Shown in pieces: positions 1 through 64,000 of a DNA stretch of 64,000 nt. Origin of the DNA: Ilex aquifolium. Taxonomy: Eukaryota > Streptophyta > Magnoliopsida > Aquifoliales > Aquifoliaceae. Within the stretch, counting starts at the first letter, position 1; every line of letters starts with the position of its first letter. The stretch covers positions 19,876,001 to 19,940,000 of the forward strand of contig OX637399.1 in assembly GCA_951799425.1 (NCBI GenBank). The letters run 5' to 3'. The notes under the pieces were generated by a model that ran no database searches, was not told the origin of the DNA, and was given only the letters and a program-made list of their open reading frames with translations. Made by a program: the position numbers and the translations under genes.

Positions 1-901
1 ACCGAAGCATCCCAAGGCGAAGCATTCGGTAGTGAAGTCCTTATTCAAACTAGAGTTCTCACAACCCTACCCGTGTCATTCTATGAGGAGCCATAGAGTA
101 GACAACATACCGGGGTGTAACTTAACACTGAAGTCTACATCCCTACGTGGAGACAAACATTCGTAAGCTCCTAAACATCTGAGGTGGGCCAAATTCCTGT
201 CTCACCTCGTTCCCTAGGGTAAAGCTTGCTAGCTAACCCACGAACTGTCCGTACCAACGAAATTCATACTTTATTTGAGGTAAAACGTCATGCGTTTCCC
301 TAAAACTTAAAACATACACACTCCGAGGTGTAAACAGTGACTCGCTGACGATCACAATCACCGACGACTCAGTGTGCCGTCAATCCGTCCATCCCAAGGA
401 CGACATCAAATTCTAATATGTCCAGGGAGTAGAATCCTCAAGAATCCTAACCCACATTCCCGACCTACCCATTTAGTACTTCACCCTAGCTCCTAGGGGA
501 GAACTCACACACAATGGCTTTTCCAAGGTTTCAACCTCTAAGCCCAATTCCTTCATGCAATTTAAATTGTCATAAAACAATAACTAGTTTGCCAATGTAG
601 GGACTCAGTTCAAAACATTGTGAATTTTCTCACCGTCTACCTAGTAGAGCAAGTGTCTCACACTAGTAGACATTTAACCCATGAACTATCCCGTTCATCC
701 CTTTTCGAACCTCCAAGATTATGTTTTCTAACCCTAGTGTTCCTCTTTTTCCATATACATTTTACCATGTATACAATTTACACATAACACATAATCATGT
801 AACAAATCAAACACATAATATGAATGCACATGGAATGCAATGGTGTAAACCCATTTCCCTCAAGCCCTAGGTAATCGTATACCTATGCTCTGATACCAAG
901 C
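1..901 (-). other. Internal segment (partial) of array unit, with PBS
   Basis: This is the leader side of the internal region. The complement of an initiator-tRNA-Met primer site (GCTCTGATACCA) lies at 887-898, three bases from the LTR. The rest is non-coding and identical in character to 4314-5214 and 8626-9541. The segment continues out of the window to the left. Confidence 0.8.
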
Positions 902-1172
902 TGTGACACCCCAAAATCCGGGGGTCCCGTTGATAACCCATCAACCCGCGGAAACATCCGTGGATATCGCTCAACCCGACACCACATCTAGAATATCATT
1001 AAGCCGGGATTATAACCCATAATGAAAATTCGGTTTAACATTCATTTGATTCAATTAAAGTCCCATACACCGTGGTTTGTACCCCATTAGGGTCCACTTT
1101 GATCATTTAAAGGAAGGAAATTCAAAGCGCAAAGATTTGGCAAACATTTAAAAATTTCAGATTTTTGGACTG

Positions 1173-1410
1173 ACTACCTGTCGGCTACCGGTAGCTGTTT
1201 CCCTCTGGAAAACAACTACCTGTCGGCTACCGGTAGTTGTTTCCCTCTGGAAAACAACTACCTGTTGGCTACCGGTAGCCGAAACATTCTGGAGCTACGA
1301 CTACCTGTTGGCTACCGGTAGCTGTTTGCTTGTGGAAAACAACTACCTGTCGGCTACCGGTAGCTGTTTCCTTCTGGAAAACAACTACCTGTTAGCTACC
1401 GGTAGCTAAA
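1173..1410. repeat. Six 42-bp repeats built on a GCTACCGGTAGC palindrome (LTR copy 1)
   Basis: ACCGGT cores lie at 1187, 1229, 1271, 1314, 1356 and 1398, a period of 42-43 bp. Most sit inside the perfect 12-bp palindrome GCTACCGGTAGC and follow CTACCTG. They lie in the transcribed, U5 side of the LTR. Confidence 0.9.
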
Positions 1411-3580
1411 GGCAGATTTTGCCCATTTCATTAGTTTTTCATTTCCAACTCATTTCAAACTCTTCCAAACTCATACCAAACATATATAATGAGAATTCCC
1501 ACATTATACATAGTCCATCCAAGTCATATTACATACAACTTCATACATTCATAATTCAAAATGTAATGTTTTACAACAACATTTCTAATCACTTAGAGAC
1601 CACATGTTGGCCTCTCTTCAAACTTGGCGCTCGTCATGGAAACCATCCCTGGACACACGACCCTCACCTGAAATGTTTCCCGTATAGGGTGAGCACAACG
1701 CCCAGTAGAGAAAAATCCTACAGAGGCTACTCCTCAACCTATATGCATATGAAATGTTCCCATGCACAACCACAATTCCCATAACCATTCCATCAAGTAA
1801 TATGATTAAATGATGTAATGCTAGAATGTCATGCCATGAATGAGGTGAGACCCACCCATGTGCACCCAACCCGAGTCCACTCCGACTCCCTTTACATGTC
1901 AATGCCATGTATGTTAAACCCGGGCTACCCAAGCCCCATAAAATGAGATGAGACTCATGTACTCAACCCGAGTCCGCCCCGGCTCAACATGAAATGAGAT
2001 GTGACTTATTTATGCACTCACCCCAAGCCCTTCCCAGCTCGACAACACAATGCAAATGTCAATGTGTAATGACCCGTCTTCGACGGAAATACATCCAATG
2101 ATCACTTTGAATAAAAATCATGCGTTTTATAAATAAGATCATTATTGGATGGTACTCATTGAATGAGTATTTTATAAATCAAAATCTTGTGTCTTCCTGG
2201 GCAACGGATTTTGGAATTGCACCGCCGGCTCCGTGGGCCTAACTACACTTTTCTGGAATTTCACCGCCGGAAAGTGTATAAACCAAGTGGTTAAGGGTTT
2301 TTCACCCAAGGAAGTCGCCATGCCCCTTCTTGCTATACCCGACACATGTTTTTCCATGCATGTAATCGTGCGACTCAGTCGGATATTCAATCCAACTTTC
2401 CCGAGCCCACACTTCAACCACCAAGAATGATGTTTGAATGAACCATGCACCCACACTCATGAATGACTCCCATGAATGTGACACAACCTTATGCCCAATA
2501 TGCTATGACCGCCAATGAGCAACTCTTTTCATGTCCACATGCATTTAATACCACATAGATTGTGGTACAATACCCATGCACAAACACACCCACACCCATG
2601 CTAACATCCCATGAATGTGATGCCACACCATGTCCCATATGCAATGTATGCAACTTGGACTACTCCTTGCGTCAATTACCATGCCGGGTATCGACATCAA
2701 CCATGCACTCACCCATGAAATAAATGATTCCATGCCAATGCAATGTAATGCACCATTGTATATCCATGCCATGTGCCATATGATATGAATGTCATATGGA
2801 CAATTAATTCATAATTTCACATGTTCACATTCATGGCAATTATATCAATAACATATAACTACCAAATTCCTTAACCATGTCAATACATCAAGGAGCATAT
2901 ATTGGCATCTTAGTGCATAATTTCACATAGCTCTACTCATCTACACATGTTATCACAATTTCGTTGGAATAACAACCAATTCCACAACCGAGGCATTTAA
3001 ACAAATACCTTCAAGGCAAACAACATGTTATCACATAAGTTGTTCAATTTCTCTCAAGAAATTCCTATAGGCAACTTCTATTAAACAATTTAGGATAAAA
3101 TTATTTTACCTAAATTCCACAAAAATGCTAGTGTAATTTTTCTAGCAACCTACCCATTTCCTTCATTATTCCATAACTATAAACATATAAATGTATACAT
3201 ATCTATATATATACCAAGCCATAATCATAGGCATTCTAGGTAAGAAATCAACCCAAGTAGGAGAACCCCTGCCTCTTGTAGCGTGAGGAATGACGTAGGA
3301 AGCTCCCAAGACCCGAAAACCAACTCGAAGCTTGATTTTTCCAAATCCCGATTTTTCACCTTCGGTGAAAATCTTCATTTTTGGTACCCACGCGTAGCCC
3401 TCGTCGCGTAGATCACTTCTCCCTTCTAGCTCGACGGAGTCCGAGCGACGGAGGTCGGAGAAATCGCCGGAGAAAGGGTTAAGAAACCCTTTTCTCTCTC
3501 TTCTCCCTCTCTCTCTCTTTGAACGGCTGAACCAAGGGAGCAAATGTGATATTTTCTTGAAAAATATCAAAAATAAACCC

Positions 3581-3590
3581 CTATTTATAG
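3581..3590 (-). promoter_or_regulatory. Likely TATA box of array LTR
   Basis: CTATAAATAG on the minus strand, about 390 bp from the U3 end of the LTR and followed by a pyrimidine/purine-rich transcribed leader. An equivalent lies at 12223-12232 in LTR copy 3. The position is normal for a plant LTR promoter. Confidence 0.6.
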
Positions 3591-3978
3591 TCCCGGAATG
3601 TGCGGCCCTAAACGCGCCACACGTTTATTACTTTCGGGTCCGTTTTTCGTCCCGAAACGACTCATTAAGTCCCGGATTAAGTCCAAATAAATTTTATTGG
3701 CACATTAATCCAATTATAAGGAATTTTAATATTTCTCATTTTTGGGGACCTTTAAAAGGTCAATCGCCACGCAGTCGTCTCGATCTACGTGCAAAATCCG
3801 ACTCTCTCGGAATTCGACGAATTTTCTGGTGGTTACTAGATTTCGCGTTGCGAATCCAATGGTGCACTCCGTTCCCTTCTCCGAGGTCTAGAACATATGT
3901 ATTTTAAATACGTGCAGTAGTGGCAAATTACCATTTTGCCCTTTTTCAGAAAAAGTTCAAATTTTCTCGGGTTTCACA

Positions 3979-5214
3979 TTCTCCCACCCTTAAAAGAATT
4001 TTGTCCCCGAAATTCACACCCACAACCACGTTCAACCACGTGTCTATGCTACAATAGATACCATCCGCACTATATCGATAGTGACATCAAGTCTTCAAGG
4101 CAAAGACAATACCCCTAATCCCTAGGGTACGTTGGGTAATTCCGTTTGTGGTTCTTTAACCGTCGTGAACCATAAACCATCACTCTCCCGGACTAGGTTC
4201 TAAACACAATCAAGTCTGTTCGTAAAGGCACCACATATCCCGTGTACCTCTGTCCCATTCCGAAACTACTAGAATAGGAGATAAATTACCCTCCTCTGTA
4301 ATTTGACAATAGTACCGAAGCATCCCAAGGCGAAGCATTCGGTAGTGAAGTCCTTATTCAAACTAGAGTTCTCACAACCCTACCCGTGTCATTCTATGAG
4401 GAGCCATAGAGTAGACAACATACCGGGGTGTAACTTAACACTGAAGTCTACATCCCTACGTGGAGACAAACATTCGTAAGCTCCTAAACATCTGAGGTGG
4501 GCCAAATTCCTGTCTCACCTCGTTCCCTAGGGTAAAGTTTGCTAGCTAACCCACGAACTGTCCGTACCAACGGAATTCATACTTTATTTGAGGTAAAACG
4601 TCATGCGTTTCCCTAAAACTTAAAACATACACACTCCGAGGTGTAAACAGTGACTCGCTGACGATCACAATCACCGACGACTCAGTGTGCCGTCAATCCG
4701 TCCATCCCAAGGACGACATCAAATTCTAATATGTCCAGGGAGTAGAATCCTCAAGAATCCTAACCCACATTCCCGACCTACCCATTTAGTACTTCACCCT
4801 AGCTCCTAGGGGAGAACTCACACACAATGGCTTTTCCAAGGTTTCAACCTCTAAGCCCAATTCCTTCATGCAATTTAAATTGTCATAAAACAATAACTAG
4901 TTTGCCAATGTAGGGACTCAGTTCAAAACATTGTGAATTTTCTCACCGTCTACCTAGTAGAGCAAGTGTCTCACACTAGTAGACATTTAACCCATGAACT
5001 ATCCCGTTCATCCCTTTTCGAACCTCCAAGATTATGTTTTCTAACCCTAGTGTTCCTCTTTTTCCATATACATTTTACCATGTATACAATTTACACATAA
5101 CACATAATCATGTAACAAATAAAACACATAATATGAATGCACATGGAATGCAATGGTGTAAACCCATTTCCCTCAAGCCCTAGGTAATCGTATACCTATG
5201 CTCTGATACCAAGC
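3979..5214 (-). other. Complete internal segment between LTR copies 1 and 2
   Basis: At 3979-3996 lies the complement of a polypurine tract. It is followed by a short stretch that on the minus strand resembles the conserved end of Del-type pol (purine-rich, GGGGACAAAATTC). The primer site complement is at 5200-5211. Between them is only non-coding DNA, so the gag-pol body has been lost and the leader joined almost directly to the 3' end. Confidence 0.8.
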
Positions 5215-8200
5215 TGTGACACCCCAAAATCCGGGGGTCCCGTTGATAACCCATCAACCCGCGGAAACATCCGTGGATATCGCTCAACCCGACACCACAT
5301 CTAGAATATCATTAAGCCGGGATTATAACCCATAATGAAAATTCGGTTTAACATTCATTTGATTCAATTAAAGTCCCATACACCGTGGTTTGTACCCCAT
5401 TAGGGTCCACTTTGATCATTTAAAGGAAGGAAATTCAAAGCCCAAAGATTTGGCAAACATTTGAAAATTTCAGATTTTTGGACTGACTACCTGTCGGCTA
5501 CCGGTAGCTGTTTCCCTCTGGAAAACAACTACCTGTTGGCTACCGGTAGCTGTTTCCTTCTGGAAAACAACTACCTGTTGGCTACCGGTAGCCGAAACAT
5601 TCTGGAGCTACGACTACCTGTTGGCTACCGGTAGCTGTTTGCTTGTGGAAAACAACTACCTGTCGGCTACCGGTAGCTGTTTCCTTCTGGAAAACAACTA
5701 CCTGTTAGCTACCGGTAGCTAAAGGCAGATTTTGCCCATTTCATTAGTTTTTCATTTCCAACTCATTTCAAACTCTTCCAAACTCATACCAAACATATAT
5801 AATGAGAATTCCCACATTATACATAGTCCATCCAAGTCATATTACATACAACTTCATACATTCATAATTCAAAATGTAATGTTTTACAACAACATTTCTA
5901 ATCACTTAGAGACCACATGTTGGCCTCTCTTCAAACTTGGCGCTCGTCATGGAAACCATCCCTCGGCACACGACCCTCACCTGAAATGTTTCCCGTATAG
6001 GGTGAGCACAACGCCCAGTAGAGAAAAATCCTATAGAGGATACTCCTCAACCTATATGCATATGAAATGTTCCCATGCACAACTACAATTCCCATAACCA
6101 TTCCATCAAGTAATATGATTAAATGATGTAATGCTAGAATGTCATGCCATGAATGAGGTGAGACCCACCCATGTGCACCCAACCCGAGTCCACTCCGACT
6201 CCCTTTACATGTCAATGCCATGTATGTTAAACCCGGGCTACCCAAGCCCCATAAAATGAGATGAGACTCATGTACTCAACCCGAGTCCGCCCCGGCTCAA
6301 CATGAAATGAGATGTGACTTATTTATGCACTCACCCCAAGCCCTTCCCAGCTCGACAACACAATGCAAATGTCAATGTGTAATGACCCGTCTTCGACGGA
6401 AATACATCCAATGATCACTTTGAATAAAAATCATGCGTTTTATAAATAAGATCATTATTGGATGGTACTCATTGAATGAGTATTTTATAAATCAAAATCT
6501 TGTGTCTTCCTGGGCAACGGATTTTGGAATTGCACCGCCGGCTCCGTGGGCCTAACTACACTTTTCTGGAATTTCACCGCCGGAAAGTGTATAAACCAAG
6601 TGGTCTAGGGTTTTTCACCCAAGGAAGTCGCCATGCCCCTTCTTGCTATACCCGACACATGTTTTTCCATGCATGTAATCGTGCGACTCAGTCGGATATT
6701 CAATCCAACTTTCCCGAGCCCACCCTTCAACCACCAAGAATGATGTTTGAATGAACCATGCACCCACACTCATGAATGACTCCCATGAATGTGACACAAC
6801 CTTATGCCCAATATGCTATGACCGCCAATGAGCAACTCTTTTCATGTCCACATGCATTTAATACCACATAGATTGTGGTACAATACCCATGCACAAACAC
6901 ACCCACACCCATGCTAACATCCCATGAATGTGATGCCACACCATGTCCCATATGCAATGTATGCAACTTGGACTACTCCTTGCGTCAATTACCATGCCGG
7001 GTATTGACGTCAACCATGCACTCACCCATGAAATAAATGATTCCATGCCAATGCAATGTAATGCACCATTGTATATCCATGCCATGTGCCATATGATATG
7101 AATGTCATATGGACAATTAATTCATAATTTCACATGTTCACATTCATGGCAATTATATCAATAACATATAACTACCAAATTCCTTAACCATGTCAATACA
7201 TCAAGGAGCATATATTGGCATCTTAGTGCATAATTTCACATAGCTCTACTCATCTAAACATGTTATCACAATTTCGTTGGAATAACAACCAATTCCACAA
7301 CCAAGGCATTTAAACAAATACCTTCAAGGCAAACAACATGTTATCACATAAGTTGTTCAATTTCTCTCAAGAAATTCCTATAGGCAATTTCTATTAAACA
7401 ATTTAGGATAAAATTATTTTACCTAAATTCCACAAAAATGCTAGTGTAATTTTTCTAACAACCTACCCATTTCCTTCATTATTCGATAACTATAAACATA
7501 TAAATATGTATACATATCTATATATATACCAAGCCATAATCATAGGCATTCTAGGTAAGAAATCAACCCAAGTAGGAGAACCCCTACCTCTTGTAGCGTG
7601 AGGAACGACGTAGGAAGCTCCCAAGACCCGAAAACCAACTCGAAGCTTGATTTTTCCAAATCCCGATTTTTCACCTTCGGTGAAAATCTTCATTTTTGGT
7701 ACCCACGCGTAGCCCTCGTCGCGTAGATCACTTCTCCCTTCTAGCTCGACGGAGTCCGAGCGACGGAGGCCGGAGAAATCGCCGGAGAAAGGGTTAAGAA
7801 ACCCTTTTCTCTCTCTTCTCCCTCTCTCTCTTTGAACGGCTGAACAAGGGAGCAAATGTGATATTTTCTTACAAAATATCAAAAATAAACCCCTATTAAT
7901 AGTCCCGGAATGTGCGGCCCTAAACGCGCCACACGTTTATTACTTTCGGGTCTGTTTTTCGTCCCGAAACGACTCATTAAGTCCCGGATTAAGTCCAAAT
8001 AAATTTTATTGGCACATTAATCCAATTATAAGGAATTTTAATATTTCTCGTTTTTGGGGACCTTTAAAAGGTCAATCGCCACGCAGTCGTCTCGATCTAC
8101 GTGCAAAATCCGACTCTCTCGGAATTCGACGAATTTTCTGGTGGTTACTAGATTTCGCGTTGCGAATCCAATGGCGCACTCCGTTCCCTCCTCTGAGGTC

Positions 8201-8290
8201 TAGAACATATGTATTTTAAATACGTGCAGTAGTGGCAAATTACCATTTTGCCCTTTTTCAGAAAAAGTTCAAATTTTCCCGGGTTTCACA
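5215..8290 (-). repeat. LTR copy 2 of the array (3076 bp)
   Basis: Same ends and internal landmarks as copy 1, differing at roughly 1% of positions by eye. It is shared by the two neighbouring internal segments, which makes this a true tandem array and not three separate insertions. Confidence 0.88.
5486..5724. repeat. 42-bp palindromic repeats, LTR copy 2
   Basis: Same six-unit array as in LTR copy 1, with a few differing positions. Confidence 0.88.
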
Positions 8291-9541
8291 TTCTCCCCCC
8301 CTTAAAAGAATTTTGTCCCCGAAATTCACACCCACAACCACGTTCAACCACGTGTCTATGCTACAATAGATACCATCCGCACTATATCGATAGTGACATC
8401 AAGTCTTCAAGGCAAAGACAATACCCCTAATCCCTAGGGTACGTTGGGTAATTCCGTTTGTGGTTCTTTAACCGTCGTGAACCATAAACCATCACTCTCC
8501 CGGACTAGGTTCTAAACGCAATCAAGTCTGTTCGTAAAGGCACCACATATCCCGTGTACCTCTGTCCCATTCCGGAACTACTAGAATAGGAGATAAATTA
8601 CCCTCCTCTGTAATTTGACAATAGTACCGAAGCATCCCAAGGCGAAGCATTCGGTAGTGAAGTCCTTATTCAAACTAGAGTTCTCACAACCCTACCCGTG
8701 TCATTCTATGAGGAGCCATAGAGTAGACAACATACCGGGGTGTAACTTAACACTGAAGTCTACATCCCTACGTGGAGACAAACATTCGTAAGCTCCTAAA
8801 CATCTGAGGTGGGCCAAATTCCTGTCTCACCTCGTTCCCTAGGGTAAAGCTTGCTAGCTAACCCATGAACTGTCCGTACCAACGAAATTCATACTTTATT
8901 TGAGGTAAAACGTCATGCGTTTCCCTAAAACTTAAAACATACACACTCCGAGGTGTAAACAGTGACTCGCTGACGATCACAATCACCGACGACTCAGTGT
9001 GCCGTCAATCCGTCCATCCCAAGGACGACATCAAATTCTAATATGTCCAGGGAGTAGAATCCTCAAGAATCCTAACCCACATTCCCGACCTACCCATTTA
9101 GTACTTCACCCTAGCTCCTAGGGGAGAACTCACACACAATGGCTTTTCCAAGGTTTCAACCTCTAAGCCCAATTCCTTTATGCAATTTAAATTGTCATAA
9201 AACAATAACTAGTATCCCAATGTAGGGACTCAGTTCAAAACATTGTGAATTTTCTCACCGTCTACCTAGTAGAGCAAGTGTCTCACACTAGTAGACATTT
9301 AACCCATGAACTATCTCGTTCATCCCTTTTCGAACCTCCAAGATTATGTTTTCTAACCCTAGTGTTCCTCTTTTTCCATATACATTTTACCATGTATACA
9401 ATTTACACATAACACATAATCATGTAGCACATAATCATGTAACAAATAAAACACATAAAATGAATGCACATGGAATGCAATGGTGTAAACCCATTTCCCT
9501 CAAGCCCTAGGTAATCGTATACCTATGCTCTGATACCAAGC
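8291..9541 (-). other. Complete internal segment between LTR copies 2 and 3
   Basis: Same structure as 3979-5214, with the polypurine tract at 8291-8308 and the primer site complement at 9527-9538. It carries a short local duplication near 9410-9447 of about 17 bp, which explains most of its greater length. Confidence 0.8.
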
Positions 9542-12500
9542 TGTGACACCCCAAAATCCGGGGGTCCCGTTGATAACCCATCAACCCGCGGAAACATCCG
9601 TGGATATCGCTCAACCCGACACCACATCTAGAATATCATTAAGCCGGGATTATAACCCATAATGAAAATTCGGTTTAACATTCATTTGATTCAATTAAAG
9701 TCCCATACACCGTGGTTTGTACCCCATTAGGGTCCACTTTGATCATTTAAAGGAAGGAAATTCAAAGCCCAAAGATTTGGCAAACATTTGAAAATTTCAG
9801 ATTTTTGGACTGACTACCTGTCGGCTACCGGTAGCTGTTTCCCTCTGGAAAACAACTACCTGTTGGCTACCGGTAGCTGTTTCCTTCTGGAAAACAACTA
9901 CCTGTTGGCTACCGGTAGCCGAAACATTCTGGAGCTACGACTACCTGTTGGCTACCGGTAGCTGTTTGCTTGTGGAAAACAACTACCTGTCGGCTACCGG
10001 TAGCTGTTTCCTTCTGGAAAACAACTACCTGTTAGCTACTGGTAGCTAAAGGCAGATTTTGCCCATTTCATTAGTTTTTCATTTCCAACTCATTTCAAAC
10101 TCTTCCAAACTCATACCAAACATATATAATGAGAATTCCCACATTATACATAGTCCATCCAAGTCATATTACATACAACTTCATACATTCATAATTCAAA
10201 ATGTAATGTTTTACAACAACATTTCTAATCACTTAGAGACCACATGTTGGCCTCTCTTCAAACTTGGCGCTCGTCATGGAAACCATCCCTCGGCACACGA
10301 CCCTCACCTGAAATGTTTTCCGTATAGGGTGAGCACAACGCCCAGTAGAGAAAAATCCTACAGAGGCTACTCCTCAACCTATATGCATATGAAATGTTCC
10401 CATGCACAACCACAATTCCCATAACCATTCCATCAAGTAATATGATTAAATGATGTAATGCTAGAATGTCATGCCATGAATGAGGTGAGACCCACCCATG
10501 TGCACCCAACCCGAGTCCACTCCGACTCCCTTTACATGTCAATGCCATGTATGTTAAACCCAGGCTACCCAAGCCCCATAAAATGAGATGAGACTCATGT
10601 ACTCAACCCGAGTCCGCCCCGGCTCAACATGAAATGAGATGTGACTTATTTATGCACTCACCCCAAGCCCTTCCCAGCTCGACAACACAATGCAAATGTC
10701 AATGTGTAATGACCCGTCTTCGACGGAAATACATCCAATGATCACTTTGAATAAAAATCATGCGTTTTATAAATAAGATCATTATTGGATGGTACTCATT
10801 GAATGAGTATTTTATAAATCAAAATCTTGTGTCTTCCTGGGCAACGGATTTTGGAATTGCACCGCCGGCTCCGTGGGCCTAACTACACTTTTCTGGAATT
10901 TCACCGCCGGAAAGTGTATAAACCAAGTGGTTTAGGGTTTTTCACCCAAGGAAGTCGCCATGCCCCTTCTTGCTATACCCGACACATGTTTTTCCATGCA
11001 TGTAATCGTGCGACTCAGTCGGATATTCAATCCAACTTTCCCGAGCCCACCCTTCAACCACCAAGAATGATGTTTGAATGAACCATGCACCCACACTCAT
11101 GAATGACTCCCATGAATGTGACACAACCTTATGCCCAATATGCTATGACCGCCAATGAGCAACTCTTTTCATGTCCACATGCATTTAATACCACATAGAT
11201 TGTGGTACAATACCCATGCACAAACACACCCACACCCATGCTAACATCCCATGAATGTGATGCCACACCATGTCCCATATGCAATGTATGCAACTTGGAC
11301 TACTCCTTGCGTCAATTACCATGCCGGGTATCGACGTCAACCATGCACTCACCCATGAAATAAATGATTCCATGCCAATGCAATGTAATGCACCAATGTA
11401 TATCCATGTCATGTGCCATATGATATGAATGTCATATGGACAATTAATTCATAATTTCACATGTTCACATTCATGGCAATTATATCAATAACATATAACT
11501 ACCAAATTCCTTAACCATGTCAATACATCAAGGAGCATATATTGACATCTTAGTGCATAATTTCACATAGCTTTACTCATCTAAACATGTTATCACAATT
11601 TCGTTGGAATAACAACCAATTCCACAACCAAGGCATTTAAACAAATACCTTCAAGGCAAACAACATGTTATCACATAAGTTGTTCAATTTCTCTCAACAA
11701 ATTCCTATAGGCAATTCCTATTAAACAATTTAGGATAAAATTATTTTACCTAAATTCCACAAAAATGCTAGTGTAATTTTTCTAACAACCTACCCATTTC
11801 CTTAATTATTCCATAACTATAAACATATAAATATGTATACATATCTATATATATACCAAGCCATAATCATAGGCATTCTAGGTAAGAAATCAACCCAAGT
11901 AGGAGAACCCCTACCTCTTGTAGCGTGAGGAACGACGTAGGAAGCTCCCAAGACCCGAAAACCAACTCGAAGCTTGATTTTTCCAAATCCCGATTTTTCA
12001 CCTTCGGTGAAAATCTTCATTTTTGGTACCCACGCGTAGCCCTCGTCGCGTAGATCACTTCTCCCTTCTAGCTCGACGGAGTCCGAGCGACGGAGGCCGG
12101 AGAAATCGCCGGAGAAAGGGTTAAGAAACCCTTTTCTCTCTCTTCTCCCTCTCTCTCTCTTTGAACGGCTGAACCAAGGGAGCAAATGTGATATTTTCTT
12201 GCAAAATATCAAAAATAAACCCCTATTTATAGTCCCGGAATGTGCGGCCTTAATCGCGCCACACGTTTATTACTTTCGGGTCCGTTTTTCTTCCCGAAAC
12301 GACTCATTAAGTCCCGGATTAAGTCCAAATAAATTTTATTGGCACATTAATCCAATTATAAGGAATTTTAATATTTCTCGTTTTTGGGGACCTTTAAAAG
12401 GTCAATCGCCACGCAGTCGTCTCGATCTACGTGCAAAATCCGACTCTCTCGGAATTCGACGAATTTTCTGGTGGTTACTAGATTTCGCGTTGCGAATCCA

Positions 12501-12620
12501 ATGGCGCACTCCGTTCCCTCCTCCGAGGTCTAGAACATATGTATTTTAAATACGTGCAGTAGTGGCAAATTACCATTTTGCCCTTTTTCAGAAAAAGTTC
12601 AAATTTTCTCGGGTTTCACA
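9542..12620 (-). repeat. LTR copy 3 of the array (3079 bp)
   Basis: Same ends and landmarks as the other two copies. After GGTTTCACA at 12611-12620 the sequence changes abruptly from the polypurine-tract complement seen in the other copies to unrelated DNA starting CTAGA, so this is the outer 5' end of the array in its own orientation. Confidence 0.87.
9813..10050. repeat. 42-bp palindromic repeats, LTR copy 3
   Basis: Same six-unit array as in the other two LTRs of the array. Confidence 0.88.
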
Positions 12621-15007
12621 CTAGATGTCCCACTCGGGATCCAAGTATTCCTCTAGTGAAGCCTCTCCATGGCCCGGCTCATTAGCACCGAGCTCCTCCT
12701 CTGGCACCAAATCTGAAAAAGGTTCAACTGTAGGGGTGAGCACGAAGCTCTGTAGAAAAATCCTCCCAAACCCAAACAAGGTTTAGAAAAGTATATAAAA
12801 CGGTAGGTCTCATTTCACCAACATATATAATTTTTGAAGTAAAACCAGGACATTTAAATAGATCTCAAGTTTAAGGAACATTAGTAATTGAATGATTAAG
12901 TAGAACCACTATACAGTTAACAAACCATATCCGAATATAATCCAATCCACCATACACTGTTTCCACAAGTTCTCGCGGAATCCCATACTTCCCCAAGACT
13001 ATTGTAGAAACCGTCTATGGTAGAATGAACAATGACCATTTCCAACTTTAAGCCATTTAGGAAGGGCGCCTTCCGATGCATTGTCCCATACCAATACATC
13101 GGCCAAGACGATCCAACCCATCATCCCATGTATATTGGTTCATCCCCGTACCATGTATGTTGATTGCTTCTCATGAATCCACCCAACGATTATACCTAGT
13201 CCACCAATTACAATCACAATCACAAGCACTTTAGGAAAGGGCGTCTACCATCTCACTGGCAGTGACGAGTCCCTTCCCAGGAAAAGTATATCATCCCTTG
13301 TTCGAACTCCAGTGAACGATAGTGGTCGCATTACCACATGACAACCCACTACAAGTGTTAGGAAACCATCACCCCCACTGGGATAGACTAACCTCTAACA
13401 CTCTACGGCATCTCTCGAAGGCAATCCAAGTCCCTCACAACAACCATACAAATGAGGAAACCAAAATATTCTCAAAAACCTCCAATTTTCTCAGGTAGTT
13501 GTACAAAGAGCAATATAAGAAAATGTACAAGAGATCATCCTAAATACCATTTTTGTTGTTCAATCTGAAACACTAAAGTTTTGAAATCAAGCACCTATAA
13601 GTAATCAAACTTTGGAATCATTACAAATGAATATTAAGCTTGGAGTATAAAGAATAAAGGCGCACCAAGCTTGAACATCACGGACAAAGGAGGAATTAAG
13701 ATTTAACGGAACAATCATGTATGGCAATAAATAACAAAGGACTATCAAGGTGTGAAATCAAGAACAAATGATTATGAAGCTTAGAGATCAAGACCAAAAG
13801 AAAACTCAAGTCTTGGAACCGAGGATAAAGAATATCAAGTATTGAATATCAAGCTTAGAAGTCAAAAGAAAGGAACAATCATATATTGAAATCAATAACA
13901 AAGGAGAAGTCAAGAGAAAAACACATCTCCCTTGAAGACTAGGGTTTGGCAAGAATCAAGGAGATTCAAGGGTTACCCAACAATCACAATATTTTCCACA
14001 TGGCATCAATTGCAAGAATAGCAAGAATTAAGGATTGGATAGCATACATATAACATTTAGAGTGAAAAGATACATATAAATAAACCTAGCCTCAATGTAA
14101 GATAATGGAAGAAAACCCCTACCTTTCTTCTTCCTAGGTGTTCTTGAAAACTTGAAGTTTTGATCTTCTTCAAAGTGCAAATCCTCCCTTGATCTTGTGT
14201 TTCCCCCTTTATCTCTTGTTTCTCAAAGCTTTCTAGGGTTGTAAATGGTGTATGGAGGCTAAAGGAGGCGTCCTTATGTATTTATACGGTGAAAATTGGC
14301 CTCTTGTGCGCGATTCTGCAACCCAGAGTTCGTAAGTCACGTTCGAACGTCATTGGCGTTCGAACGTTCGTCACTCCCAGTACTTTTGTTTTTCCATTAG
14401 ACAAAGAGTACTGGAACGCACTTACGTTCGAACGTTATTCACGTTCGAACGTCGATTCACATTCGAACGTCATTTCACGTTCGAACGGAATTCCTGTTTT
14501 TGCTGAAACTTCCAGTGCAGTTTTGGCCTATTTAGAGATTGATTTGGAAATTTTTCATGAGATATACTTTTGTAGCCCTAGATGTCTACTATCTACTGTC
14601 CAAGTTTCAGATCAATTGGATATAAGGATAAAAATTTATGACCAAAATACTAGAAGGTGTCCCAACTCCTTTTTACCCAAATTTTCTCTAAGTGTGTTTT
14701 CACTCCGGAATATTTCCTAACTTCCAATACATCTCATATTACCACTCCCAAGGTTGTTCGACGTTCCGGATTCAATGGACACCTTATTTTGACCTAAAAA
14801 TATTTAGAAATTCATCTAATCACCCTTTCCAAGTTTAAATGTCTTGGAAACTCAAACTTCCCAATCAATATGCATCTCTAGCATTTCTCTTACTATTACA
14901 ATCTATATAGTTCATTCTTACATCATTACACACATCCTCATTTTTTTACAACAATTATTTACTATATATCTATATACATATATAAAAGAAAAATACGGGG
15001 TGTTACA
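12621..15007 (-). repeat. Diverged Del-like LTR fragment
   Basis: The segment ends GGGGTGTTACA at 15007, which on the minus strand is a typical TGTAACACCCC LTR start. A TATAAATA box lies at 14279-14286 on the minus strand. Near 12730-12770 a stretch resembles the array LTR (GGGGTGAGCACGAAGC against GGGTGAGCACAACGCC). The other LTR end is missing because the array abuts it. It is probably the host LTR into which the array element originally inserted, but the second flank is outside the window. No coding region is seen. Confidence 0.6.
14341..14488. repeat. CGTTCGAACG palindrome cluster upstream of a TATA box
   Basis: TTCGAA cores, most within CGTTCGAACG, lie at 14342, 14359, 14427, 14444, 14462 and 14480, so neighbours are 17-18 bp apart. 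The nearest core is about 55 bp upstream, in the transcription direction, of the minus-strand TATA at 14279-14286. An AGTACT...AGTACT pair sits between the first two and the rest. Confidence 0.85.
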
Positions 15008-15490
15008 TATTTGCAATAAAATAAGGTTTACCCGTTAGAAAACTTGATTTATCGTGGACTCCGGGCACAGTGATTGCTTGTGATCTACAAGTAAATTTCT
15101 TATAGTAATTTAGATAATTCATTAATTATAACTTTTGATGTTTTCATATTATCACTGCTAAATATTCCAATTGAGATCACTCCTCAGTTGATTCTCAATT
15201 GAGTTCGAAAACTTGATCATTAATAATTACTATGTGGATTTGAAAGGGTATCCCCGATGCTTTAGTATTTTCAATTATTGTTTTAAAACCAAATTTCAAA
15301 ATATCTACAACAATTCTTTCAAAAAAAATTTATTTTATTTTTCTTTGTTCTAAGTTTTTCTCAATTACCTGTGGTTCGACTTCGGACTTCCGAGTATTAT
15401 ATTACTTCGCACAACCTGCACTTGGGTGATCAATTCTAAAGTTGTAGCACACCACTTCCCAAGACTCCTCCTGCTGTTGCACTTGATCAG
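15008..15490 (+). other. Possible plus-strand LTR end (U5-like)
   Basis: Near 15370-15440 the order CCTGTGG-TTCGAC...ATTATA...CCTGCACTTGGG resembles the U5 end of the Athila-like LTRs elsewhere in the window, which have CCCTGTGGATTCGAC and later TGCACTTGG. The rest is AT-rich and non-coding. No boundary or primer site is visible. Confidence 0.3.
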
Positions 15491-16900
15491 TGAACTACTG
15501 ATAACATAGCTCTAGGTCAATTATAGAGTAGTATAGATCAACCCCATAGCTCTCGGATTGGATTCACTCGACAGAGGGATGTCTAGCATTATGGGAGATC
15601 AGAGGGGCATATGCAAGGAGGTACAATGTCTTAGGCACATACTACAGAATATAGGATTCATCGATAAGGACGAGCCAGAGACATAACCCTTAGGGAAGAG
15701 ATGGTGGACGCGGTGGAGATGAAACCACTGGAGCTACTTAGAGACTTTAGTATAGGACTATATGAGAGTTTTGAGTGTTTTATTCATTTTTGGTCTGTAC
15801 TTAAGTACTTTATTTTTTGTTGACTTTTTCATTTTGTTGTCTTTCATTTATTTTGATTAGCCTTCATTTGTCAGGACATACTCTTAGTCCTATTATTGAT
15901 GTTTTCTCATATTAGACTTTGAGTTATATGTCTTATTTGTCCTTTTCTTATTTTACATGCATGATTTAGCTAGTTGGTTTGTATTATTACCTTTTTGTTG
16001 TACCATGATTATAGATCATCATTGGATTGACATTTATAGAAAATAAAAAAAGAATATGTTGGGTAAATTGATTCTATATTGTGATTGTCATGGGTCATCA
16101 TTGGATTGACATTTATGACAAAAATGGGGAGAATATTTTAGGTACATATGGGAAAAATCGGGGAGACTTACTCTTGACTAGCCTAGGTAAGTTGCAAGTG
16201 AACATAATAAGGGGGAATTTTTTCAAATACTCGGAGGGAATACATTTACAGATTTAGCATAAAGTCACCTATTTTACACTTGTTTATTTTTCACTTGGTA
16301 TTAAACTTGTGAAAACTAACAAAGGGGGAGAATTTAATTTGATTGACATTGTTATATCAATAGGTTCTCAAGCATAAGGGGCGAAGTAGTTCATCATATT
16401 TGCATTTGCATGATGTACAGATGAATATGACCTATGCTTAACTTAGTGTTTTCCAAACCTATGATTATGTTATGTATTTCTAACATATGATGTTTTTTAC
16501 AAGGTTTTGGTTTGAGTGGTGATGTGCATGACTATGATCTTTAAGCTACATCTAAAGAAGTAGATCTTGTACTTAGATAGAGATTTAGGACATTTACATG
16601 AGTGTTGAGATTAGATTTACAATTCGTTTTGTTCAATAGTTTCTGAGTTATAAACTTAATTTTTTACTTTTGTATTTTGTCATGAAATTGTCAAAAAGGC
16701 AAGATATTTAGATCACATATTGTAATTGGTTAATTTCATGGAGTCCATCGTAAATCTCAACTTATTTCACAGTCATGGTGCTATAAAAATTGAAGACCCG
16801 AATGAGTCATTGAAGGAAGGATATTAGGCGTCAAAGGTACATCATTCACACTCTGAATGAACCTTTAAGCTTAGGACAAAAGGTAATAACCTAGATACCT
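15491..16900. other. Unassigned, gene-free stretch
   Basis: AT-rich sequence with no convincing reading frame. Short phrases such as CAAAAATGGGGAGAATATT near 16120 resemble the purine-rich stretch before the 3' LTR of large copia elements, so this may be the decayed 3' end of such an element. I could not define an end. Confidence 0.25.
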
Positions 16901-16929
16901 AATGTGATCCCTTGGTAGCTAACTTAGGA

Positions 16930-18150
16930 GGATTATGGTTAAATGGTATCGGAACTAATCCATGGATGGCTCCTAGGTGTTTTTCAACGAAAAGATTTTC
17001 TAAAACCATTTTGTGTTTTTGGAAACATAGATTGAGCCATTATTGGATCTCTTAAGCAACACCCTTTAGTGCTCAAGAGGACAAGTTTTTTGCTTAGTTT
17101 TAGGCTAAAAAAATTAGTAGGGACCGCCCTATGCTCGCTAGCATTCACTAGATTGGCCTCTTTATGACTTAGGAAAGAAAAAGGGAAAAGGCAAAAAAAA
17201 TGGAAGGGATCAGGGCTCGCCCTATGACCACCACCTTATGACCGATCAAGCGGTTGTTCGCGAATCTGAGTTTTCTTGTTGACCAAGATTACCCTTATTC
17301 CGAACCTATAAATAGGGAAAACCTTTCCTACATCTAGGTCAAGTCTTCAGACATTCTTTTGAAGAGAGAAATCTATCAAAAAGACAAAATAGCTTCCACT
17401 ATAACCCTAGATCTATAAGACACAAGGCTACTTTCTAGAGATTCTACCCAACCTCATAAATTGGTGTTGAAGATCTTGAATGGTTTGAACCAAACCCATT
17501 AGTGTGTGCATTCTAAGGATCGTTGGCATGCTTACGATTGCTTGAGACCTAGAGGATCCTTTGCGAATGTGATTCCATGTGAGGTTACATATAACACTAG
17601 AGAGGGAGTCTGAATGGAGAGGCTTATTGAAGGAAGGGAACATCTAACCATTGTATTGGTTAAGGTATAAGACTATAGTACTTCTAAACTGATTTTGGGT
17701 AGTAGATTAGGCTTTGATGAACTAGTAGAGGTTCCCCGCAGTTTTTCCCGAGGAGCGTCTCCGCATCGACAAATTGCTCGTGTTCTTTACTGTTTTTATA
17801 GATACGCTTGCGATTGTTAGCACACGCCACACTATGTGTTTGATATATTAAATTCTTGACATATAAATCATTCATAGTTGCACATTGGGTTTGGGTTTTG
17901 GGATTTGGGTTCTCCATGTGAGATTGAGTGTTTGTGTGTTTCATTGCTAAAATTAACAACATCAATCTTCATGGGTTCATGGGGTCGTGGTGATTAAAAT
18001 GGGTTCTCACATTTAATTGATAAATATTTGTAAAAAGAGGTAATTGTGGTATAACTAGGTTTTAATTTGCAATCAATTGTGCTTAAAATCAAAAAACCTA
18101 TTCACCCTCTTGTAGAAAGTGTTGTGCGCTCTACGTGTGTAATTGTGAGG
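16930..18150 (+). repeat. Copia-like LTR remnant, plus orientation
   Basis: A TATA box (CTATAAATAG, 17306-17315) is followed by a transcribed part. The end near 18090-18130 (CCTATTCACCC...) is typical of plant copia LTR U5 ends. Parts at 17690-17760 match, in reverse complement, 18803-18870 of the next entry, and U3 phrases near 16980-17160 match 35457-35735. The start is uncertain and no primer site follows, so this is a fragment. Confidence 0.5.
17306..17315 (+). promoter_or_regulatory. TATA box of copia-like LTR
   Basis: CTATAAATAG preceded by ATTCCGAAC. The inverted copy keeps the same context at 19229-19236, which supports both as the LTR promoter. Confidence 0.5.
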
Positions 18151-18441
18151 AATTATCTACTTCATTTCTCCCCTTCCCAGAAAAGTAGACCTCAAATTTG
18201 AGTAGTTTGGTGATTTTTTGATCTGAAAGGGTTTTGGGATTTGAAACTAGTATGGAAGGGGAGTAGATTGGTGTTGTAAGCATCCCAAATGGTGGAGTGT
18301 AGAGGGGAGAATAGAAGGAAAGAAATCAGGGTGTTGGGCAGAAAATTAGGTGAGGCTAGGGTTTTCCAAGGAAGAAGAAGAAGAAGAATGTTGTGGGGGA
18401 GATTAGGTGGATCTTCCCTTACGATTAAACATGCGGGTTTC
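18151..18441. other. Spacer between inverted LTR pieces
   Basis: About 290 bp of G-rich DNA with a short GAA run near 18376-18390. I see no gene, primer site or recognised repeat. Confidence 0.4.
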
Positions 18442-19267
18442 TGGACACTACCTAGAGGGGGATGAATAGGTTAATAAAAATTATGTTTAAATAAACACCA
18501 ATTTTATCCTAATTCTACACCTATGACATCTGCACAATGATATTGCAATTAAGCATGAAAACCCCTTTTCAATCACCACGACTTTTTAAACATATGAAGA
18601 TTGGTGTATTAATTTTATTAATTTCAATGCTCAACACTAAACCCAATGACAAAAAACCCAACCAAGGAATTATGTAAGATATGAATACTCAATCAATGAA
18701 TTTATCAAACTCATAGTGTCCGTATGTGCTCAAATTGCAAGTGTATATGTAAAAAAAATAAATAACATAAGTAATTTGTTGACATGAAAACCCTACTCGA
18801 AAAAAACTATGGGGAACCTCTCTAGGGTTTACCAAAGCCTATTTCACTATCCCAAAGTCAGTTTACAAGTACTTGAGACTTATAGCTCAATCAATATCAT
18901 GGTTAGACACGCATGTCCTTCAATAAACTTCTCTGCTGAAAGTCCTTCTTCGACGTTTTGGATAGCGTCACTTGAACTCCCCGCCACACAATTCATTTAG
19001 GCCTCGAGCGATCTTCTCTACCAAGATCCTTGGGATGCACACTTCTAATGGGTTTGGTTTAACAAACCAAGTTCTTCTCAAACATGTGAGATTGGATAGG
19101 AATCACAAGATGATAGCCTTTGAATTTTAGGGACCTAGGGTTGTGGTGAAGTTCTTAAGATGTAAGATAAACTAATTTCTCTCTAAAAAGCTTACAAGAG
19201 GCTTACTCTAGGTTGGAAAGGCATCCTATATTTATAGGCTCGGAATAGAGTTTGTCTTGGGTCTAAG
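18442..19267 (-). repeat. Copia-like LTR fragment, minus orientation, U3-truncated
   Basis: It starts TGGACACTACCTAGAGGGG, the complement of a classic copia LTR end (CCTCTAGGTAGTGTCCA). It carries the reverse complement of 17690-17760 and a minus-strand TATAAATA at 19229-19236. Similarity stops about 40 bp upstream of the TATA, where the Athila-like RT sequence begins, so the junction at about 19267 removed the rest of U3. Confidence 0.55.
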
Positions 19268-21741
19268 AGGGTCACTGTGGTTAAAAATGATGCCAATGAG
19301 TTGGTACCAACCTGAGTTGTCACAGGATGGTGAATGTGTATAGACTACCAGAAACTCAATTTTGAGACTAGGAAGAACCACTTTCCTCTTCCCTTTCTCG
19401 ATCAAGTCTTAGAAAGAATTGCAGGTTATGCTTTTTATTGTTTCCTAGATGGGTATTATGGGTACAATCAAATCGAGATAGCACTTGATGACCAAAAGAA
19501 AACAACATTCACATGCCCATTCGGTACTATTGCATTTAAAAGGATGTCATTTGGACTTTGTAATGCTCCTACAACATTTCAAAGATGCATGTTAAGTTTG
19601 TTTAGTGATATGGTTGAGAGAATTTTGGAAGTATTCATGAATGATTTTTCTGTGTATGGAGATTCATTTGAATTATGTTTAACTCACCTGGAAATGTTTT
19701 TGATAAGATGTAAGGAGACCAATCTGGTGCTTAATTGGGATAAATGTCATTTTATGGTAACATAAGACATTATTTTGGGTCACATTGTGTCATCAGAAGG
19801 TATAAAATTGACAACGCAAAACTAGATCTGATAGAAAATTTGCCTCCTCCTAAAACTGTTAAAGATGTCCTATCATTTCTTGGACATGTAGGGTTCTATA
19901 AGAGATTCATCAAAGATTTCAGCACCATATCAAAACCCATGTGTCATCTCCTAAGTCAGGATGTAACTTTCTTATGGAATGAGGCATGTCAACAAGCATT
20001 TGATAAGCTTAAAGATATGTTAATTTCTGCTCCAATAATGCAATCTATTGACTGGACGCCACCCTTTGAATTGATGTGTGATGCAAGTGACTATGCTGTG
20101 GGAGCAGTGTATGGTCAAAGAAAGAAAAAAAAAACCTTATGGGATCTATTATGCAAGCAAGACTTTGAATGATGCTCAAATGAATTATTCCACAACTGAA
20201 AAGAAATTGCTTGCTATGGTTTTTGCTCTAGAAAATTTTTGTTCTTATCTATTTGGTTCATCGGTCATTGTGTTTACTGATCATGCAGCGTTGAAGTATT
20301 TGCTCCCAAAAAAGACGCAAAACCACGACTTTTGAGATGGATACTCTAAGAATTTGACCTAATCATTAAAGACAAAAAAGGGGTAAAAAATGTAGTGGTA
20401 GATCATCTATCAAGGCTGACGTTTGAATTCCACGAGGACAAGTTACCAATCAATGAAAATTTTCCTGATGAACAACTGTTCACAATCTTGGAAGCAGCAT
20501 GGTATGCTGATATTGCTAACTTCTTAGCCACTAGTACATTCCCCCTTCCTTTACCATGATGGATAAAAGGAAATTTGTAAGAGAAGTTCGTAATTTCTTT
20601 TGGGAGGATCCATACGTGTTTAAATACTGTAAGGATCAAATCATAAGACGTTGCATACCCAATCAAGAGATCAAATAGGTAATTTCTTTTTTCCATTTTG
20701 AAGCATGTGGTGGCCATTTTTTGTCAAAGAAAACCACTGCAAAAATCTTGTAGTGTGGATTTTATTGGCCCACACTTTTTAAAGATGTCCGTGCCTTTTG
20801 TTTGACATGTGATAAATGCCAAAGGTTGGGGAGTATTTCTAAAAGAAACAAGATGCCCCTGAACCACATACTGGTAATTGAAATTTTTGAATGTTGGGGC
20901 ATTGATTTCATGGGACCATTTCCTCCTTCCTTTGGCTATCTATATATCCTAGTGGTTGTCAATTATGTGTCCAAATGGGTTAGCAATTCCATGCCGAACA
21001 GTGATTAAATTTTTAAAAGAAAATATCTTGTCCCAGTTTGGAATTCATAAATCTATTATAAGTTATGGGGGTGCTCATTTTTACAATCGTCCTTTTGAAA
21101 ACTTGATGAAGAAATATTTGATTTCTCATAAAGTTGTAACCCCTTATCATCCCCAGACTAGTGGACAGGCTGAATTGGCTAATCGAGAGATTAAAATAAT
21201 TTTAGAAAAAAGGTAAACCAAGACCGCAAAGATTGGTCATTACAACTAACTGATGCGCTCTTGGCATATCGCATTGCTTTTAAAATAATTTTGGGCATGT
21301 CTCCTTATCGATTAGTTTATGGAAAGCCTTGTCACCTACCTATTGATTGGAATACAGAGCATACTGGGCTATTAAAACCATGAACTTTGACTTGGACAAG
21401 GCAAGAATATCAAGAAAACTTCAGATCAATGAGTTGGAAGAATTGAGAAATGAGGCTTATGACAATGCTAAAATTGCAAAATAGTAAGAAAATCTTTTGT
21501 TCCTTCCCAGAAAGTTCTCCTATTCAATTCAAGGCTCCGTATGTTTCCTGGTAAGTTGAAGTCAAGATGGACTGGGCCTTACATTGTAAGGCAAGTGTTT
21601 GGACATGGAGTAGTGGAGATAGAGAATCTTTCATATGGTAATGTTTTTACTGTTAATGGTCAACGTCTCAAACCATTTCACGAAGAGTTTGTAAAGGATG
21701 TGGAATCCATTGTTCTAATGAATCTAGAATATTTTGAATAA
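19268..21741 (+). pseudogene. Athila-like pol remnant (RT, RNase H, integrase)
   Basis: RT motifs are readable (MCIDYQKLN, FPLPFLDQVLERIAG, FGLCNAPTTFQRCM, with the catalytic-site region FMNDFSVYGD near 19640-19670). RNase H follows (LMCDASDYAVGAV near 20070-20110, [11 protein letters not shown] near 20275-20310). The integrase has a CDKCQRLG zinc-binding end (20800-20835), a core with [18 protein letters not shown] (20900-20960) and the [16 protein letters not shown] stretch (21150-21200). The C-terminal [10 protein letters not shown] region lies at 21560-21590. Sequence order and wording match the minus-strand element closely. It is a fossil with roughly ten breaks. Confidence 0.85.
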
Positions 21742-21825
21742 TTTTTTTGGGGGTTCAGACACCGAGAAGGGTCGAGTCATGAAAATGACCATCCCAAGGA
21801 CCCAACCCTACCCGAACACTGTCTT

Positions 21826-21832
21826 TATAAAA
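21826..21832 (+). promoter_or_regulatory. Possible internal TATA box downstream of pol
   Basis: TATAAAA about 85 bp after the pol remnant and 97 bp before the ATG of the membrane mini-frame. A TATA-like element lies at nearly the same place (103 bp before the ATG) in the minus-strand relative. Inference only. Confidence 0.35.
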
Positions 21833-21922
21833 CGTCGAAACCATAATCACTTTTCACACTTCACTTCGCCGCTCCTCTTCTTCTTCCCCTTTACCTTTGA
21901 GGATCATCATCTGCAAAACTCC

Positions 21923-22069
21923 ATGACTATACACTCAATAGATACCATCCTTTGTTTTATATTTTGTATTTTAATTCTTTATCTACTAATGGGATTTTTT
22001 CTTCTTTATGCATTTACGCATAGGGGTTCCAATGTTGAGCAAAACCATGGTTTTTGTAAAGCTGAATAA
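21923..22069 (+). CDS. Putative single-pass membrane mini-protein (48 aa)
   Basis: Starting at MTIHSID, the frame has a run of about 22 hydrophobic residues (ILCFIFCILILYLLMGFFLL) flanked by a polar N-terminus and a THRG basic end, which would make a single membrane-spanning peptide. I chose this ATG because similarity to the frame at 44420-44530 of the younger element starts exactly here. Over 36 compared codons I count about 14 that differ only synonymously and about ten conservative replacements, the pattern of a selected protein. It follows pol and a possible internal TATA. I do not recognise a family. A role like that of other small membrane proteins of retroelements is speculative. Confidence 0.5.
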   Translation: MTIHSIDTILCFIFCILILYLLMGFFLLYAFTHRGSNVEQNHGFCKAE

Positions 22070-22464
22070 ATGGAATAAAATTGTGTATTTTATTTGTAGG
22101 ACTTCTGCAGATGAACAAATCTCTCTCTTTCAACCCTAATTGCACTTTGCGTATAATGGTAAATTCGAAACATTGGGGACAATGTTGAGTTTTGGTTGGG
22201 GGGGGGGGTGAGAAATATGAGTATTTATACAGTTTGAGTATTTTGAGTATTTGTACAGTTCATATTTGTAGTATTTATACAATCTGCTTCTCATAATTTT
22301 GTCTTGATCGTATTCATACTGATCGTTCTCATACAGTCTTGGTTGTATTTTGTACCACCATATTTCCAAAAAAGAAAATTATCATGTCTTTAAAGGCAGC
22401 TTCAATCATCTTTGTGATTGACAGACGTTAAAGAATCAGATAGGGTGTCTTAAGCCTAGCAAAC

Positions 22465-22887
22465 ATGGATGATAACAATTTTTGGTTTAGTTTAGGTGTT
22501 TTACGCACATTTCCATATGATGTACATTTTGCAATAATGAAAAAAACAAGACTGGTAAGAAAAATTGAAATCCAAGAAAGACAAGTGAAACCATTATGTG
22601 GAAGAAGCACTTATGCTAAATGTCGCTGCGCCAAACGACTTGGTGCATGTAATCAATGTGGCAGGCTCTTTCATATGAAAGCATATAATCAATGTTCTGA
22701 ACCAATTTCTGGTCGTGCACTTGATCGTTTAGACTGGATAGTGTATGGGCAGAGAAGGATTTTCCTGAGATGCCATACTATACTAGTCATGTGCTTACAC
22801 ATTATGTGCGATAAGAAATTACAAGAGTCACTGATTTTTCAAACAAAATGGAGACAAGGTAAGACTCGGATTAGAAATTTTCTTTGA
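22465..22887 (+). CDS. Small basic CCHC-like accessory protein
   Basis: The first 87 residues match the frame at 43811-44074 of the younger element almost throughout (WFSLGVLRTFP identical; CSEPISGRALD identical). A cysteine/histidine pattern C-x2-C-x4-H-x6-C (ACNQCGRLFH...QC) follows a Lys/Arg-rich stretch and a conserved PLCGR. This is close to, but not the same as, a retroviral zinc knuckle (C-x2-C-x4-H-x4-C). Codon changes between the copies are mostly synonymous; for example, the ten codons of FSLGVLRTFP differ at seven bases with no residue change. Similarity continues beyond this frame, so the ancestral protein was probably longer. It lies between the membrane mini-frame and ORF3. No known family recognised. 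Confidence 0.5.
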   Translation: MDDNNFWFSLGVLRTFPYDVHFAIMKKTRLVRKIEIQERQVKPLCGRSTYAKCRCAKRLGACNQCGRLFHMKAYNQCSEPISGRALDRLDWIVYGQRRIFLRCHTILVMCLHIMCDKKLQESLIFQTKWRQGKTRIRNFL

Positions 22888-23141
22888 CTGAGTTGGGATA
22901 AGCATGTTTGTGGGGAATGAAAGATCAATGGTCCGAACCACTTCTATAAAAATGTAAATATTCTTTTGTTAAATGTACAAATTCCTTTTGCTGAAACAAA
23001 GATGTGGGCCGAGTAAGAAATGTCCTAAAATGCCAACGAAATTGTAGCGTGGGTAGGGACTTATCCTGAGACACCATATTTCTCCAAGTTTTATTTGTGC
23101 ATTTATTTTTCTAGTATTCATTTTTGTTACTTTTGTATGTA

Positions 23142-23172
23142 AATATATATATATGTATATATATATATATAA
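23142..23172. repeat. AT microsatellite
   Basis: An almost pure (AT)n run, directly before the palindrome cluster that precedes ORF3. Confidence 0.9.
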
Positions 23173-23190
23173 ATTTTGATTTTAGGTTGG

Positions 23191-23462
23191 CGTTCGAACG
23201 CCAGATCCATGTTCGAACGTAGGAAGCTTATAGTACCTAAGGCTCTGCAGAGAACCAAAGTACTGGGAGCAAACTTAGTTCAAACACCAGATCCACATTC
23301 GAACTCCACTTACATATTCGAACGTCAAGAGCTTACAGTACTTTTCATTCTCTCCAGAAAACCAAAGTACTGGGAGCAACCTTAGTTTGAACGCCAGACC
23401 ACGTTCGAACGTACTTTTAAAAATCCTTATACCGTAGTTTGAACGTCATTCACGTTCGAACG
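23191..23462. repeat. GTTCGAAC palindrome pairs before ORF3
   Basis: Cores (some with one mismatch) lie in pairs at 23193/23212, 23298/23317, 23386/23404 and 23438/23455, each pair 17-19 bp apart. AGTACT-type inverted segments lie between some of the pairs. The last core ends about 15 bp before a TATA box. The minus-strand element has the same arrangement at the same place. Confidence 0.85.
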
Positions 23463-23475
23463 TTGGCTTTCTGGG

Positions 23476-23482
23476 TATAAAA
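23476..23482 (+). promoter_or_regulatory. Putative internal promoter TATA for ORF3
   Basis: TATAAAA in GGGTATAAAAGGC, 215 bp before the ORF3 ATG at 23691 and 15 bp after the last palindrome core. The younger element repeats the geometry (TATA at 43077-43083, ATG at 42859). Its activity is inferred. Confidence 0.5.
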
Positions 23483-23690
23483 GGCTAGATCGTCTTCTCC
23501 ACTTCAGAAAACGTCCCAACCCCTTTCAAAACTCAAACCCTAGGCTGCCCTTTCAACTACCTAAGCTTCAAAGCTTCTCTCCCTTCACTTTTTGCTCAAA
23601 AATCATTCACCCAAACCATTTTTCTCATCTAATCTCCTACTTTTAACCGAAAATTTCAGCCCATTCTTCCTCTAAAACCCCCAAATCAAA

Positions 23691-24741
23691 GATGCCTCCA
23701 AGAATGAAAATGCCCACTCAGCGAAAAGTGAATATGGTTAGCCAAGAGCCAAATTTTGTGTAAGAAACCATCGAGGAAAGGGATAGAAGGCCCCTGCTCG
23801 TCCGTCGATATGATCGTACTCGATTTCCCAGCATCCTCAAGGCCGATAGGTATGTCAATTTCTTTCAAAATCAATCTATTGTTTGTGAAAGAACCTTTGA
23901 ATTGCATCATTTTGCTGAGTTTGGAATTTTGGCGATTATGGAATCAAGAGGTTGGGAGAATTACTTGAGAAATGGAGGAGAAGCGGTGAAGGAGATTGTT
24001 AGGGAATTTTACTCCAATGCTGAGGTAGTGAATGGGGTGATAAACACGCATGTGAGGGGGATTCACATTAATGTGGATGAGGAGATTATCCTGGAGGTAA
24101 GGCCAGTACCACGGGTACTGAGGCCTAACTATCCACCGAGAAGGAAGTAAGTTTGGATGTAGTAGGGGTGGAATTGACGGGAATTGTGAACTTCAAGTGG
24201 GGGGGAAAATGATTTTTCAAGCAAGGAGAATTAACCAAAAAATACAAAATGCATAACTTGATTGTCGTTTCCAATTTTGCTCCACTTGGACGAAAGAATG
24301 AAATCCTTCCCGACATGGCTCGACTTTTGTATGCGATAGGAAAGAAACATGGCATTGATCTTCCTTCTTTGATCTTGTATGAGAAGAGAAACTCACTTCC
24401 CTTCGGAACATTAGTAACAGAGATTTGCATTGACTGGGGAGTGAAGATCAGACCAGAATGGGAAGTGCTTAAGCCAATGGGGTTTTTGAATAAAGTTTTC
24501 ATTTCGATGGAGTCAGGGTCACAGTGGAGGGCAAGCAACTAGGCAAGACATGCCGCCTGGACATGGCACTGATGAGGTGCAAGATGCCTTGGATGTCGAG
24601 GAAGAAATGGAGGCAGAACAGGCCCATGCTGAGACGGGTGACAGAAGGACTTTACGAAAGATCATGCTTAGCGTCGACGAGAAGCTATATGAGATTCTCC
24701 GTCGTTTGGATGGTGGAGCTGCTGGACCTTCGGGCACTTGA
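23691..24741 (+). pseudogene. Athila-like ORF3 remnant
   Basis: It begins MPPRMKMPTQR and aligns along its length with ORF3 of the younger element: LRNGGEAV, REFYSNAEVVNG, VRGIHINVDEE, VSNFAPLGRKNEILPDMARL and the acidic tail with TLRKIMLSVDEKLYEILRRL. From memory it resembles the 'putative plant transposon protein' domain common in plant genomes and the extra frame that Athila elements carry in the env position. I see no signal peptide or membrane segment in it. It is a fossil with a few breaks. Confidence 0.7.
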
Positions 24742-25850
24742 GTGGCTTGTGACTGTGTCTATTTCTGTTTCTTTGGTTTATGATGTGTTTTTTTTAGATA
24801 ATTTAAGTGTTTTGTTTTGAACCATGGGACATTTTGAATGGGACATGCTAGCTTTATAACAATTATCTTCTTAATGCATGTGTTAAAGTTTAGCTATTCC
24901 ATTGTCATTTTCTGTTAATTGATTGAACTGATGTGATATTAAAATTACTTGCTAAAGTGATTAAGCACAAGATTATTTTGATACTTAATCTAACAATCCG
25001 AATTGAAGACCTCATTTTTTTGAAAAATGGTATTTTCTCTATGCTTAAGTATCAAATGTACATTGATATTTGCTATTTGTTAAGAAAGTGTAGAATAGCC
25101 AGGCTTGAAAATGGAATTGGGATATAACCTACATTCTTTGAAAACCCGACATAATCAGTGGAGATAACAAAGAATCTCATGGTAATCTTTTGAGCCTTGC
25201 GATACTTTTGAGAGAAAATCAGCACTTACTCAAGTAAGGTTTTTCACTTTCTATCTTTGAATAATCTCATTAAAGTTTGTTTTGATTGATGCAAATAGAG
25301 CAGTATGTTGATGTACCCCACAAAGAATTTGTTCACACGACAAATACATGTGCACATGCCCGAGAAAGGATCTTAGTCCATTTTTATTTTTATTTTTTTT
25401 TCTTTGATCCTTATCCATTTCTTTTGCAACAAAATCTCTTGTCAGCCATGATTGAGCCTAAAAATGATAAATATTTTCGGTACAAGCATGTTTTTGACCA
25501 AGCCAAAAAAAAATTATATACTCCTACCTTGGTTACCTAATTTTGTTTCACATTCTTTTACAAGCAGAATTTATGGAAATGAAAAAAAGAAAGTAAGGGA
25601 GAAAAAGGTAAAACCAAAAGGTAGAAGGAAATGAGAAAGAAATGCAAAAGAAATCAATCTAGCAAAAGACTTGTGATTTGAAAGATAAGGGAGGTGAAAT
25701 AAAAGGAATGAGTTTTTCAAAGAAAAAATGATGAAGAGAAGGAGAAAATGTGCAGAATTATAAATTGGTAAACCATTTTGAACTCTTGTCATCCGTCATA
25801 TTATTCACCACTTACCCTTGGCCACATTATAACCTGGAAAAAAGTCCTAA
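24742..25850 (+). other. Non-coding 3' region of Athila-like element
   Basis: Gene-free, AT-rich. Parts (for example 24950-25090) resemble 40430-40560 of the younger element on the opposite strand, so this is shared 3' untranslated sequence of the family. Confidence 0.6.
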
Positions 25851-25859
25851 TTGATCTCA

Positions 25860-26408
25860 GGGTTAATTGCACTAGAGGTCCCTAAAGTATGGGGTCTGTC
25901 TCATTTTGGTCATCAATGTTTCAATTACATCATTTTAGTCCCTGAAGTATTGAATATGTTTCAATATGGTCCTTCAAGCAGACAACATCCAGATTGCTAA
26001 CGATTTTTTATCATAAACTTGTCACGCAATAGCTAAATATAGACAAAAAATAATTTTGATAGCTCTTAAACAAATTTTGGATAACTCTTGACCAAAAATG
26101 TGTAATATTGGTAGCTTTTAACCAAATTTTGGATAGCTCATGATCAAAATTGTGTAATTTAGGTAGGTGTTTAACCAAAATTTAAGTAAAAATTTGGTCA
26201 AGAGTAATCCAAATTATTTTTTTGTCCATATTTAAGTATCATTTGACAAGTTTATGATAAAAATTCGTCAGCAATCTGGACACTATCTGCTTGGGGTACC
26301 ATATAGAAACATATTCAATAATTCAGGGACTAAAATAATGCAATTGAAACATTGGGGACCAAAATGAGACAAACTCCATATTTTAGGGACCTCTAGTGCA
26401 ATTAACCC
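25860..26408. mobile_element. Mutator-type MITE, 549 bp, long TIRs
   Basis: The ends are GGGTTAATTGCACTAGAGG and its inverted copy. The inverted similarity runs about 220-230 bp inwards on each side, so the element is nearly a full foldback with a short centre. It is flanked by a perfect 9-bp direct repeat TTGATCTCA (25851-25859 and 26409-26417), the target-site length of Mutator-like transposons. There is no transposase frame, so it is non-autonomous. It lies in the non-coding 3' region of the plus-strand Athila-like element. A few percent to perhaps 10-15% mismatch between the arms suggests moderate age. Confidence 0.88.
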
Positions 26409-26417
26409 TTGATCTCA

Positions 26418-26942
26418 GGTCTAATGCATGTGTAGGAAGTCAACTAAAATTTGGGGAATGTTAATAAGCATTGCTTTATTTGTATAAATATTCTTCCATG
26501 AGATTATGCCAAACATGTTAGTTTGTTTCTCCTGGATTCCACTCTCGCAATTTTTGTGCATATGAATTTGTGATTAACCTTCTTCTAATCACATGCCTCT
26601 TTGAGAGAAAATCAGTAAAGTCAGAGAGAATTCTTGCTGAGGGCATTCTAAGAAAGGTTTGTGAAATCAAAGCTACCCATGGAGGGTTGTAAAGAAGAAT
26701 GTTTGTTATATGATGATTCTTGTCACTAAAATGATTATTCTTCACATAGGGAATTTCAAATGTCAATGTAACAAGTGTTTATTTTTTCATAGAGTACGTA
26801 CCTATGAAAAAGAAGTGTAGGGAAACAATTCGAAATTGAGGGTTGGGTGTCTCAATGATCATGGTGCTAACTCACTTTGATAAGAAATCTCACATATACA
26901 CATATATTCAACTGAAGTTTGTAGGTAGTTTCACTAAAAACC
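26418..26942 (+). other. Non-coding 3' region of Athila-like element, continued
   Basis: Gene-free DNA between the MITE and the nested element. The host element resumes after the nested insertion at 33800. Confidence 0.55.
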
Positions 26943-26947
26943 CTCAC

Positions 26948-28799
26948 TGCTTGATCAAAACCGTTGTAGTTCCTAACCTCCTAATATCACCCCAAAATGT
27001 ATATACGGTGTATGTGTGAAGGGAGTGTCACTCTCCCTCGGAATGATGTGGGAAATAGGGCAACAGAATGGTGGTAATGAAAATGGAATGAATTGTACAT
27101 AATGGAATGTGCGAAATGTGTGTGTGCTGAACAAAAGTGCTCCGCAAGCGCAAAGAGTCTTTTGAATGTCGTGTTTTACTTGGAAAAGTATTCCAAGGTC
27201 GTCTCCTCAGGGAAGGAAAGTTCAAGTGTGTGAAGGTGATTTTGTCAAAATGGAAAAGTGTAAAAATCTTTTAGTTTGAGTTTTGTGAGTGAAGTTTGTG
27301 AATGAAAATGCAATGGAAAACAAGTATTGGCTAATCCAAAGAGGTCATTCCAATAGGAATCCCAAATCAACTCGAAGCCTTCCTCGAATAGAGCTTAGAT
27401 GAACGATTGATTCATGGGAAGCTAGGGACGAGATAGAGGTGAGGATCCAAGCATAACCCGTGACCAGGCCTACGGGATATCAAAGACTCACAATCGCATC
27501 CACTCTCAACCTAGTCAAACCGAACCATAGTACTCTGAGAGGAGGAATGAAAATGAGTTGAAGTGGCACTCCCAAGAGGAGTTCTCCCTTGGATTAACCA
27601 ACTGAAAATCTAGCTACTCATGAAAGCAAGAAAGACATGCATAATTTAAAGGGACATAATGAAGAAAGGAAACATTGAACTTAACTTAAACCAAGAAATC
27701 TTAAGCTATGAAGAAAAATATTCAATACCCATTTCAAAGTTTGAAAATGAAGAACTCAAAACAACAATGGTAGAATCTAGAATGCATAACTAAACTTGCA
27801 AAGCATTAGAAATAAATGACATTAAAGACAATAAATGAAGCTTACAAGATCCTTACAAAAGATTACAAGTGAAATGGGTGAAGACAATACAAAAATCTAA
27901 CTATTCATCTTCTTCCTCCTTGGACTACTCCTAAGCTTAGGTAGCCACCTCAAATGCTTGTGGAATGCTGAATATATGGAGAAGAACTCTGCATTTTCGT
28001 CCATGGAGGGTCCCCCTAGGTGTGTTCAGGCCTCCCATCAATGGTAGGTGAGTTGATGACCTTGGATAGGCTAGCCTGCAACCCACTATGGCAGCCCCCT
28101 TCTCTTCCATCCCCATTAATGCCAATGTCTCCAAAGTCAAGAAATTGTGTAAGGATGGCATGGTTATGTGTAGAATATGTCAGTGTAGGTGTGGGAGAAG
28201 TGTAGGTGGGCCCCCCAAGAAGTTGGAGAAGACTTGCAGGAGTTCTGGGAATTTTGGGCTGTTTCATCAGAGCATACCAGTACGGCGTACCGGTATGTCG
28301 AACTCTAGTAGGTAAATCGTACCGGTACGGCGTACCGGTACGCTTCTGCTCCAGACCAGTTTTCGTAGAATAGTCATAACTGTTGATCCAAATGTCTGAT
28401 TGAGCTGAAATTTTGACACAATATAGAAGACATCCAGATCTACAAATTTCATGTTTTTCAGTTTTTCCGATTCGAAGTGGATCATGGTCAAAAAGGAGGA
28501 AAACCGAGGTATTGCAACCAATTGGTGTGGGTGCTGCTGCCTTTGTTACCAAGCACCAATACCTCCTTAATTTCTTTCACTTTTAAGCCTCCAAATCCTC
28601 ATGTAATGTGTCCATGTCTTCACCACTCCTCCACACTTAGTTGCAAGGTTACAAAATCCATGATTTACGCTATAATTACCTGCAACATCGAAAATTCAAC
28701 ATTATTTATAAATTTGGCTAACTCTAAGTAATTAATTACAAAGTTGAGTTAAAATGCATGTAATGAGGCCATCAAATATACAATATTTTGTGATCATCA
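26948..28799 (-). repeat. 3' LTR of nested element (1852 bp)
   Basis: TGCTTGATCA...TGATCATCA ends. It is longer than its partner mainly because the palindrome block near 28270-28340 holds two pairs here against one in the other LTR. Confidence 0.87.
28270..28345. repeat. CGTACCGGTACG palindrome pairs in LTR
   Basis: ACCGGT-type cores lie at 28276 (one mismatch), 28289, 28321 and 28334, so each pair is 13 bp apart. The partner LTR has one pair (33316 and 33329), and the related LTR at 57443-59315 has two pairs 12 bp apart (58790/58802 and 58834/58846). Confidence 0.88.
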
Positions 28800-31112
28800 C
28801 ACCCCCCAACTTAAGCTTTGCTAGTCCCTAGCAAACAAAATGTAAAAAGCAAGCAAACAAAATAAACATATACTAATTCCGCAATTGCATTTAGCATATG
28901 CAATAAGCCTTTAAACCCCTAGGTGATCCCTAGTGGACGAGTTTGGTCTTGTGAAGGTTTCCAGTGAAGGTACCTACAAACTTCTTTTCCTCATATCCAA
29001 TATTTAAAATATATGCCCTTATCCTAACTAGCACTGGGATGTCAAAAACAACTTGCTCCGAACACCCGAACCAATCACACATGAGACACATTATAGCCTT
29101 AAATGCTATTCTAGAGTATCCACATACACATTCATTTTCAAACTCGTGTGTGTGTGTGAAATGGACATGTAATTTAAACATTTACACAACAGAGTTCACA
29201 TTTACTTGGTCTATCCAAATTCAGCTTCGATGCAAACTCACCAAGGGTGTCTCTCAACAATGAATCACGCTATGGTTATCCTCGTATGCTCTCCATGTGT
29301 ATATGTGAGGTAGAATCTTGTGCACAAAACAAAGTATGCTCACATATAACTCAAAAATGAAGTTCATGCATAAAAATGAAACAACTTTGGCATAATCTCA
29401 TGAAAGGAATGCTAGGGCATTAGATAACAAACCAACTTCTCTTTTTCTTTAAAAGTATGCATCTCCCATGCTTCTCTAGATCATTTAGGACTTTCACGGG
29501 TTATAATGGGGCCTTGGAGTGATATTGAGGCAAAAGAAATGAAGGATATAGGATAACAAAGAGGGTTGTTCCGAGTGAATGACCTTTATTTAAAAAAGAT
29601 CTCCCTTTTATGGGATTTGTAGGCTAACACCATCACTTCCTTTTTCTCTTTGATCATTCTTTCTTCCTTCACCCCTTTCTCTCCTTTTCTTGTATTTTTC
29701 ATTCTTTTCCGTTCAACTCTTTGAATTCAGCATCATTCATCCCTTTTTGTTGAGTTTCCGCCATACTTCCTTCTCTTTTATGATCACTCATACTTAGCAC
29801 TAGGAACAACCAAGGTGAGGTAGATTTTTATCTTTTTGCACTGGCTTGGTCACTTGTGTGGCATGGAAACGAATTTTCAATTAAGGCTCAACCATAGCAC
29901 TAGGGATAAAATTTTTACAAGAAAAAGGCTAAGGCTCAAAGCAAAACAAAGATGGCCTAAGATCAATTTCTAAATAAGCATGGGGGAGCATTATGCATTT
30001 CAAGACAAAGTCAATCAACTACCCAAATGCACTTAACCAAAACAAGCATAATGAGATTATTGAACAAATTTGAAATTTGAAAAATTGTTCCTTGAGTAAA
30101 TGTAAGTTCCCTCCAAACAAGGATTGACATTAAAGCTCACATGGGTTCTTACTCATCTCCACTATTCATGTCAAGCACTAAATGTGAACTCAATCCATAA
30201 ATTGAAAAAATTACAAGTTCATGGTGCACTTATGGTTGAGTTCAAAAGCAAACAAGTATGTGATATTCTTAGCAATAGGATAAACAAGTATGTGATATTC
30301 TTAGCAATAGGATAAACTTCTATAATGTGCTCATGTATTCAAAGTTCAAAATGTAGATCAAGTAATCACAAATCCCATAACAATTAGGGTAGGGGAATAT
30401 AGTTCAATATTGGATATTTTTCACCAAAAATTGTCCAAAATTTTAAAAATTCTCACATTTCTCATTATTCTATACAAAAATTCTATACAAAAAGTGGTGA
30501 AAAATGTAAATGGTGCACTTCACCCCCCAACTTGACCCATGCATTGTCCTCAATGCACAAGGAATCATGCAATGAGGAAAATGAAAGTAACATGGGAAAT
30601 GAGATACCCCCCCCCCCTTTTTTTTCTCTTTTTTTTGTTTAGACATATTAAAGGGAAAATGAAACACAAAAAAAACTTGTTTACACCCCCAAACTTAAAC
30701 TCGCACATGATATTGAATAAGATTGTTACGATGATGCTCAAAATGATTTGAGTCCAAATTAGAGAGAGGTAAACAAACTTCATGCTAAAATCTACACTAC
30801 AGCATCATGAAAATAAAAGTTAACAATAAAATAAATCTAACTACTATGTACTTGAAAGTAAAACAAAGAGGGCTCATGTCAATCCGGCTTCAATTCAGAT
30901 ATGAGCTTGCGCCCATTGATTTTTTTGATTTTAAAATTTTTTTTTTGTATAAATGTTCTTTCTATCCAATCTATCCAACAATATAAAGGATAATGATTCA
31001 AAAATCTCAACCAAACCGAGGTGTATGCAAGTTTATGCAATTCCAAGAATGGATTATGCAATTTATCTTTACAAGTTTCTCCACTCAACTCCATTTCAAT
31101 TCCCTCCCCAAG
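28800..31112 (-). other. Non-coding internal part of nested element
   Basis: It begins with the polypurine tract complement (CACCCCCCAACTT, 28800-28812). Stretches near 30140-30170 resemble 40310-40360 of the Athila-like element, and one more C-run/T-run lies at about 30607-30627. A 32-bp tandem duplication lies at 30250-30315. No convincing gene. Confidence 0.6.
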
Positions 31113-31860
31113 TTAAAAATTGTGAACCTCAACACCACTCTTAGATGACAAAATGACATTGGGCTCATTAGCCTCATGTGAGATAATATATTTATTAAAA
31201 TTTTCACAATCTAGAGTGGTGGGAGATTCAACATCAATATGCATTCCATTGGGATGATCATTCTCAATACATTGACTATGCTCAAGATGTGGTTCTTCAT
31301 GCATAGCAATTATAACATTAGTCAATGTATTAAGTTGTTGGGTTATTTGGGCATTGAATTCCATTTGGTATTGCATAAAATCGCACAAAATATTTTTTTA
31401 ATTCTTCTTCGGTTGAGTCCCCATATGTTGGATAGTGGCAAAATTCATTTGGTGGTGTGAGATTGGATGAAAAATTATAAGGTTCATTCTCCCAACCATA
31501 ACTCGGATAACTCGGTGTAACATAATGGTCGGCGTAAAATTTTTCGAAGGCCAAAATTGAATTTGAACCTTCCCATGCAAAGTCTTGAACCGGATAATTT
31601 ATTGGGCATTCACTAGTGATATGCCCATACTCATCACAAATCTCGCAAACGTTTTCAAAATAAGGGGCATTTATTGGGCACTCACTAGTGATGTGTCCAT
31701 ACTCACCACAAATCTCACAAACGTTTTCAAAATAGGGGCCATTTATTGGGCACTCACTAATGATGTGCATACCCATTACAAATCTCACACACATTTTCAT
31801 AATATGGGGCATTTGATACATTTTCATAAAAATAATAAGACATTACATAAAACACAAGCT
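31113..31860 (-). CDS. Tandem zinc-knuckle protein of nested element
   Basis: The minus-strand frame encodes repeated CCHC knuckles (CEICGEYGHITSEC and CEICDEYGHITSEC, plus a degenerate one before them), each within a 24-residue repeat reflected in a 72-bp DNA repeat at about 31600-31800. A conserved region follows (YPSYGWENEPYNFSSNL, LTPPNEFCHYPTYGDSTEEEL), then QMEFNAQITQQLNTLTNVI. The related fragment at 56558-57313 encodes the same domain order. This is a nucleocapsid-like RNA-binding module without a recognisable capsid or pol. It is presumably the only protein of a trans-mobilised element. The coding region is a fossil with perhaps one or two breaks. Confidence 0.7.
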
Positions 31861-31964
31861 ATTTACAAACTATTTACAAAAGAAATGACATACCTTGGCC
31901 TGTGATGAAAATCACGAGACTTACCTATACCGTCCAAAATCACCTTTGAACTCGACGCTTAACC

Positions 31965-31983
31965 TTCCCCGGCAACGGAGCCA
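31965..31983 (-). other. Primer binding site of nested element
   Basis: On the minus strand TGGCTCCGTTGCCGGGGAA, five bases from the LTR. It matches the TGGCGCCGTTGCCGGGGAA form used by Athila-type elements, probably primed by tRNA-Asp (from memory), with one difference. Confidence 0.75.
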
Positions 31984-31987
31984 AAAA

Positions 31988-33794
31988 TGCTTGATCAAAA
32001 CCGTTGTAGTTCCTAACCTCCTAATATCACCCCAAAATGTATATATGGTGTATGTGTGAAGGGAGTGTCACTCTCCCTCAGAATGATGTGGGAAATAGGG
32101 TAACGGAATGGTGGTAATGAAAATGGAATGAATTGTACAAAATGGAATGTGCGAAATGTGTGCGTGGTGAACAAAAGTGCTCCCCAAGCGCAATGAGTCT
32201 TTTGAGTGTCATGTTTTACTTGAAAAAGTATTCCAAGGTCGTCTCCTCCGGGAAGGAAAGTTCAAGTGTGTGAAGGTGATTTTGTCAAAATGGAAAAATG
32301 TAAAAATCTTTTAGTTTGAGTTTTGTGAGTGAAGTTTGTGAATGAAAATGCCATGAAAAACAAGTGTTGACTAATCCAAAGAGGTCATTCCAATAGGAAT
32401 CCCAAATCAACTCGAAGCCTTCCTCGAATAGAGCTTAAATGAACGATTGATTCATGGGAAGCTAGGGAGGAGATGGAGGTGAGGATCCAAGCATAGCCTG
32501 TGACCAGGCCTACGGGATATCAAAGACTCACAACCGTATCCACTCTCAACCCAGTCAAACCGAACCATAGTACTCTGAGAGGAGGAATGAAAATGAGTTG
32601 AAGTGGCACACCCAAGAGGAGTTCTCCCTTGGATTAACCAACTTAAAATCTAGCTACTCATGAAAGCAAGAATGACATGCATAATGTAAAGGGACATAAT
32701 GAAGAAAGGAAACATTGAACTTAACTTAAAGCAAGAAATCTTAAGCTATGAAGAACAATATTCAATACCCATTTCAAAGTTTGAAAATGAAGAACTCAAA
32801 ACAACAATGGTAGAATCTAGAATGCATAACTAGACTTGCAAAGCATTAGAAATAAATGACATTAAAGACAATAAATGAAGCTTACAAGATCCTTACAAAA
32901 GATTACAAGAGAAACGGGTGAAGACAATGCAAAAATCTAACTATTCATCTTCTTCCTCCTTGGACTACTCCTAAGCTTAGGTAGCCACCTCAAATGCTTG
33001 TGGAATGCTGAATATATGGAGAAGAACTCTGCATTTTCGTCCATGGAGGGTCCCCCTGGGTGTGTCCAAGCCTCCCATCAATGAGAGGTGAGTTGATGGC
33101 CTTGGACAGGCTAGCCTGCAACCCACCATGGCAGCCCCCTTCTCTCCCATCCCCATTAATGCCAATGTCTCCAAAGTCAAAAAATTGTGTAAGGATGGCA
33201 TGGTTATGTGTAGAATATGTCAAGGTAGGTGTGGAAGAAGTGTAGGTGGGCCCCCCAAGAAGTTGGAGAAGACTTGCAGGAGTTTTGGGCATTTTGGGCT
33301 GTTTCATCAGAGCGTACCGGTACGGCGTACTGGTACGCTTCTGCTCCGGACTAGTTTTCATAGAATTGTCATAACTTGTGATCCAACCTTCCGATTGAGC
33401 TGAAATTTTGACAAAATATAGAATACATCCAGATCTACTACTTTTATGTTTTTCACTCTTTCAGATTCGAAGTGGATCATGGCCAAAATGGAGAAAAACA
33501 GAGGTACTGCAACCAAATGGTGTGGGTGCTGGTGCCTTTGTTACCAAGCACCAATACCTCCTTGATTTCTTTCACTTTTAAGCCTCCAAATCCTCATGTA
33601 ATGTGTCCATGTCTTCACCACTCCTCCACACTTAGTTGCAAGGTTACAAAATCCATGATTTACGTTATAATTACCTGCAACATCGAAAATTCAACATTAT
33701 TCATAAATTTGGCTAACTCTAAGTAATTAATTACAAAGTTGAGTTAAAATGCATGTAATGAGGCCATCAAATATACAATATTTTGTGCTCATCA
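31988..33794 (-). repeat. 5' LTR of nested element (1807 bp)
   Basis: TGCTTGATCA...GCTCATCA ends. It lies next to the primer site and is followed by the CTCAC target duplicate. Confidence 0.87.
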
Positions 33795-33799
33795 CTCAC

Positions 33800-33956
33800 G
33801 AGACAACACTCGTCCACAAGGAGAAACTTAGGGGTTTAACGTCTTGTTGCATATACTAAGTGCAACCTGGTGACCTACGAAAATGGCATTGTAAATATAA
33901 TTTCATTTGGACATTTTGTATTACTAGGGACTAGCAATATGCAAGCTGGGGGGGTG
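33800..33956 (+). other. 3' end of Athila-like internal region, with polypurine tract
   Basis: The host element resumes here after the nested insertion. CTCACGAGACAACACTCGTCC is the counterpart of 39095-39115 of the younger element on the opposite strand. The purine tract GCTGGGGGGGTG ends directly before the LTR. Confidence 0.75.
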
Positions 33957-35456
33957 TGATGCATAGTTAAAAGTGACATCTTACTATGCCTTTATGAGAT
34001 TAATTATTCATTGATGGTGTTCAAATGATAACATTTCAGGATAAGTAAAGTACAAGTGCTTAAAGGCAACAACATCACTCTTTCGAGTAGCACAAATATG
34101 TTTTTAAAGAGAATTCAAGAAAGAGGAGACAAGATTCCACGTTCGAATGCCACTTATACGTTTGAATGCCATCTTGAAATCATTGAAGATCTCCAGGAGA
34201 CTGCTAGGGAGATAAAACGAGGCTAGTTACTGTGGATGACAAAGTTGCATTAGCAACAACGTTCAAACTCCAACACCATTCGAACGCCCTTCAAAGAATA
34301 AATGCTTTTACGTTTGAACGCCAAGTAACGTTCGAACGTAAATCCCAGACAGAATGCAGGCAAATTATATTTCCACCCGGATTTTGTGGCATAGGCTTGG
34401 ACTTTAAGCACCTAGGTAAGTCTTTTACCTCCCTCCCTTGTCTATAAATACCATCCCTTGGAACTTGTTGAAGATCATCTTTTGGCAGCGGGAAAAACCT
34501 TCCAAAAGTAACTAGTTTTCTTCTACTTTCATCATTAGTTTCATTAGCTTCCTTTTTAAAGCTTCTTTCTTCACTTAGAGGATTGAACCTCTCTCACCTT
34601 TCTAGCTATCTTGTAGCTTTGAAAGGTGGGTAGTGTTTCACTCATTCTTTATCGGAGATTGGCTAATTGTTTTGGTAAACGTTAACTTGTAATTAAAAGT
34701 TCCTCTACTTTGAGGGATGGGAATCACTCACTTTTCTAGCTTTCTCAAAGCCATGAAGAGTGAGTATTTTCTCATTCACTCTTTAGTAAGAGGTGATGGA
34801 CATGTATATTATTGGTCGGAAGTTATATTTGTGCATTTCATTTATGCTTAATGATTTATCTTTCTATTGCTTATTGAATGATTGAATGCATCTAGCAAAG
34901 CTAAAGTACTTTGTACAACCATGAATCTCTTATAGACAAGTTAACTCTTGACATAGGAGAATTCATTGGTTCTTTGCAAGTACTCAAGCTAGGTCTTCAT
35001 GACAACTTCTCAATCTTCATTGTCATTATTTTTTAACTAAGAATGGAGTAATTTAAAAATTGCTGGATGATTTGTAGGTGTGCTTGCTTGTTTGTAGACG
35101 GGTTAAGTCCTGGCACTAACAATTCTTTCAAATCTCTACAAATACTTCGGAGTCATGCTCTCAATTCATATAGTCCATCTTTATCCTCCGATTAACTTAC
35201 TATTGACTTAGGGGTTAATTGAGTGTTTACAAAGCACAAATATAACAACCGGATGAATAACTACATGTCCAGATTCTCGAGCTAAAGGGTGACTCTTTCA
35301 TTTAAGAGAATCTTATATTTTGTCCAGAAAATTCTATAATCATTATAAATTCAAAATACCAACATTAGTTCCCTGTGGATTCGACCCCAGACTTAACCGG
35401 ATTATAACTACAACTTGATCACATGCACTTGGCTGTAGACATTTCAGATCAAGTCA
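33957..35456 (+). repeat. 3' LTR of plus-strand Athila-like element (1500 bp)
   Basis: It starts TGATGCATAG after the purine tract and ends GATCAAGTCA. Its U5 end (CCCTGTGGATTCGACC...GCACTTGG) matches the young element's LTR. TATA (CTATAAATA) lies at 34442-34450. Decayed GTTCGAAC-type palindromes lie upstream of it at about 34137-34337. The 5' partner LTR is absent, so no date can be given. Confidence 0.8.
34442..34450 (+). promoter_or_regulatory. TATA box of plus-strand Athila-like LTR
   Basis: CTATAAATA, roughly 100 bp downstream of the last palindrome-like core (near 34330). The young element's LTR has a similar distance. Confidence 0.55.
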
Positions 35457-35735
35457 CTCCACATCGTGTTTCTTTCCAAAGATTTTCTAAACCTTATATG
35501 TGATTTGAAAAAATAGAATGAGTCATGTATTGGACCCCATTTGAGCAATATCCTTTAGTGTTTAATAGGTCAAGTTTTTGTGTGTTTCTAACTTAAAAAT
35601 TATTAGGAACTACCCCCCCTGCACGCTTATGTGGATAGAGAGTCTCTAAACACTTAGGGTTAAAATTTGGAAAAGTTGACAAGTTGGGTAGTACGGACAG
35701 CCCTATGGCTTCTTGTGTGGTCTATAGATGACTTG
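35457..35735 (+). repeat. U3 fragment of copia-like LTR
   Basis: It matches the order of phrases in 16980-17260 (GATTTTCTAAA, ACCCTTTAGTG against ATCCTTTAGTG, GGACAAGTTTTTTG against GGTCAAGTTTTTG). It is only a fragment, squeezed between the Athila-like 3' LTR and a Del-like LTR start. Confidence 0.5.
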
Positions 35736-36310
35736 TGTAAAACCTGGGAAAATTTGAATCTTTTATGAAAAAGGGCAAAACGATAATTTGCCTCTATAGC
35801 GCGGGTTGAGAACTCTTATTTTTCTAGAGCTCGGATGACGAAACGGACCTCACCGTTGGATTTTTCTTGCTAAATCTAGTTATCCAGACAAATTTCGTCG
35901 AATTCCGAGATAGTCTGATTTTTCGCGTTTTACGAGGTGGTCGGGGTCTCGGGTGACCCCAAAAACGAAATTTTTATTAAAATTTTGAAAGTTGGAAAAT
36001 AATTTAAATAAAGTTCATATAAAATATTTTGAGCTTAAACCGGTACGAAATTTAATCGTTTTAGGGCGAAAACGGATCCGGGAAAAGGGGTAGCGTGTGG
36101 CGCGATGTGAGCCAAGCTTTAAAACTATAAATAGGAGTAAAAATTCTGATTTTTCAGACATGTATTCTGCTGGGTCTGCTTTGTTCTCACGTTGGAGAGG
36201 AAGAGAGGAAAAAAGAGAAAACTTCTACCTTCTCGCTACGATCTATGGAGTTCCGTCGGTCGGAATTCTTCGAGCCGAGTATTAAGTCTTCCCGAAGTGA
36301 AACTCCTTGT
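35736..36310 (+). repeat. Del-like LTR 5' part, plus orientation
   Basis: It starts TGTAAAACCTGGGAAAATTTG and is alignable to the array LTR start TGTGAAACCCGAGAAAATTTG (AAAAAGGGCAAAA, then GATAATTTGCC). A TATA (CTATAAATAG) lies at 36125-36134, and the leader resembles the array LTR near 3430-3530 in reverse complement. The right limit is uncertain. Confidence 0.6.
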
Positions 36311-36987
36311 GACATCTTACTACCACTCGTCTTCAAGAATCAAAAGCAAATCTAAAAGTTATCTTCTTAGAGTATAAACCCGACCTTATGAAAATTTCCA
36401 CTCAAATCTATAAATGAAGAGAATTAGCCAAACTCCTCAACCAAGTCAAACATCACATCCTGAAGTTATACCGACAAGTCTCCATGAATACCACTAATTT
36501 GGATACCTCTAGGCTTGATTCTTCTTTATATCAATCAAATAGGATTTTTTTCTTTTCACACCTATCTTGATAGTAAATGTTATTCAAAAGAAAATTCTAT
36601 TTTTCACCTTGCTATCATTATTCATCAAGAATCAAGAACAACTTCGCAAAGTTATCTCTTATGCATTCCAAGCTTAACATAAAAGAACTCACTCATTTGT
36701 AATGAGTCAGAATCAACCAAACTCATTAACCAAATAAAGAATTACTCTAATGGTCAAAGAACCACCGTTAATCCCATACTTAGCCAAGTACCCAAAGTTC
36801 TAACGATTGGACTTCATTGAATAAAACTATCCCCTTGATCTCATATCCATAGGTCAATTTCCAAATGCAAGGGATTACGATACAAACTTTTGATCAATTT
36901 TACTAATCTAATACACATTACTCAATAACATCCAAATGACTTGTTTGATCCATTCCTAAATTTATGTCTAGCACCACATCCTTCATG
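36311..36987. other. Non-coding DNA left of the young element
   Basis: Gene-free and AC-rich. Its style continues after the insertion at 52267, so it is probably the internal leader of the element whose LTR is at 53587-55473. Confidence 0.4.
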
Positions 36988-38303
36988 ATAACTGATGGCT
37001 TGATCCAAAATGTATACACCCAAGTGCAGGCGGTCAAGCTGTAGTAATAATCCGGTTTGAGTCCGGAGTCGAATCCACAGGGAACTTTTGATGATATTTC
37101 TAAGGCAAGCAGTGGTAGAGACCTTTTGATTGTAACTTTTGAGATTTGCTGTGAGTTATGAGTTTTCATGGACAGAATATAAGATTCTTTCCAAGAGGAT
37201 TTTCTTAACAAAATAGGGGATAGATGCTAATTAAAAAGAGTCACTCTTTAGTGCAAGGATCTGGACATGTAGTCAGTTATCCGGTTTGTCATAATTGTGC
37301 TTGATAACTCAATTAACTCCCGTGTCAACAGCAAGTCAATCGGAAGATAAAGATGGATTGTGAGAATTAATAACATGATTCCGATGTCTTTCTAGAAGTT
37401 TACAAGAATTGCCTGTGCCGAGACTTAACCCGTCTACAAACAAGCAAGTGTTTCTACAAGACATCCAATCATGCTATTAATATTCCATTCTTTCAATGAA
37501 GTACAATAAGGGGGAAGATTGAAGGGTAGTCATGAGGATCTAGCCGGGGTACTTGCCTTGAACTGATGAGTCTTTCTATGCAGGAGTCATCCATGTCATA
37601 GAAAGAGCTCACAGTTATACAAAGTACCTTAGCTTTGCTAGATGCAATCAATCATCCGATAACAAGAAGAAATAAACGTTAAGCATAAAAAACATTGCAC
37701 AAATATGATTCCCGGATAACTTATACATGCCCTTCTCCTCTTACTAAAGAGTGAATGAGAAACTACTCACTCTTCATGGCTTGGGTAAAGCTAGAAAAGT
37801 GAGTGATGCTCATCCCTCCAAGTGGAGAACTTTAAAAGATAAAGTAACAACAAACGCGGAGCCAATCTTTAACAAAGAATGGGTGAATCACGTTCCACCA
37901 TTCACGGCTTTAATAAAGCTCTAGAAAAGTGGAAGAGTTTCACTCTTCTAAGAAAGAAAGAAGCTCAAGCAATGGAAGTGAAATGCATGAACAATAAAAG
38001 TAGAAGAAAACTAGTCACATTTGGAGGGTGGCTTCCTCAACCAAGAATTGGAGGGTTGCTTCCTCAACCAAAATGTGAGCTATCTCTCTTATATGCATGA
38101 GAAATGAAAGCATAAACATAAGCATAAGCACAAAACTACTGTTATAACAAGCAAGAGATGTTGGACTAAAGCCAAACTAATCTCTAAAATAAAGACTTCA
38201 TACAAGGAAAAATGAGTTAAATCTACAATGAGAGTGGGAGTCTAAGCCTCCATCAACTTTCCTACCTCCTACTATGGCTCTTCTAGCTCTCCAACAAGGG
38301 GAG

Positions 38304-38311
38304 TATTTATA
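38304..38311 (-). promoter_or_regulatory. TATA box of young element LTR
   Basis: TATAAATA in GCCTATAAATACTCC on the minus strand. The palindrome cluster starts about 100 bp upstream. The partner LTR has the same site near 51610-51617. Confidence 0.65.
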
Positions 38312-38408
38312 GGCAAGAGGAGGAGACAGGGGGGGGGGGGTGAAAGAATAGTGTTTGCCGCCCAAGTCCAAGTGAACAGTCAACAACTCTGCTGCCATTC
38401 TGTGGATA

Positions 38409-38774
38409 ACGTTCGAACGTGAGTTGGCGTTCGAACGTTATTTCTGTTTTTGCACTGAGGGCGTTCGAACGTTGACTGCCGTTCGAACGTTTCTTCTGTT
38501 TTTGAACTGAGGGCGTTCGAACGCCAGATCTGCTCTGACCCCTTTCACTCGAGTGATCTGTTGGTCTTCTGTGAAGTTCAGTTCCAACTCTCTGTAGTGG
38601 TCTGGTCTTCCATCAACTCAAATGCACGTTCGAACGTGAGTTGGCGTTCGAACGTGACACTCAAGTACTTCAGAGCTCCAGTCTTCTTTCCTAACTGCAA
38701 CACGCCTTCTCTTCAGCAGTTGAGTCTGCTATAGTACAATATGGACGTTCGAACGTGAGTTGGCGTTCGAACGT
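38409..38774. repeat. Nine CGTTCGAACG palindromes in the LTR U3
   Basis: TTCGAA cores lie at 38412, 38430, 38464, 38482, 38516, 38629, 38647, 38748 and 38766. Four pairs are exactly 18 bp apart, and the steps 38430 to 38464 and 38482 to 38516 are both 34 bp. Most are perfect 10-12-bp palindromes of the ACGTTCGAACGT type. All lie upstream of the LTR TATA. The partner LTR repeats them at about 51715-52078. Confidence 0.92.
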
Positions 38775-38958
38775 TCTGGTTGTGCTCCAAGCTTCTCCAA
38801 TTTTGGGCTCTAATGTACTGGTGCTGCATCCAAGTGTGGTACTTGTTGTTCTTGGATCCTTGTTCAGTTTAGGGCCTGAAATGACATCACTTAAACTCCA
38901 TTAAAGTACAATTAGTCTTAAAATGTCATAATAATATGTCAACTTTAAGTACTAATCA

Positions 38959-40793
38959 CACTCCCCAACCTAAATATTGCTAGTCTCTAGTAATACGAAA
39001 AAGAAAATTCTACTCCTAATGCCATTTTCGTAGGTCATCCGGTTGCATTTAGCTTATGCAACAAGCCGTTGAACCACTAGGTTTACCCTAGCGGACGAGT
39101 GTTGTCTCGTGAGGGTTTCCAGAGAAGCTACCCACAAACTTCAGTTGAACAGATGTGCATAGGAGAATGCTGACTAAAGTAAATTAGCATCATGGTCGTT
39201 GGGACACCAGATTTTCAATTTTTGACTTATGTCTCACACATCCTTATTTCACAGGTATTCATTCTATGCAAAAATTATTATTTGTTACATTGGTATTTGA
39301 AATTCTCAATGCAGTAGGAATGATCATTCAAGCAACAGGAATTGTTATGTAACAAATACTCCCTTTTATCACCTTCCATGGATAGTTTCGATTTCACAAA
39401 CCTCACGTAGTATACCCTCAGCAAAGGTTCACTCTGATTATAGTGACTTGTTTCTCACAGATCATGTGATCAGAAGATGGCCAATCGAAAAAATCACATG
39501 CACAATTTAGGAAAGGAGTGAAATTTTAAAGAAGCAACTACTTATGTTTGGCATAATCTCATGAAAGAATATTAACGCAATTAAAAGGAATGATATTTAC
39601 CATATCCCAATTGTGATTAACAACACATGCATGTAACAGACTTGAGATCAATTAGGGCTTTTCATGGGTTGTAGCGTGGCCAGAGGTCAGTGGCTAACGA
39701 AACGATGTCAGGGATTTTCAAAAGCTATCTGCTGTTTGCGTATTGTAGCACACCTTTTTCTAACTTCTTGATATTTTGCCGAGAGATGACATTTCTTTCT
39801 TTCATTTTTCTCATTTTTTTCACTTTCTTGGCAAGTTCTTGCCTTTTTGCATCTGTTTTGTTTCAATTGTTCCAATCAACTCTTCTTGGATGATAATCTC
39901 GAATGCTCCTTTTTCTTTTCCTTTTTCTGTATCATCTTACAAAGAGGATGTAAGAAAATTAGATAGCCAAGGTATGTCAAGTATGTTTTCCTGTGGATTG
40001 GTAATCATGTAGGTTTATCAAGGAAAAATTTATACATTGATGGCTCAAACATGGCTAACGAGGGATAAATTTTTTTTTTTTCAAAGAAAGGTCTAAGGCT
40101 CAATATTATATCAAAGATGGCCTAAGATCATTTCTCAAGCATGTGCACATGTATGTGTCGTATGCGATGGTTCCGTGTGGGATATGTCAATAGATCACTT
40201 TTAAGTGCGTCAATCAAAGCAAGGTTAATGAGATCATTCAAAAATTGAGATTTGAAAAGAATTTACTTGAGTAAACATTGATTGTCTCTCGAAAACATCG
40301 TTAGGCTCGAAACTCACCCTGGTTTTCTTTGTTATCTCCACTGTGTATGTCGGGTTTTCCAGGGGGTATTGGTTATATACCAATTCCATTTTTGAGTCAG
40401 ATCCTCCTGTACCTTTAAAATAACAAATATCGATGTACATATGACAATTTAAGTATAGAGAAAATACCAATCTTTTCAAAAAATGTGGTTTTAAGTCTCG
40501 GTTGATAAATGGAGGTGTCAAACCGATCATGTGCATATTTACTCTAGCAAGCATTCTTAACATCTACATTTGTTCCATCACCTTTTAATTTTTATGCTAC
40601 ATCTACAAATGCTTTAAAACAAATAAAAGTGATAAATGGAACCATTCATTTCAAAATATCATCTTTTAACATCAACGGTTCAATTCATTCACAACCACAC
40701 AAAAACTTACAACTATCAAAGAAGAAATTCATAAAAAGAAGCATTTTAAACAAACATAAAAAAAACAAGAACAAAAACAAAAATCCCTCTCCC
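38959..40793 (-). other. Non-coding 3' region of young Athila-like element
   Basis: No convincing gene. Segments resemble 24950-25090 and 33800-33960 of the older element in reverse complement, so this is the family's long 3' untranslated region. Confidence 0.65.
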
Positions 40794-41046
40794 TCACTCT
40801 CCTCCTTGTCCACTAGCTCCACCATGTCCACCCCTCAAAAGCCTAAGGATCTCATCCTGCTTAGCTTCAATGCTAAGCATGATGTCCCGTAAGGAGCGTC
40901 GGGTGCTGGTGCTGGTGCTAGGGCCTTCACCTGCTGGCTGGTCTTCCTCTCTCTCCATCTCTCTCTCCATCTCTCTATCCATCTCATCTAGCTCCTCTTG
41001 TACCTCATCCACTCCGTGGGCCGGGGGCTCTTCTTGCCTTACCGCT

Positions 41047-41997
41047 TGATGAGAACTAAGGTGGGCCTACTCTTAAGATCCTTTGCAAGTCCAGATGGGC
41101 CAATTACAAGATCAACAGCCAAGATGATCAAGGAAGCAATTCAAGGAGTGTTGCAATCCCCTTGGGATGAAGTTAGCAAGAGGCCAACACTCAATATGGG
41201 CTTGAAAGAAGGAGAATCAATTTTGATCCACTTGATCCAAGCTATGGAAGACATGAAGACATGACTTAGAGATAGGGCCTTTTGTTGTTAAGACTTTCAA
41301 TTTGTTTAAAGAATTTTTATTTTTTAGTTTAGAATAAGTGGGTTTGAGGATGCTTAGACCACATATGTCTTATTATTTTATTTGGACTAGGGTTTAGAAT
41401 AAGTACTGTAGCACGGTACTATTCATGCTACAGTACCGTGACACTATTCACAAATTTTAGTTTTTAGTTATTCCTATTTAGATTAGGATTTGTTTCCTTA
41501 GTAGATTAGGAGATTTGTTATCTTAATAGATTAGGATTTGTTTCATTAGTTGATTAGGATTTATTTCATTAGTAGATTAGGATTTGTTTCTTTAGTATAT
41601 TAGGATTTGTTTTCCTTAGTAGATTAGGAATTTTATTTGTAATGGCTAGCCTATAAATAGGCGTCTAAATCAATGAAAAGGTAGATTATTATCTCAATAT
41701 GCTTTGAGAGCATTGTCTCTATGGTTCTTTGAAGAACTTTTCGAACTTATCGGGATTTCCCGTGGCGTTCACCAACGACTTATCAAACGGTTTTCCACCA
41801 CTGTTTGTGGCGTCTTCCTTATACCAAGGTTCTTGATTCGCATCAAACAACGGGTTGAGGTCATATATACCAAGGTTCTTGTTTGTCGTAAACAACGGGT
41901 CGAGGTTTTCCATCCATAGACTTGAGTTTGGCTTTCTTGGGTTGGTTTTCCAATATTGTTGTTGGGTCTCAAAGCAAGTCTATTGGGGTTCACATCA
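41047..41997 (+). mobile_element. Solo LTR (951 bp) inside ORF3
   Basis: TGATGAGAAC...GGTTCACATCA ends with a perfect 5-bp target duplication CCGCT (41042-41046 and 41998-42002). It contains a plus-strand TATA (CTATAAATA, 41651-41659), an 11-bp inverted repeat upstream of it, and about seven imperfect 25-bp repeats based on TAGATTAGGATTTGTTTC (about 41470-41640). Its first 210 bp read as DGPITRSTAKMIKEAIQGVL, resembling the C-terminal end of gypsy polyproteins, so in its parent element the pol frame probably ran into the 3' LTR. It must be younger than the host element. Confidence 0.85.
41403..41436. repeat. 11-bp inverted repeat upstream of solo-LTR TATA
   Basis: GTACTGTAGCA (41403-41413) and TGCTACAGTAC (41426-41436) are perfect inverted copies. 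The sequence between and after them also contains an overlapping CGGTACTATTCA-like direct repeat. Confidence 0.85.
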
Positions 41998-43076
41998 CCG
42001 CTGGGCCGCCACTATGACTTTGGCTTCTCCGGAAGGAAGACTTGTTCAGTGGCCCCATTGGCTTTTGGATTTCCATCTCGGGCTTCACCCTCACCCCATG
42101 CTCTGTGCACATTTCAGTCACCAAAGTAGCAAAAGGGAGTGCACTCCTCTTTACATCACACCCCTTCTTCATTTCACTCAAGATGAGAGAGGGGAGGTCA
42201 ATGCTATGTCCTTTGCCAATGGCATACAGAAGTCGGGCCATGTCGGGTAAAATCTCATTCTTTCTTCCTACGGGAGCGAAGTTAGACACCGCAATCAAAT
42301 TCATCATTTTATACTTGTCGGTGAGCTCCCCTTGCTTTAAAAATCTCCTCCCTGTCCATGAAAAGTCAGTTATCCCCGTCAATTCCTTTCCTACCACATT
42401 CATTGCTACATCCTTCTTTGGTGGGTAGGTAGGATTTTGCACTCTAGGTATTTCTTCCCTTATTTTTACAATATATGCTTCGTCCACGTCAATGTGGGTA
42501 CCCCTAACATATGTCCGGATTGCGCCGTTGATGATCTCAGCGTTGGAGTAAAACTTCCGCACCAAGTCAACAACGGCGTCTCCACCATTCCTCAAATACC
42601 AGACCCACTTCCTCCTCTCCATCTCCTGCCTTATTCCAATCCCAGCAAAGTCATCAATTACAACATCTCTCTCACAAACAATTGCATGCTTATGGTAAAA
42701 TTTTTCATACCTTTCAGCCTTTAAGGCATTGGGAAATCTGGTCCTATCATATTTCTTTGTCCTTTGCCTTCCTTCCCTTTCTTCAATCACTTCTTCTACA
42801 ATGTTTGGGTCTTGGTTCACTGGTGGAGCACGCCTGACAGGGAGTTTCATCCTTGGCATGGCGTTCGAACGTGGGTTTTGATTTGGGAGGGTCCTGAAAA
42901 GTACTGGAACTTAGGGTTCTAGGTCTGAGATTAATGATTTTGATGTGGGGAGGGGTTAGGGAAGGTCGAATTTGGGTATTCTTGGGGAATGAGGGCAAGT
43001 TGAGGTCTGTGGAGTGAAAATGAATTCTAGGGTTTTGAAAAATTTGGGGATTTTGGCTGAAAACGACGAACCAGGC

Positions 43077-43083
43077 TTTTATA
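43077..43083 (-). promoter_or_regulatory. Putative internal promoter TATA for ORF3
   Basis: TATAAAA in GGCTATAAAAGCC on the minus strand, 218 bp before the ORF3 ATG and 15 bp downstream of the nearest palindrome core. The geometry at 23476-23482 in the older element is the same. Confidence 0.55.
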
Positions 43084-43095
43084 GCCTGAGTTGTA

Positions 43096-43397
43096 ACGTT
43101 CGAACGTTTGTGACGTTTGAACATGGGTAGAAGGACTTTAAACAGATCGTTCGAACGTGGTATGGCGTTCGAACGTGGTGAGCTCTTAGTACTTTTGTGT
43201 TTCTGTCAGAGGCCAAAGTACTGTAAGTTCTCTTCGTTCGAACGGTCTATTGGCGTTCGAACGTTAATCTCGTTTGAACGGTCTATTGGCGTTCGAACGG
43301 ATTGAGTTCCTAGTACTTTTAAGTTCCAGCAGAAGCTTTATTAGAGGCTGAGTACTGTAAGCAGTCAACGTTTGAACGTTACCTGGCGTTCGAACGT
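43096..43397. repeat. GTTCGAAC palindrome pairs before ORF3
   Basis: Cores (some with one mismatch) lie in pairs at 43099/43116, 43150/43168, 43237/43256, 43273/43292 and 43371/43389, each pair 17-19 bp apart. Between pairs lie AGTACTTT (43188-43195) and its inverted copy AAAGTACT (43215-43222), a module also found near 14380 and 23335. Confidence 0.9.
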
Positions 43398-43810
43398 TGA
43401 ACCAAAAATTAAATTTTTTCTCCACTACACTATATACAATCAAAGAAGACAAAACACACAAATTTAATTCAAAAACTAAGGCGTCTCAGGATGAACCCCT
43501 ACCCACGCTTCAGGTTGGTATTTTGGGGCATTCCTTACTCGGCCCATATTTTCATTTCAGTCAAAAGAATTTATACAAAAAGATTTTTACACTTTTTACA
43601 ATAAATTCGGACCTTTGGCATTCACTCCCCCAACAAAAGTACACATTTCCTACAGAAAATTATCTAATCCGAGTCTCCCTCTGTGTCTGTGTAAAATGGA
43701 CAACCAGTAACTCTCCCAACTTCCTCTCTCACAAATCGGTTAAGCACAGTACCGGAATAGCATGGCGTATCAGGGTAATCCTTACTCAGCCCATTCATTA
43801 TCTAGTCTAA

Positions 43811-44074
43811 TCAATCAAGTGCGCGACCGGAAATTGGTTCAGAACACTGGTTGTACCTTTTTTCGTGAAAGAATCTGCCACACTGTTTACAGGCACCAAG
43901 CCTATTTGCACGACGGCGTTTGGCAAAGCTGTTTCTACCACAGAGGGGTTTCGCTTGTTTTTCTTTGATTTCAGACTTCCTTACTAATCTTGCTTTTCTC
44001 ATGATCATAGTATGTACATCAGATGGAAAAGTACGTAGGACTCCTAGGCTAAACCAAAAAAGATTTACATTCAT
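43811..44074 (-). CDS. Small basic CCHC-like accessory protein (87 aa)
   Basis: It encodes WFSLGVLRTFPSDVH, a Lys/Arg-rich middle, PLCGR, then ACKQCGRFFHEKRYNQC (C-x2-C-x4-H-x6-C) and CSEPISGRALD. The same protein is at 22465 onwards in the older element; differing codons are mostly synonymous, which argues for selection on the protein. It lies downstream of pol and of the membrane mini-frame and upstream of the ORF3 promoter-like region. It could be a nucleic-acid-binding accessory protein. I recognise no named family. Similarity to the older copy continues past the end of this frame. Confidence 0.55.
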   Translation of the reverse strand: MNVNLFWFSLGVLRTFPSDVHTMIMRKARLVRKSEIKEKQAKPLCGRNSFAKRRRANRLGACKQCGRFFHEKRYNQCSEPISGRALD

Positions 44075-44419
44075 GATTGCTAAATTTTAAGACTCACTAT
44101 CTGGTTCTTTAACGTCTGTCAGTCACAAAGACGATTGAAGTTGATTCATAAGCATAATCATCAATTTATACAATCAATGTTCAAACATGATTAACAACAA
44201 CAATAAAAAATTTTAAAAATTTATGAAAACATGAACTAATGAATTGATGAACTGATCATACCCCCCAACCTAAACTGAACATTGTCCCCAATGTTTCGAA
44301 TTTACCGGTTCATGGAGTGTGGAGACGAGGTTGAATGGTAGAGATCTGTTCATCGCCGAGTCCTACAAATAAAAACACAAAAATTACTCATCTATGCGCA
44401 GATCTGGATTTCGGGTAGG

Positions 44420-44530
44420 CTAAAAATCCTTATGTGTGAGTGCGAACAAGAGAAGAACACCCGTGAGCAAATATAAGATTAAAATGCAAAACATGAAGCA
44501 AAATATCGTGTTTGTGGAGTGTGTGGTCAT
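44420..44530 (-). CDS. Putative single-pass membrane mini-protein (36 aa)
   Basis: MTTHSTNT is followed by about 22 hydrophobic residues (IFCFMFCILILYLLTGVLLL) and ends FALTHKDF. A longer frame starts at 44605, but similarity to the older element's frame (21923-22069) begins at this ATG. Codon differences between the two are dominated by synonymous changes, and replacements stay hydrophobic (Ile/Met, Leu/Phe, Phe/Val). A TATA-like sequence lies 103 bp upstream in a hairpin. No family recognised. Confidence 0.5.
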   Translation of the reverse strand: MTTHSTNTIFCFMFCILILYLLTGVLLLFALTHKDF

Positions 44531-44627
44531 GGGTGTTTTCTCGGGTAACAGAGACTCGAAGACTAACAGAAGGAAGAAGAAGAAGAAGAAGTGGGGGGGG
44601 GCCAACTGCGGCGGCTGGGGAAAAAGT

Positions 44628-44648
44628 GGGCGCCTTATAAAGGCGCCC
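44628..44648. promoter_or_regulatory. Perfect hairpin enclosing a TATA-like core, just after pol
   Basis: GGGCGCCTT, ATA, AAGGCGCCC: two perfect 9-bp arms with a 3-bp loop. On the minus strand the core reads TTTATAAGG. It lies within about 30 bp of the pol end. It may be an internal promoter for the accessory frames, a transcript stem, or an end signal for the pol message. Confidence 0.45.
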
Positions 44649-44655
44649 CAGTGGG

Positions 44656-47600
44656 TCAGGTTGGAGTAGATATTTCCTGACCCGATCCACTGGAGTGTCG
44701 GCAGGCGCGAATTTCGGAGGAGTACTCTGGTTCCATTAAAAGAATGGTTTCCACATTTCTAACAAAATCCTCCAAAAATGGTTTTAACCTCTGACCATTA
44801 ACATTAAAATTATTACCGTTTGCTGGGTTTTCCACTTCAACTGCTCCGTGTTCAAACACCTTTCTGACAATGTAAGGCCCAGTCCATCTTGATTTTAACT
44901 TACCAGGAAAGAGGCGGAGTCTTGAATTAAATAGCAAGACTTTTTGAGATGGCTCAAAAGATTTCCGCACAATGTGTTTGTCATGAAAAATTTTCATCCT
45001 GGTTTTAGCGATCTTAGCATTTTCATATGCTTCATTTCTCAATTCCTCCAATTCATTTATCTGAAGTTTCCTTGTTAGCCCAGCCTTGTCTAAGTCAAAA
45101 TTCATTGCTTTAATGGCCCAGTATGCCCTATGTTCCAATTCCACAGGCAAGTGACATGGCTTTCCATAGACTAATCGATAAGGAGACATGCCCAAAATTG
45201 TTTTAAAAGCAGTTCGGTATGCCCAGAGCGCATCAGTTAGTCTTAATGACCAATCTTTGCGATCTGGATTTATAGTTTTTTCCAAAATTAATTTGATCTC
45301 CCGATTAGCTAACTCAGCTTGTCCACTGGTCTGTGGGTGATAAGGGGTTGCAATTTTGTGAAAAATCAAGTATTTTTTCATTAAATTCCAGAAGGGACGA
45401 TTGCAAAAATGAGCACCCCCATCGCTTATGATTGATTTCGAAATTCCAAACCGGGACAAAATATTTTCTTTCAAAAATTTGATCACTGTTTTGTGATCAT
45501 TGTTTCGGCATGAAATTGCTTCAACCCATTTGGATACATAGTCTACAGCCACTAAAATGTATAGATAGCCAAAGGAAGGGGGAAATGGTCCCATAAAATC
45601 GATGTCCCAACAGTCAAAAATTTCAATTACCAGAATGGGGTTTAAGGGCATCATATTTCTTTTAGAAATGTTTCCCAACCTTTGACACCTATCACAAGTT
45701 AAACAAAAGGCATGGACATCTTTGAAAAGTGTGGGCCAGTAAAATCCACACTGCAATATTTTTGCAGCTGTTTTTCTTGATGAAAAGTGGCCACCGCATG
45801 CTTCAGAATGACAAAATGTTATTACCTGGTTACTTTCATGAGCAGGGATGCAATGTCTTATGATTTGATCTTTACAGTACTTGAATACGTAAGGATCCTC
45901 CCAAAAGAAGTTACGAACCTCCCTCAGAAATTTCTTTTTGTCCAACATGGTAAAAGATGGAGGGAGTGTACCAGTAGCAAGAAAGTTAGCAATGTCTGCA
46001 TACCATGGTGTCTTATCAATCATGAACAGTTGTTCATCGGGGAATTTCTCATTGATTGGCAGTCCATCCTCATGAAATTCATAGGTTAGTCTGGACAGAT
46101 GATCTGCCACCACATTCTCGACACCTTTCTTGTCCTTAATGACAAGATCAAACTCTTGGAGCAAAAGTATCCATCTCAAGAGTCTTGGTTTAGCGTCCTT
46201 CTTTGTGAGCAAAAATTTTAGAGCTGCATGGTCAGTGAATACAGTAACAGAAGAACCAACAAGATAAGAACGGAATTTTTCCAGTGCAAAAACTACAGCA
46301 AGCAATTCTTTCTCAGTTGTTAAATAATTCATTTGGGCATCATTCAAAGTTTTGCTTGCATAGTAAATCACATGGGGTTTCTTATCTTTTCTTTGTCCCA
46401 ATACAACACCTACAACAAAATCACTTGCATCACACATTAGTTCAAAAGGAAGATTCCAGTCAGGAGGTTGCATTATTGGTGCAAAAATTAACATGTCTTT
46501 TAGCTTGTCAAAGGCTTTTTGGCATGCTTCATTCCAATCAAATATTACATCCTGACTTAGGAGGTGGCACATTGGTTTTGCTATGGTACTGAAATCTTTT
46601 ATGAATCTCTTGTAGAACCCTGCATGTCCTAGGAATGATCGAACATCCTTTACAGTCTTAGGGGCAGGCAAATTTCCAATCAAATCAATTTTTGTCTTGT
46701 CAACTTTCATGCCTTCAGACGACACGATGTGACCAAGAACAATGCCCTGTGTTACCATAAAATGGCATTTTTCCCAATTGAGCACTAGGTTGGCTTCCTT
46801 ACATCTGATCAGTACTTTCTCCAGATTGGTTAAACACAAATCGAAGGACCATAGACAGAGAAGTCATCCATAAATACTTCCAAAATTTTTTCAACCATAT
46901 CACTGAACAAGCTTAGCATACATCTTTGGAATGTTGCAGGAGCGTTACAAAGTCCAAATGGCATCCTTTTGAATGCAAAGGTGCCAAAGGGGCATGTGAA
47001 GGTTGTTTTCTCCTGATCATCTAGGGCTATCTCAATTTGGTTATACCCTGAATATCCATCCAAGAAACAGTAAAATGCATGGCCTGCAATTCTCTCCAGG
47101 ACTTGGTCAAGAAACGGGAGAGGAAAATGATCTTTTCTAGTGACCAAATTGAGTTTTCGATAATCAATGCACATTCGCCATCCTGTGACGACTCGAGTTG
47201 GTACTAGTTCATTTGCATCCATTTTGACCACTGTGACCTCAGATTTTTTTGGCACAACTTGGGTTAGACTGACCCATTTACTATCTGAGATAGGGAAGAT
47301 TATCCCTGCATCCAAGAGTTTGAGTACCTCAATTCTCACAACTTCCTTCATGTGAGGGTTCAGTCGTCGCTGCATTTGACGAGAGGGTTTTGAATCCTCT
47401 TCAAGGTATATGGCATGATTGCAGATTAACGGGCTTATACCTTTCAAGTCAGCGATGATCCATCCAATGGTACTTTTATGACTTCGAAGAACTTCAAGCA
47501 ATTTAGACTCTTGCAAGTCTGTGAGTTTAGATGAAATTACCACTGGATATGACTCATTCTCTCCTAAGAATGCATATTTGAGGTCAGATGGGAGAGGTTT

Positions 47601-47813
47601 CAATTCAGGCTTTGGTGGGCTAACACTTGATGAGACTGGCTTTGTGCCTCTTGGTGAAATTTCTTCGAATTTGAGTGCCCATGTTTCAACAGTATGAGTA
47701 GGGTCACTTGGTGGATTTGGGTCATCATCTGTTATTTCTGATGATATGAGTTCTAACAGAGATGATTCAGCAGGATCCTCACAGAATGTATCATCCAGAT
47801 GTTCCTGTATCAA
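44656..47813 (-). pseudogene. pol region: RT, RNase H and integrase
   Basis: The RT lies at about 47280-46560: VVPKK start, WRMCIDYRKLN, FPLPFLDQVLERIAG, FGLCNAPATFQRCM and the catalytic FMDDFSVYG near 46850-46880. RNase H lies at about 46450-46190: [37 protein letters not shown] and [11 protein letters not shown]. The integrase has an HHCC zinc-binding end (HCIPAH...[11 protein letters not shown], about 45860-45670) and an acidic core ([49 protein letters not shown]). It ends in [20 protein letters not shown]. No chromodomain is seen, which fits the Athila/Tat group and not chromoviruses. All domains are present and similar to active relatives; one or two breaks interrupt reading. Confidence 0.9.
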
Positions 47814-47827
47814 AGATTCTATGGAGT

Positions 47828-49033
47828 TTACTTCCCTTTCTCCTTTTCCTCTTCTGGATGTTTAGCAATATTGAAAATGTTCATTTCGAGAGTCATATTC
47901 CCAAAAGTTAATTTCATGACTCCATTCCTGCAATTGATTAAAGCATTGGAAGTTGCTAGGAATGGTCGACCAAGAATGACAGGAATTTGGTTCTCCGAAT
48001 TTATTGATGGTTGAGTATCCAGAACAATGAAGTCAACAGGGAAGACAAAACTATCTACTTGGACAAGCACATCTTCAACAATCCCTCTGGGGGTTTTGAC
48101 AGATCTGTCAGCCAACTGGAGTGTGATACAAGTGGGTTTAAGTTCACCCAAACCCAACTGCTGATAGACAGAGTAGGGTAACAGATTAACGCTGGCTCCA
48201 AGGTCTAACAAAGCTTGTTCAATTCTGAAGTTCCCAATGATACATGAGACAGTCGGACACCCTGGGTCTTTGTATTTTGGAAGGGTTTTCTGTTGGAGAA
48301 GAGCACTAGCTTGTTCCGTTAGGAAAGCTCTTTTTTGGACATTCTGGCTTCTCTTGACTGTGCACAAATCTTTTAGAAACTTGGCATAAGACGGGACTTG
48401 TTTGATTGCATCCAGAAGTGGGATGTTGATATTTACTTGCTTAAAAAGCTCATAAATTTCAGGCTGATTTTTCACTTTCTGTTTGGTTCTGAGTCGATGA
48501 GGAAACGGAGTCGGAATGGGATACGAAGGTTCCTTTTTCTCAGAGGGTTCTGGCTCTTGTTCAATCACAGGCTCAGGGTCTTTCTCAATTGGTTCAGGTT
48601 CAGATGATGGATTGGCTGGGCTTGACTCAGGTCTTGGCTTGGGAATGAGTATGTCTCTGATTGTTTTGTCAATCACTTTGCCACTTCTTAGTGTCGTGAC
48701 AGCTTGGGCTTGGTCTTGGGTGTTTCCTGTTGTTGAAGGGTTCCCTACATGGAATTGGCCTTGTGGTTGCTTTGGTTGGGCAGGAAACTTTCCCTTTTCG
48801 TGTGTGACCATGGATTGAGTCAACTTTTGGATGTGGCTTTTAAGATCCTCAAAAGATTGAGTGGTCTGGGTTTTGAAATCAGTGAAAGCCTGTGTGGAAT
48901 TATTGTTATAATTCATTTGGCTTTGCATGAACTGATTTAATGTGTCCTCAAGGTTCCTCTTTTGTGGTGGTTGGTATGGTTGATATGCAGGAGGTCCTTG
49001 AGGTGGTGGGTATGGCCCTTGTTGTTGGTTCAT
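47828..49033 (-). CDS. Protease region of gag-pol
   Basis: A Pro/Gln-rich start (QQQGPYPPPQGPP) and a Pro/Glu-rich linker are followed by a retropepsin-like domain with the active-site signature ALLDLGASVNLLP near 48200-48240 and the later VILGRPFLAT, normal for aspartic proteases of Athila/Tat elements. It would cleave the polyprotein. It lies between gag and RT. Confidence 0.82.
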   Translation of the reverse strand: MNQQQGPYPPPQGPPAYQPYQPPQKRNLEDTLNQFMQSQMNYNNNSTQAFTDFKTQTTQSFEDLKSHIQKLTQSMVTHEKGKFPAQPKQPQGQFHVGNPSTTGNTQDQAQAVTTLRSGKVIDKTIRDILIPKPRPESSPANPSSEPEPIEKDPEPVIEQEPEPSEKKEPSYPIPTPFPHRLRTKQKVKNQPEIYELFKQVNINIPLLDAIKQVPSYAKFLKDLCTVKRSQNVQKRAFLTEQASALLQQKTLPKYKDPGCPTVSCIIGNFRIEQALLDLGASVNLLPYSVYQQLGLGELKPTCITLQLADRSVKTPRGIVEDVLVQVDSFVFPVDFIVLDTQPSINSENQIPVILGRPFLATSNALINCRNGVMKLTFGNMTLEMNIFNIAKHPEEEKEKGK

Positions 49034-49042
49034 GGGTATTGG

Positions 49043-50182
49043 TTATGTGTTCTTCCAACTGAAGTTAGGGTGATTTCGCCACCCTGGATTGTATGTTTCA
49101 AAATATGGGTTGGAGTAGGGCTTGTTGAAGTTGGAAACGGCATGTGTTTGTTCCAACAAGACTTCTTTGAATGCTGGGATGGTGGGACACTCCCCAGTAG
49201 GGTGTCCTGTTAGCGCACAGATTCCACACACTTGCTCAATGGAAGGGCTAACATCAACTTGATGGACTTTCTTCATCTCTAAAGCTTCGAGCTTTCGAGA
49301 CAATGTGGACATTTTTGCTCTCAAGTCATCATCCTCTCTCAAGACATATTTTCCTCCTTGGGAATTAGATGGTCTGGCTTCTACAGTGGTAGGGGAGGCT
49401 GAGTCCCACATCTGAGAACTATCAGATATGGTGTCGAAAAAATTGAATGCCTCCTCCGGACTTTTTCCCATGAATTCTCCTTGGGCCATCATTTCGACAA
49501 ACTGACGTAGTCTAGAGGGTAAGGAGTCATAGAAAAATCCTACCAAAGTCCAATTTTCAAAAGCATGATGTGGGAAAGATTGGAGCAGATCTTTGAATCT
49601 CTCCCAACTTTGATAAAAAGTTTCTCCTTCTTTGACCGCAAAATTCATGATTTGCCTTTTTAGTGCATTTGTGCGGTGTAAAGGGAAAAACTTTCTAAAA
49701 AATTCATTTTGCAATGCTTGCCAATTGGGTATTGAAAAAGCCTTTAAAGAATTTAACCATTGTTTGGCTCTATCCCTCAAAGAGAAAGAAAACAATTTCA
49801 TTTTGGCCAATTCAGAATTGTCTTGAAATGTTCCACACACTTCTTCGAAATCTTTTATATGCAGATATGGATTTTCTGCATCCAATCCATGAAACACGGG
49901 CAATAACTGCACCATCCCCGGCTTTACAGTAAAGAGGGGAGCATTTTCAGGAAAAATAAAACAAGAGGGGACACTATTTCTTGTGGGATTCAAGTAATCC
50001 CGCAAAGTTCGAATGTTAGGGACCTCCTCCTCTCTCATAGGGACTTCTCCATTTCTTTCATTATTTGCCATACTACCCTCACAAGAGTCTGTTACTGATC
50101 TAGGTGAATTAGGTTCAGGCTGATTCACTGACTCACACGATTCTGCCAGCAAATTTTGGAAGTGAGGAGTGCCCTCAGTCAT
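49043..50182 (-). CDS. Gag (capsid and zinc knuckle)
   Basis: The frame of 379 residues starts MTEGTPHFQNLL, just inside the primer site. A Retrotrans_gag-type capsid region is recognisable: FHGLDAENPYLHIKDFEEVC, FSFSLRDRAKQWLNSL, FFRKFFPLHRTNALKRQIM and ESWERFKDLL-like wording (QSWERFKDLLQSFPHHAFENW). A coiled segment (RKLEALEMKKVHQVD) and one zinc knuckle CGICALTGHPTGEC (49187-49228) follow. It would form the particle and bind the RNA. The gag fragment at 59316 is a relative. Confidence 0.9.
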   Translation of the reverse strand: MTEGTPHFQNLLAESCESVNQPEPNSPRSVTDSCEGSMANNERNGEVPMREEEVPNIRTLRDYLNPTRNSVPSCFIFPENAPLFTVKPGMVQLLPVFHGLDAENPYLHIKDFEEVCGTFQDNSELAKMKLFSFSLRDRAKQWLNSLKAFSIPNWQALQNEFFRKFFPLHRTNALKRQIMNFAVKEGETFYQSWERFKDLLQSFPHHAFENWTLVGFFYDSLPSRLRQFVEMMAQGEFMGKSPEEAFNFFDTISDSSQMWDSASPTTVEARPSNSQGGKYVLREDDDLRAKMSTLSRKLEALEMKKVHQVDVSPSIEQVCGICALTGHPTGECPTIPAFKEVLLEQTHAVSNFNKPYSNPYFETYNPGWRNHPNFSWKNT

Positions 50183-50274
50183 AAAGAAAATAAAACAAAG
50201 TTATTTACAGTAAACCAAAATATACACAATGTTGAAGGTCTTTTTACCTTTCACCTTAAAATACCTTTAAAAGG

Positions 50275-50293
50275 TTCCCCGGCAACGGCACCA
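50275..50293 (-). other. Primer binding site of young element
   Basis: On the minus strand TGGTGCCGTTGCCGGGGAA, a few bases from the LTR. It is the Athila-type primer site with one difference from TGGCGCCGTTGCCGGGGAA. Confidence 0.8.
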
Positions 50294-50299
50294 AAAACT

Positions 50300-52261
50300 T
50301 GATGGCTTGATCCAAAATGTATACACCCAAGTGCAGGCGGTCAAGCTGTAGTAATAATCCGGTTTGAGTCCGGAGTCGAATCCACAGGGAACTTTTGATG
50401 ATATTTCTAAGGCAAGCAGTGGTAGAGACCTTTTGATTGTAACTTTTGAGATTTGCTGTGAGTTATGAGTTTTCCTGGACAGAATATAAGATTCTTTCCA
50501 AGAGGATTTTCTTAACAAAATAGGGGATAGATGCTAATTAAAAAGAGTCACTCTTTAGTGCAAGGATCTGGACATGTAGTCAGTTATCCGGTTTGTCATA
50601 ATTGTGCTTGATAACTCAATTAACTCCCGTGTCAACAGCAAGTCAATCGGAAGATAAAGATGGATTGTGAGAATTAATAACATGATTCCGATGTCTTTCT
50701 AGAAGTTTACAAGAATTGCCTGTGCCGAGACTTAACCCGTCTACAAACAAGCAAGTGTTTCTACAAGACATCCAATCATGCTATTAATATTCCATTCTTT
50801 CAATGAAGTACAATAAGGGGGAAGATTGAAGGGTAGTCATGAGGATCTAGCCGGGGTACTTGCCTTGAACTGATGAGTCTTTCTATGCAGGAGTCATCCA
50901 TGTCATAGAAAGAGCTCACAGTTATACAAAGTACCTTAGCTTTGCTAGATGCAATCAATCATCCGATAACAAGAAGAAATAAACGTTAAGCATAAAAAAC
51001 ATTGCACAAATATGATTCCCGGATAACTTATACATGCCCTTCTCCTCTTACTAAAGAGTGAATGAGAAACTACTCACTCTTCATGGCTTGGGTAAAGCTA
51101 GAAAAGTGAGTGATGCTCATCCCTCCAAGTGGAGAACTTTAAAAGATAAAGTAACAACAAACGCGGAGCCAATCTTTAACAAAGAATGGGTGAATCACGT
51201 TCCACCCTTCACGGCTTTAATAAAGCTCTAGAAAAGTGGAAGAGTTTCACTCTTCTAAGAAAGAAAGAAGCTCAAGCAATGGAAGTGAAATGCATGAACA
51301 ATAAAAGTAGAAGAAAGCTAGTCACATTTGGAGGGTGGCTTCCTCAACCAAGAATTGGAGGGTTGCTTCCTCAACCAAAATGTGAGCTATCTCTCTTATA
51401 TGCATAGAAATGAAAGCATAAACATAAGCATAAGCACAAAACTACTGTTATAACAAGCAAGAGATGTTGGACTAAAGCCAAACTAATCTCTAAAATAAAG
51501 ACTTCATACAAGGAAAAATGAGTTAAATCTACAATGAGAGTGGGAGTCTAAGCCTCCATCAACTTTCCTACCTCCTACTATGGCTCTTCTAGCTCTCCAA
51601 CAAGGGGAGTATTTATAGGCAAGAGGAGGAGACAGGGGGGGGGTGAAAGAATAGTGTTTGCCGCCCAAGTCCAAGTGAACAGTCAACAACTCTGCTGCCA
51701 GTCTGTGGATAACGTTCGAACGTGAGTTGGCGTTCAAACGTTATTTCTGTTTTTGCACTGAAGGCGTTCGAACGTTGACTTCCGTTCGAACGTTTCTTCT
51801 GTTTTTGAACTGAGGGCGTTCGAACGCCAGATCTGCTCTGACCCCTTTCACTCGAGTGATCTGTTGGTCTTCTGTGAAGTTCAGTTCCAACTCTCTGCAG
51901 TGGTCTGGTCTTCCATCAACTCAAATGCACGTTCGAACGTGAGTTGGCGTTCGAACGTGACACTCAAGTACTTCAGAGCTCTAGTCTTCTTTCCTAACTG
52001 CAACACGCCTTCTCTTCAGCAGTTGAGTCTGCTACAGTGCAATATGGACGTTCGAACGTGAGTTGGCGTTCGAACGTTCTGGCTGTGCTCCAAGCTTCTC
52101 CAATTTTGGGCTCTAATGTACTGGTGCTGCATCCAAGTGTGATACTTGTTGTTCTTGGGTCCTTGTTCAGTTTAGGGTCTGAAATGACATCACTTAAACT
52201 CCATTAAAGTACAATTAGTCTTAAAATGTCATAATAATATGTCAACTTTAAGTACTAATCA
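50300..52261 (-). repeat. 5' LTR of young Athila-like element (1962 bp)
   Basis: Partner of 36993-38958, with the same ends, the same TATA and the same palindrome cluster (about 51715-52078). Most of the few differences fall in the palindrome-bearing U3 half. Confidence 0.92.
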
Positions 52262-52266
52262 ATAAC

Positions 52267-53570
52267 ACTCTAGATATTGAAAATGTTTACCAATCATATC
52301 ATCCTAAATGATGTTGCAGCGCCACAAATCATCATTTGATTGAATAGTCTAGTCTTCATAATGACTTCAATCAAATCTAAGAATAGTCACTAAAGGTATT
52401 ACCTTCAATAGTTGAATCACTTTCTTAACCATAAGAAAAACTCCAATAAATCCAACAAAAATTTTAAAAGTCAAGTATCACCATCATTTATATCATCTAT
52501 CACTATCTTCCACCATTTGGATTATCATCACTTTATCAATCATTGTCCTCAATAATTTAGACCATCTCCCTTTACCTATGCATTTATTACTATCCTTCAA
52601 CATTTGTATTATCACCTTTTTTCTATAACTGTCTTTCACTATTTGGGATTATCACCTTTCACTACTTCATCTATTTACTAACCTCCGTCCTTTGGATAAT
52701 CACCATTGACCATATCATATGCAACTATTCTCAACCGTTTAGATTACCAACTTTTACAACTCTACAAGTCATTATTCCATTCCACTGGCCATGACAATAA
52801 ATTCTGAAGTTTTGGTGTTCTGCAAAAATCGTGATCTAGTTAGCCCTTCACGGTGAAGTACTTACACCAAGACACTAAATGAGACTAATAAATACTTTTA
52901 CGTGAAAATATCCGACTGTTCCAAACACCATAGATTGCATAATAGATACCCAACCACAAAATCAATTTTTCCCAAATATAAGTATAACCATTAAAATGAA
53001 CTAGTAACTCCCAATTTGTTTACTTCAAAAAAAATCTACCCACATAAGGTCAACCCATTTCTTGTTTCGTCCAACAACATACTCTATTAAAATCATAGAG
53101 AATATTATACGATGTTATCTTGACTTCAAAATCACCATATGTATCGTCTAAGGTCCTCAAAAGTAAGCATGGTCATTCATCACCAATTGTTCCTTTAAGC
53201 AATCTACCAATCTCAACTTTAGTGAATCATTATACTAGAAGGTGGCTCCCTTATAATATAAATTGGTACTCTAACCTAAAAGGTCAAAGTTTGAAACTCA
53301 AGAATCATCCCAAAACCTTTTTCTCTAAAACATCATCATATAGAACTAGTGCACTTTGTTGCATCGGTACCTAGGAGAAAAGGCTCTATTGGATGCCAGG
53401 AGCAATGTTCGTCCTTAACACTCCAATAAACATATTATCTCGTAACATCTTCACTCCACACCATCAAGTATACTTTTTCCAACTTATATGACCAAAAGGA
53501 CTCTGGGAACCTTAACCTCCTCTACAAAGATGACATTGCTATAAATGCCCAGATGTGTGTCGCAACCTAG
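52267..53570 (-). other. Leader region of a Del-like element
   Basis: Gene-free, AC-rich DNA with loosely repeated phrases (ATCACTATC, CCATTTGGATTATC near 52490-52700). It lies on the internal side of the primer site at 53571-53582 and resumes the DNA interrupted at 36987. Confidence 0.5.
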
Positions 53571-53582
53571 GCTCTGATACCA
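53571..53582 (-). other. Primer binding site (initiator-Met type)
   Basis: GCTCTGATACCA, the exact complement of TGGTATCAGAGC, four bases from the LTR start at 53587. Confidence 0.8.
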
Positions 53583-54108
53583 CTCTTGTCACACCCCAAC
53601 TCCAAGGGCATGATCGGCCGTGAACCATAGATCCATAACCTATGGAACACGTAAGGCTAACAATAAACTATTAACACTAAATTGATCTTATGTCAATATG
53701 TCAAAGTCAACATACCTAAACCTGTTTGCCCCAATTATCCAAACAAGTAAAGATGGCTATACGATATATGCTACGGAGGTCACAACGCTATTAGTCCCCA
53801 ATCAATTCCCTGAGTCCGCTACTGACACTCCAATCGTTTACCTAAAAAAAAATATTATTTTGAAAACATGAGCTAAAAAGCCCAGTGAATGGAAAAGCAT
53901 GCATATTCAAAGTGGCTGAAAAATATTTTTGGCATACGACATGTAAATCAAAGATTTGGAAAAATAACTTCATCAAGATAACCAATTTCTCAAGAATAAC
54001 ACAATCGGATTCCAGCAAGAAATCATACCACAATGGTGAATCATATCATAATGGTGGAGACTGTACGATATCCAATAATTGATGGGAACCAAATACCAAA
54101 TGCCAGAA

Positions 54109-54597
54109 TATATTTTAGGGTTGGATCCAACATCGTTCTTAGGGTCACCACGGGTTGGTACCCGGGAACTGTTCCCTAAGACGATCCGGTGAAGGTCACC
54201 AGGACGCACCAGGCACTGTTCCTTCAACCGTTGAGCACTAGGGTCACCACAGCCTCCCCCGGATCTGTTCCCTAGTGGCCAGAGTCACCCGCACACAGAG
54301 GAATAATTTCCCTGGACTTTCAATCATGGTCCCATTGACTATCACAAAGTGAATATATCTCAGGGTTGGATCCAACATCGTTCTTAGGGTTACCACGGGT
54401 TAGCGCACGGGAACTGTTCCCTAAGACGATCCGGTGAAGGTCAACAGGACACACTAGGCACTGTTCCTTCAACCGTTGAGCACTAGAGTCACCTCAGCCT
54501 CCCCCGGGTCTGTTCCCTAGTGGCCAGAGTCACCCACACACAGAGGAATAATTTCCCTGGACTTTTAATTTTGGTCCCATTCACCATCACTAAGTCT
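54109..54597. repeat. Two-copy 244-bp tandem duplication
   Basis: Copies at 54109-54352 and 54353-54597 differ at only a small number of positions. Each contains the phrases GGGTTGGATCCAACATCG, CTGTTCCCTAAGACGATCC and GGAATAATTTCCCTGGAC. It lies in the transcribed part of the LTR. Confidence 0.9.
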
Positions 54598-54986
54598 CAC
54601 CACATAACAAGTGATTGAGTCACAATACTTAACAAAAGAATTCATCAAAGTAAGGAGAATCGTATGCCACAAGTATTTAGACACTTAGTAAAACATTTTG
54701 TAAAGGTAGTAATGAACAAGCATGATGTAATGTTTTGAAAGTGTTTAGGGATACGAGGAATTTTCGAAGATACGTAGCATGCCAAACCACTCACCTCAAG
54801 TCCAAGAGAAATGCTTTGTCACCCGATGTTGATTGAGAAGTTGCTGATCCCTTACCTTGTTCTTCCACGATTTCATTTTTTCTTATATGAAGTGTCCAAC
54901 CTTCCTTCTCTCTCTGTCTCTGTCTCTGTCTCTCTAGTGGGAGGTCACCAATGTGTTTTCTCCTCCTAATTCAATAACCAAGTCCC

Positions 54987-54996
54987 CTATTTATAG
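54987..54996 (-). promoter_or_regulatory. TATA box of HSE-bearing LTR
   Basis: CTATAAATAG on the minus strand. The HSE arrays lie about 260-370 bp upstream. Confidence 0.6.
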
Positions 54997-55255
54997 GCCT
55001 TCAGGACTCCTAGGAATATTCTAGAATGTGGACATGTGTCATTATTTCCTTGGTGTGGGGAGCCTTTCTAGATTCTCCCTTCACTTCCTTACTTGGAACT
55101 TTCTAGGTTCCAATTGTAAATATTTATACAATGGTTAATCCTCCACATCTCTAGAAGTCTCCATACTAATCTAGGACATTGTGGAGTACTCTTTATCTTT
55201 CTAAAATCTTCTAAAACCTTCCGGACTCTTACGAAGTGCTCTAGGTTCCTCGATG

Positions 55256-55358
55256 TTCTAGAACCTTCCAGATATTTCTAGAAACTTCTTCAACATTCTA
55301 GATTATTCTAGGTTATTCTTGAACTTTCTAGAATCTTCTAGAACTTTCTAGAAACTTC
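55256..55358. promoter_or_regulatory. Heat-shock-element arrays
   Basis: TTC and GAA alternate at exact 5-bp spacing. Nine perfect triplets lie at 55316, 55321, 55326, 55331, 55336, 55341, 55346, 55351 and 55356. Seven triplets, one with a mismatch, lie at 55256-55288. Three or more such units form a functional heat-shock-factor site in eukaryotes. The position in U3 upstream of a TATA suggests a heat-responsive LTR, as known for the copia element ONSEN. Confidence 0.75.
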
Positions 55359-55473
55359 TCCAACATTCTAGATTCTTCTAGGCTATTCTAAATTCTTCTT
55401 TAACATTTTTCTTATTTCTTTCAAGATAATATTCCCTAACTAGTTCCTTGCCAAAATGGAAAAGGGTATTACA

Positions 55474-56505
55474 AATAACTAGTTCCTTGCAAGCAGGGCT
55501 AGATTCTCCTTCGGGTGCAAGACCCGGCTACTTGGTTCATACACTCCCCTGAGGTGAAATTCTGGAAAAGTGTAACGGTGTACGGAACCGGCGGTGTGAT
55601 TGCAAAATCAGATACCCAAAAAAAAAACACATGATTTTGTTCTATAAAATAGTCATTCGATGTGTAACATCCAACAACGATTTGGTTTTATAAACACATG
55701 ACTTTTATTTCAAAATGATCATTGGATGTAATTCATCAATGACGGATTTATCACACATTGGCATTGCATTGTGTTATGGGAGCCAGTGAGGGCTCGGGTT
55801 AAAGTGCATGAGTGAGTTTCATCTCATTTCATGGCATGACATGGTAATTTCCAACATTGAATTGCATATTCTTGTTTGGAAGGTATGTTGCTTGTTGAAA
55901 TTGCATGTGACATTTCATATGCATCTAGGTTGGGGAGTAGCCTCTTTGGAAGATACCCTATTGAGCGTGGCTCACCCTATATGGGAAAACATTTCAGGTG
56001 CGGGGTTCACGCTGGTGGAAGGCTCTCAATCGGGGCCCAAATGTTGAAGAAAAGCCGAAATGTGGCTTTAAATGATGTTTCTTTAAAACTAGACCTGTAA
56101 TTTAGTTTCTGGCATGTAATGCATGTAAAAGAAATGTAATTTGAACTTGTATTAACTATGTTTAATGCATAAATTCATGATGTGGGAGTATGAATTGATG
56201 TATATTGGACCTCGGATGGGTCATGTGATTGAATGTTGTTATCTAAGTATGGATAAATAGATCCGGTGTGGTCAATGTTGTATATCGGACCTCGGATGGG
56301 TCATGTGATTGTATGATTGCACAGGTTGTGTTTTGGGTAGAGCTCCCCATACAAAGGAGACCCTGCTCGAATTTTGTTAAATTATGGATCCCGATAAATG
56401 GGGCATAATGGCGTGATATCGAGTTACACGGTATCCACGGGTATTTCGCGGGTTAATGGGTGATCAACGAGTTAACAAAGGACCCCCAGTTTTTGGGGCA
56501 TCATA
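55474..56505 (+). repeat. Diverged Del-like LTR, plus orientation, 5'-truncated
   Basis: It aligns in order with the reverse complement of the array LTR (AAATGATCATTGGATGTA; GGAGTAGCCTCT; GCTCACCCTATA; AACATTTCAGGTG; GGTATTTCGCGGGTTAATGGG). It ends before a primer site at 56509-56520 (TGGTATCAAAGC, one mismatch to the initiator-Met site). An 80-bp tandem repeat lies at about 56198-56360. The start is missing. Confidence 0.72.
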
Positions 56506-56557
56506 GCTTGGTATCAAAGCTTATTGATATCTTAGTTTAATTCGAGTTAATCATGGG

Positions 56558-57313
56558 TTAATTATGCAATCCCAACAATGGAGTATACAATTTGTCTTGA
56601 AAACTTTCTACACTTAACTCCATTGCAATGCCCTCCCCAAGTTGAGAAATATGAATCTCAACACCACTCTTAGATGGAAAAATGACCTTGGGCTCATTAG
56701 CCTCTTGTGAGATAATAACTTTATCAAATTTTTCACAATCAAGAGTGGTGGGAGATTCAACATCAATATGCATTTCAATGGGATGATCAACCTCAATACA
56801 TTGACTAAGCTCCAAATGTTGTGCTTCATCCATAGCAATAATAACATTAGTCAATGTATCAAGTTGTTGGGTTATTTGGGCATTGAATTCCATTTGGTAT
56901 TGCATAAACTCGGTCAAAATATTTTCCAATTCTTGTTCAGTTGAGTCCTCATACGTTGGATAATGGCAAAATTCATTTGGTGGTGTGAGATTGGATGAAA
57001 AATCATGAGGTTCATTCTCCCAACCATAACTCGGATAACTCGGTGTAACATAATGATTGGGGTAAAAATTTTCGGAGGCCAAAAATGAATTTGAACCTTC
57101 GCATGCAAAGTCTTGAACCAAATAATTTCTTGGGCATTCATTAGTGAGGTGTCCATACTCACCACAAATTTTGCAAACGTTTTCAAAATAAGAGGCCATT
57201 CTTGGGCACTCACTAGTAATGTGCCCATAGTCATCACAAATCTCACACACGTTTTCATAATATGGGGCATTTGATACATTTTCATAATAATTATAAGACA
57301 TTATACAAAACAC
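56558..57313 (-). CDS. Tandem zinc-knuckle protein (251 aa)
   Basis: Two CCHC knuckles (CEICDDYGHITSEC and CKICGEYGHLTNEC), then VTPSYPSYGWENEPHDFSSN and TPPNEFCHYPTYEDSTEQEL, then a segment with QMEFNAQITQQLDTLTNVI and an acidic tail. The order matches the protein at 31113-31860. The frame is open to the truncation point. The N-terminal start (MFCIMSYNYYENV) is near the primer site, as for a first gene. It probably binds RNA as a nucleocapsid-like protein. No capsid or enzyme domain is recognisable. Confidence 0.68.
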   Translation of the reverse strand: MFCIMSYNYYENVSNAPYYENVCEICDDYGHITSECPRMASYFENVCKICGEYGHLTNECPRNYLVQDFACEGSNSFLASENFYPNHYVTPSYPSYGWENEPHDFSSNLTPPNEFCHYPTYEDSTEQELENILTEFMQYQMEFNAQITQQLDTLTNVIIAMDEAQHLELSQCIEVDHPIEMHIDVESPTTLDCEKFDKVIISQEANEPKVIFPSKSGVEIHISQLGEGIAMELSVESFQDKLYTPLLGLHN

Positions 57314-57442
57314 AAACTAAAACAAAATATTTACAAAAGAAACGACATACCTTGGCCCGTGATGAAAATCACGAGACTTACCATGCCGCCCAAAATCACC
57401 TTTGAACTCGACGCTTAACCTTCCCCGGCAACGGCGCCAAAA

Positions 57443-59315
57443 TGATTGATTGAAAACGTTATTGTTTCCTAACCGCTTAACATCACCCTCAACTATGTGT
57501 ATGGCTTATAGGAATGGGGGAGTGTCACTCTCCCTCCGGATGATGCAAGAAGATAGGAAACAACAACAAAATGGATGTGAATGAAAATGTGATGAACAAA
57601 ATGTATGAAATGAAATGCGTGTGTGGTGAACAAAAGTGCTCCCCAATCGCAAGGAGTCTTTCGTTGTCGGTGTTTTACTTGGAAGAGTATTCCAAGGTCG
57701 TCTCCTCAGGGAAGGAAAGGGAGTTTTGTGAAAGTGATTTTGCAAAAGTGAAAAGAAAGTGTAAAATCTTGTATTTGAGTTTTGTGTTTGGTTTGTGAAT
57801 GAAAATGCAAATAAAGCAAGTATTGATTAACCACAAAGGTTCACTCCAATGGGAATGTCATGCCAACTCAAAGCCTTCCTCCGATTGAGCATGAATGAAC
57901 GATTGATTCGGGGGAAGCTAGGGACGAGATTGGTGAGTAATCTAAGCATAAACCGTGACTAGGCCTACGGAATATCAAAGGCTCACCAACTCATCCACTC
58001 TCAACCCCGTCAAACCGAACCATTTGACTCTAAAGGGAGGAATGAAGACGAGTTGAAAATGGTATTCCCAAGAGGAATTTTCCCTTGGATTAACCAACTT
58101 AAATCCTAGCTACTCATATTAAAAATGCAAGACAAGCATAATGTAGATGGACATGAAAGAGAAATGGAGCATGGAACTTAACTTACAACAAGAAATCTAA
58201 AGCTATGAAGGAAAAATATGCAATACCCAATATAAAAGCTTGAAATGAAGAAAACTTAAATAACAATGGTGAAATGAAGAACATGAAAGTAAACTTGCAA
58301 TAAACTTGAAAGGAATGACATTAAAGACAATAAATGAAGCTTACAAGGTTCTTACATTAAACTACAAGTGAAAGAGTGGAAGAAAAATGCAAAAACGTCA
58401 CTTTGAGCACTATTCATCATCTTCCCCCTTGGAGCTTTCTATATCTAATCCTAAGCTTAGGTAGCCACCTCAATACAAGCTTGTAATGTTGAATATATGG
58501 AGTGTATGCCTCTCATTTTCGTGCATGGTGGTCCCCCCTAGCTGTGTGAACGAGCTCCCATCAAGAGAGGGATGAATGGATGGCTTTGACAGGCTAGGGA
58601 GAGCATAGCCTGGCAGCCCACTTCCCTCCCCCTTCCTTCAATGTTCAAGCCTCAAAAGTCTTCCCTAAGGTGTAAGAGAGACATGGTTGTGTAAGGAAAT
58701 GTTGGGGGAAACGTGGGAGAATCGATGGTGGGACCCCCAAGCAAGTGGGGCTGAGTTGCAGGAGCATCGGGGCTGCTTCAGGGGAGCGTACCGGTACGCG
58801 TACCGGTACCCCGAACACCAGAAACTTCGGCGTACCGGTACGCGTACCGGTACCCTCTTTTGTGCTCTGGACCACTTTTGGTAGAATCAGCATAACTTTT
58901 GATCCAACCGTTGGATTGGGCTGAAATTTTGACACATCATAGAAGACACCCAGATATACAACTTTCATGTTTTAAACTTTTTCAAATTATGTGTAGATCA
59001 TGGTAAAAATGGAGGAACTCCGAGGCAGTACTTCCAAACGATATGGCTGCTGATGCCCTTGTTCCCAAGCACCAATGCCTTCTTGATTTCTTCAATTTTA
59101 AGCCTCCAATTCTTCATGTATTGTGTCCATGCCTTCACCACACATCCATCAAGGTTGCAATGTCCTAAAATCAATCATTTAAGCTATAAAAGGTTGCAAC
59201 ATCAAAATATCAACATTATAGTTCAAAACGGCTAACTTCTAAGCACTTATATGCAAAAGTTGAGTTGAAATGCTTGCAATGAGGCCATGAAATATGCAAA
59301 ATTACGCACTTATCA
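57443..59315 (-). repeat. 5' LTR of truncated zinc-knuckle element (1873 bp)
   Basis: TGATTGATTG...CGCACTTATCA ends. It is alignable throughout to the LTRs at 26948 and 31988. Palindrome pairs with ACCGGT cores lie at 58790/58802 and 58834/58846. Confidence 0.82.
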
Positions 59316-62300
59316 GAGACCAAGATGAATTACTCCCCAAGATTGCAAAATTATCCCAAAAAGTGGAAAGTTTGGAAGTGAAAAAAGTAAACGAGGTGGC
59401 TAGTGTGCTCAAAGTTGATGAGCCATGCTCTATATGTGATACAATTGAGCATTCCATGAGGGAGTGCCCAACCATTGTAGCATTTAAGGAAGTGCTTCAT
59501 GAACAAGTCAATGCATTCAATCAACCTAAGCAATCATTTTCTCTATACTCTAGCACATATAATTCGAGATGGCAGAACGATCCTAACTTTAGTTGGAGAA
59601 ATGATAACACTACTACACCTCATGCATCTATATCATATGCCCCTCCTGTCCAACAAAATTAACATGTTTCTGGTCAAGGTTCGTCTATTAGTTCTCCACC
59701 TCACACCCACGAACCACAAGGGTTTGCATAGAACCTGCCTCGGCAGAGGTTTGGCCCTCAGGGTCAACCCCATGTACCACCTTACCAACCACCTCATAAA
59801 AGAAGTCTTGAGGACATTTTGCATCAATTCATACAAAGTCAAACGAAAACCAATAATCAAAATGCACAAGCTTTTAATGACCTTACAACTCAAATGACTA
59901 AGTTGAATAACTCATTGGGCGTGCTACAACAAGAAAAAAAAAATTCCAACACAACTCTTGGAAAACCCCAAAGGTCAACTTAGTATTGAGTCATCTAATG
60001 CCATTAAAAGTAATGTGGAGTAACTCAAGTCAATCACCACTATTAGAAGTGGGAAAGAAGTTAATAAAACCATTTTGTCAAAAGTCTCTAAAAATATAGA
60101 AAAAGAGACTTAGAGTGACTGTAAGGAGAGTCAAAGACTTGAGCTGCCTGAGATTATTGATTTGGTTGAGAATAAATGTCATATTCCTGCACCTTACTCG
60201 CAAAGATTAAGAGTACCTACGAAGCTTAGCAACACTATTGAAATTCTTGATGTGTTCAAGTAGGTAAAAATCAACATTCCATTGCTAGATGTCATACGAT
60301 AAGTGCCTTCTTATGCAAAGTTTTTGAAAGATCTTTGCACTGTCAAAAGAAAGATGAATGTGCAAAAGAAAACCTTCTTAACTGAGCAGGTAAGATCTAT
60401 ACTGTAGACCAACACTCCACCCAAGTCCAAGGATCTAAGTTATCCGACCATTTCAATAATCATAGGAGATTGCAAAGTGGAGCAAGCATTGTTAGACCTT
60501 GGTGCTAGTGTAAACCTTTTGCCTTATTCGATATACCAGTAATTAGGCTGTGGAGTTAAAGCTAACATCAATTATTCTCTAACTGGTGGATCGTAATGTG
60601 AAGATGTCAAGAGAGATTGTGGAGGATATGTTGGTCTAAGTGGATAGATTTTATTTCTAGTCGGTTTCATTGTGCTTAATACTCAACCAGTTGCTAACCC
60701 TGCTACTCAAATTTTAGTTATCTTAGGACGCCCTTTTTTTGCAACCTCTAATTCTATTATTAATTGTAGGAATGGTGTTATGAAGCTCATATTCAAAAAC
60801 ATGAGACTGGAATTGAATGTTTTCAACATCAATAAGCAGTTGGGTGATGATGGGGAAATACATTAAGTCAATATGATTGATACCATCAGAGAGTAACATG
60901 TGGAACATTTATGTGATGATGATTTCGAGGAAGATAATATGGTAAATAGCCCAGATTTGGATTATATTTTTTAATTAGGCACTTGGTTGCCTAAATTTGA
61001 AGAATTGCCATCGATTGAGAAGAAGATTGTTCCATCCTCTATTCAGCCACCTACACTGTAATTGAAGACCTACCATCTACACTCAAGTATGCATTTTGGG
61101 GTAGTGATGAGAAATTTTCGATGATGAGTTCATCACTAAAACTAGAGGAAGAAGAGAAATTATTGAGTGTCTTGAGACCTCACAAAGTTATTGGCTGGAC
61201 TATAGCCAATATTAAGGGTATCAACCCCCTTATTTGCACACATCGAATATATCTAGAGGACGATGCCAAACCATCCCAACAACCATAAAGAAAACTAAAT
61301 CCAATCATAAAGGATGTGGTTCAAGTTGAAGTCCTAAAGCTATTTGATGTAAAAATCATTTACCCTATTTCTAACAACAAATAGGTGAGCCCCACACAAG
61401 TGGTATCAAAGAAGTCAGGGTTCATTGTGGTTGCCAATGAGAACAATGAGATGATTCCAACTCGGTTAGTGACAGGGTGGAGAGTTTGTATTTAATATCG
61501 GAAGTTCAACTCTTGTACACACAAGGATCATTTTTCACCTCTGTTCATTGATCAAGTTTTGGAGAGGGTTGCAAGTCATTTGTTCTACTACTTTCTAGAT
61601 GGATACTCAAGTTATAATCAGATTGAGATTGCTCTGGAAAATCAAGAGAAGACTCCTTTCACTTGCCCCTTTAGGACATTTGCCTGCCACCTAATGTTAT
61701 TTGGGCTATGCAATGCCCTAGGTACATTCCAAAGGTATATGATGGGAATCTTTAATGACATGGTGAAGAAGATAGTGGAGTACTCATATATGATTTCCCG
61801 GTATTTGGTGATTCATTCAAGGGTGGTTTGAAAAATTTGGAGAAGGTGTTGGTGAGGTGTGAAGAAAAAAATTTGGTGCTCCATAGGGAGAAATGTCATT
61901 TCATGGTAACTTGGGGCATAGTTTTGGGTCATATAGTATCCACAAAGGGAATAGAGGTAGATAAATCAAACATTGAGTTAATTTCAAATCTACCCACCCC
62001 TAAAACTGTGAAAGATATGCGGTCGTTTCTTGGGTATTCTGGGTTTTATAGGCAGTTTATAAAGGATTTTAGTACTTTGTCACAACCTCTTTTGGCCAAA
62101 GATGTTCCTTTTGTGTGGTCGCCGGATTGTGAGACAGCTTTTAAAAAATTGAAAAATATGTTAATCTCACCTCCAATCATGCAACCCCTAAATTGGGAAC
62201 TTAAATTCAAGCTCATGTGCGATGCATGTGATTATGCAACTGGAGCTGTGTTGGTCCAACAATAAGACAAGAAACATCACATCATCTACTATGCTAGTAA

Positions 62301-64000
62301 GACCTTAAATGAATCACAAATTAATTACACCACCACTGAAAATGAATTACTAGCTATAGTTTTTTCATTGGATAAGTTTCAATCTTACATCATTGGTTCA
62401 CCTATTGTTGTTTATACTGATCATGCTGCTTTGAAGTATTTGTTGTCTAAATAGGATGCAAAGCCACAACTATTTAGGTGGATCCTACTCCTAAAAGAAT
62501 TTCATTTGATCATCAAAGATAACAAATGAGTCAATAATGCGGTGGCCGACCATTTATCACAGCTGGTTTTTCAAGACACAAAAGAGCACATCCGATGCAT
62601 AATACATTCCCTAATGAGCATTTATTTTCTGTTAATACATCTTGTCCTTGGTATGCTGACATTGTGAATTTTCTTGTTATAGGACAGATACCAGTACAAT
62701 GGAGTCCACTAGAGAAGAAGAAATTCCTGGTGAAGGTGAATTAGTTTGATTTTGATAACCATATCTTTTCAAGTATTGTCCTGCCCAAGTCATGATGAGA
62801 TGTGTACCAGATGGTGAGCAACAAAACATCATCTCCTTTTGCCACTTAGAAGCATGTGGAGGCCATTTTTGTCTCCAAGAAGATTTTAGCAAAAAATCTG
62901 CATTGTGGTTTCTACTGGACGAATTTATTCAAAGGTTGCTTCCAATTCTGTAAGAGTTGTGACAAGTGCCAAAGGTTAGGTAGTGTGATCCATTGGAATA
63001 TGATGCCCCTCACCCCCATCCTTGTCATTGTGATTTTTTTATTATTGGGGCATCAATTTCACGAGTTCTTTTCTTGTATCTTTTGGTTATCTTTATATTT
63101 TATTGGTAGTTGACTCTGTTTTGAAATAGGTAGAGGCGATTCCCACTAGGACCAATGATCATAAAATTATGATCAAATTTCTTCAGGAAAACATTTTTTC
63201 TAGATTTCGGATGCCTTGGGCTGTAATTACTAATGGTGGAATGCATTTTTGTAATAGGCCATTTGCGATTTGGATGCATAAATAATGGCATTACATACAA
63301 ATTCACCTACCACCCACAGACCAATGGTCAAGTTGAGCTAGCTAATAGGCAGATTAAGCACATACTTGAGAAAATAGTTAACCTAAACTATAAGGATTGG
63401 TTACTTTGGTTGATCGATGCTTTGTGAGCATACCGTATGGATTTTAAGACATATTTAGGTATATCTTCCTATTGGTTAGTTTATGGCAAGGCCTGTCACC
63501 TGCTAGTTGCAATGCATCACCGTGCTTACTGGGCTATAAAGAGCCAAAACTTCAATTTGGGTCTAGCGTGGAGCCATAGGAGGTTGGAACTGAATGAGCT
63601 TGAGGAGATACATAGTGATGCGTAAGAGCGTACCCCCATTATAAATAAAAGGTTAACGTTTTTCATGATCATTCCATTTTGAGAAAGACTTTGAACCGGG
63701 AGAGAGTACTCTTATACAATTCTCGAATTTACCTTTTTTCAAGGAAACTGCGATCCTATTCGACCAGTTTTTTTGTGGTCCACACTGTTTATCCTCACAA
63801 GGCTATAGAGGTAGAAACCCCTAAGAATGAATAGACTTTTAAAGTCAATGGCCAACAACTTAAGCTATTCTTGGAGGGTTTTTCAGCTGAGGGGACTATT
63901 GAGGAGCTTACTGATCCTGCGTATTAGGATCCTTCTTCTGATTATTTGTCCCCTGTTTCTTTTATCTGTTAGGTAGTTTTTTTTTTGTTTTTTAAGCTTA
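59316..64000 (+). mobile_element. Decayed Athila/Tat-like gag-pol relic
   Basis: Parts in order: gag C-terminus with a zinc knuckle (CSICDTIEHSMREC, about 59425-59470); FSLYSSTYNSRWQNDPNFSW; protease around 60440-60870 (DLGASVNLLP near 60497; LGRPFFATSNS near 60725); RT about 61180-62100; RNase H about 62200-62560 (LMCDACDYATGAVL; YTDHAALKYLL); integrase about 62820-63640 ([34 protein letters not shown]-like); and a C-terminal stretch near 63690-63930. It is heavily decayed, with well over ten breaks, and is clearly the oldest coding relic here. The 5' end is cut by the zinc-knuckle element, and the 3' part leaves the window. Confidence 0.85.

Follow-up and report, generated by a model that had tools for sequence, protein, structure and literature searches.

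ORF3, an extra sense frame carried by LTR retrotransposons of Ilex aquifolium, is probably served by an internal Pol II promoter of its own, with initiation predicted near a CA step downstream of a TATA box. We give this reading a probability of about 0.8. How a frame placed beyond pol is expressed in plant Ty3 elements is an unsettled matter, for which splicing, read-through and an internal promoter have each had their proponents, and the present case makes the question directly testable, because the parts expected of a promoter are all visible in it and are tied to the LTR by a motif of fixed spacing.

Two such elements lie on opposite strands of the window, by which we mean the whole stretch of 64,000 nucleotides that was analysed (assembly GCA_951799425.1, contig OX637399.1, positions 19,876,001 to 19,940,000). 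Their parts, including the modules that precede ORF3, are the following.

50300..52261, minus strand: 5′ LTR of the younger element, with nine near-palindromes (four pairs and one single)
44656..50182, minus strand: gag, protease, RT, RNase H and integrase of the younger element, in four separate frames
43097..43396, minus strand: palindrome array of the younger module, five pairs with a spacing of 17–19 bp
43076..43083, minus strand: TATA box TATAAAAG of the younger element
42860..43054, minus strand: predicted ORF3 mRNA leader of the younger element, its start placed 29 bp past the TATA
41990..42859, minus strand: ORF3 of the younger element, 289 aa, matching PF20167 (Transposase_32, 'putative plant transposon protein') with E 5.1e-23
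36993..38958, minus strand: 3′ LTR of the younger element, with the palindrome layout of its 5′ LTR
23191..23462, plus strand: palindrome array of the older module, four pairs around CGTTCGAACG
23476..23483, plus strand: TATA box TATAAAAG of the older element
23506..23691, plus strand: predicted ORF3 mRNA leader of the older element, its start placed at the CA step 30 bp past the TATA
23692..24377, plus strand: ORF3 of the older element, decayed, its similarity to the younger ORF3 extending to 24377
33958..35456, plus strand: 3′ LTR of the older element, with three near-palindrome pairs

The two LTRs of the younger element are 99.0% identical over 1966 columns in a self-comparison of the window. 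Its domains follow the order of Ty3 (gag, protease, RT, RNase H, integrase), and ORF3 sits in sense orientation between integrase and the 3′ LTR. The bases after the 5′ LTR read TGGTGCCGTTGCCGGGGA, which may be a tRNA-Asp primer site. Because of the Ty3 domain order, the presence of ORF3 and this putative primer site, we would tentatively place the element in the Athila lineage of Ty3/gypsy. For the related elements Diaspora and Calypso an Asp primer site is given in the relevant passages of PMC1142308. The older element retains pol from about 19270, the module, the decayed ORF3 and the 3′ LTR; the self-comparison of the window returned no 5′ LTR for it. Two stretches inside it, 26948–28800 and 31988–33795, each of about 1.85 kb, 93% identical and related to 57443–59303, are probably a nested insertion. 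Elsewhere in the window, 54106–54595 is a head-to-tail duplicate of a 245-bp unit, with 92% identity.

A sequence-only reading of this DNA had taken paired palindromes, a 15-bp gap, a TATAAAA box and an ATG for one ordered module, and had seen the same order with nearly equal distances in the younger element. Both statements stand. In the older element the decamers are paired at 23191/23210, 23296/23315, 23384/23402 and 23436/23453, exactly or nearly (at most two mismatches); TATAAAAG follows 13 bp past the last decamer, that is, 15 bp past its TTCGAA core, and the ATG of ORF3, at 23692, comes 216 bp after the TATA. The palindromes of the younger module run from 43387 down to 43097; TATAAAAG is again 13 bp away (15 bp from the TTCGAA core) and the ATG, at 42859, is found 224 bp after it. 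In both modules the members of a pair are spaced by 17–19 bp, and 34 bp separates the last two pairs. Such an accumulation is far from what chance gives: the older module has 8 near-palindromes in 526 bp, where 2000 dinucleotide shuffles of it averaged 0.16 and reached at most 2, and the younger one has 11 in 564 bp, where as many shuffles averaged 0.35 and reached at most 3. Conservation of the palindrome blocks, 0.75–0.85, is no higher than that of the preceding 100 bp (0.83). Between the palindrome pairs there are also AGTACT hexamers, mostly as inverted-repeat pairs, at 23259–23371 and 43188–43356 in the modules and at 14379–14412 in the LTR of a second family, described below; their GTAC core presumably recalls SPL-type sites.

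At 29 or 30 bp after the TATA, CA is the only pyrimidine–purine step between +26 and +35 in 30 of 30 copies, although it does not make a unique start step, because another CA occurs at +24/25. The composition of the strand changes at about the same place. In 22 copies (20 chosen by their TATA and the two of the window), the fraction of G before +20 is 0.15–0.24, about 0.20, apart from a single bin of 0.09; it is 0.02 in the bin from +20 to +40, and 0.03–0.11 thereafter. Such a drop is a strand-specific change at the place where a transcript would be expected to start. The predicted leader of the older element is likewise poor in G and has no upstream ATG, and 27 of the 30 copies have an ATG-free leader: three ATGs were counted in total against 26.5 expected from shuffles, a scarcity that is not specific to the leader because the stretch upstream of the TATA is short of ATGs as well (17 vs 57 expected). 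In the youngest subfamily, one further palindrome lies at 42862–42871, 12 bp before the ATG of ORF3, and a near-match to it was found in all 20 copies chosen by ORF3; it would enter the transcribed leader.

The arrangement recurs as a trait of the family (800 Mb in 103 contigs for the genome-wide pattern searches). The pattern CGTTCGAACG-N{8,25}-TATAAAA has 353+352 sites, while the backwards pattern has 5+4; among the matches listed, which are part of the 705 sites, the spacer is exactly 13 bp in all but one. ORF3 starts with their TATA were found at 105+119 sites, against 0+0 for the control, which is to be read as a count and not as a ratio. ORF3 begins 210–226 bp past the TATA in 22 of 22 copies, comprising 20 TATA-chosen loci and the two of the window. 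As these first 20 loci had been chosen by their TATA, two further samples were taken, one by the palindrome only and one by ORF3 only. For the palindrome sample, 100 listed sites out of 15,227 matches to a 12-mer gave 39 clusters on contig C1, all of which were fetched; they sort into 25 LTRs of the kind seen here, eight ORF3 modules and six LTRs of the second family, with none left over. All eight modules have TATAAAA 214–226 bp before the ATG and 13 bp after the last palindrome. The second sample consisted of 20 copies spread through 135 scored matches to the ORF3 protein, and those matches are close kin of the younger copy, being the best 135 of 6413 candidates; in 20 of 20, TATAAAAG is at −217 to −226, 13 bp after a palindrome, and in one of them ATA replaces the ATG.

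TATAAAA is thus intact in 30 of 30 copies (the 28 fetched regardless of TATA and the two of the window), and no other of the 339 overlapping 7-mers taken from the upstream part of the younger copy is kept in all of them, the median 7-mer being kept in 15. Restricting the comparison to the ten most diverse copies gives four invariant 7-mers, TATAAAA being one of them. None of these copy counts is a count of independent cases, because the copies are related, many clusters of the palindrome sample represent LTR and module of one and the same element, and the samples overlap, six of the eight modules being also among the TATA-chosen 20.

ORF3 is conserved as a protein and is under selection. Across the 15 pairs formed by six open frames, dN/dS is 0.07–0.18, with close pairs giving the highest ratios; the five pairs that involve copy L013 are saturated (dS >1.7). 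The younger ORF3 of the window is shorter than the open frames of two other copies (368 and 372 aa), and the older one is broken, its first stop coming after 23 codons. By hydropathy ORF3 is not envelope-like: in three proteins, one of them the short frame of the window, no transmembrane segment was found, the maximal Kyte–Doolittle mean over 19 residues being 0.89–0.93. An AlphaFold2 model built on an alignment of 13 sequences was unusable (mean pLDDT 46.7, no residue at or above 70), and a search of solved structures with the ORF3 sequence gave one match, with E 0.8, which we took as chance.

The paired motif of the module is also that of the LTR. Pair spacing of 17–19 bp and the 34-bp gap between pairs are common to both, with the TATA standing at another distance: TATAAATA is found 95 bp past the last palindrome in the younger 5′ LTR, 98 bp in the younger 3′ LTR and 104 bp in the older 3′ LTR. 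In 23 of the 25 LTRs of the palindrome sample the array is followed by TATAAAT, at a distance of 62–117 bp from the last palindrome and, in 20 of the 23, of 93–95 bp; the other two gave no TATA match within 250 bp.

A third promoter, in the LTR of a second, short family with another primer site, carries the motif as well.

14279..14487 (within 12640–15002), minus strand: palindrome cassette of the second-family LTR, with gaps of 18, 18, 17, 68 and 17
14286–14279, minus strand: TATAAATA of the second-family LTR

This LTR begins TGTAACACCCC and shares with the module not only its palindromes but also its AGTACT stems (z 4.9 and 6.1); its TATA comes 52–53 bp after the array in six of six LTRs. 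The member of the family found at locus L068 is short: its LTRs, of about 2.3 kb, enclose about 2.4 kb of internal sequence, and it has a frame resembling a zinc-knuckle gag remnant and the primer site TGGTATCAGAGC. In the text of PMC2829016, TATCAGAGC is given as complementary to Met tRNA, and the primer site of L068 appears to be of this Met type. Three promoters, which otherwise differ largely in sequence, thus have one paired motif in common, and the simplest reason for this would be a common trans-acting factor. The cassette may have reached the second-family LTR by recombination between elements, and its presence there suggests that one regulatory input is shared among, or stolen by, retrotransposons of this genome. 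A search of the literature for the motif letters GTTCGAAC together with retrotransposon returned papers of which none, by title, concerns the motif. The window holds still another set of palindromes, CTACCGGTAG, present six, six and five times in three tandem units of about 4.3 kb (1173–1407, 5486–5720 and 9813–10047) at a spacing of 42–43 bp, each unit having TGGTATCAGAGC on the minus strand; these arrays are of similar design, with different letters.

Put together, these features would fit the following scenario. A sequence-specific factor would bind the paired CGTTCGAACG palindromes of the module, and the TATA 13 bp downstream of them would set initiation some 29–30 bp further. The outcome would be a short mRNA with a G-poor leader of about 185–197 nt, in which the first AUG would, in most copies, be that of ORF3. 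Acting on the paired palindromes upstream of the LTR TATA, the same factor would activate genomic RNA and ORF3 mRNA together; to judge from the shared motif and spacing, it is rather likely that one factor serves both LTR and module. That ORF3 itself should be this factor seems unlikely to us. We hold as doubtful, too, the closed circuit of foamy-virus type that can be drawn by analogy, where ORF3 would bind the CGTTCGAACG pairs and activate, or de-repress, both promoters, the Met-primer elements being parasites of the system; if it were true, these short elements would have taken the binding sites without the protein.

Splicing offers another route to ORF3: its mRNA might arise by a splice joining the LTR leader to an acceptor ahead of the frame, the TATA and palindromes being incidental or of minor importance. 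There are precedents for it, as PMC2829016 cites, in the passages concerned, predicted splice acceptors for the env-like genes of BAGY2 and Athila, while PMC4977677 mentions an intron beside the start sites of Athila6A. In the sequences at hand TTTCAG occurs about 35–37 bp before the ATG in both copies of the window, and 20 of the 22 aligned copies have in common a YAG column at +76, preceded by 12 bases of which 9.7 are pyrimidines. No acceptor column, however, is common to all 22; TTTCAG near the ATG is absent from other subfamilies, and copy L021 lacks any YAG between TATA and ATG. Moreover, splicing needs no TATA: it leaves unexplained both TATAAAA as the one invariant 7-mer and the step in composition at the expected start, and we regard it as improbable. 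The array might also be there for structure, silencing or recombination, linked to ORF3 by descent and without a role as promoter. Plant Ty3 elements often have tandem repeats between pol and their 3′ LTR, and the module is rich in CpG, with observed/expected ratios of 1.36 (younger) and 0.97 (older) vs 0.33 and 0.37 in gag-pol or pol parts. Yet the array stands upstream of a TATA in each of three contexts (8/8 modules, 23/25 LTRs and 6/6 second-family LTRs, counted as clusters), at distances from it that are typical of the context, with a fixed pair spacing and, in the modules, an invariant TATA, all of which makes a role of this sort very improbable.

It could be argued, finally, that the module arose when a piece of U3 was duplicated or recombined, carrying the LTR promoter inward; decamer, pair spacing and inter-pair gap would all be inherited in this way. 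Once the palindromes are masked, however, U3 and module show no residual similarity (z −0.7 to 0.8 in four comparisons covering both elements), whereas U3 against U3 and module against module reach z 17.6 and 16.9; the comparison of clusters, with a threshold of 120 bp, likewise showed no match between U3 and module outside the palindromes. The distance to the TATA, 95–104 bp in the LTRs of the window vs 13 bp in the module, speaks against it too. A duplicated U3 as the origin of the module is disfavoured by these alignments, and we consider it highly improbable. Because the masked sequences do not align, the module is no copied U3, and what it has in common with the LTR is a grammar of binding sites. 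The sequence-only reading, which proposed an internal promoter copying the palindrome signature of the LTR, is therefore retained in part: an internal promoter sharing motif and spacing with the LTR is the reading best supported, while that of a duplicated LTR promoter is abandoned.

The same reading had deemed such an arrangement unusual. It is less so than it seemed, in view of three precedents, the 'ENV ORF promoter' of Athila6A, the palindromic boxes of Sireviruses and the accessory gene of Grande. For Athila6A of Arabidopsis, PMC4977677 names an 'ENV ORF promoter' and refers to an internal promoter region, its authors stating that they defined start sites, frames and an intron for the consensus element. 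As is presumed for our case, this is an Athila element with an internal promoter serving an extra frame; the differences are that the description in PMC4977677, in its passages on Athila6A, does not include a palindrome array, a motif shared with the LTR or the position of the promoter, and that the Arabidopsis frame is called ENV, whereas ORF3 matches PF20167 and has no hydrophobic segment.

In the Sireviruses, which are Ty1/copia elements, PMC2829016 describes high-copy palindromic boxes before the LTR TATA, more of them 5′ of ENV, and CpG-rich islands; in its passages on the matter the boxes are offered as support for an internal promoter, and the promoter itself is said not to have been conclusively identified. 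What both systems have in common is the placing of high-copy palindromic boxes at two sites, ahead of the LTR TATA and 5′ of a downstream frame. The elements studied here differ in being Ty3, in having the core CGTTCGAACG where that of Sireviruses is mostly CGG-CCG, and in showing in their sequence a TATA at a set distance, together with a start step and a leader.

For Grande, a maize element, we know of no motif shared with the LTR. Its accessory gene, cited in PMC11963269 as having its own promoter, is similar to ORF3 in lying, as an additional gene, between pol and the 3′ LTR, but the passage in question lists it among antisense frames, while ORF3 is in sense orientation. Foamy viruses, with their LTR promoter, internal promoter and transactivator Tas, present, in the accounts we drew on, two promoters under common control, one of them internal, which is what we would expect here; there is no relation by descent, so that they supply at most a working analogy, DNA binding by ORF3 being hypothetical. 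What the present elements show, next to these systems, is what appears to be a full set of the sequence parts of an internal promoter, assembled in a Ty3 element and tied to its LTR.
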